A stretch of 40,081 nucleotides of DNA from Acidimicrobiia bacterium (GCA_011523395.1 WTGW01000112.1:1-40081), one strand, 5' to 3'. Shown: positions 1 through 40,081, counted from the stretch's first letter. The notes: generated by a model from the letters alone, not told the origin. A program made the numbers and translations.

Positions 1-42
1 GGCGCCATCGCCTTCGGCGAGGCCATAGCCACCAGGCCGTAA
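1..42 (+). CDS. possible C-terminal tail of a gene truncated by the window edge
   Basis: Frame 1 on the plus strand is open from the first base and ends at TAA (40-42), giving 13 residues ending in EAIATRP. It could be the end of a gene lying mostly outside the window, but 13 codons are too few to identify a family. If real, it would be convergent with the toxin gene to its right. This is weak evidence and may be chance. Confidence 0.25.
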   Translation, partial: GAIAFGEAIATRP

Positions 43-68
43 CTACGAGGTAGGTCATCCCGGCCGGA

Positions 69-464
69 TCACACTTCGATGATTCGGGCTCGTGCGTCCA
101 GGACAGAGAGCAGCATCCCCAACTCACCGGAGTCGGATGTCAGCAGCGTGACCTCCTCGTCCGAGCGCCGAGCGCGAGCCACCGCGAGCGCCACGGACGC
201 ATCGATCACGTCGCTCGTAGCCGCCCGGCCACACAGTTGGCCGCCGGCGCGAGCCGTCGCTCCGTCAAGATCGACCTCGTCGCATCGCTTGAGGGTTCGC
301 GATAAGAGAGCTTGACGGTCCGGGTTCCTCCACGCCTGGCCGATCACGCCGGTGGGTACATGAACGGCTTCGCCCCTGTCGAAAGCGGCATCGAGCGCGG
401 CCAGAACTTCTCGGTTGCCGCGATCCACTTGGATCAGGGCACCCGCGTCGAGCACAAGAGTCAC
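69..464 (-). CDS. vapC: PIN-domain ribonuclease toxin, VapC-like
   Basis: A protein of 131 residues, the usual length of a VapC toxin. PIN-domain toxins are Mg-dependent ribonucleases that cut tRNA or rRNA when freed from their antitoxin. The acidic residues of the fold are visible: the first Asp in LVLDAGAL at the N-terminus, a central Asp in SDVIDASVALA, and TSDSGEL near the C-terminus. The start is GTG at 464, overlapping the TGA of the upstream gene as GTGA, so the two are translationally coupled in the antitoxin-then-toxin order typical of type II modules. The family call is firm. The RNA target is unknown, and activity has to be inferred. Confidence 0.8.
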   Translation of the reverse strand: MTLVLDAGALIQVDRGNREVLAALDAAFDRGEAVHVPTGVIGQAWRNPDRQALLSRTLKRCDEVDLDGATARAGGQLCGRAATSDVIDASVALAVARARRSDEEVTLLTSDSGELGMLLSVLDARARIIEV

Positions 465-838
465 GGTCTACCGAGGATGGCGCGGCCCCGCCGGAGCTCC
501 TCCTCGGTGAATGCCCCGTTCTCCGCCTGCCACTCCTCCATCAGTTTGCGGAAGCCCTCCGCTGCTTCGCGCCGCCACTCCGGACCGTAGCGGAGCCTGT
601 CCCGCCGGTCCGCCGCCTCGAAGGCCTTCTCCATGAGGTCGGCGAGCACGGGATCCTCAGGGCGGCCCATGCTGATGATCTGGATCGCGACGAGACCTGA
701 AGGCTCCGGTGATCCGGCGGGCCTGTTCTCAGCCCGATCTGTCCGGTCCCGATCCTCGTCGCCAACCGGTGGATCCGGCGTTCGCGGGGGCTCGACGGTG
801 CCGTCGTCTATCGAATCGGCAAGAACTGTGGTATCCAT
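461..838 (-). CDS. putative antitoxin partner of the PIN toxin
   Basis: A hydrophilic, strongly charged protein of about 125 residues. The first 45 residues are Pro/Asp/Arg-rich and look disordered. The C-terminal half is predicted helical, with many Glu and Arg, and ends in NGAFTEEELRRGRAILGRP, a tail style I associate with actinobacterial antitoxins. I see no clear ribbon-helix-helix or AbrB motif. Antitoxin identity rests mainly on position: it precedes the VapC-like gene and its stop overlaps that gene's GTG. I chose ATG at 838 rather than the in-frame TTG at 847. No good Shine-Dalgarno precedes either, so translation may be leaderless. Confidence 0.6.
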   Translation of the reverse strand: MDTTVLADSIDDGTVEPPRTPDPPVGDEDRDRTDRAENRPAGSPEPSGLVAIQIISMGRPEDPVLADLMEKAFEAADRRDRLRYGPEWRREAAEGFRKLMEEWQAENGAFTEEELRRGRAILGRP

Positions 839-906
839 ACACGACAATGTACAGAGCCATGATGGGGATGTCTAGACCCTCGTTAGCGGTTTATGGCCCC
901 CCGGAC

Positions 907-1530
907 CTAGCCGAGGTTCAGGTAGTCCACTAGTTCCGAGCAGCTGGCGGCGACCCGGGTGTGGTCGAAGAAGAAGCCCGGCATGCCTACCGCCTCGGCA
1001 CCCTGGATGTTGACCGCCATGTCGTCCACGAACAGGCACTCGGAGACGTGGAGCTCCATGCGGTCGGCGGTGGTCGTGTAGGTGAGGGGGTGCGGCTTGC
1101 GGACCCCGAGGGTCACCACGTCGATGACCTGCTCGAACAGGTGCCTGTAGGGCCACGTGTCCCACCACCCGTAACCCAACCACTCGCTCGAATCGTTCGA
1201 GAGGGTGGCCTGACGGAACCGATGGCCGAGGATCTCGATGGTGGACATCACCTCGGGACGCTCCGTACCCGTCCAGTCGATCTCCCCCTTCAGGTCCAGG
1301 GGGCGGCCGTTGGCGGCGCTGGCCTGCTGGTACCTCTTCCAGTACTCGGTCTCGGTCAACTCACCGGTCGAGCACCTGGCGTAGTCGGGGTCGCCCTCGG
1401 GCGAGAAGGGTCCGCGAGACAAGGTGCCCGGCGGCCAGCCTCTGGATGCTTCGAGATCGTCGAGCAACTCGAAAGGGGTGGGGTAGAGGATGCCTCCCAT
1501 GTCCCAGATGACGGCCCGGATGTCAGCCAT
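907..1530 (-). CDS. HAD-superfamily hydrolase
   Basis: A HAD hydrolase of 207 residues. All four motifs are present: nucleophile Asp10 in IWDMGG, Ser/Thr motif TLSND, the Lys in RKPHP, and the acidic pair in FVDDMAVN. The second acidic residue of the classical phosphatase DxD signature is Gly here (D-M-G). Some YihX-like phosphatases also lack that Asp, and dehalogenases do too, so the reaction cannot be fixed from sequence. It is the last gene of the lower-pathway operon, and its ATG lies inside the end of the Rieske ferredoxin gene (8-bp overlap). From context it could remove phosphate or halide from an aromatic intermediate. That is inference only. Confidence 0.8.
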   Translation of the reverse strand: MADIRAVIWDMGGILYPTPFELLDDLEASRGWPPGTLSRGPFSPEGDPDYARCSTGELTETEYWKRYQQASAANGRPLDLKGEIDWTGTERPEVMSTIEILGHRFRQATLSNDSSEWLGYGWWDTWPYRHLFEQVIDVVTLGVRKPHPLTYTTTADRMELHVSECLFVDDMAVNIQGAEAVGMPGFFFDHTRVAASCSELVDYLNLG

Positions 1531-1894
1531 CCCCGCGATCCCACTCCCGGGCGTGCTCCAGCATCACCTCCCGCATGGACCGGGGCGGCTCGGGCTCGGG
1601 TAGATCGACGAGGACCGTGCCCGACTCGATCCGGACCGGGTAGGAGTCGAGCTGCAACTCCGGCTCCCCGCACTTGGCGCCCGTGTCCGCCTCGTAGCGC
1701 CAGAAGTGGAGGGGACAGGTGATGACCCCGTCCTTGACGAGCCCGCCCGCCAGCCGAGACGCCCGGTGCAGGCACTCGTTCCGGTAGGCGTAGGCCCGGT
1801 CGCCGACCCGGACCACTACCGCCCGCCCGTCGTCGATCTCGACGCAACTGTTGGTGGGCAGGTCCTCGACAGGGCCGGCGCTAACCGTGAGCAT
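1523..1894 (-). CDS. Rieske [2Fe-2S] ferredoxin-like protein
   Basis: A single-domain Rieske protein of 123 residues. The cluster ligands are in ECLHRAS (Cys, His) and, about 20 residues later, CPLHFWRY (Cys, His). The C-terminal 30 residues are an acidic and Arg-rich tail beyond the usual ferredoxin length. Such proteins carry electrons to Rieske ring-hydroxylating oxygenases, and the only oxygenase of that kind in the window is at 15814-17124. No ferredoxin reductase is visible here, so it would have to be encoded elsewhere. The gene lies 22 bp downstream of the semialdehyde dehydrogenase and overlaps the HAD gene. A regulatory or nitrite-reductase-small-subunit-like role is less likely given the catabolic setting. 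Confidence 0.8.
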   Translation of the reverse strand: MLTVSAGPVEDLPTNSCVEIDDGRAVVVRVGDRAYAYRNECLHRASRLAGGLVKDGVITCPLHFWRYEADTGAKCGEPELQLDSYPVRIESGTVLVDLPEPEPPRSMREVMLEHAREWDRGDG

Positions 1895-1916
1895 GGTCGC
1901 CCGTGACGGACACGCC

Positions 1917-3368
1917 CTATCCGTCCAGCTTCATCACCACAGCCTTGGATTCGCTGAAGAACTCGTAGCTGTACTCGCCCCCCTCCCGGCCGACGCCGGA
2001 GTCCCCGTAGCCGCCGAAGGGCGCCCGCAGGTCGCGCACGAAGAAGCAGTTGACCCACATCGTGCCGGCCCGCACCTCTCGGGAGACCTTGTGGGCGGTG
2101 TTCACGTTGGTGGTCCACACCATCGCCGCCAGCCCGTAGCGGGTGTCGTTGGCGATCTCGATAGCCTCGTCGACCTCGTCGAAGGGGATGATCATCTCGA
2201 CCGGCCCGAAGATCTCGTCCTGGCAGGACCGCATGTGGTTGTCGGCATCGGCGAAGATGGTCGGCGCCACGTAGTTCCCGTTCGCCATGGCGCCGTCGGT
2301 GATCCGGTGGCCGCCGGTCATCAGCTTGGCCCCCTCGTCGGTGGCCAGGTCGATATAGGACAGCACCTTCTCCATGTGCTCCCGGGTGACGAGCGGGCCC
2401 ATGCCGGTGGCGGGATCGAGCGGGTTGCCCACCACGTACCGCTCGGCGCCGTCCACCATCCGCGCCACGAACTCGTCGTACACGGGGCGTTGGACCAGCA
2501 GGCGGGCGCCGGCCAGGCACACCTCGCCCTGGTTGGTGAAGATGCCCCGTAGCGATCCGGCCACTGCCTTGTCCAGGTCGGCATCGGCGCAGACGATGTT
2601 GGGCGAGTTGCCGCCCAACTCGAACGAAAGCTTCTTCAGGCTCGGCGCCGCGGCCGCCATGATGGCCTTGCCGGTGGCCGACTCCCCGGTGAACGTGATC
2701 CCGTCCACATCGGGATGCCTGACCAGGGCCTCGCCGGCCTCGTCCGGCCCGAAGCCGTGGACCAGGTTGAACACCCCGTCGGGCAGGCCGGCGTCCCGGC
2801 AGATCTCCGCCAGCAGGGTGGCGGTGACCGGGGACTGCTCGGCCGGCTTGGCCACCACGGTGCAGCCGTAGGCGAGGGCCGGCGCCACCTTCCAGGTGAG
2901 CAGCATGAGGGGGAAGTTCCAGGGAGAAATGGCGCCCACCACACCGAGGGGCTCGCGCAGCTCGTAGGTGAGGACCCCGTCCCAGGGCTTGGAGAAGGCC
3001 TTGGTGTGGGCGTGTTCGGCGGCGTCGGCGAAGAAGCGGAAGTTGTGGGCGGAGCGGGGGATGTCCTTGGAGCGGGCGGCCGAGATCGGCTTCCCCATGT
3101 CCCGGACTTCCCACTCGGCCAGCTCGTCGAGCCGGGACTCGATCCCCTCTGCCACCCGGTACAGGGCCTGGCGGCGCTCGGCGGGGTCCATCGATGCCCA
3201 AGCCGGCAGCGCGGCCCGGGCCGCTCCGACCGCCCGGTCCACGTCCTCGGCGTTCCCCCTGGCCACGGTGGCGATCGGGGCGTTGTCGATGGGGCTCACC
3301 GACTCGAACGTCTCGCCGGAGGACGGGTCCTCGAACCGGCCCCCGATGAAGTTCCGCAGCGTGATCAT
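1917..3368 (-). CDS. dmpC: 2-hydroxymuconate-semialdehyde dehydrogenase (aldehyde dehydrogenase family)
   Basis: NAD-dependent aldehyde dehydrogenase of 483 residues, standard family length. Visible key residues are Asn151 in SPWNFP, Lys174 in VAKPAE, FTGES for the nucleotide, general base Glu250 in FELGGNSPN, and nucleophile Cys284 in NQGEVCLAG. In the meta-cleavage pathway this enzyme oxidises 2-hydroxymuconate semialdehyde to 2-hydroxymuconate, feeding the tautomerase next to it. Its ATG overlaps the stop of the tautomerase gene (ATGA), so the two are coupled. Substrate is assigned from context. Homologues acting on homoprotocatechuate intermediates (HpaE) look very similar, but no other hpa genes are present. 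Confidence 0.88.
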   Translation of the reverse strand: MITLRNFIGGRFEDPSSGETFESVSPIDNAPIATVARGNAEDVDRAVGAARAALPAWASMDPAERRQALYRVAEGIESRLDELAEWEVRDMGKPISAARSKDIPRSAHNFRFFADAAEHAHTKAFSKPWDGVLTYELREPLGVVGAISPWNFPLMLLTWKVAPALAYGCTVVAKPAEQSPVTATLLAEICRDAGLPDGVFNLVHGFGPDEAGEALVRHPDVDGITFTGESATGKAIMAAAAPSLKKLSFELGGNSPNIVCADADLDKAVAGSLRGIFTNQGEVCLAGARLLVQRPVYDEFVARMVDGAERYVVGNPLDPATGMGPLVTREHMEKVLSYIDLATDEGAKLMTGGHRITDGAMANGNYVAPTIFADADNHMRSCQDEIFGPVEMIIPFDEVDEAIEIANDTRYGLAAMVWTTNVNTAHKVSREVRAGTMWVNCFFVRDLRAPFGGYGDSGVGREGGEYSYEFFSESKAVVMKLDG

Positions 3369-3595
3369 GCGTTTCCCTCTCTCTGCGCGGCTGCCGCCTC
3401 CCGTTCGGCCATCACCACCCGGGCGGGTCGCCCGGCGATGCCGAAGCCGTACGGCGCCATCTCGTTGACCATGATCCGGACGGTCTCGATGGGAGCGTCG
3501 AGGCTCCTGACCAGGGCGTCGGAGACTTCGGCGATCATGTTCTCGATCTGCTCCGGCGAGCGCCCTTCCATCAGGTTGACGGTGACTATCGGCAT
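3365..3595 (-). CDS. dmpI: 4-oxalocrotonate tautomerase
   Basis: A protein of 76 residues starting MPIVTVNLMEGRSPEQ. After removal of Met, Pro1 is the catalytic base of the tautomerase superfamily, and the Arg of EGRSP is in the place of the substrate-binding Arg. It converts 2-hydroxymuconate to 2-oxo-3-hexenedioate. Classical enzymes have 62 residues. This one has about 15 extra at the C-terminus, rich in Ala, Glu and Arg. A GAGGAG ribosome-binding site lies 6 bases upstream of the ATG. It is placed between the decarboxylase and the dehydrogenase genes, in the order expected for the oxalocrotonate branch. Confidence 0.9.
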   Translation of the reverse strand: MPIVTVNLMEGRSPEQIENMIAEVSDALVRSLDAPIETVRIMVNEMAPYGFGIAGRPARVVMAEREAAAAQREGNA

Positions 3596-3623
3596 GGCGA
3601 CTCCTCTCTGCTGTTACGGATGA

Positions 3624-4427
3624 CTACTCGTGGACCCGCATCGAAGCGCTGCCCAGGCGATCTATCTCGACGAAGACGGTCGTGCCGGGCAGTAGGTCGA
3701 CCGGACCCGTGAGGCCGCCGGAGATGATCAGATGGCCGGCCTCCAACCCTCGGCCCGACCGGGCCAGCCGCCGCACCAGCCAGGCAACGCTGGCCGCCGG
3801 ATGGCCGAGAGCCGCCGCGCCCGACGAGGTCTGGAACAGCTCCCCGTTCACCGTGACCACTACTCCCACCCTGGACAGGTCGAAGTCCGGCCTGGTAGCC
3901 CGCGTGCCCAGCACCACCATCCCGGCGGACGAGTTGTCGGAGGTGTTGTCGAGTTCCCGGAACCGGAAGCCGGCGAACCGGGAGTCGACCACCTCGATGA
4001 CGGGCATCACGTAGGCGGTGGCGGACAGGACGTCCTGGGCCGACACCGCGGCGCCCTCCAGGTCCTCGCCGAGCACGAAGGCGATCTCCGGTTCGGCCTT
4101 GGGGTGGATCAGCGCGCCCAGCGACACCCGCCCGTCCGAGACGATCATCGGGTCGGTGAGCCATCCGTAGTTGGGCGAGTCGACGCCCATGGCCTGCCGC
4201 ATGGCTGCCGAGGTGAACCCGAGCTTGGCGCCCACCACCCGCTCGCCGGCGGCGACGCGCAGGGCGACGCCGCGGTCGGCGATGGCGTAGGCATCGGCTT
4301 CGGTGAGTTCGGGATGATCGTCGGTCAACCGGGTGGTGGGGGTCCGGGACCGGCGGGCCTCGTCGAGCCGGCCGGCCAGTTGCGAGATGGTCTCCTGGTC
4401 GAGACCCGGCGCCGCGGGGCTTCTCAT
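3624..4427 (-). CDS. dmpH: 4-oxalocrotonate decarboxylase (paralogue 1)
   Basis: Member of the 2-oxopent-4-enoate hydratase/4-oxalocrotonate decarboxylase family, 267 residues. The Mg ligands expected for the family are visible as the two Glu of AEPEIAFVLG and the Glu of VIEVVDSRF. The block AMGVDSPNYGWLTDPM resembles decarboxylases more than hydratases, which usually have a PDFG motif there. It would decarboxylate 2-oxo-3-hexenedioate to 2-hydroxypenta-2,4-dienoate, usually in a complex with the hydratase. Its ATG overlaps the stop of the upstream paralogue (ATGA). Which of the two paralogues is the main decarboxylase cannot be decided from sequence, but this one keeps all metal ligands. Confidence 0.82.
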   Translation of the reverse strand: MRSPAAPGLDQETISQLAGRLDEARRSRTPTTRLTDDHPELTEADAYAIADRGVALRVAAGERVVGAKLGFTSAAMRQAMGVDSPNYGWLTDPMIVSDGRVSLGALIHPKAEPEIAFVLGEDLEGAAVSAQDVLSATAYVMPVIEVVDSRFAGFRFRELDNTSDNSSAGMVVLGTRATRPDFDLSRVGVVVTVNGELFQTSSGAAALGHPAASVAWLVRRLARSGRGLEAGHLIISGGLTGPVDLLPGTTVFVEIDRLGSASMRVHE

Positions 4428-5212
4428 GCCACGGACAGCCCGACCGAGCCTATCCGGTCGAAGGAGGCGACCACCGAATCACCGGGACCGACGGGCACCG
4501 CGCCGGTCAGGGCTCCCGGTAGGACCAGGGAACCGGCGGGGAGGCCCTTGCCCCGCTCGGCCAGCTTCCGCACGAACCAGGCGACCGCCGCGGCCGGATG
4601 CCCCAGCACGGCGGCTCCGGCGGCGGTCCCCACCAGCTCGCCGTTCTTCTCGAATACGCATCCCACCAATGACAGGTCGATGCTCCCGAGTGGTACCGGG
4701 TTCCCCACCACGAAGGCGCCGGCGCTGCAATTGTCGGCCACCACGTCGGCCAGGGTGAACGAGTAGCCCGCGAAGCGGGAGTCGAGTATGTCCAGCGCCG
4801 GCGCCACGGCCGCGGTGGCGGCGAGGACGTCGTGGAGTCCGACAGGTCCCTCAAGGTCGTCCGAGGTGATGAGCGCGATCTCCGGCTCGGCGCGGGGCTG
4901 GATCAGCCGGCCGCTGTCGAGGGGCTGTCCGGGGTCCAGGCGGTGCCGGTCGGTCAACCACCCGTACAGGGCTTCCGACACCCCCATCTGCTCCTGCTTG
5001 GCCCGGCTGGTCAGGCCGAGCTTGGCCGCCACGATGGTCTCGCCACCGGCCACGGAGCGGGCCAGCGCCGCGTCCTGGATGTCGTAGGCGGCGTCGACCG
5101 TGAACTCGCGCTCGGCGGTCAGGGAACTGATAGCCGTCCGGCTCTCGACGGCCTCCGCCAGCCGGGCCGCGAGCCCTTCCACCAGATCTCCCGGAGACTG
5201 TCGCTCACCCAT
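4424..5212 (-). CDS. 4-oxalocrotonate decarboxylase-like protein (paralogue 2, altered metal ligand)
   Basis: A second DmpH-like protein of 262 residues, coupled to paralogue 1 by an ATGA overlap. It has AEPEIALITSDD for the first two metal-binding Glu. Where its relatives have IEVVDSR it has ALDILDSRF, so the third carboxylate ligand appears to be Asp instead of Glu. The block GVSEALYGWLTD groups it with the decarboxylase type. A GAGGAGG ribosome-binding site lies 7 bases before the ATG, stronger than for its neighbours. It may handle a substituted substrate, serve as a hydratase/decarboxylase partner subunit, or be a diverging duplicate. Family assignment is secure, the specific reaction is not. 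Confidence 0.75.
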   Translation of the reverse strand: MGERQSPGDLVEGLAARLAEAVESRTAISSLTAEREFTVDAAYDIQDAALARSVAGGETIVAAKLGLTSRAKQEQMGVSEALYGWLTDRHRLDPGQPLDSGRLIQPRAEPEIALITSDDLEGPVGLHDVLAATAAVAPALDILDSRFAGYSFTLADVVADNCSAGAFVVGNPVPLGSIDLSLVGCVFEKNGELVGTAAGAAVLGHPAAAVAWFVRKLAERGKGLPAGSLVLPGALTGAVPVGPGDSVVASFDRIGSVGLSVA

Positions 5213-5224
5213 GGCCGGTCCTCC

Positions 5225-6253
5225 TCACGCGACGGCGGGTTGCGCAGCCGCCGCCCGGCGCTGCAGCTCCATCGCCACGTCGATGATCATGTCCTCCTGG
5301 CCTCCCACCACTCTCCGCTCCCCCAACTCCAGCAGGATGTCCCTGGTCGGCACCCCGTACCTCTCGGCGGCCCGCTTGGCGTGGAGCAGGAACGACCCGT
5401 AGACGCCCGCGTAGCCCAGCAGCAGCCCGTCACCGTCGATGACTCCCTGCTCGGGACGGATGGGGCGCACCGCCCGGTCGGCCACCTCGATGAGGGAGAT
5501 CGGATCGATGCCGGTCTCCCAGCCGGTCTTCTCGCAGGCCGCCACCAGGATCTCCGTGGGGCAGTTCCCGGCCCCGGCGCCCAGACCGGTCATGCACCCG
5601 TCGATCTGGTCCACCCCTTCCTCGAGGGCGGCCAGCGAGTTGGCGACCGCCAGGGAGAGGTTGTTGTGGGCGTGGATACCCACCTCACATGACAGCCCGC
5701 CCTTGAGGGCGGCCACCCGGCGGCGGGCGTCGTCGATGGTCATCGCCCCGGCCGAGTCGACCGTGTAGACCACGTCCGCCCCGTAGGACTCCATGAGCCG
5801 CGCCTGGTGGAGCAGCGCGTCCGGTTCGATCATGTGGGACATCATCAGGAACCCCACCGCCTCCATGCCCAACTCCTTCGCCAGAGCGATGTGCTGCTCG
5901 GAGATGTCGGCCTCGGTGCAGTGGGTGGCGACGCGGGCCACCCGGACGCCCATCCCGGCGGCCCGGCGGAGGTCGTCCTTCACCCCGATCCCAGGGAGCA
6001 TCAGCACGGCGATCTTGGAATCGACCGCCGCCTCGACCGCCGTCCTGATCAGGTTCATCTCGTTGGTATGGGAGAAGCCGTAGTTGAAGGACGATCCGCC
6101 CAGCCCGTCGCCGTGGGTGACCTCGATGACCGGCACGCCGGCCCGGTCCAGCCCGGCCACTACCCGCCGGACCTGGTCCTCGGTGAGCTGGTGGGCCACC
6201 GCGTGCGAGCCGTCGCGCAGGGTGGAGTCGGTGAGGCGGAAGGCGGCGGTCAT
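5225..6253 (-). CDS. dmpG: 4-hydroxy-2-oxovalerate aldolase
   Basis: A protein of 342 residues, close to the family norm of about 345. It cleaves 4-hydroxy-2-oxovalerate to pyruvate and acetaldehyde and channels acetaldehyde to its partner dehydrogenase. Visible signatures are [10 protein letters not shown] at the N-terminus (divalent metal and substrate), [15 protein letters not shown], and the metal-binding HAHNN near residue 205 followed by the Gly-rich [13 protein letters not shown] longer open frame exists upstream, but the conserved N-terminus starts at the ATG at 6253. That ATG overlaps the stop of the acetaldehyde dehydrogenase gene, which fits the obligate enzyme pair. Confidence 0.93.
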
Positions 6254-7137
6254 CGGGCGGCTGCCACGGCCTCGGCCACCCGGACGGCCGAGGCGGTCAT
6301 GATGTCGAGATTGCCGGCATACGGCGGCAGGTAGTCGGCGGCGCCCTCCACTTCGAGAAGCACCACCACGCGGGCCTTCACATCCCCACCGGGGGTGCGG
6401 AACAGGTCCTCGTCGAACACCGGCTCCGCCTTGAGCCGGTACCCGGGAACGTACGAGGCCACGGTGCGGACCATCTCGGTGATCGAGTCGGCCACCTCGT
6501 CCCGGTCGTACCCGTCGCCCAGGGCGCAGAAGACGGTGTTGCGCATCAGGATGGGGGGCTCGGCCGGATTGAGGATCATAATGGCCTTGCCGTGGTCGGC
6601 CCCGCCCACCTCGACCAGCGAGGCGGAGGTGGTCTTGGTGAACTCGTCGATGTTCTGGCGGGTGCCCGGACCTGCCGACACCGACGAGACCGTGGAGACG
6701 ATCTCCGCGTAGGGGACGGGCGCCACGGCTGCCACCGCCGCCACGATCGGGACGGTGGCCTGCCCGCCGCAAGTGATGAGGTTGAGGTTGGGGGCGTCGA
6801 GGTGGGCGTCGAGGTTGACCGGAGGCACCACGAGGGGTCCCAGCTTGGCCGGGGTCAGGTCGATCGCCGTGAGCCCCGCCTCCCGGTAGCGGGGGGCATT
6901 CACACGATGCACCCAGGCGGAGGTGGCCTCGAACACCAGGTCGAACCGGTCGGCGTGTCCGAGCAGCCAGTCAGGCCCTTCGGAGGTCGCCTCGACCCCC
7001 GCTGCCCTGGCCCTGGCCAATCCTTCCGAGTCGGGATCGATGCCGACCATGGCGGTGACTGCCAGGAGGTCGGAACGCTGAAGCTTGTAGAGCAGGTCGG
7101 TGCCGATGTTCCCGCTGCCGACGATGGCGCAACGCAT
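6250..7137 (-). CDS. dmpF: acetaldehyde dehydrogenase, CoA-acylating
   Basis: A protein of 295 residues that turns acetaldehyde, CoA and NAD into acetyl-CoA and NADH. The N-terminal Rossmann motif is [13 protein letters not shown], and the catalytic Cys123 lies in LITCGGQAT. The block [14 protein letters not shown] is also typical. The frame is open further upstream, overlapping the hydratase gene, but family members begin just before the Rossmann strand, so I chose ATG at 7137. This leaves a 10-bp gap to the hydratase. It is adjacent to and coupled with the aldolase gene, as in other meta-cleavage operons. Confidence 0.92.
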
Positions 7138-7147
7138 CCGGCTCAAG

Positions 7148-7915
7148 TCAGGCCAACCTGAGCGCGACCGGGCCCAGACGGTCGAAGTCGGCCCGCACCG
7201 CGTCCCCGGCTCGCACGTCCACCGCGGCATGTAGCGAACCGGTCATGACGAACATCCCCTCCTCCAGGGTGACATCGTGGCGGGCGAGGGTGTTGGCCAG
7301 CCATGCCAGCGCGGTCAGCGGGTTGCCGAGAGCGGCGGCGCCGGCGCCGGTAGCCAGCACCGAGCCGTTGAGCGAGAAGGTCATGCCCACCAGTCGCAGG
7401 TCGAAGTCGAGGGGCACGATCCGGCTGCTCATCACCACGCCCCCGATGGAGGCCAGGTCGCTGATGGTGTCGGCCAGCTTTATCCGCCAGTCTGCGATCC
7501 GGGAATCCACCACCTCGATGGCGGCCACCGCGCCGCCCACCGCCCGGGCGGCGTCGAGGGTGGTCACTCCGGGACCCTTGAGAGACCGGTCCAGGACCAG
7601 GGCGATCTCGGCCTCCACCTTTGGCTGGATGAAGGCGGACGCGTCGAGGTCCCCTTCGTGGACCATGGAATGGAGGACCGGCCCGAAGTCCGGATCGGAG
7701 ATGCCCATCATCTGCTGCATGGCCTTGGAGGTCAGGCCTAGCTTGTAGCCGGATATCGAATCCCCGTCGGCTAGAAGCCTGGAAGCGAAGTGGGTCTGCG
7801 CGGCATAGGCGTCATCGGCCGTCATCCCGGGGTCCGTGTCCGTGAGGGGCTCGATAGGAACCCGGGTCCTCCGGGCATCGTAGAGCGCCTCGGCCCTCTG
7901 CTGAGCGGTGTTCAT
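7148..7915 (-). CDS. dmpE: 2-oxopent-4-enoate hydratase
   Basis: First gene of the lower-pathway operon, 255 residues. It adds water to 2-hydroxypenta-2,4-dienoate to give 4-hydroxy-2-oxovalerate for the aldolase. Metal ligands are the two Glu of VEAEIALVL and the Glu of AIEVVDSRI. The segment [15 protein letters not shown] has the PDFG element typical of hydratases, which separates it from the two YGWLTD-type paralogues downstream. An in-frame start 45 bases upstream exists, but ATG at 7915 fits the family N-terminus and has AAGGA about 10 bases before it. Order E-F-G-H-I-C matches the Pseudomonas dmp cluster apart from the extra H and the displaced C. Confidence 0.88.
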
Positions 7916-7984
7916 TGAGTTGCGGTCCTTGCCCTGGCCTGACGCTTCTACCGTACCCAAGCCGCCGGGCAGGTACGGACCAAC

Positions 7985-8002
7985 GTTCTTCTATGCGGTA
8001 CG
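7985..8002 (-). promoter_or_regulatory. shared regulatory motif, copy 1 (candidate IclR operator/promoter)
   Basis: Plus-strand GTTCTTCTATGCGGTACG matches the site at 9582-9599 in 17 of 18 positions. It lies 70 bp before the first gene of the lower-pathway operon and directly abuts the heptamer repeat array. Read toward the operon, it contains CCGCATAGAA, whose TAGAAG could double as a -10 element. The GTTC...GtAC ends make it roughly palindromic, as expected for a dimeric regulator. The IclR gene nearby is the obvious candidate ligand, by inference. Confidence 0.55.
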
Positions 8003-8085
8003 GTCAGTGGTCAGTGGTCAGTGGTCAGTGGTCAGTGGTCAGTGGCCAGTGGTCAGTGGCCAGTGGTCAGTGGTCAGGGGTCACC
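8002..8085. repeat. tandem heptamer array (GGTCAGT)n, about 12 units
   Basis: Twelve consecutive 7-bp units. Nine are GGTCAGT or one base off at the end (GGTCAGG, GGTCACC), and two are GGCCAGT. It fills the gap between the dmpE promoter region and the end of iclR. The same unit family occurs at 12.6, 39.5 and 39.7 kb. Short 7-bp tandem repeats of this general kind are known from filamentous cyanobacteria (STRR elements). Here no function is evident. Slippage-driven length variation is likely. Confidence 0.95.
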
Positions 8086-8133
8086 CGCCACCGACCACTT
8101 CTCTGAGCATCGGTCGCAGGTCCGGAGGAGCGG

Positions 8134-8895
8134 TCACCTGCGGTAGCCCAACTGGTGGGAGACGACCGCGGCGGCTTCGAGAACCGACTGGGTGAGGGCG
8201 AGCATTTCCGGATCCAGGCGTGACTTAGGCCCGGCTACCGACACGGCCGCGACCACGGTACGGCTCCGGTCGCGGATCGGGGCCGACACCGAGATGACGC
8301 CCAACTCCGATTCCTCGAGATTGCATGCGTAGCCGAGTCGACGGATCTCCGCCAGTTGCCCGCGGAGCGTGGCGATGTCGGCGATGGTGTGGACAGTCTT
8401 CGACTCCAGTTTCCAGCCGTCCAGGATCCGGTCGAGCGTCGTGTCGTCCAGGTGGGCGAGCAGGCATTTGCCGGTGCTGGTGGAGTGGGCCGGTTGGCGC
8501 CGTCCCACCTCTATGAACAGGCGCAGCATGTGAGGGGAGTCGAGGCGCTCGATGTAGATCACCTCGCGGAGGTCGAGCACTCCGGCATGCACGGTTCCGC
8601 CGGTCACGTCCTGCAGCCAGTTCATCGGGGGGGCCAGCGCGGCGTGCAGGTTGAGGCCCGTGACGGCGGTGTTGCCCAGGTCGTACATGGCCAGGCCCAG
8701 CCGGTAGCGACCGGTGTCGGGGTTCTTCACCAGCAGGTGCTCCTCGGTGAGCGTGGTGAGCAGGCGGTGCGCCGTGGACTTGCCGAGGTCGAGGCGCCTG
8801 GACAGCTCCGAGACGCCGATCTCGGGGCGTTCCGCGGAGAACTCCTTCAATGCCCGGGCGGCGTTCCGGACCGAGGACAGGGTGCGGCCGCTCAT
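8134..8895 (-). CDS. IclR-family transcriptional regulator
   Basis: A protein of 253 residues with the standard IclR layout: an N-terminal winged helix-turn-helix (ELSRRLDLGKSTAHRLL, about residues 24-40) and a C-terminal effector-binding domain with STGKCLLAHLDD and NLEESELGVISVSAPI. IclR proteins often control aromatic catabolism in actinobacteria (PcaR, PobR-like). It sits between the lower-pathway operon and the dioxygenase operon, which are divergent from each other, and is cotranscribed with the upstream unknown gene (ATGA overlap). A shared 18-base motif in both flanking promoter regions is its likely binding site. Whether it activates or represses, and its ligand, are unknown. Confidence 0.92.
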   Translation of the reverse strand: MSGRTLSSVRNAARALKEFSAERPEIGVSELSRRLDLGKSTAHRLLTTLTEEHLLVKNPDTGRYRLGLAMYDLGNTAVTGLNLHAALAPPMNWLQDVTGGTVHAGVLDLREVIYIERLDSPHMLRLFIEVGRRQPAHSTSTGKCLLAHLDDTTLDRILDGWKLESKTVHTIADIATLRGQLAEIRRLGYACNLEESELGVISVSAPIRDRSRTVVAAVSVAGPKSRLDPEMLALTQSVLEAAAVVSHQLGYRR

Positions 8896-9560
8896 CCGGC
8901 TCCTCTCAGCGCCGCCAGCACGGCCCTACGGACTTTCGTGCGGTCGCCGGTGGCCACCGACTCCTTCACCGGTTCGCTCCACGGAACCAGGGCGCTGGCC
9001 ACCAGCCCATGTGCCCGGGTCAGTCCGGCGGCGTCGGCCGCCGCCAGTTCGTCGACCAGCCCCGGATCGCCCGAGGCGTGGGCGCGGATGGACTCGTAGT
9101 CACGGGCGGCGGCGAGATGCGCGTTGGCCAGGCCGGTGCCGGCATGCGTCGCGTGGTGGGCCGTGAGGTCCGACCCGGGGCGCACCACCAGGTGGTAGTG
9201 GTGCCTACCTATCCCGACCACCCTCCTCACCGAACCGGGATCGGGCCGGTCACCGCCCTCAGCTGTCCCGAGAGCGGGAAGCACGACCGGATCCAGGAAC
9301 CGGAGAGTCCAGGCCATACCGTCCTGTTCGAAGTCGGCCGATACCTCCGGGCCCCGCGGCGCGGCGAGCCGGTCCCCCGTGGCGACCACGTGCAGGTTTC
9401 GCGCCCCGGCGGCCACCACCGTGAACGGACTGCTCAGCAGTTCAAGGCTTCCCTGTACGGCGGGCGGGAAGGTGAAGGCGATCCGGGCATAGGCAGCGTG
9501 GACGTTGCCCACGTAATCGGCCATGGCGGCCCGGATGTCTTCCGGGCGGGGTCTGGACAT
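8892..9560 (-). CDS. unrecognised protein cotranscribed with the IclR regulator
   Basis: A soluble protein of 222 residues that I do not recognise. It has no signal peptide or membrane segment. The middle part is rich in His: IGRHHYHLVV followed by LTAHHATHAGTGLANAH within about 40 residues. These could bind metal. The rest is Ala-rich and mostly helical at the C-terminus. It is the first gene of the iclR transcript and the iclR ATG overlaps its stop, so it is probably made with the regulator. A role in the aromatic pathway, for example in sensing or handling an intermediate, is guesswork. The open frame and the overlap support a real gene. Confidence 0.7.
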   Translation of the reverse strand: MSRPRPEDIRAAMADYVGNVHAAYARIAFTFPPAVQGSLELLSSPFTVVAAGARNLHVVATGDRLAAPRGPEVSADFEQDGMAWTLRFLDPVVLPALGTAEGGDRPDPGSVRRVVGIGRHHYHLVVRPGSDLTAHHATHAGTGLANAHLAAARDYESIRAHASGDPGLVDELAAADAAGLTRAHGLVASALVPWSEPVKESVATGDRTKVRRAVLAALRGAG

Positions 9561-9581
9561 GGCCGTCCATGCTAGCTCCCT

Positions 9582-9599
9582 GTTCTTCTATGCGGAACG
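9582..9599 (-). promoter_or_regulatory. shared regulatory motif, copy 2 (candidate IclR operator/promoter)
   Basis: Plus-strand GTTCTTCTATGCGGAACG, with perfect GTTC...GAAC ends, lies in the 105-bp divergent region. It is 22 bp before the start of the iclR transcript's first gene and 67 bp before the first catechol dioxygenase. It is nearly identical to the motif at 7985-8002. The position allows control of both directions. Read toward the iclR side it contains CATAGAAG, a possible -10 element. Confidence 0.6.
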
Positions 9600-9665
9600 A
9601 GGCTTCGGAATCCGTGCCGGCGGGCGTAGGTTACGGTCGTGTCGTCGTCAGGGGCTGCGTAGCAC

Positions 9666-10574
9666 ATGGGCATTCTCCGGTTGAGCCATGTGGACATCAC
9701 GGTTCCCGACCTCGATCTGGCCTCCGCCTACTACACCGGTGTCATGGGGATGATCGAGGTGGAACGCACCTCGGACCGGGCCTTCTTCAAATGCTGGGAC
9801 GAGGAGGACCATCACTCCCTGGCGGTCCGCTACGACCCCCGCGTGGGTATCGACCGGTTCTCGTTCAAGGTGGAGGACGACGAGGATCTGGCCGAGCTCG
9901 AAGACCGGGTCGAGTCGTTCGGCTTCCGGGTCGAACGGATCTCGAAGGGCGAGGAGATCGGGCAGGGCGAGTCGATCCGGTTCGCCACCCCGTCCGGCCA
10001 CACCATGGAGTTGGTGCGGGAGGTGGAGCGGGTGGGTGGCCTGCTCCCCAAGCTCAACCCTCCCCCGGCGCCGCTCGACCTGCCGGGCATCGCCCCGCCC
10101 CGGATGGACCACCTTCTGGTAACCGCCGAGGAAGTGGGAGAGGCCACCAAGTTCTACACCGACATCCTCGAGTTCAGGATCACCGAGCAACTCCTCGACG
10201 GTGAGGGTCGCCAGATCGGGACCTGGCTCGAGCGCAGCCACTCGCCGCACGACCTGGCGGTGGTCTCGGGACCGAACGGGGGTCTCCACCACTTCGCCTT
10301 CTGGCTGGACGCCTGGGATGACGTCCGCCGCTCGGCCGACATCCTCGCCTACCACGCCATCCAGATCGACGTGGGCCCCACCCGCCACGGCATCACCCGC
10401 GGGAGCACCATCTACTTCTTCGATCCGATGGGAACCCGTAACGAGGTGTTCACCGGCGGCTACCGGCCCGATCCCGACTTCCCCACCATCACCTGGACCG
10501 AGGACAACATCGGCAAGGCCATCTTCTACTACGAGGGCGAGCTCAACGAGCGCTTCATGAAGGTCCATACGTAA
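9666..10574 (+). CDS. catechol 2,3-dioxygenase (extradiol, type I), copy 1
   Basis: A two-domain extradiol dioxygenase of the vicinal oxygen chelate superfamily, 302 residues, standard length. By alignment with XylE the Fe(II) ligands are His149 (RMDHLL), His209 (LHHFAFW) and Glu260 (TRNEVFTGG). Active-site His195 (SPHD), His241 (TRHG) and Tyr250 are also present. It cleaves catechol or a substituted catechol to a 2-hydroxymuconate-semialdehyde-type product. It is the first gene of the plus-strand operon, divergent from the iclR transcript, and is followed 25 bp later by a paralogue. Exact substrate, for instance catechol versus alkylcatechol, cannot be read from sequence. Confidence 0.92.
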   Translation: MGILRLSHVDITVPDLDLASAYYTGVMGMIEVERTSDRAFFKCWDEEDHHSLAVRYDPRVGIDRFSFKVEDDEDLAELEDRVESFGFRVERISKGEEIGQGESIRFATPSGHTMELVREVERVGGLLPKLNPPPAPLDLPGIAPPRMDHLLVTAEEVGEATKFYTDILEFRITEQLLDGEGRQIGTWLERSHSPHDLAVVSGPNGGLHHFAFWLDAWDDVRRSADILAYHAIQIDVGPTRHGITRGSTIYFFDPMGTRNEVFTGGYRPDPDFPTITWTEDNIGKAIFYYEGELNERFMKVHT

Positions 10575-10599
10575 TGGCGTCCCCGCGAGAAGGCCGCTA

Positions 10600-11511
10600 G
10601 TGGGCATCTTGCGGCTCTCGCATGTCGTCGTCCGGGTCCCCGACATCGAGCTGGCGACGGCCTACTACTCCGAGGTGGTCGGCCTGATCGAGACCGCCCG
10701 GGAACCCGAGCGGGTCTACATGAAGTGCTGGGATGAGCACCAGCACCACAGCGTGATCCTCGAGTACGCGCCCACCTACGGCCTGGAGAGGTTCGGGTTC
10801 AAGGTGCAGCACGAGTCCGATCTGGATGACCTGGCATCCCGCATCGAAGCGGCCGGGATCGCCACCAAGCGGTTCGAGCCCGGCGAACTGGGCATCGGGT
10901 CGGGCGCGACGGTGCAGTTCGTGGCGCCCTCGGGCCACACCACCGAGTTGGTGTGGGGCATGGCGCAGGTCGGGAACCTCCTCCCGCTGACCAACCCGCC
11001 GCCCGAACCGCAGGGCCTGGTGGGGATCCACCCGCCCCGGCTCGATCACATCTTCCTGATGTGCGAGGACGTGGACGAGACCACCGCCTTCTACACGGAT
11101 GTGCTCGACTTCCGCCTGACCGAGCAGATCCTGGCCGATGACGGGCACCAGCTGGTCACCTTCCTGGAACGGACCCACACCCCCCACGACATCGCCTTCA
11201 TCACCGGACCGAACGGAGCCTTCCACCACATGGCCTTCTGGCTGGACGACTGGAACGAGGTCCGCAAGGCGGCCGACATCTGCTCCTACCACGGCATTCC
11301 CATCGACGCCGGCCCCACCCGCCACGGCGCCACCCGCGGTCACGGCCTCTACTTCTTCGATCCCGCCGGGAACCGCAACGAGGTGTACACCGGGGGCTAC
11401 TGGGCCGACCCGGACCGCGAGCCGGTCACGTGGACCGAGGCGGAGATCGGGCGGGCCGTGTTCTACTACGAAGGGGTGGTCGACCACCGCTTCATGACGG
11501 TGCACTCATGA
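10600..11511 (+). CDS. catechol 2,3-dioxygenase (extradiol, type I), copy 2
   Basis: A paralogue of the preceding dioxygenase, 303 residues, starting with the same MGILRLSHV. Metal ligands are His150 (RLDHIF), His210 (FHHMAFW) and Glu261 (NRNEVYTGG), so it should be active. The start is GTG at 10600 with GAGAAGG 6 bases upstream. The two copies are clearly homologous but well diverged, so this is not a fresh duplication. They probably differ in ring-substituent preference or inactivation resistance. Its TGA overlaps the ATG of the phosphatase gene, tying dioxygenase and phosphatase expression together. Confidence 0.92.
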   Translation: MGILRLSHVVVRVPDIELATAYYSEVVGLIETAREPERVYMKCWDEHQHHSVILEYAPTYGLERFGFKVQHESDLDDLASRIEAAGIATKRFEPGELGIGSGATVQFVAPSGHTTELVWGMAQVGNLLPLTNPPPEPQGLVGIHPPRLDHIFLMCEDVDETTAFYTDVLDFRLTEQILADDGHQLVTFLERTHTPHDIAFITGPNGAFHHMAFWLDDWNEVRKAADICSYHGIPIDAGPTRHGATRGHGLYFFDPAGNRNEVYTGGYWADPDREPVTWTEAEIGRAVFYYEGVVDHRFMTVHS

Positions 11512-12587
11512 CCCGCAAGCGTCCCGACCTCCCTCGCACCGAGCGGGACGAGGCGCCCATGTACCTGGCGCGCTATCTCGAGCGGGCCACCAGGCCCCCG
11601 GACCCCGACGATGACGCTGACGACGCCACCCCTCTCTACCTGCGCCGCTTCCGGCAGCGCCGGTCCACGGAGACCATCACCGCGCCTTTGCCGCCGCTCT
11701 GGGAGCGGTCCGACCACGGCATGCAGATGGTGCTCAGCGAGGACAACCGCAACAAGGAGATCGGCGCCCCGCCCCAGGCCGCCCGCCCGGTGGTCAACGA
11801 CGTCTACCTCGTCCGGCACGCCGAGACCCAGGGATACTCGACGGAGGCCGGCATCACCCCGCTGGGCGCCTGGCAGGCGCGCTCGGTGGGCCACACCCTC
11901 GCTCGCCGGGTCGGCGCCGGGGAGAAGATCGTGCTCGCCCATGCGGCCACCAACCGGGCCGGCCAGACCATCGAGCAGATCCACCGCTCCGTGCTGGACG
12001 GGCTGGAGCTTTTCGAGAAGGACGTCAAGGTCATCGACCCCAGGCCGTATGACGAGTTCCGCAACTTCATGGTCGCGACCCCGGACGGCATCATGGACGT
12101 GACCGCCGCCTTCCGCCTCTACTACTCGGTTCTGGAGCGGTTCGAGCGCATCGCCCTTGGCGACCGCCCCGCCTGGCTGGTCGAGATCGATCGGTTCTGG
12201 CGCACCCAGTTCGGGGGAGGCGATCCGATCCAGCACTGGCTTACGATCCCCATGCTGCACTTCGAGCCGCCCGCCCTCTGCGTGCGGCGGTTCTGGACCG
12301 GGATCAGGTCCCTGGCCGCCGCCGATCCCGGGGCCCGCATCGTCATCGCCAGCCACTCGGGGCCGATCCGCGCCTTCGCCATCTGGGCCTTCGGCTACGA
12401 CCCGGGCGAGCCCTACAACACCGAGCACGTGCGGGTGAAGCTGATGGAGGGCGGCCGGGAAGCCCTCGTCATCTACCGCAACCGGGTCCAAGAGGTCATG
12501 GTTCCCGACATCGGCGACCTACCCACCTGGTCGCTCGACGAGGACTGGACACCGCCGGCAGGCAACGACGGGAGTCACGATGTCTGA
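11508..12587 (+). CDS. histidine phosphatase-superfamily protein with N-terminal extension
   Basis: A protein of 359 residues. The histidine phosphatase (phosphoglycerate mutase-like) domain starts near residue 97. It has LVRHAET, in which His104 would be the phosphorylated nucleophile, the Arg-containing AATNRAGQTI, and the second catalytic His283 in ASHSGPIRAF. The first 95 residues are an unusual extension, acidic and Arg-rich, holding two similar segments: APMYLARYLER and TPLYLRRFRQR. They may dock a partner protein. The ATG overlaps the dioxygenase stop (ATGA). With a phenol-phosphorylating dikinase encoded directly downstream, the simplest role is removal of phosphate from a phosphorylated aromatic intermediate, giving the catechol. 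That role is inferred. Confidence 0.82.
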   Translation: MTRKRPDLPRTERDEAPMYLARYLERATRPPDPDDDADDATPLYLRRFRQRRSTETITAPLPPLWERSDHGMQMVLSEDNRNKEIGAPPQAARPVVNDVYLVRHAETQGYSTEAGITPLGAWQARSVGHTLARRVGAGEKIVLAHAATNRAGQTIEQIHRSVLDGLELFEKDVKVIDPRPYDEFRNFMVATPDGIMDVTAAFRLYYSVLERFERIALGDRPAWLVEIDRFWRTQFGGGDPIQHWLTIPMLHFEPPALCVRRFWTGIRSLAAADPGARIVIASHSGPIRAFAIWAFGYDPGEPYNTEHVRVKLMEGGREALVIYRNRVQEVMVPDIGDLPTWSLDEDWTPPAGNDGSHDV

Positions 12588-12630
12588 TCCCCACCGGAGA
12601 CTCCGGACCGTATTGGACGGAATCCTCACC

Positions 12631-12662
12631 ACTGACCACTGCCCACTGCCCACTGGCCACTG
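12631..12662. repeat. short heptamer array, same family as at 8.0 kb
   Basis: About 4.5 units in the reverse orientation: ACTGACC, ACTGCCC twice, ACTGGCC, then a partial unit. They lie in the 155-bp gap between the phosphatase and the dikinase ATP-grasp subunit. This is the only gap over 110 bp inside the plus-strand operon. No promoter was recognised in it. Confidence 0.85.
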
Positions 12663-12742
12663 CGGTGTGTGATGCGTGCCCCACCGTCAGCCCCGAGGCC
12701 AACCTCCCCCGTCCGGCGCCGACCCCCGACCGGGAGCCCAAC

Positions 12743-13849
12743 ATGAGTAACCGGTTCATCATCTGGTTCAACGACTACCGCCCCGAGGACAGGCCCAGGA
12801 TCGGGGGCAAGAACGCCGGGCTGGGCGAGATGATCAAAGCCGATCTCCCCGTCCCGCCGGGATTCGCCGTCACCACGGACGGTTTCGAGACCATCCGGAA
12901 CCACCCCAAGACCGTGGAAGAGGTCCGGACCCTCCTGGCCACGGTCGACTTCGGCGATCCTCCCGGCATCAGGGAGGTGTCCGGACAGGTGCGGTCCCTG
13001 ATCGAGGCTGTTCCGATGGCCGCCGACCTCGAGGACGCCGTCCGTTCGGCCTACGCCGAGTTGTGCTCGCGCTGCAACCAGGACGACGTTCCCGTGGCGG
13101 TCCGCTCCAGCGCCACCGCCGAGGACCTTCCGGACGCCAGCTTCGCCGGCCAGCAGGACACCTTCCTGTGGGTGCGGGGCGCCGCCTCCGTTGTCGAGCA
13201 CGTCAAGCGGTGCTGGTCGTCCCTCTTCACCGACCGGGCCATGTCCTACCGCCACGAGATGGCGCATGACCACGAGGTGGTGTCGATGTCGGTGGCCGTC
13301 CAGCAGATGGTCGATCCCAAGTCGGCCGGGGTGGCCTTCACGCTCGATCCGGCCACCGGGGACCGGTCCCAGGTCGCCGTCGAGTCCTCATGGGGCCTCG
13401 GCGAGGCGGTGGTGTCGGGAGAGGTCACGCCGGACAACTTCCTGGTGGACAAGGTGATCCTCGAGATCCACTCGCGCACCATCTCCCCCAAGCACACCGA
13501 GCTGGTGATGCGGTCGGACGGGGACGGGGTGGAATGGCGCGACGTGGGAGCCCGCAGGCAGCAGAGCCCGTCGGTCAGCGACGCCGAACTGATCGAGATC
13601 ACCCGCATGGCCAAGGCCGCAGAGCGGTACTTCGGCGCTCCCCAGGACGTCGAGTGGGCGGTCGACCGTCACCTGCCCGAGGGTCGGAACGTCGTGATGC
13701 TCCAGAGCAGACCGGAGACGGTGTGGAGCCGGAAGGCCCCCCGCCAGGTGTCCGAGCCCTCGTCGGGGTTCATGGACAGCATCGTGTCCACCCTGCTCTC
13801 CCCGATACATACGCGGGATTCCGTATCCGCCGACGACGAGGAGGCATGA
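12743..13849 (+). CDS. PEP-synthase-like ATP-binding subunit (phenylphosphate synthase PpsB / CreI type)
   Basis: A protein of 368 residues matching only the N-terminal nucleotide-binding part of PEP synthase. It has GGKNAGLGEM and VPPGFAVTT near the start, VAVRSSATAEDLPDASFAGQ at about 110-130, DPATGDRSQ, SSWGLGEAVVSGEVTPD, and at the end QDVEWAVD and VMLQSRPET. It lacks the phosphohistidine and pyruvate domains. It would bind ATP and transfer the beta-phosphate to the His of the next gene product. Thauera phenylphosphate synthase has a subunit of the same size and content, and Corynebacterium uses a related pair for cresol. ATG at 12743 has CGGGAG upstream. A GTG start 78 bases earlier is less likely. 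Confidence 0.88.
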   Translation: MSNRFIIWFNDYRPEDRPRIGGKNAGLGEMIKADLPVPPGFAVTTDGFETIRNHPKTVEEVRTLLATVDFGDPPGIREVSGQVRSLIEAVPMAADLEDAVRSAYAELCSRCNQDDVPVAVRSSATAEDLPDASFAGQQDTFLWVRGAASVVEHVKRCWSSLFTDRAMSYRHEMAHDHEVVSMSVAVQQMVDPKSAGVAFTLDPATGDRSQVAVESSWGLGEAVVSGEVTPDNFLVDKVILEIHSRTISPKHTELVMRSDGDGVEWRDVGARRQQSPSVSDAELIEITRMAKAAERYFGAPQDVEWAVDRHLPEGRNVVMLQSRPETVWSRKAPRQVSEPSSGFMDSIVSTLLSPIHTRDSVSADDEEA

Positions 13850-13923
13850 CAGGACCGGAAAAAGGCGGAGTCGCAGACATCCGGCAGAACCAAGAAGCAT
13901 CCATTTCGAAAAGGAGACCACAA

Positions 13924-15708
13924 ATGGCCAAGCGCTTCCCCAGCCCGTTCGAGGCTGAGACCCCACCCGGCGCCGAAGGGTGGCAGGACCTGTACACATA
14001 TTCGCTCCCGTTTTCCGATGATCGACGGGATTACGAGGAGGCCACCTTCTGGTTCCAGGACAGCATCCACTGGGCGGAGCCGCTCACGCCGTGGGACGCC
14101 ACCTGGTACGAGTACGCGATAGCGGCGCTGTCCCAGTACAACACCCGCCACTACCTGATACCGCCCGCGCTTGGAATCGACTACCGCGTGCTGAACGGCT
14201 ACGCGTACCTCACCCCGGTGCCGGTCCTGGACGGAGCCGAGATCGAGGCGCGCGTCCCGCAGTTCATGGAACGGGCCGGCTTCTACTTCATGAACTGGGG
14301 CGATCTGTACGACAAGTGGCTCGTCAAGATGAAGGACCTGATCGCCGAGATGGAGGCCATCCGCTTCTCGCCCCTGCCCGAGAAGGAAGACCTGGAGGTC
14401 ATCACCGAGGGTCACGGGACCGGTTCGGGCCTCACCATCCAGGAGGAGTACCGGGGGCTTCTGAACCTCGGCCTGAAGCTCTGGCACTACCACTTCGAGT
14501 TCCTCAACCTGGGCTACGCCGCCTACCTCGACTATTTCGGGTTCTGCAAGCAGGCGTTTCCCAACATCCCCGACCTCGCCATCGCCCGGATGGTCGCCGG
14601 GGTCGAGGTGGACCTGTTCCGGCCCGACGAGGAACTGAAGACCCTCGCCGCCATCGTGGTGGACAACGGGTTGGAGGACCAGCTGGCCGGAGGCTTGAGT
14701 GCCCTCGAGGGGACGCCGTTCATGGACCACTGGAACTCGGTCAAGCACCCCTGGTTCAACTACTCGGCAGGCAACGGCTTCTACCACAGCGACAAGGTCT
14801 GGATCGAGCATCCGGAGATCCCGCTCGGGTTCGTGGCGGGATACGTCGAGCGCATCAAGGCAGGCGAGGACGTCTCGAGGCCCATCGAGAGGATCCGCGC
14901 CGAGCGCGACCGGATCGTGGATGAGTACACGGCGCTGCTGTCCTCGGACGAGGACCGTGAGGCCTTCCAGGGCAAGCTGGGCCTGGCCCGGGTGGTATTC
15001 CCCTACGTGGAGAACCACAACTTCTACGTGGAGCACTGGAGCCACTCGGTGATGTTCCGCAAGATGAAGGAACTCGGCGACGTGTTCGTCAAGGAGGGCT
15101 TCCTGGCATCCCGGGACGACGTCTTCTACATGAAGCGCGACGAGGTCAACGAGGCGCTCTGGGACATGTACTCGGCCTGGGCGGTGGGCACCAGCCCGCG
15201 CGGCCCGGCCTACTGGCCGCGGGAGGTGACCCGGCGCAGGGGCATCGTCGACGCCCTGCGGCAGTGGAGCCCGCCACCGGCCCTCGGCGAGCCACCCGAG
15301 GTGGTCACCGAGCCGTTCACGATCATGCTGTGGGGTATCACCTCCGAGAGCATCGGCATGTGGCTGGGCGCCGGGGACGACGCCGACGGAGGCCTGCGCG
15401 GCTTCGCCGCCTCGCCCGGAGTGGCCGAAGGTCCGGCCCGGGTCATCATGTCGGCGGACGACATCGGCCAGCTGCAGGACGGTGAGATCCTGGTGGCGCC
15501 GATCACCGCGCCGAGCTGGGCGCCCGCTTTCGGCACGATCGGCGCGGCGGTCACCGACATCGGTGGGATGATGTCCCATGCCGCCATCGTGTGCCGGGAG
15601 TACGGCCTGCCGGCCGTCACCGGAACCGCTTTCGGCACCAGGGACATCGAGACCGGAACGATGCTGCGGGTCGACGGCAGCGCCGGCACGGTGACCGTTC
15701 TCGACTGA
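13924..15708 (+). CDS. phosphohistidine subunit of an aryl-phosphate-forming dikinase (PpsA / CreH type)
   Basis: A protein of 594 residues (about 67 kDa). The C-terminal 100 residues are the swivelling phosphohistidine domain of PEP-utilising enzymes, with His552 in GMMSHAAIVCREYGLP. The remaining 480 residues, rich in Trp, Tyr and Phe, have no pyruvate-binding barrel and should carry the substrate site, as in rifampin phosphotransferase and phenylphosphate synthase. Together with the ATP-grasp subunit it would convert a phenol and ATP to aryl phosphate, AMP and phosphate. AAGGAG lies 7 bases before ATG. No CBS-domain third subunit (PpsC) is present. The overall class is clear, the acceptor is inferred from neighbours. 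Confidence 0.85.
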   Translation: MAKRFPSPFEAETPPGAEGWQDLYTYSLPFSDDRRDYEEATFWFQDSIHWAEPLTPWDATWYEYAIAALSQYNTRHYLIPPALGIDYRVLNGYAYLTPVPVLDGAEIEARVPQFMERAGFYFMNWGDLYDKWLVKMKDLIAEMEAIRFSPLPEKEDLEVITEGHGTGSGLTIQEEYRGLLNLGLKLWHYHFEFLNLGYAAYLDYFGFCKQAFPNIPDLAIARMVAGVEVDLFRPDEELKTLAAIVVDNGLEDQLAGGLSALEGTPFMDHWNSVKHPWFNYSAGNGFYHSDKVWIEHPEIPLGFVAGYVERIKAGEDVSRPIERIRAERDRIVDEYTALLSSDEDREAFQGKLGLARVVFPYVENHNFYVEHWSHSVMFRKMKELGDVFVKEGFLASRDDVFYMKRDEVNEALWDMYSAWAVGTSPRGPAYWPREVTRRRGIVDALRQWSPPPALGEPPEVVTEPFTIMLWGITSESIGMWLGAGDDADGGLRGFAASPGVAEGPARVIMSADDIGQLQDGEILVAPITAPSWAPAFGTIGAAVTDIGGMMSHAAIVCREYGLPAVTGTAFGTRDIETGTMLRVDGSAGTVTVLD

Positions 15709-15746
15709 CAGCGGACGAGGCAGAAGGAACGAGGCGTACGCGGATG

Positions 15747-15792
15747 AGGAGGGTGCTGAGAGCCCGGCCGGGTAGTTTTCCGGCACCCTCCT
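15747..15792 (+). other. intercistronic hairpin between dikinase and oxygenase genes
   Basis: Perfect 10-bp inverted repeat AGGAGGGTGC / GCACCCTCCT with a 26-base loop that itself holds the palindrome CCCGGCCGGG. No T-run follows, so it is not a standard terminator. It may protect or process the transcript and so set different levels for the two flanking genes. The oxygenase ribosome-binding site (AAAGGAGAG) starts just after it. Confidence 0.55.
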
Positions 15793-15813
15793 AGGACACA
15801 AAGGAGAGAGGCA

Positions 15814-17124
15814 ATGCTTTCCAAGGAGCAGAACGAACGGCTCACCCGGGTCGGTCCGGGTACGCCTATGGGCGAGCTATTGCGCCGCTACTGGTATCCG
15901 GTCGCGTTCATGAGGGAACTCGACGAGTGGCCCATCCGCAAGGTGAGGCTGCTGGGCGAGGACTTCGCCCTGTGGAAGACCCCGCAGGGCGGCTACGGCA
16001 TCGTCCAGGAGGCCTGCCCGCACCGGGCCGCCTCCCTTATCTACGGCGTGGTCGAGGAGGACGGCCTGCGGTGCGGCTACCACGGGTGGAAGTTCGACTG
16101 CTCCGGGAACTGCATCGACCAGCCGGCCGAGCCCGGCAAGACCGCCTTCATGCGGCACGTCAAGGCCTTCGCCGGCCGGGCGCAGGCGCTGGGCGGGATG
16201 GTGTGGGCGTACATCGGCCCCGACCCGGCGCCCGAACTGCCCCGCTTCGACGTGTTCGTGGATCCGGGCTTCATCGACGCGGGCCACTCGATGTTGCCCT
16301 GCAACTGGCTCCAGATCATGGAGAACTCGGTGGATCCCCACCATGTCGAGTGGCTGCACGGTCGCTACTTCGAGTTTCTCGGATCGCAACAGGGGTTCGT
16401 GGCGCCCAAGTCGTTCCAGAAGAAGCACCTGAAGGTCGGCTTCGACGCCATCGAGTGGGGCATTCTCAAGCGCCGGGTCCTCGAGGGCCACACCGAGGAG
16501 GACGACGATTGGGCGGTGGGCCACCCGCTGGTGTTCCCGCACTCGATGCGGGTGGGGGGCGCCGGTATCGACCAGATGCAGATCAGGGTGCCGATCGACG
16601 ACACCACCACCTGGGCGATCTTCTATTCGAACCATCATCCGGAGGGTCTTGACACCCACCCCGAGCAGATCTACCCCGTCGACTACGAGTACAAGTGGCT
16701 CGACGACCGGGGCCGCCACATCGTCGACTACATAGAAGGCCAGGACGTGATGGCGTGGGTGAGCCAGGGCAAGATCGCCGACCGGACCTCCGAGCACATC
16801 GGCAAGTCCGACATCGGCGTCATCATGATCAGGCGCATGTTCAAGGCCCAGATGGCCCGGGTCGAGGCCGGAGAGGACCCGACCGTGGCTTTCACCAGGG
16901 TGCCTCACGAGCGGATCGAGCTTCCGTGCGAGAAGAAGAAGTTCGGCGCCGGGATCGACTTCGCCCTGGCCTGGCTCGACATGGGCTCGACCCGCTACTC
17001 GCCGGCCCTCGATACCCTGCGCAAGATCCATCTGGAAGCCGCCCGGGCCCGGGGTGAGATGCCGAGTTCGGACGAGTACGCGGTGAGGCAGCCGTTCGAC
17101 GCGGGCCCGCCGCGGACCATGTGA
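15814..17124 (+). CDS. Rieske ring-hydroxylating oxygenase, large subunit
   Basis: A protein of 436 residues. The Rieske cluster ligands are Cys68/His70 (ACPHRA) and Cys87/His90 (CGYHGWKFD). The mononuclear iron site is NSVDPHHVEWLH, giving the bridging Asp174 and ligands His177 and His182. Overall it resembles the phthalate/phenoxybenzoate dioxygenase branch, which works without a small subunit, and none is encoded here. It would hydroxylate an aromatic substrate using electrons from a reductase, perhaps via the Rieske ferredoxin at 1523-1894. Its position directly after the dikinase suggests that the phosphorylated compound is its substrate. AAAGGAGAG precedes the ATG. The reductase is missing from the window. 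Confidence 0.9.
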   Translation: MLSKEQNERLTRVGPGTPMGELLRRYWYPVAFMRELDEWPIRKVRLLGEDFALWKTPQGGYGIVQEACPHRAASLIYGVVEEDGLRCGYHGWKFDCSGNCIDQPAEPGKTAFMRHVKAFAGRAQALGGMVWAYIGPDPAPELPRFDVFVDPGFIDAGHSMLPCNWLQIMENSVDPHHVEWLHGRYFEFLGSQQGFVAPKSFQKKHLKVGFDAIEWGILKRRVLEGHTEEDDDWAVGHPLVFPHSMRVGGAGIDQMQIRVPIDDTTTWAIFYSNHHPEGLDTHPEQIYPVDYEYKWLDDRGRHIVDYIEGQDVMAWVSQGKIADRTSEHIGKSDIGVIMIRRMFKAQMARVEAGEDPTVAFTRVPHERIELPCEKKKFGAGIDFALAWLDMGSTRYSPALDTLRKIHLEAARARGEMPSSDEYAVRQPFDAGPPRTM

Positions 17125-17128
17125 TGCG

Positions 17129-17365
17129 ATGACCGAGCGGCGCGTCTCAGGCGCCCACTGGTGGGATCCCGACCGGATCTCCCACCTGGCGGACAGGCCC
17201 CGCCACTGCCCCAACTGCGGAGGCGCGGTGACGGGCGCGGAGGGCATCTCCGTCGAGTACTGGGAAGCCGATCGAAAGGTGTTCCACACCTGGTGCAACG
17301 CCTGCGGCTGGGCCGGCGACATAGTAAGGATCCAGCGAATGGTCGGCCACGAACCCGAGGACTGA
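17129..17365 (+). CDS. small two-CxxC (zinc ribbon or rubredoxin-like) protein
   Basis: A protein of 78 residues beginning 4 bases after the oxygenase stop, so translated together with it. Two CxxCG knuckles are visible, Cys27/Cys30 (CPNCGG) and Cys56/Cys59 (CNACGW), 26 residues apart. Such an arrangement binds one Zn or Fe. It could be a structural zinc ribbon that helps assemble the dikinase or oxygenase, or a rubredoxin-like electron carrier, although the usual rubredoxin aromatic pattern is not obvious. I know of no named family for it. The tight linkage to the oxygenase is the main clue. Confidence 0.65.
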   Translation: MTERRVSGAHWWDPDRISHLADRPRHCPNCGGAVTGAEGISVEYWEADRKVFHTWCNACGWAGDIVRIQRMVGHEPED

Positions 17366-17409
17366 GACGCACCACTCGTCGCGCCGGTTCTGAGCAAGAA
17401 GCTGCTCGG

Positions 17410-18501
17410 CTAGTCCGCGGCCTTCGGAATGGCGGTTGCGGTAGGGCGTTTGGTAACGCGATAGAGGGCTAGGAGGGGCCAGGTGGCAATGGCGGGGCCG
17501 ATCAGCCAGATGGGTCGCGTCAGCCACCATTCGAGGGTGGGCTCGGCCGGCGGGACGTAGCCGAAGCCGAACAGGATCGCCACCACCACGGCCATGCCGG
17601 TGGAATGGAACAGGTAGAGGGGCATGGCGTGCTCGTTGATCCAGCCCACCACCCGCTGGGCGAGGTCTCCCTTCTCCAGCCATGCCAGGACCTTGGGCCG
17701 GATGACCAGCACCAGCCCCACCTGCAGGAAGGTCAGCGCCACGATGGCCAGGGTCGGCGGGCCCATGTTCGAGAAGCGCTCCCCGGGTACGCCGACCAGT
17801 GAACGCGGGTAGAAGCCCATGTTGGTGAGGGCCACCAGCGCGAACAGGCCGGCCCAGAACATCATCCAGCCGGTACGCGCAGGAGCGGCCACCAGACGGT
17901 CGTAGAAGAAGCCGAGTTGGTGGGCAAGGCCCCAGATAACCAGGAAGTTGGCCCAGGCAGCCCATCCCTGGCCCTGGGTGAAGCGGAGCACGTCCAATAC
18001 TCCTGCCAGGCCCAGTAGCCACACCGGTGCGATCTCGCCCCAGCGCCAATGGGCCCGGATGGCGATCGGAGCGATGAGGACCATCACCACGTACACCACC
18101 AGGAACCACAGCGGCGACAGCACCAGGATCACGGCCGACCAGATCCAGGCGGGATCCACGGTCACCTCGAGCACCCATCCGATGATGACCCACACGGCAA
18201 CCAGTCCCAATGCCGGTCCCAGCAGCCGTCCCATCCGCCGCTTGAGGAACCGGCGGGAGGTACCCCGGGTGTAGTTACGGAAGGACCGATGGTGCGTGTA
18301 CCCGCCCACGAAGAAGAACACGGGCATCACCTGTAGCACCCACGTCGCCACCCAGAGGCCGCGGGTGGATCCGATCGGGTTCGACGGCGACACCGTGGAG
18401 GGCGAGACCACGAGGATCGTGAACACCCAGTGCCATATCACCACTACTACCAGCGATATCGACCGCAGAAGATCTACATACTGGTCGCGATACGCTGCCA
18501 T
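17410..18501 (-). CDS. acyltransferase-3 family integral membrane protein
   Basis: A protein of 363 residues with about ten hydrophobic segments. The N-terminus YVDLLRSISLVVVVIWHW carries the His expected for the acyl transfer site in this family, followed by the FFVGGYTHHRSF region. These proteins move acetyl or other acyl groups onto sugars, lipids or secondary metabolites at the membrane. The gene is convergent with the aromatic operon and only 44 bp from it. It starts at ATG 18501 and has no partner gene, so the substrate is unknown. Confidence 0.85.
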   Translation of the reverse strand: MAAYRDQYVDLLRSISLVVVVIWHWVFTILVVSPSTVSPSNPIGSTRGLWVATWVLQVMPVFFFVGGYTHHRSFRNYTRGTSRRFLKRRMGRLLGPALGLVAVWVIIGWVLEVTVDPAWIWSAVILVLSPLWFLVVYVVMVLIAPIAIRAHWRWGEIAPVWLLGLAGVLDVLRFTQGQGWAAWANFLVIWGLAHQLGFFYDRLVAAPARTGWMMFWAGLFALVALTNMGFYPRSLVGVPGERFSNMGPPTLAIVALTFLQVGLVLVIRPKVLAWLEKGDLAQRVVGWINEHAMPLYLFHSTGMAVVVAILFGFGYVPPAEPTLEWWLTRPIWLIGPAIATWPLLALYRVTKRPTATAIPKAAD

Positions 18502-18708
18502 CCGCCCGGAATCCTACCCATAGGGCACTCGCCTGGTTGGCCCCAGATCGTGGCGAGTCAGGTGTCACATCCGCACTGCATATCGGCAGGGACAAGGCCC
18601 CCGTGGAACCGGGAGGAATATGACCGCGGCCGCCGACACGCCGGAGCGGCCGATACAGTGAACGAAGCGTTTCCCCAAGTAATCGTGATCGAGTGGAGGA
18701 TGGGCACC

Positions 18709-19143
18709 ATGCGGGTAGTCGTCGGCTGGATCATTGCGGGAACGCTGCTCGCCGTCACCGTGTTGGGTGCGATATCTTCCCAAGCCACCCCGGAGACAGC
18801 GACCTGGATGGTGATCAGCGTCGCGGTAGCGGCCGGGCTGGGCGCGATGATCATGTCGGCCGGGTCGGCGCCGGCGCCTGGCGGGAAGGGACTCCTGCTT
18901 GCGATCTTGCGACCCGTGCTGTCGGTGGCGGCGGGCGTGGTCACCCTCCTGGGCACCATGGTCGCCGGATGCAATGACCTAGGCGGGGTCCCGAGTTGGG
19001 AGCGCTGCCACACCTGGCTGGGCAACCCGACCGTCGACTGGCCGGGGGCGCCCTTGCTCGCGCTCGCGCTCGCTCTGGGCGTCGGCTATCTCGTCTGGTG
19101 GCTCTTCGGGAGGGTGTTCCCGAGCCGTGCGGACGGGCAATGA
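18709..19143 (+). CDS. small hydrophobic membrane protein, unknown
   Basis: A protein of 144 residues. It has an N-terminal hydrophobic segment (VVVGWIIAGTLLAVTVLGAI), a second one around residues 32-48, a third around 65-85 and a fourth near the C-terminus (ALALALGVGYLVWWLF). A loop before the last segment has two Cys. GGAGG lies 9 bases before the ATG at 18709, which decides this start over the nearer upstream ATG at 18700. I recognise no family. It stands alone between divergent and downstream genes. Confidence 0.6.
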   Translation: MRVVVGWIIAGTLLAVTVLGAISSQATPETATWMVISVAVAAGLGAMIMSAGSAPAPGGKGLLLAILRPVLSVAAGVVTLLGTMVAGCNDLGGVPSWERCHTWLGNPTVDWPGAPLLALALALGVGYLVWWLFGRVFPSRADGQ

Positions 19144-19233
19144 CCCGCGATCGAGGCGCCGGTAACCCGTCTCGCCTGTAGGGGTAGCATCACCGAGGAA
19201 TCGGCTGCCGGTCCCGTTCAGGAGGTGCGACAG

Positions 19234-20562
19234 ATGCAGGGCGAGATTGTGAAACTGGGCTTCGAGCAGTCGCGGCGCCTCCTGGAGAGCTCCAGGAAGG
19301 TGATCCCCGGCGGGGTGAACAGCAACGTCAGGATGGGTGAACAGCCCCACCCCATCTTCTTCGAGTCGGCGGAGGGTCCCTACCTGTTCGATGCCGACGG
19401 GAACCGGCTGATCGACTACGTGATGGGCCAGGGCCCCATGCTCCTCGGGCACCGGCCCGGCTTCGTCCTCGAAGCGGTCGAGCACCAGCTGTCACGGGGC
19501 ATCCTCTACGGCGGCCAGCACGAACTCGAGGTCGAGGTGGCTCGCCTCGTGACCCGGATGGTCCCCTCCGCCGAGATGGTGCGCTTCAACATGACCGGCA
19601 CCGAGGCGGTGCAGGCCGCCCTCCGGATCGCCCGCGCCGCCACCGGCCGCAACCTGGTGGTCAAGTTCGAGGGCCACTACCACGGCTGGGCCGACAGCGT
19701 CCTGTTCAACGTGGGCAGCGGGTCGGAGCCCGCGGCGGAAGGCCTGGGGCGGGCGGCCGTGCCTGAGTCGGCGGGCATGGCGCCGGAGGCGGGCTCGTCC
19801 CTGATCGTGGCGCCCTGGAACGACGCGGGCGCCCTGGGCGAGGTCCTGGCATCGGTGGGCGACTCGGTGGCGGCGGTCATCATGGAGCCTGTCATGGCCA
19901 ACAGCGGAGTGGTGGAGCCGGCCCCCGGCTACCTGGAGGCGGTGCGCGACCTGTGCGACCGCCACGGGATCGTTCTCATCTTCGACGAGGTCATCACGGG
20001 CTTCCGGGCCGGCCTGGGTGGCGCCCAGGGCCGGTACGGGGTCACCCCCGACCTCACCACCATGGGCAAGGCCCTCGGCTCGGGCTTCCCGGTGGGCTGC
20101 GTGGCAGGCAAGCGGGAGATCATGGAGATCGTCAGCACCGGAGCCGTCACCCATGCCGGTACCTTCAACGCCTCCCCCATCAGCATGGCCGCCGCCCGGG
20201 TGGCTCTCGAACACCTCTACCTGGGCGGGACCGAGTTCTACGACACGCTGGAAGAACGGGGCCGCCGCCTCATGCTGGGGCTCCGCGGGGTGATCGAGGA
20301 CCATGGTGCGCCGTGCCTGGTCCAGGGCCTGCCCACCATCTTCAACCTGATGTTCACCGAGATGGCGCAGGTGAGGGACCACCGCGAGGTCCTCCTGACC
20401 GACAAGGCCCGGCGGTCGGCCTTCCTGTCGCACCTGGCCGCAGCCGGCGTACGGATCTCGGGGCTCGGCAACCTGTTCCTGTCCAGCACCCACACCGGGG
20501 ATGTCATCGACAGCACCGTGGAGCGCTTCGACCAGGCCCTTCGCTCCTTCCTGTCGGGGTGA
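19234..20562 (+). CDS. class III aminotransferase, glutamate-1-semialdehyde aminomutase-like
   Basis: A PLP enzyme of 442 residues. Visible elements are the N-terminal RKVIPGGVNSNVRMG typical of GSA aminomutases, the phosphate-binding NMTGTEAVQAALRIA, GHYHGW, Asp251 in IFDEVITGFR, and the Schiff-base Lys279 in TTMGKALGSGFPVG. Many members with this pattern are not haem-pathway enzymes but transaminases or aminomutases of catabolic clusters. No other haem genes are near. AGGAGG lies 8 bases before ATG 19234, which favours it over the GTG at 19225. Its stop overlaps the next gene's GTG start, suggesting that the two act in one pathway. Confidence 0.82.
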   Translation: MQGEIVKLGFEQSRRLLESSRKVIPGGVNSNVRMGEQPHPIFFESAEGPYLFDADGNRLIDYVMGQGPMLLGHRPGFVLEAVEHQLSRGILYGGQHELEVEVARLVTRMVPSAEMVRFNMTGTEAVQAALRIARAATGRNLVVKFEGHYHGWADSVLFNVGSGSEPAAEGLGRAAVPESAGMAPEAGSSLIVAPWNDAGALGEVLASVGDSVAAVIMEPVMANSGVVEPAPGYLEAVRDLCDRHGIVLIFDEVITGFRAGLGGAQGRYGVTPDLTTMGKALGSGFPVGCVAGKREIMEIVSTGAVTHAGTFNASPISMAAARVALEHLYLGGTEFYDTLEERGRRLMLGLRGVIEDHGAPCLVQGLPTIFNLMFTEMAQVRDHREVLLTDKARRSAFLSHLAAAGVRISGLGNLFLSSTHTGDVIDSTVERFDQALRSFLSG

Positions 20563-21644
20563 CACCCGCCCTAGGAGACCCGCCCCCGCCCGAGCAGGCC
20601 CGGGTGCGGACGGTGCTGGGGGAGATCCCCGCCGCCGAGCTCGGCACCACCCTGGTCCATGAGCATCTGCTGGTCGACATCCGTTGCAACTGGCGGCCGG
20701 ACGACGACCCCGCCATCGCCTTCCACCCGGTGGCTCCGGAGCGCCTGGGCCGCATCCGGGCCAGCCCGTTCGCATGCCGGGACAACCTGGTGGTGGACGA
20801 GCCCCATGTCCTGGCCGAGGAACTAGAGCGCTACCGCGCTGCCGGAGGTCATACGATCGTGGACGCCACCCCGCCCGGCCTGGGCCGCGATGCGCGCGTC
20901 CTCGAATGGCTGGCGGCCGAGTCCGGGGTGAACATCGTGGCCGGATGCGGCTTCTACGTCGAGGCGACCCATCCGGCCGGCCTGCACCGATGGCCGGTGG
21001 AGGACATCGCCGCGGAGATGATCCGGGACCTCACCGAGGGCATGGACGGCACCGGCATCAGGGCCGGGGTGATCGGTGAGCTGGGCGTCACCGGGTACCC
21101 GATGGAACCGGCCGAGCGCAAGGTGTTACAGGCCGCCGCGCTGGCCCAGCAGGAGGTGAGCTGCGCCATCATCGCCCACTCGGCCGCCGGGCCCGACTCG
21201 CCCCTGGAGGTGATCGAGGTCCTGGCGGACGCCGGCGCCGACATGAGCAAGGTGGTCCAGAGCCACCTCGACGACCGCTTCCGTTCCGACATCGACCGCT
21301 ACCGCCGAGCCGTGGAAGCGGGCGCGGGGTTGGGCCTCGACACCTTCGGCCGGGAGCTCTACTACGCGATGCGCAAGACCTGGCTCCCGTCGGACGAGGA
21401 CCGCATCGACGTCCTGGTGATGCTGATCGAGTCGGGCATGGCCGACCGCGTTTTCCCCGCCCAGGACATCTGCTTCAAGCACGAGTTGGCCGCCTACGGC
21501 GGCCACGGCTACGGCCACTTCCTCAACTCCATAGTCCCCCGTCTGGAAGCCCGGGGCGTTTCCGAGGCGGACCTGGACACGCTCCTACGGAAGAACCCGG
21601 CCCGCCTGCTGGCCGGACACCCCAGTGCGCACCGCAGCGGCTAG
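20559..21644 (+). CDS. phosphotriesterase-family metal-dependent hydrolase (lactonase-like)
   Basis: About 361 residues of the amidohydrolase superfamily. Metal ligands visible are the HxH of LVHEHLLVD, a Glu in VIGELGV in place of the carbamylated Lys of true phosphotriesterases, His in IIAHSA, His in VQSHLDD, and the Asp of FPAQDICF. A Glu bridge is known in several lactonase or PHP-type members, so organophosphate hydrolysis is not implied. The start is placed at the GTG overlapping the aminotransferase stop (GTGA). GTG at 20604, with GAGCAGG upstream, fits the family N-terminus equally well. It probably opens a lactone or similar ester made from the aminotransferase product. Confidence 0.82.
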   Translation: MTPALGDPPPPEQARVRTVLGEIPAAELGTTLVHEHLLVDIRCNWRPDDDPAIAFHPVAPERLGRIRASPFACRDNLVVDEPHVLAEELERYRAAGGHTIVDATPPGLGRDARVLEWLAAESGVNIVAGCGFYVEATHPAGLHRWPVEDIAAEMIRDLTEGMDGTGIRAGVIGELGVTGYPMEPAERKVLQAAALAQQEVSCAIIAHSAAGPDSPLEVIEVLADAGADMSKVVQSHLDDRFRSDIDRYRRAVEAGAGLGLDTFGRELYYAMRKTWLPSDEDRIDVLVMLIESGMADRVFPAQDICFKHELAAYGGHGYGHFLNSIVPRLEARGVSEADLDTLLRKNPARLLAGHPSAHRSG

Positions 21645-21657
21645 TACAGTCCCGAGC

Positions 21658-21966
21658 ATGAGCGATACCACCGAGAGAGACGTCTTGGGCGTCGTGGCGT
21701 GGGTACGGGCCGAGCCCGGCGCCGAGGACGAAGTCCGGGAAGCGCTGCTGGGGTTCGTTGCTCCCACACTTGAGGAGGAGGGTTGCATCGACTACCAGCT
21801 ACACGCTGTGAACGACGATCCAGGCCTTTTCTATTTCGTCGAGTACTGGCAGAGCGAGGAAGACCTGGAACGCCACATCGCCTCGCCTCATATCCGGGAC
21901 GGAGGCGCCGCGGTGCGACACCTGATCCGGGAGAGCGGCGAGATGAGGATGACCCAGATCGCCTGA
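21658..21966 (+). CDS. antibiotic biosynthesis monooxygenase (ABM) domain protein, copy 1
   Basis: A single dimeric alpha+beta-barrel domain of 102 residues. Typical elements are GVVAWVRAEPGAEDEVREALL, EEGCIDYQLH, FYFVEYWQSEEDLERHI and the C-terminal beta strand. Cofactor-free quinol oxygenases and haem-degrading or simply regulatory proteins share this fold. It begins 13 bp after the phosphotriesterase-like gene and is probably in the same transcript. It could oxidise a quinol-type compound, but no catalytic residue identifies the reaction. Confidence 0.78.
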   Translation: MSDTTERDVLGVVAWVRAEPGAEDEVREALLGFVAPTLEEEGCIDYQLHAVNDDPGLFYFVEYWQSEEDLERHIASPHIRDGGAAVRHLIRESGEMRMTQIA

Positions 21967-21984
21967 GCGATCCTCGCCGACGGT

Positions 21985-23412
21985 TCAGCGGCGGGTGGTG
22001 ACGGCCACCTGTTCCACCAGGAGATCGGCGGTGACGGTGCGCCTGGCCGCCAACTCGGAGGCCGCCCGGCCATGCCAGTAGGCAGCCGACCGGGCCGCCT
22101 CCGCTCCGTCTCCCCCACCGGCGGCCCAGAACGCTCCGATCATCCCCGCCAGCACATCGCCCGTGCCGATAGTGGCGAGTTCGGGACCGCCTGAATCGAC
22201 CAGCCACCGGTCCGCGCCCATGACGAATGTGGGACCGCCCTTCAGCAGCACGGTGGCTCCCGTGTCTGCGGCCAATCGGGCCGCCTCCTGGTAGGTGGCC
22301 GCCCGTCCGGTCAAGCGTTGGAACTCTCCCGCGTGGGGCGTGATGACCGTGTCTCCGGGGCGGGCTAGTTCTCCAGCGTCACCGAGAGCGTTCAGGGCAT
22401 CGGCGTCGGCCACCACCGGCCCCTGCCAACCCCGAAGAAGCCCGGTGACGAAAGGTCGGAGGTCGGGGGACGACCCGAGGCCGGGTCCGATGATCACGAG
22501 ATCAAAGCGCCGGGCGAGTTCCAGCACCTCGGGGAGGTCGGCCGCCGACAGCGATCGGCCCGAACCGATCGCCCGGGTCATGATCTCGGGGGCTCGGACT
22601 TTCTCCTCGACCGTGGGGGGACAGGCGATCATCACCGCCCCGGTGCCGGCGCGCAATGCCGACCGGGCGGTCAGGGTGGCGGCCCCGTCCAGGCCGTCCG
22701 ACCCGCCCACCACCAGGACGGAGCCTGCCGACCACTTGTGGGCAGCACGAGACCGCACGGGAAGCGGGGCATCCCCCTCCTCGCAGAGCCACAACTCCGG
22801 CTCAACATCCGGCAGGCCTATGTCGGCCACCATGACATCTCCGCTCAGGTCGGGGCCGGAACCGACGAGGTGCCCCACCCGGTATCCGTGGAAGGTGACC
22901 GTGGCTTGGGCATCGGGTGTCCCTGCAGCCGCCTCCCCGGTGGTGGCGTCCAGCCCCGACGGCACGTCGACCGCCAACCAGGGCACGCCGGCTCCTTTGC
23001 CAGGGCCGGGCTGCATCCACGATGAGAGGTCGGGCGGCTCGCCCCGGAATCCCGCTCCGAAGAGGGCGTCGATCACCATGTCGGCGGGCCTGGCATCCGG
23101 CCACCTCCGGATCCGCGCCCCTTCCCGCCGGGCCAGGTCTTGAGCCCAGATAGCCGGATCGGTGCGCGGCTCGGCCAGAGGGTAGATGTCCACCGCTATC
23201 CCCCGCCCCGCCAGATACCGGGCTGCGACGTAGCCGTCGCCCCCGTTGTTGCCGGGACCGGCCAGCACCGCCACCCTTGATCCGTAGCCGGCCCCCAGGG
23301 CGACCGCCTGCAAGGCGACCGCGAGGCCGGCCCGGTCCAGCAGGGTGCGAGGGTCCGCGGTGGCCACCGCATCCTGGCGCCGGGATTGTTCAGCCGTAAG
23401 AACGGGAATCAT
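21985..23412 (-). CDS. nnr: bifunctional NAD(P)H-hydrate repair enzyme (epimerase and ADP/ATP-dependent dehydratase)
   Basis: A fusion of 475 residues. The N-terminal YjeF-type epimerase domain has GPGNNGGDGYVAARYLAG, and the C-terminal ribokinase-like dehydratase domain has VVGGSDGLDGAATLTARSAL, IIGPGLG, TPHAGEFQRLTG and the catalytic GTGDVLAGMI. It repairs damaged NADHX and NADPHX and is a housekeeping function. The ATG at 23412 follows an in-frame TTG three bases upstream, and no strong ribosome-binding site is seen. It converges with the ABM gene, 18 bp apart. Confidence 0.93.
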   Translation of the reverse strand: MIPVLTAEQSRRQDAVATADPRTLLDRAGLAVALQAVALGAGYGSRVAVLAGPGNNGGDGYVAARYLAGRGIAVDIYPLAEPRTDPAIWAQDLARREGARIRRWPDARPADMVIDALFGAGFRGEPPDLSSWMQPGPGKGAGVPWLAVDVPSGLDATTGEAAAGTPDAQATVTFHGYRVGHLVGSGPDLSGDVMVADIGLPDVEPELWLCEEGDAPLPVRSRAAHKWSAGSVLVVGGSDGLDGAATLTARSALRAGTGAVMIACPPTVEEKVRAPEIMTRAIGSGRSLSAADLPEVLELARRFDLVIIGPGLGSSPDLRPFVTGLLRGWQGPVVADADALNALGDAGELARPGDTVITPHAGEFQRLTGRAATYQEAARLAADTGATVLLKGGPTFVMGADRWLVDSGGPELATIGTGDVLAGMIGAFWAAGGGDGAEAARSAAYWHGRAASELAARRTVTADLLVEQVAVTTRR

Positions 23413-23492
23413 CAAGTAGGACTGTAGACCTACCGCCCCACCACTGACCCAAGTAGGTTGACTCGACTCACCAGGTCACCATCCGAGGCGGC

Positions 23493-24113
23493 TCAGCGGT
23501 CCTGCATGGGAGGGCGGTCAGCCCCCGGCGAGACGGCCAGCCCGGTCCAGACCATGTCAACGGTCTGTTGGATGCGCGTCCTCGATTCGGGAACGCCGAA
23601 CATGTGCCGCATGAAAACCGCCCCGACCATGGCCTGGACGGCTACCTCCAGATCGACATCGGCCCGGATCTCCCCCCTGTCCACGCCGCGTCGCAGGACC
23701 ATCATCGCCTCGTCCCGGCGTGGGCGCAGGAGCCGTTCCCGCATCAACTCGAAGAGTTCGGGACTTCGCGTTTCCTCTACGAGCAGGGCGCCGATCATCC
23801 CGAAGCCCGGACCGCGCCGCACCGCTTGTCGCATCTGCAGGATCATCTCGACGATGTCGGAACGCGTGTCGCCCGTGTCCGGCAGCGGGCCCAGATCGTC
23901 TCTCAACGCACCCAGGGCGGCGGCCACCAACTCCTCCTTCGACGCGTAACGGCGGTAGATGGTGGTCTTCCCGACACCGGCCTCGGAAGCCACCCCCTCG
24001 ACCGACATCCCCGCATATCCCCGGTCCGTCAACAGCTTCAGAGCAGCGCGGAGGATGGCTTGGTCGGTCTGCGGATCACGGGGCCGGCCGGGCCTGGGGT
24101 CTTCCCCTGTCAT
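23493..24113 (-). CDS. TetR-family transcriptional regulator
   Basis: A protein of 206 residues. The N-terminal helix-turn-helix is clear (MSVEGVASEAGVGKTTIYRRY, about residues 36-55), followed by ASKEELVAAAL. The C-terminal ligand domain is variable, as usual. The gene is 9 bp downstream of an MFS exporter gene on the same strand, so the regulator probably represses its own operon. A near-perfect 19-bp palindrome at the operon promoter is the likely operator. Inducer unknown. Confidence 0.92.
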   Translation of the reverse strand: MTGEDPRPGRPRDPQTDQAILRAALKLLTDRGYAGMSVEGVASEAGVGKTTIYRRYASKEELVAAALGALRDDLGPLPDTGDTRSDIVEMILQMRQAVRRGPGFGMIGALLVEETRSPELFELMRERLLRPRRDEAMMVLRRGVDRGEIRADVDLEVAVQAMVGAVFMRHMFGVPESRTRIQQTVDMVWTGLAVSPGADRPPMQDR

Positions 24114-24122
24114 GGGAACACC

Positions 24123-25679
24123 CTATTCGCTGCGGGTCGGCGACCCTTCGTCCTCCGGTAGGTGGCGTGGTGGCATGAACTTCGCGATGAGGACTGCACT
24201 TGCCAGGGCCACCCCGGCCGCCACCATGACCGCTACGCCGAGCGCGTCCGAGAAGGCCGCTCCGGCCGCCTCCGCCAACCGCGTCCCGACTTCTCCCGGA
24301 AGCATCGACGCGATCCTGGAGGCCGCTCCCACCGAGTCGCGGGCAGCAGTTGCCGCCTCGGCGGGCAATCGGGTTACTACATCCTCCATCCGGCCGCTGT
24401 ACACGGTGTTCATCACGGAACCGATCACCGCCACGCCGAAGGCTCCCGCCACCTGCCGGGTGACATCGTTCATCGCGGAGGCCACACCGGCGTTCGCCTC
24501 AGGTACGGCGCCCATCACGGCGTCGGTGGACGGGGCCATCACGTTGCCCATGCCGAAGGCCATGCAGAAGAAGGTCAGGCCGATCACCCAGTACTCGGTG
24601 TTCGGGTCCCAGAATGTGATCGAGACGAGTACTAGGGCCAGCACTACGAGACCCGGAGCCACCACCTTGTTCGTGCCCAGCCTCGCCACCAGCCGGTGGC
24701 TGAGACCGGCGCCGGTTGCCATTCCGAGGGCCACGGGAACCATCCGCAACCCGGCTTCCAGCGGGGTGTAGCCCTGGACGAATTGGAGGTACTGCGTCAT
24801 TCCGAACACCATCCCGAAGAGGGCGAAGAATCCGATCGAGATAGCCCCTGCCCCTGCCGAGAATCTCGGGTTGCGGAAGAACGCCAGGTTGAGCATCGGG
24901 TGGTCGGTCCTGATCTCCCAGTAGACGAAGATCGCGACCAGGAGTGCTCCGACTACGAAGCCGGCCAGCACCAGGCCGTCCGTCCATCCCCGCACCGGGG
25001 CCTCGATGATTGAGAACACGAGGATCGTCACCGCCGATATGGAGAGGACCGCACCGGGAATGTCCAGCGGGACCGGGTGCGGATCCCGGCTCTCGGGCAC
25101 CAGCAGGACCCCAGCGACCAGCGCCACGATGATGATCGGGATGTTGATGAAGAACACCGAGCCCCACCAGAAGTGCTCGAGGAGCAGGCCACCGGCTAGG
25201 GGGCCGAGACCGACGCCCAGACCGGAAACCCCGGCCCAGATCCCTATCGCCTTGCCCCGCTCATCCCGCGGGAACACGTTGGTGAGGATCGAGAGGGTCG
25301 AGGGCATGATGAGCGCTCCGCCGATTCCCATCAGGGCGCGGGCCGTGATCAGCTGGCCGCTCGATCCCGCCTGTGCCGCGAACAGGCTCGACAGGCCGAA
25401 GATCACCAGGCCGAACTGGAGGGCGAGCCTCCGTCCGTAACGGTCGCCCAGGGAGCCCATCGTCAGAAGGAGCCCGGCGAACACCAGGATGTAAGCGTCC
25501 ACCATCCACTGGAGTGAGGTGGCGGACGCGCCGAACTCCCTCTGCAGGGTGGGGATGGCGACGTTCAGGATGGTGTTGTCCAAACCGATGATCAGAAGGC
25601 TCGTCGAGAGGACCCCGAGCGTCCACCACCGCCTCCGGTAAGCGACCGACTCTTTCGAGACCGGCTCCGTACTCGCCAT
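24123..25679 (-). CDS. MFS drug exporter, DHA2 (EmrB/QacA) family
   Basis: A protein of 518 residues with about 14 hydrophobic segments, the size of DHA2 proton-coupled exporters. Motif A (GSLGDRYGRR) follows the second helix and motif C-like GVSGLGVGLGPLAGG lies in helix 5. LLIIGLDNTILNVAIPTLQ is typical of the first helix (motif D1). An excellent ribosome-binding site, AAGGAGG, sits 7 bases before ATG. It should expel hydrophobic or toxic compounds, perhaps including aromatics handled in this region, under the control of the TetR protein encoded next to it. Confidence 0.92.
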   Translation of the reverse strand: MASTEPVSKESVAYRRRWWTLGVLSTSLLIIGLDNTILNVAIPTLQREFGASATSLQWMVDAYILVFAGLLLTMGSLGDRYGRRLALQFGLVIFGLSSLFAAQAGSSGQLITARALMGIGGALIMPSTLSILTNVFPRDERGKAIGIWAGVSGLGVGLGPLAGGLLLEHFWWGSVFFINIPIIIVALVAGVLLVPESRDPHPVPLDIPGAVLSISAVTILVFSIIEAPVRGWTDGLVLAGFVVGALLVAIFVYWEIRTDHPMLNLAFFRNPRFSAGAGAISIGFFALFGMVFGMTQYLQFVQGYTPLEAGLRMVPVALGMATGAGLSHRLVARLGTNKVVAPGLVVLALVLVSITFWDPNTEYWVIGLTFFCMAFGMGNVMAPSTDAVMGAVPEANAGVASAMNDVTRQVAGAFGVAVIGSVMNTVYSGRMEDVVTRLPAEAATAARDSVGAASRIASMLPGEVGTRLAEAAGAAFSDALGVAVMVAAGVALASAVLIAKFMPPRHLPEDEGSPTRSE

Positions 25680-25697
25680 GGAGACACCTCCTTATCA

Positions 25698-25716
25698 AAA
25701 CGATACGGTAGCGTTT
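25698..25716. promoter_or_regulatory. TetR-type operator of the MFS/tetR operon
   Basis: AAACGATAC-G-GTAGCGTTT, a 19-bp palindrome with 8 of 9 pairs matching. It lies between the -10 element and the ribosome-binding site, so bound repressor would block initiation at the start point. Length and symmetry fit TetR-family operators. Confidence 0.8.
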
Positions 25717-25720
25717 CTAT

Positions 25721-25748
25721 ATTCTAGGAGCCTGAGAGACCGTGTCAA
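25721..25748 (-). promoter_or_regulatory. sigma-70-type promoter of the MFS/tetR operon
   Basis: On the minus strand there is a perfect -35 TTGACA (25743-25748), a 16-bp spacer, and -10 TAGAAT (25721-25726, five of six consensus bases). Transcription would start near 25714, within the TetR palindrome. This is the clearest promoter in the window. Confidence 0.75.
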
Positions 25749-25821
25749 CTCGGTGGATGCGCTTCGGTCAAAGGGCCACCACCGCAAGGCGGCCATCGTG
25801 GTGGCGGGCAGTGGGATGGAG

Positions 25822-25832
25822 TCCGCATAGAA
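25822..25832 (+). promoter_or_regulatory. possible third copy of the CCGCATAGAA motif
   Basis: TCCGCATAGAA matches the core of the two motifs at 7985 and 9582 over 11 bases, in the same orientation relative to the gene it faces. It lies 61 bp before the ABM gene at 25894. The outer GTTC...GAAC arms are not conserved. It may be a shared -10 type element (TAGAAT) rather than a regulator site. Confidence 0.35.
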
Positions 25833-25893
25833 TCCCTGGCGTCCCGGCGATCGTCTCATACGAGGACAGCGCCAGCAGCGAAAGGGAAGCGGC

Positions 25894-26175
25894 ATGACCA
25901 TTGTCCTGGCGACCTACACGACGGCACCCGGCAAGGACGGCGAAGTGGCGGACCTGCTCAGGAGCTACACGGCCCTGGTGCTGGAGGAGCCGGGGTGCCT
26001 CGCATTCGAGGTCTACAGGAGCGTGGACGACCGGCGCCGGTTCCTGCTGCTGGAGAAGTACGTGGACCGGGCCGCATTCGCCGCGCACCAGGAGACCGAG
26101 CACTTCACGGAGGTGGCTGTGAAGCAGATCCGCCCCCTGCTGGACGACCGCAGCGTCGAGATCGTGGACGCATAG
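25894..26175 (+). CDS. antibiotic biosynthesis monooxygenase (ABM) domain protein, copy 2
   Basis: A protein of 93 residues forming one ABM domain: MTIVLATYTTAPGKDGEVADLL, EEPGCLAFEVYRS, FLLLEKYVDRAAFAAH and a C-terminal strand. AAGGGA lies upstream of the ATG. It is monocistronic and divergent from the MFS operon. The family includes cofactor-free monooxygenases acting on quinols and many proteins of unknown role. A core match to the catabolic regulatory motif in its leader is a hint, not proof, of a link to aromatic metabolism. Confidence 0.78.
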   Translation: MTIVLATYTTAPGKDGEVADLLRSYTALVLEEPGCLAFEVYRSVDDRRRFLLLEKYVDRAAFAAHQETEHFTEVAVKQIRPLLDDRSVEIVDA

Positions 26176-26239
26176 GCCGGACGTCTCCGGTCCGGGCGGG
26201 ATCACCGACCGGTGCGTGGGTGCGGGTCGGACCCGGGAG

Positions 26240-26380
26240 TCAGAGTCCGGAGCGGCCGAGAGCTCCTAACCCACCGGTAGTGCGTCCCTCCAGGCGCCGG
26301 CCGATAGCGTCGAGGCTGGCCGCCACCACGAGCGCCGCGCCGGCGCTCACGCGGAACCAGAACGGGGCCACGCCGAACAG
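26240..26380 (-). pseudogene. duplicated 3' end of the ribose-type permease gene
   Basis: These 141 bp match 35879-36019 at all but two positions. They include the permease stop codon and its last 46 codons (ending GALGRSGL). The match begins exactly at the stop codon, and upstream of it the sequence is unrelated. No start or membrane domain remains, so it is a non-functional fragment. The high identity points to a recent duplication or gene conversion. Confidence 0.92.
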
Positions 26381-26397
26381 TTCATCGCCCTCGATCG

Positions 26398-26535
26398 GTG
26401 GCGGGGGATGCTGTGGGTGATCCCGACGAGGACGCCATCTCGATCTCGGACTGGTTCGGGGAGATCGAGGCGCTATTGCGGCCCACGATGCGGACGGGTT
26501 GGTGGAAGTTGCCGGTTGGAGGCAAACTCCTTTGA
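26398..26535 (+). pseudogene. short orphan reading frame, possible remnant of a gene 3' end
   Basis: A 45-codon plus-strand frame from GTG to TGA (26533-26535). It reads as coherent protein: an acidic start (GDPDEDAISISDWFGEIEAL) and a Trp-rich end (TGWWKLPVGGKLL). It is directly next to the permease fragment and has no ribosome-binding site. It could be the C-terminus of a gene cut by the same rearrangement. I do not recognise the family. Confidence 0.3.
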
Positions 26536-26607
26536 CGGAAGCCCAACAGCGTACAATCAGCCCGCCAACACCAAGGATGGTCTCCACCACATGACGATCT
26601 CCACTGC

Positions 26608-27744
26608 ATGACTCTTCCTACCAGTGCGATCGATCGTTCGATGTCCCCGCTCGTGAGGGCGGGACTGGTGGTAGCTCTGATCTATGTGTTCCTGGTCGGC
26701 GTATCATCACTCGAGTCAGGCATCGGTCATCTTGGGGGCAACACCCAGGAGGCGCTCTTCTCCGGCGTGCGGAACCCGCTCGCCGGGCTCTTCGTCGGGA
26801 TTCTCGGCACGGTGCTGGTGCAGTCATCGTCGGCCAGCACATCGGTCATAGTCGGCTTGGTGGCCTCGGGCGTGGTGAGCTTCGAACATGCCGTACCCAT
26901 GGTGATGGGCGCAAACATCGGAACAACGGTTACCAATACCCTCGTGTCGATCGCCCATATGAGGCGGTCATTCGAATTCCAGCGAGCCTTCGCGGCGGCG
27001 ACCGTCCACGACTTCTTCAACGTGGTGATAGTCGCGGTCCTGTTACCGGTGGAGTTGGCCACCGGCGTTCTTTCGACCCTCGCCGAGGGGATCAGCGAGA
27101 CCCTCGTCGGCTCCGCCGGCACCGAGTGGAAGAGCCCGGTAAAGACGTTGGTAAAGGAACCGGTCGGCTGGTTCGAAGGTATATGGAATCGTTTCGGGGT
27201 AGACGGCACCGCGCTCGGCGCCCTGCTCGTCATATGCGGGATCGCGACGGTGTTGCTCGCACTTGCGCTCGTAACCAAGAACATGCGCCGGATGGTGGCC
27301 GAACGCGTCGAGCGGTCACTTAACATGGCTCTCGCGAGAGGTAATGGCATGATCGCCCTGCTGGTTGGGGTGGCGATCACGATCTCGGTCCAGTCATCCA
27401 GCATCACCACGTCGATGCTGATCCCGCTGTGCGCCGCCGGGGTTCTGTCGCTGCGGAACGCATACCCGGTCACCCTTGGCGCCAACGTGGGTACCACCAT
27501 CACGGCATTACTGGCCTCCCTGGCGACCTCGCGGCCCGAAGCGCTCACCATCGCGCTGGTCCACAGCCTGTTCAACATCGGCGGGATCCTGCTGCTGTAC
27601 CCGATCAAAGCCCTTCGGGAGATCCCTGTCCACGCGGCCGAGACCCTAGCCAAGGTAGCACTAAAGCGGCGCTGGCTAGCCGTGGGCTATGTAACAGGGA
27701 TGTTCATGATCGTGCCGCTCATCGGCTTCGCCCTGCTCCGCTGA
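26608..27744 (+). CDS. Na+/phosphate cotransporter family protein
   Basis: An integral membrane protein of 378 residues. It has the two inverted repeats of the Na/Pi-cotransporter (NptA/YjbB-like) family, each with a QSSS motif and a following Gly-Asn element: QSSSASTSVIVGL with MGANIGTTVTNT in the first half, and QSSSITTSMLIPL with GANVGTTITALL in the second. It has about eight to nine membrane segments and no PhoU-like tail. It would move phosphate with sodium. The ATG at 26608 overlaps the stop of a tiny upstream frame (ATG at 26591), so translation may be coupled. The gene is inserted between two gene fragments that are neighbours elsewhere in the window. Confidence 0.87.
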   Translation: MTLPTSAIDRSMSPLVRAGLVVALIYVFLVGVSSLESGIGHLGGNTQEALFSGVRNPLAGLFVGILGTVLVQSSSASTSVIVGLVASGVVSFEHAVPMVMGANIGTTVTNTLVSIAHMRRSFEFQRAFAAATVHDFFNVVIVAVLLPVELATGVLSTLAEGISETLVGSAGTEWKSPVKTLVKEPVGWFEGIWNRFGVDGTALGALLVICGIATVLLALALVTKNMRRMVAERVERSLNMALARGNGMIALLVGVAITISVQSSSITTSMLIPLCAAGVLSLRNAYPVTLGANVGTTITALLASLATSRPEALTIALVHSLFNIGGILLLYPIKALREIPVHAAETLAKVALKRRWLAVGYVTGMFMIVPLIGFALLR

Positions 27745-27917
27745 GGAGTCCCCAGCATTCAGATCCGGCGGTAGCGCTATGGTCCTGGCAGACGGACGGG
27801 CGGACGAGTTTCCTCAATCTGCTTCGTTGAGGTCACTGCCAGCCACTCCCTCAGGGCGCTGATCAGAGCAAGCATCGTTGTTGTACGAACAGTTCCTGTG
27901 CTTGTCACCCGTCCTGG

Positions 27918-28290
27918 ACCGATCCTTGCCGGCTTGCGAGCCACTCCAGCCTCGCCTGGTTGAAGGTCACCGGGTCCTGCATGCCGAACAGGTGCGAACC
28001 GCCGGGGAACACCACCAGTTCCGCATCCGGGATCCCGTCGGCCAGCTCGCGGCTGAGTACGGCGGCAGGCACATGTCGAGTTCCCCCACCGTGACGAGCG
28101 TGGACGCCCGGACCAGGGACAGCCGATCCGCTCCGTCACGCGTCAGGTTGGCCTCGATCCGCCCGGCCAGTTCGGCCATGGGTGACGCGTTGGCCTTCAT
28201 CCGTTCGAGGATCTCGAGGGTGAGGTCGTATTGCCTGGTGAATGAAGTCAGGCGGGAACAGGTAGAGCAGCCTCGCAGTACCGTCGGCCA
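27918..28290 (-). pseudogene. decayed copy of the alpha/beta hydrolase gene
   Basis: About 370 bp correspond to the C-terminal half of the intact hydrolase gene at 38671-39477. By eye the similarity is on the order of 80-85 percent. Two single-base frameshifts break it, a deletion near 28054 and an insertion near 28241. The remains of the catalytic His region (GGSHLF in the intact copy) are recognisable around 27990. The N-terminal half with the nucleophile Ser is absent. It is clearly non-functional and older than the nearly identical permease fragment at 26240. Confidence 0.88.
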
Positions 28291-28545
28291 GTTTCGCCCT
28301 CCCACCTGCTCGAACTCTCCTGCACGTCGGTATGGCCGCCACTCGGAGGGAAGCCGATGGACCGCTGGACAACTTCGACCAGCGTTGTGGTCGACATCGA
28401 GGTCGAACCGGTACCAGCACGCCCGAAATCCCACGAAATCGCGCCTCCTCTATTGTTGAGGATGATTGCTTGACGGGTCTACAAGATCCCCCTTAGGATC
28501 ATTCGGGAGGTCCGGTCCCACGACAGTACGAGGCATCACGTTCGC
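28291..28545. other. intergenic region, no gene seen
   Basis: Apart from the candidate promoter at 28470-28499, I see no supported reading frame here. The stretch 27745-27917 on the other side of the hydrolase relic is likewise empty. Both look like degraded sequence. Confidence 0.5.
28470..28499 (+). promoter_or_regulatory. candidate promoter of the DUF3830/D-aminoacylase operon
   Basis: TTGACG (28470-28475), an 18-bp spacer and TAGGAT (28494-28499), 46 bp before the first start codon. Four to five bases of each hexamer match the consensus. No operator palindrome was recognised. Confidence 0.45.
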
Positions 28546-29043
28546 ATGTCCGACCAAGCACAGGGTTTGCCGGCCTCTCCTCGTCGCATCAGGATCTCGC
28601 TTCCGGGTTCGGGCGCCGCCGCTGTCGCCGACCTCTTGGATGATGATTGTCCCGATACCTGCTCGGCCTTGTGGGACCTCCTCCCGCTCCGTCTCAAGGC
28701 GACCCATGACATATGGTCGGGACACTTGATACGCTCCCATTTGGAGGGTGACACCTATCTCGAACCCGAGAACGTCCTCACCTATATTCCCGTGCCGGGC
28801 GATGTCTTCTATTACTACAGACCGGCTCGCTACTACCGGGGCTCACCGTACGGCAGGCTGGAATCCGCCGAAATAGGGATTGTGTACGACCACGACACGA
28901 GACCGCAGGGTCCGAGGGGACCTGAAGCAGTGAACCTGTTCGCCGAGATATCCTCCGGTCTGGAAGAACTTCGCACGGCGTGCGAGGCGATGATCTATGA
29001 AGGCCAGAAAGAATTGATCATCGAGAGAATGGACGATCCTTGA
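28546..29043 (+). CDS. DUF3830-like (cyclophilin-fold) protein, copy 1
   Basis: A protein of 165 residues. The pattern RIRISLPGSGAAAVADLLDDDCPDTC, then CSALWDLLPL, a His-containing SGH segment, the PGDVFYYYRP strand and GIVYDHDT matches what I recall of the DUF3830 family. Those are small beta-barrel proteins with a cyclophilin-like fold. The family has no firm biochemical role. It is often found near amidohydrolases and hydantoin or D-amino acid genes, as here. This is the first of three tandem paralogues, with an 18-residue N-terminal extension. Its TGA overlaps the TTG start of copy 2. No strong ribosome-binding site was seen. Confidence 0.65.
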   Translation: MSDQAQGLPASPRRIRISLPGSGAAAVADLLDDDCPDTCSALWDLLPLRLKATHDIWSGHLIRSHLEGDTYLEPENVLTYIPVPGDVFYYYRPARYYRGSPYGRLESAEIGIVYDHDTRPQGPRGPEAVNLFAEISSGLEELRTACEAMIYEGQKELIIERMDDP

Positions 29044-29546
29044 GAAGGCTGGTCTTCGAACTCGAGGGTACAACGGCGATAGCCGAAATGCACGAAGACA
29101 TCGTGCCCGGCACGTGCGATGCCGTATGGGAGATCCTCCCGGTGGAGGGCATGTCAATCCATGCGAACTGGGCGAGCCGCGAGATCATGCTGCACCTTCA
29201 AGGCGACAAGATTCTCAGGCTTCCGCCCGAGGGGCCGTCCAGCCACGGGATAGTCGCACCTGGGGACATCGTCTACTTCTGGCGCGCGCCCCAGATGTCC
29301 CGAGGAAAGCAGCTCGCCTACAGTTCGGAGTTCGAGCGGGAGCTCTCGGAGTTCGCCATCTTCTATGGCGAGCCGTCCGGCTTGGGTCTGGCGACTAGCG
29401 ATCCGGCCCGGGAGTCGGACCCGACTCTTCAGGTCACGACGCTGTTCGCGACCTTCATCGACCTCCCTGCGGACTTCGTGGACAAGTGCGAGGAGATCCG
29501 CCACGAGGGGCTCAAACGGCTGGTTGTGAAGCGATACGAGGAATGA
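29040..29546 (+). CDS. DUF3830-like (cyclophilin-fold) protein, copy 2
   Basis: A protein of 168 residues read from TTG at 29040, which overlaps the stop of copy 1. It shares the family layout: LVFELEGTTAIAEMHEDIVPGTCDAVW, HANWASREIMLHL, GDIVYFWRAP, FAIFYGEPSG. It ends in a helix (CEEIRHEGLKRLVVKRYEE) similar to the end of copy 1. Pairwise similarity to the other two copies is low but colinear, so these may form a hetero-oligomer. Function unknown. Confidence 0.65.
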   Translation: MRRLVFELEGTTAIAEMHEDIVPGTCDAVWEILPVEGMSIHANWASREIMLHLQGDKILRLPPEGPSSHGIVAPGDIVYFWRAPQMSRGKQLAYSSEFERELSEFAIFYGEPSGLGLATSDPARESDPTLQVTTLFATFIDLPADFVDKCEEIRHEGLKRLVVKRYEE

Positions 29547-29559
29547 CAGGCGGGGCGGG

Positions 29560-30009
29560 ATGACAAGGGTTCGAATAGCGCTAGGGGAGGTTGAAGCCTT
29601 CGCAGAACTGGACGAGGTTGCCGCCCCGAGAACGACCGCTTGGCTGCGAGAACTGCTCCCGATTAGGAACCGGGCCATTCACAGCATGGAGAACGGCCGA
29701 GAAGTGTATGCCTTGCTCGACACTCAGGGGCCCATCCCGGAGGAGAACCAGACCATCTACCAGTGCGTCGGAGATCTGTTCGTCTACCACAAACCGGCCA
29801 TCTTCGTGGAACCGGCGTGGCCGAGGCACATGCGTACCTTTCTCGTCATCGGGTTCATATACGAGCGAGACAGCGCGATCAGGGGCATGAGCGGACCGCT
29901 GGCCACCAACATCGTCGGCCGGATCACTCAAGGCATGGATGCCCTGGCTCACGAAGCTCCCCGCATGCGGAAGGAAGGCTTCGGCGAGATCGCGATCAGC
30001 GTCGTCTGA
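29560..30009 (+). CDS. DUF3830-like (cyclophilin-fold) protein, copy 3
   Basis: A protein of 149 residues. The shared pattern is VRIALGEVEAFAELDEVAAPRTTAWL, RAIHSMENGREVYALL, GDLFVYHKP, FLVIGFIYERD. The Cys found after the first helix turn in copies 1 and 2 (DTC, GTC) is Thr here (RTT). It starts with ATG 13 bp after copy 2, with GGCGGGA before it, and ends 14 bp before the amidohydrolase. So all three copies and the amidohydrolase are probably cotranscribed. Confidence 0.65.
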   Translation: MTRVRIALGEVEAFAELDEVAAPRTTAWLRELLPIRNRAIHSMENGREVYALLDTQGPIPEENQTIYQCVGDLFVYHKPAIFVEPAWPRHMRTFLVIGFIYERDSAIRGMSGPLATNIVGRITQGMDALAHEAPRMRKEGFGEIAISVV

Positions 30010-30023
30010 GCCGGTCGGGCTTG

Positions 30024-31613
30024 ATGCTGGATCTGGTCATCGGCGGCGGCCGGGTAGCCGACGGTTCCGGAGGGCCGCTCTACACGGCGGACATCGGAGT
30101 CGCCGGCGAGCGGATAGTCCGAGTCGGGAAGATCGACCGCGACGAGGGCCGGTCGCGCATCGACGCTACCGGACTGATCGTGGCTCCCGGCTTTGTCGAC
30201 GCGCATACCCACTCGGACATCACCATCCTGGTCGACCCGAGGGCCGAGAGCGCGGTCCGCCAAGGCGTGACCACCCAGGTCTTCCCGAACTGCGGGATGG
30301 GTCTGGCTCCCGCCGTCGGGGATGCGCAGGCCGACATTGCCGAGCGGGTGGGAAGGTTCGGCATCGAGGTCGACTGGAACACGGTGGGCGAGTACTTCGA
30401 TCGGGTCCGATCGGTGGATCCTGCCGTCAATGTCGTCCCGATGGTCGCCCAGGGCACGGTCCGGATGGCCGTGATGGGGTTCAGCCAGGCCGAGCCCACC
30501 CCTGCCCAGTTGGAGGCCATGAGGGATCACGTCCGTGAGGCCATGCGGCGCGGAGCCCGGGGAATGTGCTCGGGGCTCCGGTACGTTCCCGGCGGATATG
30601 CAAGCCGGGGGGAGTTGATAGAGCTTGCCCGGATCGTCAGCGACTACGGAGGGGTTTATGCCAGCCACATCCGGAGCGAGGGTGACAACGGGGACTGGTT
30701 CGACGCCATCGACGAGGCCTTGGCGATCGGACGCGGTGCCCGGGTTCGGGTGCAGATCTCCCATCTGAAGGCACTCGGGGCCGATGTGTGGGGTAAGAGC
30801 GGGAGGGCGCTCGCGGCGATCGAGAAGGCCCGGGAGCAGGGTGTCGACGTCTTGGGCGACCAGTACCCGTACGACGCCACCAGCAGCACCCTCTTCGTCC
30901 TGTTCCCCCAGTGGTGCCAGGAGGGTGGCGTCGAAGCCTTCCTGTCACGAACGGCCGATGCCGCGCTCAGGGCGGACATCGAGAGCTCCTTTTCCACGTC
31001 GCTGGCGTTGCGGGGCGGCGGGGACAGGATGACGGTCTCCGAGTACGGGCCCGACCCTCTGCTGGAGGGGAAGACCCTCGCCCGCATCGCCGGAGAGCGC
31101 CGAGAAGGGGTCTTCGAGACTGCCGTGAGCATGCTCGAGACGTCGCAGGGGCGCGTGAGTATGGTGTTCCACACACTCGAGCGGGACGACATCGAGAGGA
31201 TCTTCGTGAACCCTCTGGTGATGGTGGCGAGCGACGGGTCGGCAGTCGCCCCCCACGGCAAGCTGGCCGCCGACTATTACCCCCATCCCCGGAACTACGG
31301 ATGCTTCCCGAAGGTTCTGGGGGACTTCGTCCGCGGCCGCAAGCTGCTGCCGGTCGAAGAGGCGGTCCGGAAGATGACCTCCCTGCCCGCGGAGCATTTC
31401 GGGCTCGAGCAGCGAGGCCGCATCCGGCCGGGATGGTATGCGGACCTGACCGTCTTCGACCCCGGGACCGTGGCCGATCAGGCGACCTTCGAGAATCCTC
31501 GAGAGTTTCCCGCGGGGATCCCCTACGTGATCGTCAACGGGGGGCTGGTCGTCGAGCAGGGCAGCCACACCGGGAACCGGCCCGGCAGGGTGCTCGCCGC
31601 GGGTGAGGGATAG
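30024..31613 (+). CDS. N-acyl-D-amino-acid deacylase / D-aminoacylase family amidohydrolase
   Basis: A protein of 529 residues, in the range of D-aminoacylases. Metal and catalytic residues expected for the family are visible: His61 and His63 in DAHTHSD, Cys90 in FPNCGMGLAP, His in YASHIRSEGD, His in QISHLKALG, and the Asp in MVASDGSAVAPHG. It hydrolyses N-acyl D-amino acids or related N-acyl or N-carbamoyl compounds to free amine and acid. I chose the ATG at 30024, where the family N-terminus (LDLVIGGGRVADG) begins. The frame is open much further upstream. It ends the DUF3830 operon and is followed by an LLM oxidoreductase gene. Confidence 0.88.
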   Translation: MLDLVIGGGRVADGSGGPLYTADIGVAGERIVRVGKIDRDEGRSRIDATGLIVAPGFVDAHTHSDITILVDPRAESAVRQGVTTQVFPNCGMGLAPAVGDAQADIAERVGRFGIEVDWNTVGEYFDRVRSVDPAVNVVPMVAQGTVRMAVMGFSQAEPTPAQLEAMRDHVREAMRRGARGMCSGLRYVPGGYASRGELIELARIVSDYGGVYASHIRSEGDNGDWFDAIDEALAIGRGARVRVQISHLKALGADVWGKSGRALAAIEKAREQGVDVLGDQYPYDATSSTLFVLFPQWCQEGGVEAFLSRTADAALRADIESSFSTSLALRGGGDRMTVSEYGPDPLLEGKTLARIAGERREGVFETAVSMLETSQGRVSMVFHTLERDDIERIFVNPLVMVASDGSAVAPHGKLAADYYPHPRNYGCFPKVLGDFVRGRKLLPVEEAVRKMTSLPAEHFGLEQRGRIRPGWYADLTVFDPGTVADQATFENPREFPAGIPYVIVNGGLVVEQGSHTGNRPGRVLAAGEG

Positions 31614-31620
31614 AGGTCCG

Positions 31621-32670
31621 ATGGTCTCCTTCGGTGTGGGGATGGCCCCGGTCGAGCCACTCGAGAAGATCGCGTCGGTGGCCAGGATGGCCGAGGAACT
31701 CGGGTTCGACAGCTTCGTGCATGCCGATCAGAGGTTCGCCGGCGAGAAGGATGTTTTCGTGACCCTCGCCGCCGACGCGATGGCTACCAGCCGGATCAAT
31801 ATCGGGCCGTGCGTGGCCGACCCGTACACCCGGATCCCGGCGATGACCGCGCTGGCTGTCGCCACCCTGGACGAACTGTCCGGAGGCCGGGCCCTCCTGA
31901 CCCTCGGGGCAGGCGGGTCGGGCTTCCCGCAGTTGCACCTCGAGCGTCGCCGGGTGAACCAGGCACTGCGCGAGACCATCATCATGATCCGGTCGCTGTT
32001 CAGCGGGGAGACCGTCAATTTCGACGGCAGCATCTTCAAGCTGTCGGACGCACGCCTGAACATCGACGTGAGGTCGGACATCCCGATCCTCGTCGCCACC
32101 CGGAGCCCTAAGAACCTGGAGCTCTCGGGCGAGCTGGCAGACGGTGCGGTGATCGCCACCTACGTGTCGAGAGAACAGCTCGAGTACGCGATCGGGTTGG
32201 TCCGGCGGGGAGCCCGCAAGGCCGGGCGGAGCCTCGAGGACATCCGGCTGGTGTCCTGGGCCTACACCTCGATCTCGGACGACGGCCGCCAGGCCGTGGA
32301 GAACGTGCGGCCTTTCGTGACCCAGGCCCTCATCAATACCTCTCCGGACACCTACCCCACGATCTTCGACGGGTTCGGCGAAGAACTGCCGGGTTTTCTG
32401 ATCCGGTGCCGGGAGTTGGGACGTGAGGGACTCGAGACCGCATACAGGGACCGGGAGTACCTCACGGACGAGGTCATCAAGCGGTTCTCGGTGGCCGGGA
32501 CCGCCGATGACTGCATCAGGAAGATCCGGGAGATCACCTCGATGGGGATCGACGAGATCTGGCTGAGATGCTTCTCCGCACCACGGTCCGAGGGGGAGCA
32601 CGAGAAGGTGATCGTGCCGTTCGCGAAGCAGGTGTTGCCACACTTCGGCCTTGGCGGTTCCGCTTCCTAG
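31621..32670 (+). CDS. LLM-class flavin-dependent oxidoreductase
   Basis: A TIM-barrel protein of 349 residues of the bacterial luciferase-like family, using FMN or coenzyme F420. The N-terminus VSFGVGMAPVEPLEKIASVA, GFDSFVHAD, the TSRINIGPCVADPYTR block and LDELSGGRALLTLGAG are typical. I prefer ATG 31621, with AGAGG four bases before it, over the GTG at 31603 that overlaps the preceding gene. F420-type reductases (methylene-H4MPT reductase-like) share the SGGRALLTLGAG block, so F420 is plausible in an actinomycete. Its substrate is probably tied to the compound released by the amidohydrolase. It converges with the importer operon, 4 bp apart. Confidence 0.87.
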   Translation: MVSFGVGMAPVEPLEKIASVARMAEELGFDSFVHADQRFAGEKDVFVTLAADAMATSRINIGPCVADPYTRIPAMTALAVATLDELSGGRALLTLGAGGSGFPQLHLERRRVNQALRETIIMIRSLFSGETVNFDGSIFKLSDARLNIDVRSDIPILVATRSPKNLELSGELADGAVIATYVSREQLEYAIGLVRRGARKAGRSLEDIRLVSWAYTSISDDGRQAVENVRPFVTQALINTSPDTYPTIFDGFGEELPGFLIRCRELGREGLETAYRDREYLTDEVIKRFSVAGTADDCIRKIREITSMGIDEIWLRCFSAPRSEGEHEKVIVPFAKQVLPHFGLGGSAS

Positions 32671-32674
32671 CCCT

Positions 32675-33454
32675 TCACTCCGATGGGCTGGCGGTCCCGA
32701 CATGCATCTCGAGCAACTTCTCGCGCACCGCCTTGGCCGTGGCGAAGAAGTCGATGCTGGTCCGCATGGACGGATCCCGGACACGGGGCAGGTCCACCGG
32801 CACCTCGGCCACGATCGAACCCGGCCTCGGCGACATTATGAGGATGCGGTGGGACAGGAACACCGCCTCCTCGATGTCGTGGGTGACCAGCATCGCGGTC
32901 GCGCCCAGGTCCCTGATCATCACGCCCAACTCGTGCTGGAGGGCTTCCTTGGTCAGCTCGTCCACGCCGGTGAACGGCTCGTCCATCAACACGATCGACG
33001 GCCCATGCACGAAGGCTCGTGCTAGCGAGACCCGCCGCTGCATCCCGCCCGACAGCTCGATCGGGTAGGAGTTCTCGAAGCCCTTCATCCCGATCATCCT
33101 GATGAGATCGTCCACGTTGTCCTTCGACCCTCCGTCCTTGACGACCTCCAGCGGAAGCTTGATGTTGTCGTACACCGTCCTCCACTGCATCAGGCTGGAC
33201 TCCTGGAAGACGTACCCGACCACGAAGCGACGTTCCGAGCGTTCCCGCTCGATCCTCCCCTCGGTCGGGCTGTCCACTCCGGCTATCAACCTGAGCAGGG
33301 TGCTCTTGCCGCAGCCGCTGGGTCCGACGATGGCGAGGGTCTCCCCTCTCCGAACCTCGAACGAGACGTCGGTCACCGCATCCACATCCTCGCCCTTGGC
33401 CGTCGAGTAGCGCTTGCCCACCCCCTCCATCGTCACGACGCTCGCGGAGGTCAT
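32675..33454 (-). CDS. ABC importer ATPase (nitrate/sulfonate/taurine type)
   Basis: A protein of 259 residues. It has Walker A GPSGCGKST, Q-loop QESSLMQWRTVYDNI, signature LSGGMQRRVSLARA, Walker B IVLMDEPF and switch VTHD. The FQESSLMQW pattern and the final DLPRVRDP are typical of SsuB/TauB-type ATPases. ATG at 33454 overlaps the permease stop (ATGA). The frame is open upstream, but the family N-terminus starts here. It is the third gene of a binding protein - permease - ATPase operon. It powers uptake of the ligand bound by the product of 34249-35424. Confidence 0.92.
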   Translation of the reverse strand: MTSASVVTMEGVGKRYSTAKGEDVDAVTDVSFEVRRGETLAIVGPSGCGKSTLLRLIAGVDSPTEGRIERERSERRFVVGYVFQESSLMQWRTVYDNIKLPLEVVKDGGSKDNVDDLIRMIGMKGFENSYPIELSGGMQRRVSLARAFVHGPSIVLMDEPFTGVDELTKEALQHELGVMIRDLGATAMLVTHDIEEAVFLSHRILIMSPRPGSIVAEVPVDLPRVRDPSMRTSIDFFATAKAVREKLLEMHVGTASPSE

Positions 33455-34236
33455 ACGCGTTCGTACCAAGGCATCAGGCGTCGCCCGAGAAACACCACGC
33501 CTCCGTAGAGAGCCAGGCCGAGGATGGTGAGTATCACGAAGGCTCCGAAGGCGGCGGTGGTGTTGAACGTGTACTGGGAGTTCAGGATCAGGAACCCGAG
33601 TCCCTCGTTCGAGCTGACAAACTCCGCGACGATCGCCCCGACCAGAGCTCCGGACACGGCGATCCGCAACCCGTCGAAGAAGTACGGCAGGGAGTTGGGG
33701 AGGCGCACCTTGTAGAACACCCTCACGTTTCCGGCCCCCAAGGAGTTGAGAAGGTAGACCAGGTTCCTGTCCACGGAACTCAAGCCCGAACTCACGTTGA
33801 TGACGATCGGGAAGAACGTCAGGATCACGATCAGGATGACCCGTGAGGTGTTGGTGAAGCCGAGCATGACGTAGAGAATCGGAGCGATCGCCACCTTGGG
33901 CAGCACCTGGAGCGCAACCACGTAGGGCATCACGATCCGGCTGAGCATGTCCGAGAGGGTTATCAGCACCGCCAGCAGGAAGCCGAATGCCACCCCGATG
34001 GCACACCCCACTACGGCGGCACGAAGGGTAACCAGAGTGTGGTCCAGCCACCGGATGTCGCCGGTGAAGTAGATCTGGAACACCTGCGAAGGGGGTGGGA
34101 ACAGGAACCTCGGAATCTCGAGTACGTCAACCAGCACTTCCCAGAGAGCCAGACCGAGAAGGAACGAGAGGAAGGAGAGGCCGCGACCTGTCAGCGAGGA
34201 CAGGTCGCGGCCGACCTTCGCGCTACTGCGAGCCAA
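33451..34236 (-). CDS. ABC importer permease (SsuC/TauC type)
   Basis: A protein of 261 residues with six hydrophobic segments. The ATPase-contact loop is recognisable around FYKVRLPNSLPYFFDGLRIAV, with GALVGAIVAEFVSSNEGLG following, both typical of this family. The apparent start is TTG at 34236, with AGGAG eight bases before it that also spans the end of the binding-protein gene. A perfect 14-bp hairpin lies within the first 20 codons and may lower its translation. Confidence 0.88.
   Translation of the reverse strand: MARSSAKVGRDLSSLTGRGLSFLSFLLGLALWEVLVDVLEIPRFLFPPPSQVFQIYFTGDIRWLDHTLVTLRAAVVGCAIGVAFGFLLAVLITLSDMLSRIVMPYVVALQVLPKVAIAPILYVMLGFTNTSRVILIVILTFFPIVINVSSGLSSVDRNLVYLLNSLGAGNVRVFYKVRLPNSLPYFFDGLRIAVSGALVGAIVAEFVSSNEGLGFLILNSQYTFNTTAAFGAFVILTILGLALYGGVVFLGRRLMPWYERV
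34179..34212 (-). other. perfect 14-bp hairpin inside the start of the permease gene
   Basis: GGCCGCGACCTGTC, a 6-base loop AGCGAG, then its exact complement GACAGGTCGCGGCC. On the mRNA it starts about 24 bases after the TTG start codon. It has no T-run. A hairpin at a binding protein/permease junction is a common way to keep the binding protein in excess. Confidence 0.7.
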
Positions 34237-34248
34237 TCCCCTGGCTCC

Positions 34249-35424
34249 TTACGGTTCGCTTACGAACTCGTTCGTGTACAGGGTCGTCGGGTCGAAGTCC
34301 TTCTCTATCTCGAACAGCTGCCGCAGCGACGGGAGGGTCTCGGCGATGAGGTCAGGGTCGAACCACCCCAATGCGAGCGGATCCATGCCGGCGGCTTCCT
34401 CGGGGTCGATCCCGTACTGGGCCTCCAGAGCCACCTTCCACTCCGCCAGCGTCTGGTCGAAGTCGCGGCCGTCGTTGATGGTGATGAAGTCCGTGACGCA
34501 CTCCTCCGCGTTGACGGCGCAGAAATGCAGCGAACGGGTCGTGACCTCAGCGATGGCCCTGGCCACCTCGGGGTGCTCGTCCAGCAGGCGCTTCTGGATC
34601 ACCACGCCGGTCATCGGCGCCGCGATGCCGAACTCGGCGAACAGGAAGGCTCCGATGGTGTCCCCCTGCTCGGGAGCGACGATCGAGAGGCTGGCGATCG
34701 CCCTGGCAAAGGCAACGATCGCGTCTACCTGCCCGGTGAGCAATGCCGGATTCAGGGCGCCGAACCCGATGTTCTGGATGGTGACGTCGTCCTTCGAGAT
34801 TCCCTGGGTCTCCAGGAACACATCGAGGTACAGGGCCGACAGGCTGCCCTGCGGGACGGCGATCGTCTTCCCGAGGAGGTCAGCAGGAGCGCTGATCCCC
34901 TTCCCCTCCAGGAACATGAGCGCAACGGGATTGCGCATGGCGCCGGCCGATATGGCGATCAGCGGAGGCGCGTCCGGGTTCCGGTCGGCTATCAGCATCT
35001 CGTCAAGGATGCTGCCCTGGGTGTAGGCGAATCCGCTCCTATCGGCTGCCACGGCCTGAACCGCCTGGGACGTTCCGTCCAGCGCCACGACCTCGATGTT
35101 GATGTTCGCCGCTTCGAAGAAGCCCTGTGCCTGGGCCGCGTAATCCTGCGGCGCGCTGCTGGTGACTCCCCCGACGTACAACGTGACCGTGACCGGTTCC
35201 ATCGGTTCCTCGGCCTGGGTGGTCGCGGTTGTTGTGGTCGGAGCAGCGGTGGTAGTGGGTGCTTCGTCTTCCGGGGCCTCGGTGGTAGCTGGCGCAGCCG
35301 TGGTCTGCGGCGCCGCTGTGGTCTGGGGAGCAGCAGCCGTCGTGTCGGCCTCCTCCTCCGACCCGCATGCGGAAACCACCACCAGCAGTGCAGCAAGCAG
35401 GAGTGCTAGCGAGGTTCGTCTCAT
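34249..35424 (-). CDS. substrate-binding lipoprotein of the NMT1/SsuA-type importer
   Basis: A protein of 391 residues. The signal peptide MRRTSLALLLAALLVVVSAC ends in a lipobox with Cys20, so it should be lipid-anchored outside the membrane. About 60 Thr/Ala/Pro/Glu-rich residues follow, with repeats of TTAAPQ and TTT, acting as a flexible tether as in many Acidimicrobiia binding proteins. The ligand domain has VTLYVGGVTSSAPQDYAAQAQGF, typical of the NMT1/ThiY-like group that binds nitrate, sulfonates, pyrimidines or hydroxymethylpyrimidine precursors. AAGGAAG precedes ATG 35424. First gene of the importer operon. The ligand is unknown. The neighbouring deacylase suggests an N-acyl compound or a related one. 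Confidence 0.88.
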   Translation of the reverse strand: MRRTSLALLLAALLVVVSACGSEEEADTTAAAPQTTAAPQTTAAPATTEAPEDEAPTTTAAPTTTTATTQAEEPMEPVTVTLYVGGVTSSAPQDYAAQAQGFFEAANINIEVVALDGTSQAVQAVAADRSGFAYTQGSILDEMLIADRNPDAPPLIAISAGAMRNPVALMFLEGKGISAPADLLGKTIAVPQGSLSALYLDVFLETQGISKDDVTIQNIGFGALNPALLTGQVDAIVAFARAIASLSIVAPEQGDTIGAFLFAEFGIAAPMTGVVIQKRLLDEHPEVARAIAEVTTRSLHFCAVNAEECVTDFITINDGRDFDQTLAEWKVALEAQYGIDPEEAAGMDPLALGWFDPDLIAETLPSLRQLFEIEKDFDPTTLYTNEFVSEP

Positions 35425-35878
35425 CTCTCTTCCTTTCGCCGGACTCAGAAGACCTGGGATCCGAGTGGTCGCGAACCGGCCAGGGTCTCTAGGACGCGAC
35501 ACTACCGGGCAGTTCGCGAAAGCGCTGGTGAGAGAAAGAAAACCTTTTGGAGGTGAGGCCTCGCTGGAATCGGTGATGACCTGGTCCCCGGTTCGCGGAG
35601 GGTCCGATGTCTGATCCATACCGGTTCGTCTGCGCCTGTCAGGTGTGCGCGTGCTTGGAGTTGGTGGATTCGGCTGTGCGGCTGGAGGTGTAAGCGAAAC
35701 GAGCCGGGAGCGGTCGGGCTACCCGTATTGTGTTTCTGTGACAATTCCTGCCGGCCCACCATCTGCCGGACCTTCGGAAGCTCGCCCCGTCTCTGCGCCG
35801 GGCGACAAGGCCGGTCGAGAAGCACCGGACCTACTCATCACAACGCGGCGCTCAAACCCACGAGATAGCGCAGCCTCC
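35425..35878. other. intergenic region without a supported gene
   Basis: These 454 bp separate two minus-strand transport operons. The inverted repeat ATTGT...ACAAT (35727-35745) could be an operator or part of a promoter. No hexamer pair with proper spacing was convincing. The open frames here lack ribosome-binding sites and have biased composition, so I do not call a gene. Confidence 0.5.
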
Positions 35879-36931
35879 TCAGAGTCCGGAGCGGCCGAGA
35901 GCTCCTAACCCACCGGTAGTGCGTCCCTCCAGGCGCCGGCCGATAGCGTCGAGGCTGGCCGCCACCACGAGGGCCGCGCCGGCGCTCACGCGGAACCAGA
36001 ACGGGGCCACGCCAAACAGGAGCAGCCCATTGTTCAGGAGCCCTACGAACAGAACGCCTGCGATCACCCCGATCAACGACCCCCGGCCGCCGCCGAACGC
36101 GACGCCGCCGAGGAGCACCGCGCTCAGGACGTTCAACTCCAAGCCGTCCCCGGTGAGCGGGGGCGCTGCATCGAGCCTCGAAACGAGGATCATCGCCCCG
36201 ACCGCGCTTCCCGCACCGGTCGCCATGTAGAGGTAAACGGGTATCGCCTTGATCCGGATCCCCGCCCGGAAGGCCGCCCTTGAGTTGACCCCGATCGCCA
36301 CGACGTAGCGGCCCCATCTCGTCCGGTAGAGGAATATGGCCCCGAGCAGCAGGGTCACCGCGGCAATGGCGACCGGAACGGGTATCTCCAGCCAGCGGAC
36401 CCGACCCCGGCCGATGATCGCGAAAGTGTCGCCGAATCCTGAGGCTGTCCTTGCGTCGGTCACCACGAAGACCACGCCGCGGACCCCTGTGAAGAAACCC
36501 AAGGTCACCACGATCGGCGACAGACCTAGCGGGGAGCACAGTATTCCCTGCGCGGCGCCGACCGCCACACCGATCAGCACCACGATGATCAGGGCGGGTA
36601 CGATCCCCGTGGTTTCCAGGAGCATTCCGAGAATAACCGCACACAGGCCGGTGATAGAGCCGATAGCGAAGTCGACATACCCGGCCATCAGGAGCAGCGC
36701 GCTCGGTATGGCAAGGGTGGCGATGACGGCGGTCTGCAACAGGACCAGGCGGAAGTTCGACACGGTGAGGAACCGGTCGGAGAAGATGGCGAAGAAGACG
36801 ACCTCCACCACCAACGCCCCGACGATCCCGTTGCGGAGGATCTTCGCCCAGGTACCTGCGATCTCCTGTTGGTTGTCTCCAAGTAGAGCCGCGGCCCGCG
36901 AACGCAGCCCTAAACGCTCACGTCCGGGCAT
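35879..36931 (-). CDS. ABC sugar-type permease (RbsC family)
   Basis: A protein of 350 residues with about nine to ten hydrophobic segments. The pattern LRNGIVGALVVEVVFFAIFSDRFLT, then MAGYVDFAIGSITGLCAVI and VLLGGVAFGGGRGSLIGVIAG, is that of ribose/xylose/autoinducer-2 permeases. It lies 105 bp downstream of a matching periplasmic binding protein gene. An RbsA-type double ATPase gene, normally beside it, is not in the window. The last 141 bp of this gene are duplicated at 26240-26380. Confidence 0.88.
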   Translation of the reverse strand: MPGRERLGLRSRAAALLGDNQQEIAGTWAKILRNGIVGALVVEVVFFAIFSDRFLTVSNFRLVLLQTAVIATLAIPSALLLMAGYVDFAIGSITGLCAVILGMLLETTGIVPALIIVVLIGVAVGAAQGILCSPLGLSPIVVTLGFFTGVRGVVFVVTDARTASGFGDTFAIIGRGRVRWLEIPVPVAIAAVTLLLGAIFLYRTRWGRYVVAIGVNSRAAFRAGIRIKAIPVYLYMATGAGSAVGAMILVSRLDAAPPLTGDGLELNVLSAVLLGGVAFGGGRGSLIGVIAGVLFVGLLNNGLLLFGVAPFWFRVSAGAALVVAASLDAIGRRLEGRTTGGLGALGRSGL

Positions 36932-36971
36932 CAGGCCTCGATCCGGGATCCATCTTCACGAGAACAGGCGA

Positions 36972-37014
36972 GGCGGCCGTTGAGCATGCGTCCTAACACC
37001 GCTCACCGGCCGCC
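36972..37014 (-). other. intercistronic hairpin between binding protein and permease genes
   Basis: Arms of 14 bases (GGCGGCCGTTGAGC and GCTCACCGGCCGCC) pair with a single mismatch around a 15-base loop. There is no T-run. The position suggests partial termination or 3'-end protection of the upstream binding-protein mRNA, raising its level over the permease. Confidence 0.7.
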
Positions 37015-37036
37015 CCGAAATACCTGACCTGGTGAT

Positions 37037-38398
37037 CTAGCCCAGGAATTTCGCGTAGTTGTCCAGCACCTGCTGCGCGAAGTTCGCCATACCCGGCGTG
37101 ATCGCCACGTAGTTGAGCACGAGGCTGGTAGGCGGCTGCCCTTCGAGGATGTTGGCAGGAAGGTCCGCCACGGCCTTGCCCAACTGGTCGATGATTATGG
37201 CTCCCGAAACGCGGTAGATGCCGTACTCATCGGCGCCGGCCAGCAGCTCCAAGGCCTCGTTCTGTCCGTCCATTCCCCCGACGAAGATCTCGCCCGGATC
37301 CCGGCCATCCTGCTCGATCTGGGCCACGAATGCTTGATAGGCGCCGAGCGCTCCGCCGTCGTTGATCCCGATGACCATATTGAGTCCCGGATCAGCCTGG
37401 AGGAAGGTCTCCGTCGCTTCCAGTCCGGTGGCCTCGGCAACCGACTCCGCCTCGAGGGGCGGCACGCCGGTCGCATCTGTGATGACCTGGCGGATCGGAT
37501 CGGTACGGTCTGTACACGCCCTTCCGCACTGATCGAACGTGAAGAGCGCCCAGGAGAAGGTCTCCGGATCGCCCGTGAAGTCCTCTTCCAACCAGCGAAG
37601 AGCCTCGGCTGCCACCGCGCGGGCTCCGTCGACGTTCGCGTAGACGATGGACGAGTCACCACCGGGGACCGCCGTCGAATATCCGACTACGACGATGCCG
37701 GCGTCCTTGGCCGCCTGCACCACAGGCAGGTACGGATCGACGCCGCACAAGGGCAGGAACACGATGGCGGAGACACCCGCGGCCACGAAGCCCTCGATGT
37801 CCTGGACCTGCTTCTCGCAGTCGCCATTCGCCGAGCCCTCGACCCAGTCATAACCGCGCCGCTCGGCCTCGAGCCTGGCGGGGTCGGCGACGAGCCGGTA
37901 TATCCCAGCACCCTCATTGCCAAAGCTGAACGCGATGGTGCCCTTGCTCGCCGCTGCGGCCGCAGCCTGTGCCTCGGCCTCAGCCATGGCCTCCGCGAGG
38001 GCAGCCTCGGCCTCAGCCAGCGCCGCCTGGGAAGCCTCATCCCCCTCCATGGCCTCGTCGGCCATCTGTTGCGCCTCGGCCAGGGCAGCCTCCGCCGCGG
38101 CCAGCGCCGCCTGGGAAGCCTCACCGCCCTCCATGGCAGAGGCAGCCGCCGCCTGGGCAGCTTCCAACTCGGCTTGAGCCGTGGCCAGCGCCGCCGCAGC
38201 CGCATCGGCTTCGGCCTGGGCCGCCGACGCCTGGGCCTGCGCAGATGCAGCCTCCGCCTGCGCAGATGCAGCCGCAGCCTGAGCCTGCGCTGCGACCGCG
38301 TCGGCCGCCGACGTGTCCTCCTCGGCGCCGCATGCCGCGCCCACCAGAGCCAGGGCCAGTAGCAGCCCCAACAGCCTCCAAGTCCTTACTCTTCTCAT
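37037..38398 (-). CDS. RbsB-type substrate-binding lipoprotein with long Ala-rich coiled-coil stalk
   Basis: A protein of 453 residues. A signal peptide with lipobox (LVGAAC, Cys23) is followed by about 125 residues made almost only of Ala, Glu, Gln and Ser (27-150), predicted as a long coiled coil. That stretch contains a nearly repeated block of about 28 residues (MEGGEASQAALAAAEAALAE and MEGDEASQAALAEAEAALAE). The type I periplasmic binding domain starts near 152 with GTIAFSFGNEG and includes VVVGYSTAVPGGDSS and INDGGALGAYQAF. It binds a sugar or similar small molecule for the permease next door. AGGAGG lies five bases before ATG. The stalk is far longer than the usual linker. Confidence 0.87.
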   Translation of the reverse strand: MRRVRTWRLLGLLLALALVGAACGAEEDTSAADAVAAQAQAAAASAQAEAASAQAQASAAQAEADAAAAALATAQAELEAAQAAAASAMEGGEASQAALAAAEAALAEAQQMADEAMEGDEASQAALAEAEAALAEAMAEAEAQAAAAAASKGTIAFSFGNEGAGIYRLVADPARLEAERRGYDWVEGSANGDCEKQVQDIEGFVAAGVSAIVFLPLCGVDPYLPVVQAAKDAGIVVVGYSTAVPGGDSSIVYANVDGARAVAAEALRWLEEDFTGDPETFSWALFTFDQCGRACTDRTDPIRQVITDATGVPPLEAESVAEATGLEATETFLQADPGLNMVIGINDGGALGAYQAFVAQIEQDGRDPGEIFVGGMDGQNEALELLAGADEYGIYRVSGAIIIDQLGKAVADLPANILEGQPPTSLVLNYVAITPGMANFAQQVLDNYAKFLG

Positions 38399-38670
38399 AT
38401 TGCCCTCCTAATCGCCCGCACTGCCATACGTCTAGCACCGATGGCACCTGCCTAAACATAGTGGTCCGTACCTCTGGACGTCGAGCGAACGGCCCTCCGT
38501 CCTCGATTCCTGCGCGCCGGAGCCGGTTGAATCCCTAGGGGTGGACACTCGGCTCCGAGTAGGGTTCGTTCATTCTCCGGCGACATGAACCCGGTCGTCC
38601 GGTCGGTGCTGCGGGGGAGGACGTACCGGAAGACAGCATCCACCGGAATGTGCTTGTCGATGAGAGAAGG

Positions 38671-39477
38671 CTATCCCTGCTGTCTGGCCAGCCAGTCGAG
38701 CGTCACCCGGTTGAAGGTCGCCGGGTCCTGCATGCCGAACAGGTGCGAGCCGCCGGGAAAGACCACCAACTCCGCATCGGGAATCCCGTCGGCCAACTCG
38801 CGGCTGAAATACGGTGGCAGGCACATGTCGAGTTCCCCCACCGTGACGAGGGTGGGCGCTCGGACAAGCGACAGCCGATCCGCTTCGTCATGCGTCAGGT
38901 TGGCCTCGATCTGCCCGGCCAAGCCGGCCATGGGTGACGAGTTGGCCTTCATCCGTTGGAGAATCTCGAGGGTGAGGTCGTATTCCCTGGTGATGAAGTC
39001 GGGCGGGAACAGGTAGAGAAGCGCCGCCTCGTAGTAGAAGTCCAGGCCGCCCTCCTCGAGGAACCGCTTAAGCAGCGACAGGTACATCCTGGCGTAGCCA
39101 TGGGTCTTCGCCCAGGCGCCATGGAGCTGCAGGGTCGTAACCCGCTCGGGGAAGTCGATCGCCAGCCTGACTGCGATAGCGCCTCCGAGCGACATGCCGG
39201 ACAGGTGGCAGGTATCGATCCCGAGATGGTCCAGGAGGGCGATCGTGTCGTCAACCATCATCGGGACGGTGTAGGGACCGGGCGGGGCCGAACTCCTCCC
39301 GGCTCCACGGTTGTCGAAGATCACGCACCGGTAGCGATGCTGGTACTCCTCGACCTGGGGAAGCCAGCGGGAGCCGTCGGCGCCGGTGCCTCGCACGAAC
39401 ACCACCGGTGGGCCGTCGGAGGTCCCGTGCCACTCGTAGTAGAGGTCGACGCCCGTGCTCAGGGCAGCTGTCGGCAA
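38671..39477 (-). CDS. alpha/beta hydrolase
   Basis: A protein of 268 residues. The nucleophile elbow is GMSLGG (Ser near residue 94). The acid is probably Asp in VGELDMCLPP, and the base His lies in PGGSHLFG. The oxyanion region has VFVRGTGADG where most relatives have HG. Overall it resembles the 3-oxoadipate enol-lactonase and meta-cleavage-product hydrolase group. A role in aromatic degradation is possible but it is 30 kb from that operon. A decayed copy of its C-terminal half lies at 27918-28290. The heptamer array begins 33 bp upstream of its start. Confidence 0.88.
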   Translation of the reverse strand: MPTAALSTGVDLYYEWHGTSDGPPVVFVRGTGADGSRWLPQVEEYQHRYRCVIFDNRGAGRSSAPPGPYTVPMMVDDTIALLDHLGIDTCHLSGMSLGGAIAVRLAIDFPERVTTLQLHGAWAKTHGYARMYLSLLKRFLEEGGLDFYYEAALLYLFPPDFITREYDLTLEILQRMKANSSPMAGLAGQIEANLTHDEADRLSLVRAPTLVTVGELDMCLPPYFSRELADGIPDAELVVFPGGSHLFGMQDPATFNRVTLDWLARQQG

Positions 39478-39509
39478 GAGAGTCCTTGGTCGCGGACGGC
39501 CATCGTAGC

Positions 39510-39565
39510 GGTCAGTGGACAGTGGACAGTGGACAGTGGACAGTGGACAGTGGACAGTGGACAGT
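39510..39565. repeat. tandem heptamer array (GGACAGT)n, 8 units
   Basis: One GGTCAGT followed by seven identical GGACAGT units, in the same family as the arrays at 8.0 and 12.6 kb but with A at the variable third base. More degenerate copies follow at 39621-39665. It lies between the alpha/beta hydrolase and amidase genes. Confidence 0.95.
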
Positions 39566-39728
39566 AATCACACCCACCAAGACCGAGGGGCCAACGGAAC
39601 CCGAATACCTCAAGGGCGCTGACTGGCCACCGGCCACTACTCAGTGGACAGCGGTCAGTGGCCAAGGATCCGCGGCTAGCGGTTCGTAGACAGTGATTGA
39701 TAATTGCTAGTTGTACTGTACTGTAGTT

Positions 39729-39756
39729 ACTGGCCACTAGTCACTGCCCACTGGCC
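39729..39756. repeat. short heptamer array overlapping the end of the amidase gene
   Basis: Four units in reverse orientation: ACTGGCC, ACTAGTC, ACTGCCC, ACTGGCC. The amidase stop codon (39741-39743) and last codons lie inside the array, so the repeat encodes the tail VASGQ. An AT-rich patch (39697-39728) precedes it. Confidence 0.85.
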
Positions 39757-40081
39757 ACCAACGGTGGGAAGCCCGGGCTCGGGAGGACCGCTGCGGCTCC
39801 CGCCGCCGCGTCCATCACCGTGTTCTCGGACAGGGGCGGCCCGGTCAGCTGGACTCCCAGGGGAAGGCCCTCGCCGTCCCGACCGTTCGGCACCGCACAT
39901 ACGGGGAGCCCGAACAGGTCCTGGGCAACCGTGTAGTCCATCACCACATCACGGAACGGAGCCTCTCCGGCGCCGTCCGACGAGTCGTCCGGCGCCGAGG
40001 TCGTCGACGGTCCACCGGCCGTTATGGGGGTCGCAACCACATCCACCTCGTCGAACAGGCGGGCGAAACGGTGCCCGAGTG
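39741..40081 (-). CDS. amidase (signature family), C-terminal part, runs off the window
   Basis: The frame is open from the right window edge to the TGA at 39741, giving about 113 residues. The visible segments match the C-terminal part of amidase-signature enzymes: LFDEVDVVATPITA, then DYTVAQDLFGLPVCAVPNG, and GLPLGVQLTGPPLSENTVMDAA. The catalytic Ser-Ser-Lys part lies outside the window. Such enzymes hydrolyse amides, for example GatA-like or aryl acylamidases. The GTG at 40046 is internal, not a start. The last residues come from a heptamer repeat, so the original end may have been replaced by repeat insertion. Confidence 0.82.
   Translation of the reverse strand, partial: LGHRFARLFDEVDVVATPITAGGPSTTSAPDDSSDGAGEAPFRDVVMDYTVAQDLFGLPVCAVPNGRDGEGLPLGVQLTGPPLSENTVMDAAAGAAAVLPSPGFPPLVASGQ

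Follow-up and report, generated by a model that had tools for sequence, protein, structure and literature searches.

The window analysed here, a 40,081-nucleotide stretch of DNA from an Acidimicrobiia bacterium, was reported in a preliminary description to encode at positions 11508–17365 a route in which a phenolic compound is phosphorylated, oxygenated and dephosphorylated ahead of meta-cleavage. The reported gene grouping is confirmed, with all named genes present as open frames, and is taken as real because of the conservation counts across genomes given below. The plus-strand genes start with two catechol 2,3-dioxygenases, C23O1 (9666–10574, 302 aa; TIGR03211, 373.9 bits against a cut-off of 320.2) and C23O2 (10600–11511, 303 aa; TIGR03211, 363.4 bits, same cut-off), which are 55% identical to each other. 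The two extradiol dioxygenases included in the reported set are thus real, but they lie upstream of the start given for the interval (11508). Next on the plus strand are a histidine phosphatase with an N-terminal extension (Phos, 11508–12587, 359 aa; PF00300, E = 8e-10), whose first 4 bases are shared with the end of C23O2; the ATP-grasp subunit of a two-component dikinase (ATPg, 12743–13849, 368 aa; PF01326, E = 2.6e-111); the phosphohistidine and substrate-binding subunit of this dikinase (PHis, 13924–15708, 594 aa; NF006150/PRK08296, 794.9 bits against a cut-off of 650, and PF00391); and a Rieske oxygenase of the phthalate dioxygenase type with an alpha subunit only (RO, 15814–17124, 436 aa; PF00355). 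The Pfam and NCBIfam matches agree with the reported identities of these four proteins, including His552 of PHis. The last 237 bases of the interval encode a previously unmentioned zinc-ribbon-like protein (ZnR, 17129–17365, plus strand, 78 aa; CPxC ... CxxC), which matched no Pfam family and whose four conserved cysteines are invariant in 32 of 32 aligned sequences.

A divergent minus-strand operon (907–9560), outside the reported interval, completes the meta pathway and also contains genes for a Rieske ferredoxin and a HAD protein. In the direction of transcription, it comprises a conserved 222-aa protein with no family assigned (U222, 8892–9560), an IclR-family regulator (8134–8895; PF01614 and PF09339), a DmpE-like 2-oxopent-4-enoate hydratase (7148–7960; TIGR03220, 241 bits, cut-off 409), a DmpF-like acylating acetaldehyde dehydrogenase (6250–7230; TIGR03215, 428 bits, above the cut-off of 282), a DmpG-like 4-hydroxy-2-oxovalerate aldolase (5225–6250, start approximate; TIGR03217, 507 bits, above the cut-off of 286), two copies of a DmpH-like 2-oxo-3-hexenedioate decarboxylase (copy 2, 4424–5212, 240 bits; copy 1, 3624–4427, 241 bits; both TIGR03218), a 76-aa 4-oxalocrotonate tautomerase-like protein (3365–3595; PF01361, E = 4e-14), a 2-hydroxymuconic semialdehyde dehydrogenase-like protein (1917–3368; TIGR03216, 612 bits, cut-off 693), the Rieske-type ferredoxin (1523–1894, 123 aa; PF00355, E = 4e-13) and the HAD-family phosphatase-like protein (907–1530, 207 aa; PF00702). 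All seven functions of the dehydrogenase branch, from catechol 2,3-dioxygenase to acetaldehyde dehydrogenase, are covered across the two operons, with the dehydrogenase, decarboxylase and hydratase assigned to their best family below the NCBIfam cut-off and the tautomerase at the Pfam level. The proposed downstream catechol cleavage is thereby extended to a complete meta pathway. None of the cluster genes that were compared with protein families was identified as a ring-fission hydrolase. C23O1 has H149, H208, H209, H241 and E260 conserved in 97% or more of 58 aligned rows, window included; the conserved-residue alignment of C23O2 has 59 rows.

The dikinase halves are separate polypeptides of 368 and 594 aa encoded by adjacent genes. 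His552 of PHis lies in the swivel-domain motif GGMMSHAAIV, is conserved in 97% or more of 79 aligned rows, and belongs to a motif type (GGxxSHAAIV) also present in the relatives from Azoarcus, Rhodococcus and Rhizobium. Only PF01326 and PF00391 were matched by the dikinase (E up to 0.001), with no match to the domain that binds PEP or pyruvate in PEP synthase and PPDK; a second PPDK_N frame of PEP-synthase length (795 aa) is located elsewhere in the same genome. The best match of ATPg among solved structures is 9goj (E = 1.1e-81), a code with a single occurrence in the HpeI crystal paper (PMC12167813). PHis and ATPg are 47.8% and 47.6% identical, respectively, to homologues on an Azoarcus sp. 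KH32C plasmid, where the PHis homologue adjoins ppcB, D, A and G. PHis is further 52% identical to a P450-linked Rhodococcus subunit, 44% to the subunit of an Hpe-like Rhizobium cluster and 62–64% to certain MAG proteins, some of which adjoin carboxylase homologues. In the Ppc-linked branch of five MAG kinases, locus L063 has the kinase beside clear PpcB and PpcA genes (72% and 73% to Azoarcus), loci L048 and L051 have it beside a UbiD-family gene 45–47% like PpcB, and L052 and L068 have no Ppc marker in the sequence stretch searched. By its sequence relationships the dikinase is a phenol-type kinase, and the two-component phenolic kinase subfamily (HpeHI/CreHI/PpsAB) is supported as a better fit than the PEP synthases.

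Motifs C68-x-H70 and C87-x2-H90 of RO are present in 69 or 70 of 70 aligned rows, and D174, H177, H182 and D311 in all 70; we take the first four residues to be the Rieske ligands, H177, H182 and D311 the mononuclear iron site and D174 the bridging residue. The best solved-structure match is 7fjl (E = 6e-50), which has the same sequence as 7v25 and 7v28 (phthalate dioxygenase of Comamonas testosteroni KF1) and was identified through 7v25, cited as this enzyme in the available part of PMC10511449. RO resembles phthalate dioxygenase in being an alpha-only oxygenase but lacks equivalents of the phthalate anchors given there (Ser182, Arg207 and Arg244), the aligned positions in one pairwise alignment being V178, A197 and V235. 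Most of the basic residues invariant in RO also occur in relatives that lack the dikinase; only H274 tracks kinase presence, and K344 breaks the pattern in locus L093. With the pocket anchors replaced, the basic residues mostly shared and K344 failing, a phosphate site is not evident from the RO sequence. In the Rieske ferredoxin, C41-x-H43 and C60-x2-H63 are conserved in 97% or more of 22 rows. No reductase gene was found in the window. In the loci of the top 80 of 498 PHis relatives, the HAD gene is followed in 11 by a reductase carrying NAD-binding and 2Fe-2S domains, a further likeness to phthalate dioxygenase, and in 13 by an FprA-like reductase.

The same set of 80 loci (best 80 of 498 PHis relatives) contains ATPg in 78 cases, RO in 71, Phos in 66, C23O1 in 61, a ZnR match downstream of RO in 53 and a HAD match, often weak, in 49. 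Median gaps within the cassette are −1 to 63 bp, leaving no room for a dihydrodiol dehydrogenase inside it, and none was identified beside RO, in contrast to phthalate dioxygenase; larger gaps occur in single loci (2.7 kb in L076, 420 bp in L053). In a draw of 396 genomes from the phylum, Phos was found in 13, all of which have PHis and 12 of which have RO; RO was found in 16, of which 12 have PHis, in 11 cases on the same contig a few kb apart. In a draw of 395 genomes from the class, 20 have RO at 58% identity or more, half of them from the window's own family, and the dikinase lies within 1.5 kb in 19, the flank of the remaining one being cut by the contig end. All seven RO relatives at 51% identity or less in both draws are without a dikinase nearby. 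Dispersal of the genes in relatives had been named in advance as evidence against the proposal; the set stays together across the phylum.

In Phos, R103, H104, E106 and H283 are conserved in 97% or more of 65 rows. The nucleophilic Asp of the HAD protein is absent from the list of residues conserved at 97% or more and was present in 45 of 50 rows by a crude motif search. Phos adjoins C23O1, apart from the kinase, in loci L056 and L071; L054 and L058 agree with this layout, C23O being unread in L058 and the contig unmatched in L054. Locus L071, which branches nearest the RO group, has the dikinase, C23O and Phos, and no RO within its 19 kb. Searches of two genomes that carry the kinase found no Phos: that of L036, where RO is also present, and that of L059 (Pseudonocardia asaccharolytica), where a dikinase nested in the RO group adjoins a diiron phenol hydroxylase; the kinase is thus not bound to RO alone. 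The multicomponent phenol hydroxylase family PF02332 gave no match in the window's own genome or in three isolates and 8 matches in a control genome. Flavin hydroxylases (PF01494), searched in the own genome only, gave 12 matches, the best at 48 bits.

Among the closest known schemes is the aerobic Cre pathway for 4-cresol in Corynebacterium glutamicum, likewise composed of a two-component dikinase of the same subfamily, an oxygenase and a phosphatase. Its defining feature is the P450 oxidation of the aryl phosphate that follows CreHI, before a phosphatase acts. The window has a non-haem Rieske oxygenase instead of the P450, as had been proposed, and a histidine phosphatase instead of an HD-domain protein; its route would oxidise the ring rather than the methyl group and deliver the product to meta-cleavage. 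Two Rhodococcus clusters with PHis 52% identical (IclR, P450, ATP-grasp, PEP-utilizing, SDR, ferredoxin, reductase, HD and ALDH genes) are presumably of the Cre type, and tblastn found no match to their P450 or to a Cre-type SDR in the window. Pps/Ppc of anaerobic phenol degraders shares with the window the similar-sized dikinase halves, the His motif and the presumed first reaction; in contrast, the window partners use oxygen, and no match to the Azoarcus CBS-domain protein, PpcA, PpcB or UbiD was found in the window. In the genome, the one UbiD found is only 29–31% like the Ppc and UbiD proteins of Azoarcus. The Hpe pathway of Rhodococcus rhodochrous GD02 (HpeHI, HpeCBA, HpeD) also begins with a phenolic dikinase and has a phosphatase after the middle step, but that step is a biotin-dependent carboxylation of the acetyl group and HpeD is NagD-like, according to the available parts of PMC9618137 and PMC12167813. 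HpeA had no match in the window, and the two weak tblastn matches to the markers sought fell in the DmpG aldolase gene (to HpeB, 26% over 134 aa) and in the Rieske gene.

The preliminary interpretation is supported overall, the points open to checking in genomes having mostly turned out in its favour, and we consider it reasonably probable that the cluster enables aerobic breakdown of phenol, or of a closely related phenol, by way of an aryl phosphate, with cleavage at the catechol stage. ATPg-PHis would transfer the beta-phosphate of ATP via His552 to phenol, yielding phenyl phosphate; RO, receiving electrons from the Rieske ferredoxin together with a reductase encoded elsewhere (in some relatives within the cluster), would add oxygen at the ring carbon beside the phosphoester to give 2-hydroxyphenyl phosphate; and Phos, perhaps aided by the HAD enzyme, would free catechol. 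The tandem dioxygenases would cleave catechol, and the dehydrogenase, tautomerase, decarboxylase, hydratase, aldolase and acetaldehyde dehydrogenase of the divergent operon would convert the product to pyruvate and acetyl-CoA. The genes, their families, their catalytic motifs and their linkage are read directly from the sequence; from these we infer that RO acts on a phosphorylated compound and Phos after RO, and likewise the substrate, the order of the second and third steps and the oxygenation site. Phenol itself appears the likeliest substrate, since some relatives 62–64% identical adjoin carboxylase homologues, one of them clearly a phenylphosphate carboxylase. Points that weigh against the main reading are the L059 dikinase beside a diiron phenol hydroxylase, the L071 locus lacking RO, the genomes of L036 and L059 in which Phos was not found, the two kinases of the Ppc-linked branch with no Ppc marker in the stretch searched, the replaced anchors of the RO pocket, the lack of a reductase gene in the window and the larger cassette gaps of single loci.

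An unlikely alternative is that a cresol or an alkyl-, halo- or methoxyphenol is phosphorylated and ortho-hydroxylated in the same manner. Related kinases act on 4-cresol and acetovanillone, as stated in the available parts of PMC12167813 and PMC9618137, the DmpH and C23O genes are duplicated, and several meta-pathway genes score below the equivalog cut-offs, so a substituted catechol is a possible intermediate. Against this, the near kinase relative in L063 lies beside genes for the enzyme of unsubstituted phenol, and the dehydrogenase/tautomerase branch is present without an identified ring-fission hydrolase among the cluster genes searched. Rather unlikely, but a serious contender, is an ipso attack, in which RO oxidises carbons 1 and 2 of phenyl phosphate to form a hemiketal phosphate that breaks down into catechol and inorganic phosphate. 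The main flow would then need no phosphatase, and the phosphatase or phosphatases would turn surplus phenyl phosphate back into phenol or protect against side products. Aniline dioxygenase, where ATP-made gamma-glutamylanilide is passed to a Rieske oxygenase, is a parallel, and angular phenoxybenzoate dioxygenase is a second one for the ipso attack. The small cassette gaps and the phthalate-dioxygenase type of RO fit such an attack, but the tight linkage of Phos, both in the 80 loci and in all 13 genomes having it, does not, and its position beside C23O in L056 and L071 is more in keeping with dephosphorylation of the product than with a safety valve.

It is improbable that RO uses free phenol or another free aromatic while the kinase and phosphatase store or detoxify phenol: trapping or detoxification is discussed for Hpe phosphorylation in the available text of PMC9618137, and the L059 kinase adjoins a phenol hydroxylase, but a kinase and phosphatase co-expressed on one compound would only burn ATP, and the kinase flanks all but the contig-truncated one of the 20 close RO relatives. 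That the dikinase makes phosphoenolpyruvate or uses a non-aromatic acceptor beside coincidental aromatic neighbours is highly improbable, since, although part of its NCBIfam matches are PEP synthase models (the best-scoring ones for ATPg), no C-terminal PEP/pyruvate-binding domain was found in it, PHis falls in the PRK08296 family with 44–64% identity to subunits of Pps/Ppc, P450-linked and Hpe-like clusters, and the linkage is conserved across loci and genome draws.

Phosphorylation followed by oxygenation and dephosphorylation would work on the principle of the Cre pathway, the oxygenase being of an unrelated type; this combination had been thought undescribed and was not found in the open-access literature searched. 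In aerobic actinobacteria, phenol is probably first phosphorylated and then converted to catechol by an iron-sulfur oxygenase and a phosphatase. We give a slightly better than even chance to the broader view that aryl phosphates are native to a Rieske oxygenase, the kinase-derived phosphate activating and positioning phenol for hydroxylation of the ring beside or at the phosphoester, in a dedicated pathway of aerobic Actinomycetota, with a separate second dikinase-Rieske-phosphatase combination, built on a different alpha/beta Rieske oxygenase, in haloarchaea. If true, this would constitute a dedicated oxygen-dependent phenylphosphate pathway whose kinase is of the same stock as that of the anaerobic phenol route.

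Contig C43 (40,081 bases) belongs to a 3.11-Mb draft genome (93.4% complete, 5.0% contaminated) whose closest kin in the genome collection bear titles such as Acidimicrobiia MAG. All genes listed in the preliminary description (two extradiol dioxygenases, a histidine phosphatase, both dikinase halves and a Rieske oxygenase) were found on the plus strand in the order C23O1-C23O2-Phos-ATPg-PHis-RO-ZnR. C23O1 and C23O2 are catechol 2,3-dioxygenases, Phos (11508-12587) is the phosphatase, ATPg (12743-13849) and PHis (13924-15708) are the ATP-grasp and phosphohistidine subunits of the dikinase, RO (15814-17124) is the oxygenase, and ZnR (17129-17365) is a 78-aa CPxC/CxxC protein that ends the set. 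The start of Phos overlaps the stop of C23O2 by 4 bases, and the 155-bp gap between Phos and ATPg holds five tandem copies of ACCACTG (12628-12663). The four Cys of ZnR, which directly follows RO, were invariant in 32 of 32 sequences; a role as assembly factor or electron carrier is possible.

The divergent minus strand carries U222 (222 aa, 8892-9560), an IclR regulator, DmpE-, DmpF- and DmpG-like genes, two DmpH-like genes, a tautomerase, a 2-hydroxymuconic semialdehyde dehydrogenase-like gene, a Rieske ferredoxin, and a HAD phosphatase-like gene. Judged from sequence, these genes and the C23Os are a complete meta-cleavage pathway, in which the dehydrogenase, decarboxylases, and hydratase were assigned by best family with scores under the NCBIfam cut-offs. 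The HAD gene likewise ends the minus-strand operon in two further genomes of the same genus (L140 and L142; L-numbers denote loci of relatives), and neither a reductase nor a dihydrodiol dehydrogenase was seen by eye among the frames listed for them. U222 is kept beside the C23Os, has five invariant His and a good AlphaFold2 model, and gave no confident Pfam family or clear fold match; a role as a metal-binding pathway partner is possible. Just past the end of the divergent operon lie two small minus-strand genes (69-847) that, by eye, resemble a toxin-antitoxin pair with a PIN-domain toxin.

On the features that sequence can test, the kinase fits the two-component phenolic dikinase subfamily. 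A family search detected no PEP/pyruvate-binding domain in either half, and PHis scored 795 bits against NF006150 (PRK08296 subfamily; cut-off 650). The best solved match of ATPg was 9goj (E 1e-81), a code that appears once in the HpeI crystal paper; according to that paper, HpeHI is a two-component dikinase that acts on phenols and has a catalytic His, and its relatives include CreHI and PpsAB, the H subunits being about 45% identical in pairwise comparison (PMC12167813). The window PHis shares 62-64% identity with proteins of three MAGs (L048, L051, and L063), 52% with a Rhodococcus subunit linked to a P450, 47.8% with the subunit that Azoarcus encodes beside ppcB, D, A, and G, 44% with an Hpe-like subunit from Rhizobium, and about 40% with haloarchaeal ones. 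Locus L063 encodes PpcB and PpcA that are 72% and 73% identical to the Azoarcus genes, and L048 and L051 carry a UbiD-family gene 45-47% like PpcB; in the Chloroflexi loci L052 and L068, from the same branch, no Ppc marker was detected within the available stretch.

In a 108-row kinase tree, the RO-linked kinases formed a single group (80 rows, SH-aLRT 86) that also includes the Pseudonocardia asaccharolytica kinase (L059) and three rows (L026, L080, and L110) labelled as RO-linked though their contigs stop before the RO position. Its nearest outside branches were L071, a P450-linked pair, and the Ppc-linked branch. A 70-row tree omitted these three, along with further rows that were unclear or partial; the RO-linked rows in it were thinned manually, and those from haloarchaea counted as lacking this RO. 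The RO label needed two changes on it, and a branch of its careful version (support 92/82, not starred) set the RO rows together with L059 apart from the rest. A grouping of the RO rows without L059 was rejected (p-AU 0.005), the tested groups having been named after the first tree was seen. From the kinase placement, the catechol-type C23Os, and the dehydrogenase branch, we infer that phenol would be the substrate.

A PHis scan of genome contigs returned 498 relatives, and the best 80 of these were retained. They carried ATPg in 78, RO in 71 (a figure weighted to close kin), Phos in 66, C23O1 in 61, C23O2 in 60, and ZnR in 53 of the 80 loci, with all seven genes together in 43. Median gaps between neighbours in these best 80 loci were -1, 8, 5, 62, 63, and 26 bases, with single wider gaps in L076 (2.7 kb) and L053 (420 bp). 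Among the nine RO-less loci, the contigs of L026 and L080 stop at or shortly after PHis, and seven (L048, L051, L052, L059, L063, L068, and L071) have no RO within the available stretch. Operon carriers include Acidimicrobiia MAGs and named Nocardioides strains, sequenced isolates among them; cultured Nocardioides with ATPg and PHis include N. speluncae, N. baculatus, and N. psychrotolerans. Nocardioides sp. PD653-B2 (L035) encodes, in succession on one strand, C23O1, C23O2, Phos, ATPg, PHis, RO, ZnR, HAD, a reductase (14055-15026 of that locus), DmpE, DmpF, DmpG, DmpH, a tautomerase, and a dehydrogenase.

Because the best 80 of 498 loci are biased to close kin, genome draws were made, and the earlier expectation that the gene set stays together in relatives held in both. 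In the phylum draw (396 genomes; E <=1e-60 for RO and PHis, <=1e-40 for Phos), RO occurred in 16 genomes, PHis in 23, and Phos in 13. Every Phos genome had PHis (13/13) and 12 had RO, the thirteenth (G317) having PHis near Phos; the remaining 10 PHis genomes encoded a 39-52% identical PHis and no RO. PHis accompanied RO in 12 of 16 genomes, on the same contig and a few kb apart in 11 and with both genes near contig ends in one (G258); the four RO genomes without PHis comprised three whose RO shows 44-51% identity and one in which it is a fragment at the edge of a contig. In the class draw (395 genomes), RO of at least 58% identity was found in 20 genomes, with the window's own family supplying half, and PHis lay within the 1.5-kb flank of RO in 19, the twentieth contig ending at RO; one further genome held four RO paralogues (39-44%) with PHis beside none. 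Gene order differs among relatives (Phos-RO-ZnR-PHis in L093, PHis-ATPg-RO in L197), and linkage kept despite this variation argues for joint function.

RO is a phthalate-dioxygenase-type alpha subunit (best solved match 7fjl, E 6e-50), with the Rieske Cys/His conserved in 69 or 70 of 70 rows and D174, H177, H182, and D311 in all 70. Phthalate dioxygenase anchors its substrate through Ser182, Arg207, and Arg244 (PMC10511449); their alignment partners in RO are Val178, Ala197, and Val235, and phthalate is therefore an unlikely substrate. Many basic residues of RO are invariant, most of them common to relatives without the kinase. The H274 position is basic in all 70 rows and in the kinase-bearing L093 and non-basic in the three other relatives, and the K344 position, also basic in all 70, is Phe in L093; this pattern is not proof of a phosphate site. 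For electron supply, the window encodes the Rieske ferredoxin. In the best 80 of 498 loci, the gene immediately after HAD is, in 11 (mostly Nocardioides), a reductase with NAD-binding and 2Fe-2S domains, and one of FprA-like look (Pyr_redox_2) occupies about the same slot in 13, both types being named by our own reading of the domains. Across L025-L083, the slot after RO-ZnR-HAD holds one or the other of these two reductases, which belong to different families (11 and 13 loci).

We consider it reasonably probable that phenol would first be phosphorylated, that the ring would then be hydroxylated adjacent to the phosphoester, and that the phosphatase would release catechol for further breakdown by the meta pathway. 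This order is suggested because Phos is linked about as tightly as RO and stays with C23O when away from the kinase, because the median gaps leave no space for a dihydrodiol dehydrogenase, and because no multicomponent phenol hydroxylase was matched in the window's own genome or in three isolates (L027, L029, and L037), while the control genome did give matches. Away from the kinase, Phos lies on the same strand about 1.3 kb past C23O1 at the locus edge in L056 and adjoins C23O1 in L071; L054 and L058 are consistent with this layout, the contig being unmatched in the former and C23O unread in the latter. Phos was not found in two of eight genomes searched, a MAG with kinase and RO (L036) and P. 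asaccharolytica, whose locus also lacks RO. The P. asaccharolytica kinase, nested in the RO-linked group, instead adjoins a diiron phenol hydroxylase, which counts against the proposed order. A less probable rival, which also counts against this order, is ipso-dioxygenation expelling phosphate, which would make the phosphatase optional; it is suggested by parallels with aniline dioxygenase, which acts with glutamylanilide, and the angular phenoxybenzoate dioxygenase.

Phosphorylation followed by hydroxylation and dephosphorylation would resemble the aerobic Cre pathway, in which oxygenation and then dephosphorylation follow CreHI. Membership in the Cre, Pps/Ppc, or Hpe pathways was ruled out because the markers of their second enzymes (P450, carboxylase, and biotin-dependent carboxylase, respectively) are absent from the window, which bears out the preliminary description in placing no carboxylase beside the dikinase. 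Its remark that it knew of no described pathway of this composition also agrees with our search of the open-access literature (PMC), in which no such paper appeared. On three haloarchaeal plasmid records (L148, L149, and L150; a fourth match is Natribaculum longum), a dikinase about 40% identical lies near a Rieske alpha/beta oxygenase, an aldehyde dehydrogenase, and a metallophosphoesterase, which appears to be a second, separate dikinase-Rieske-phosphatase neighbourhood.

In the usual teaching, a flavin or diiron enzyme opens aerobic phenol catabolism by hydroxylating phenol directly, and phenylphosphate is the mark of anaerobic phenol degradation. If the proposed route is true, phenylphosphate-synthase-like genes in metagenomes would no longer imply anaerobic metabolism, Rieske oxygenases would gain a new substrate class, and phosphorylating first would be a theme common to several phenol pathways with differing second enzymes. 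An aerobic phenylphosphate route conserved in Actinomycetota would bear on the textbook pathway and could be tested in the cultured strains that carry the operon.
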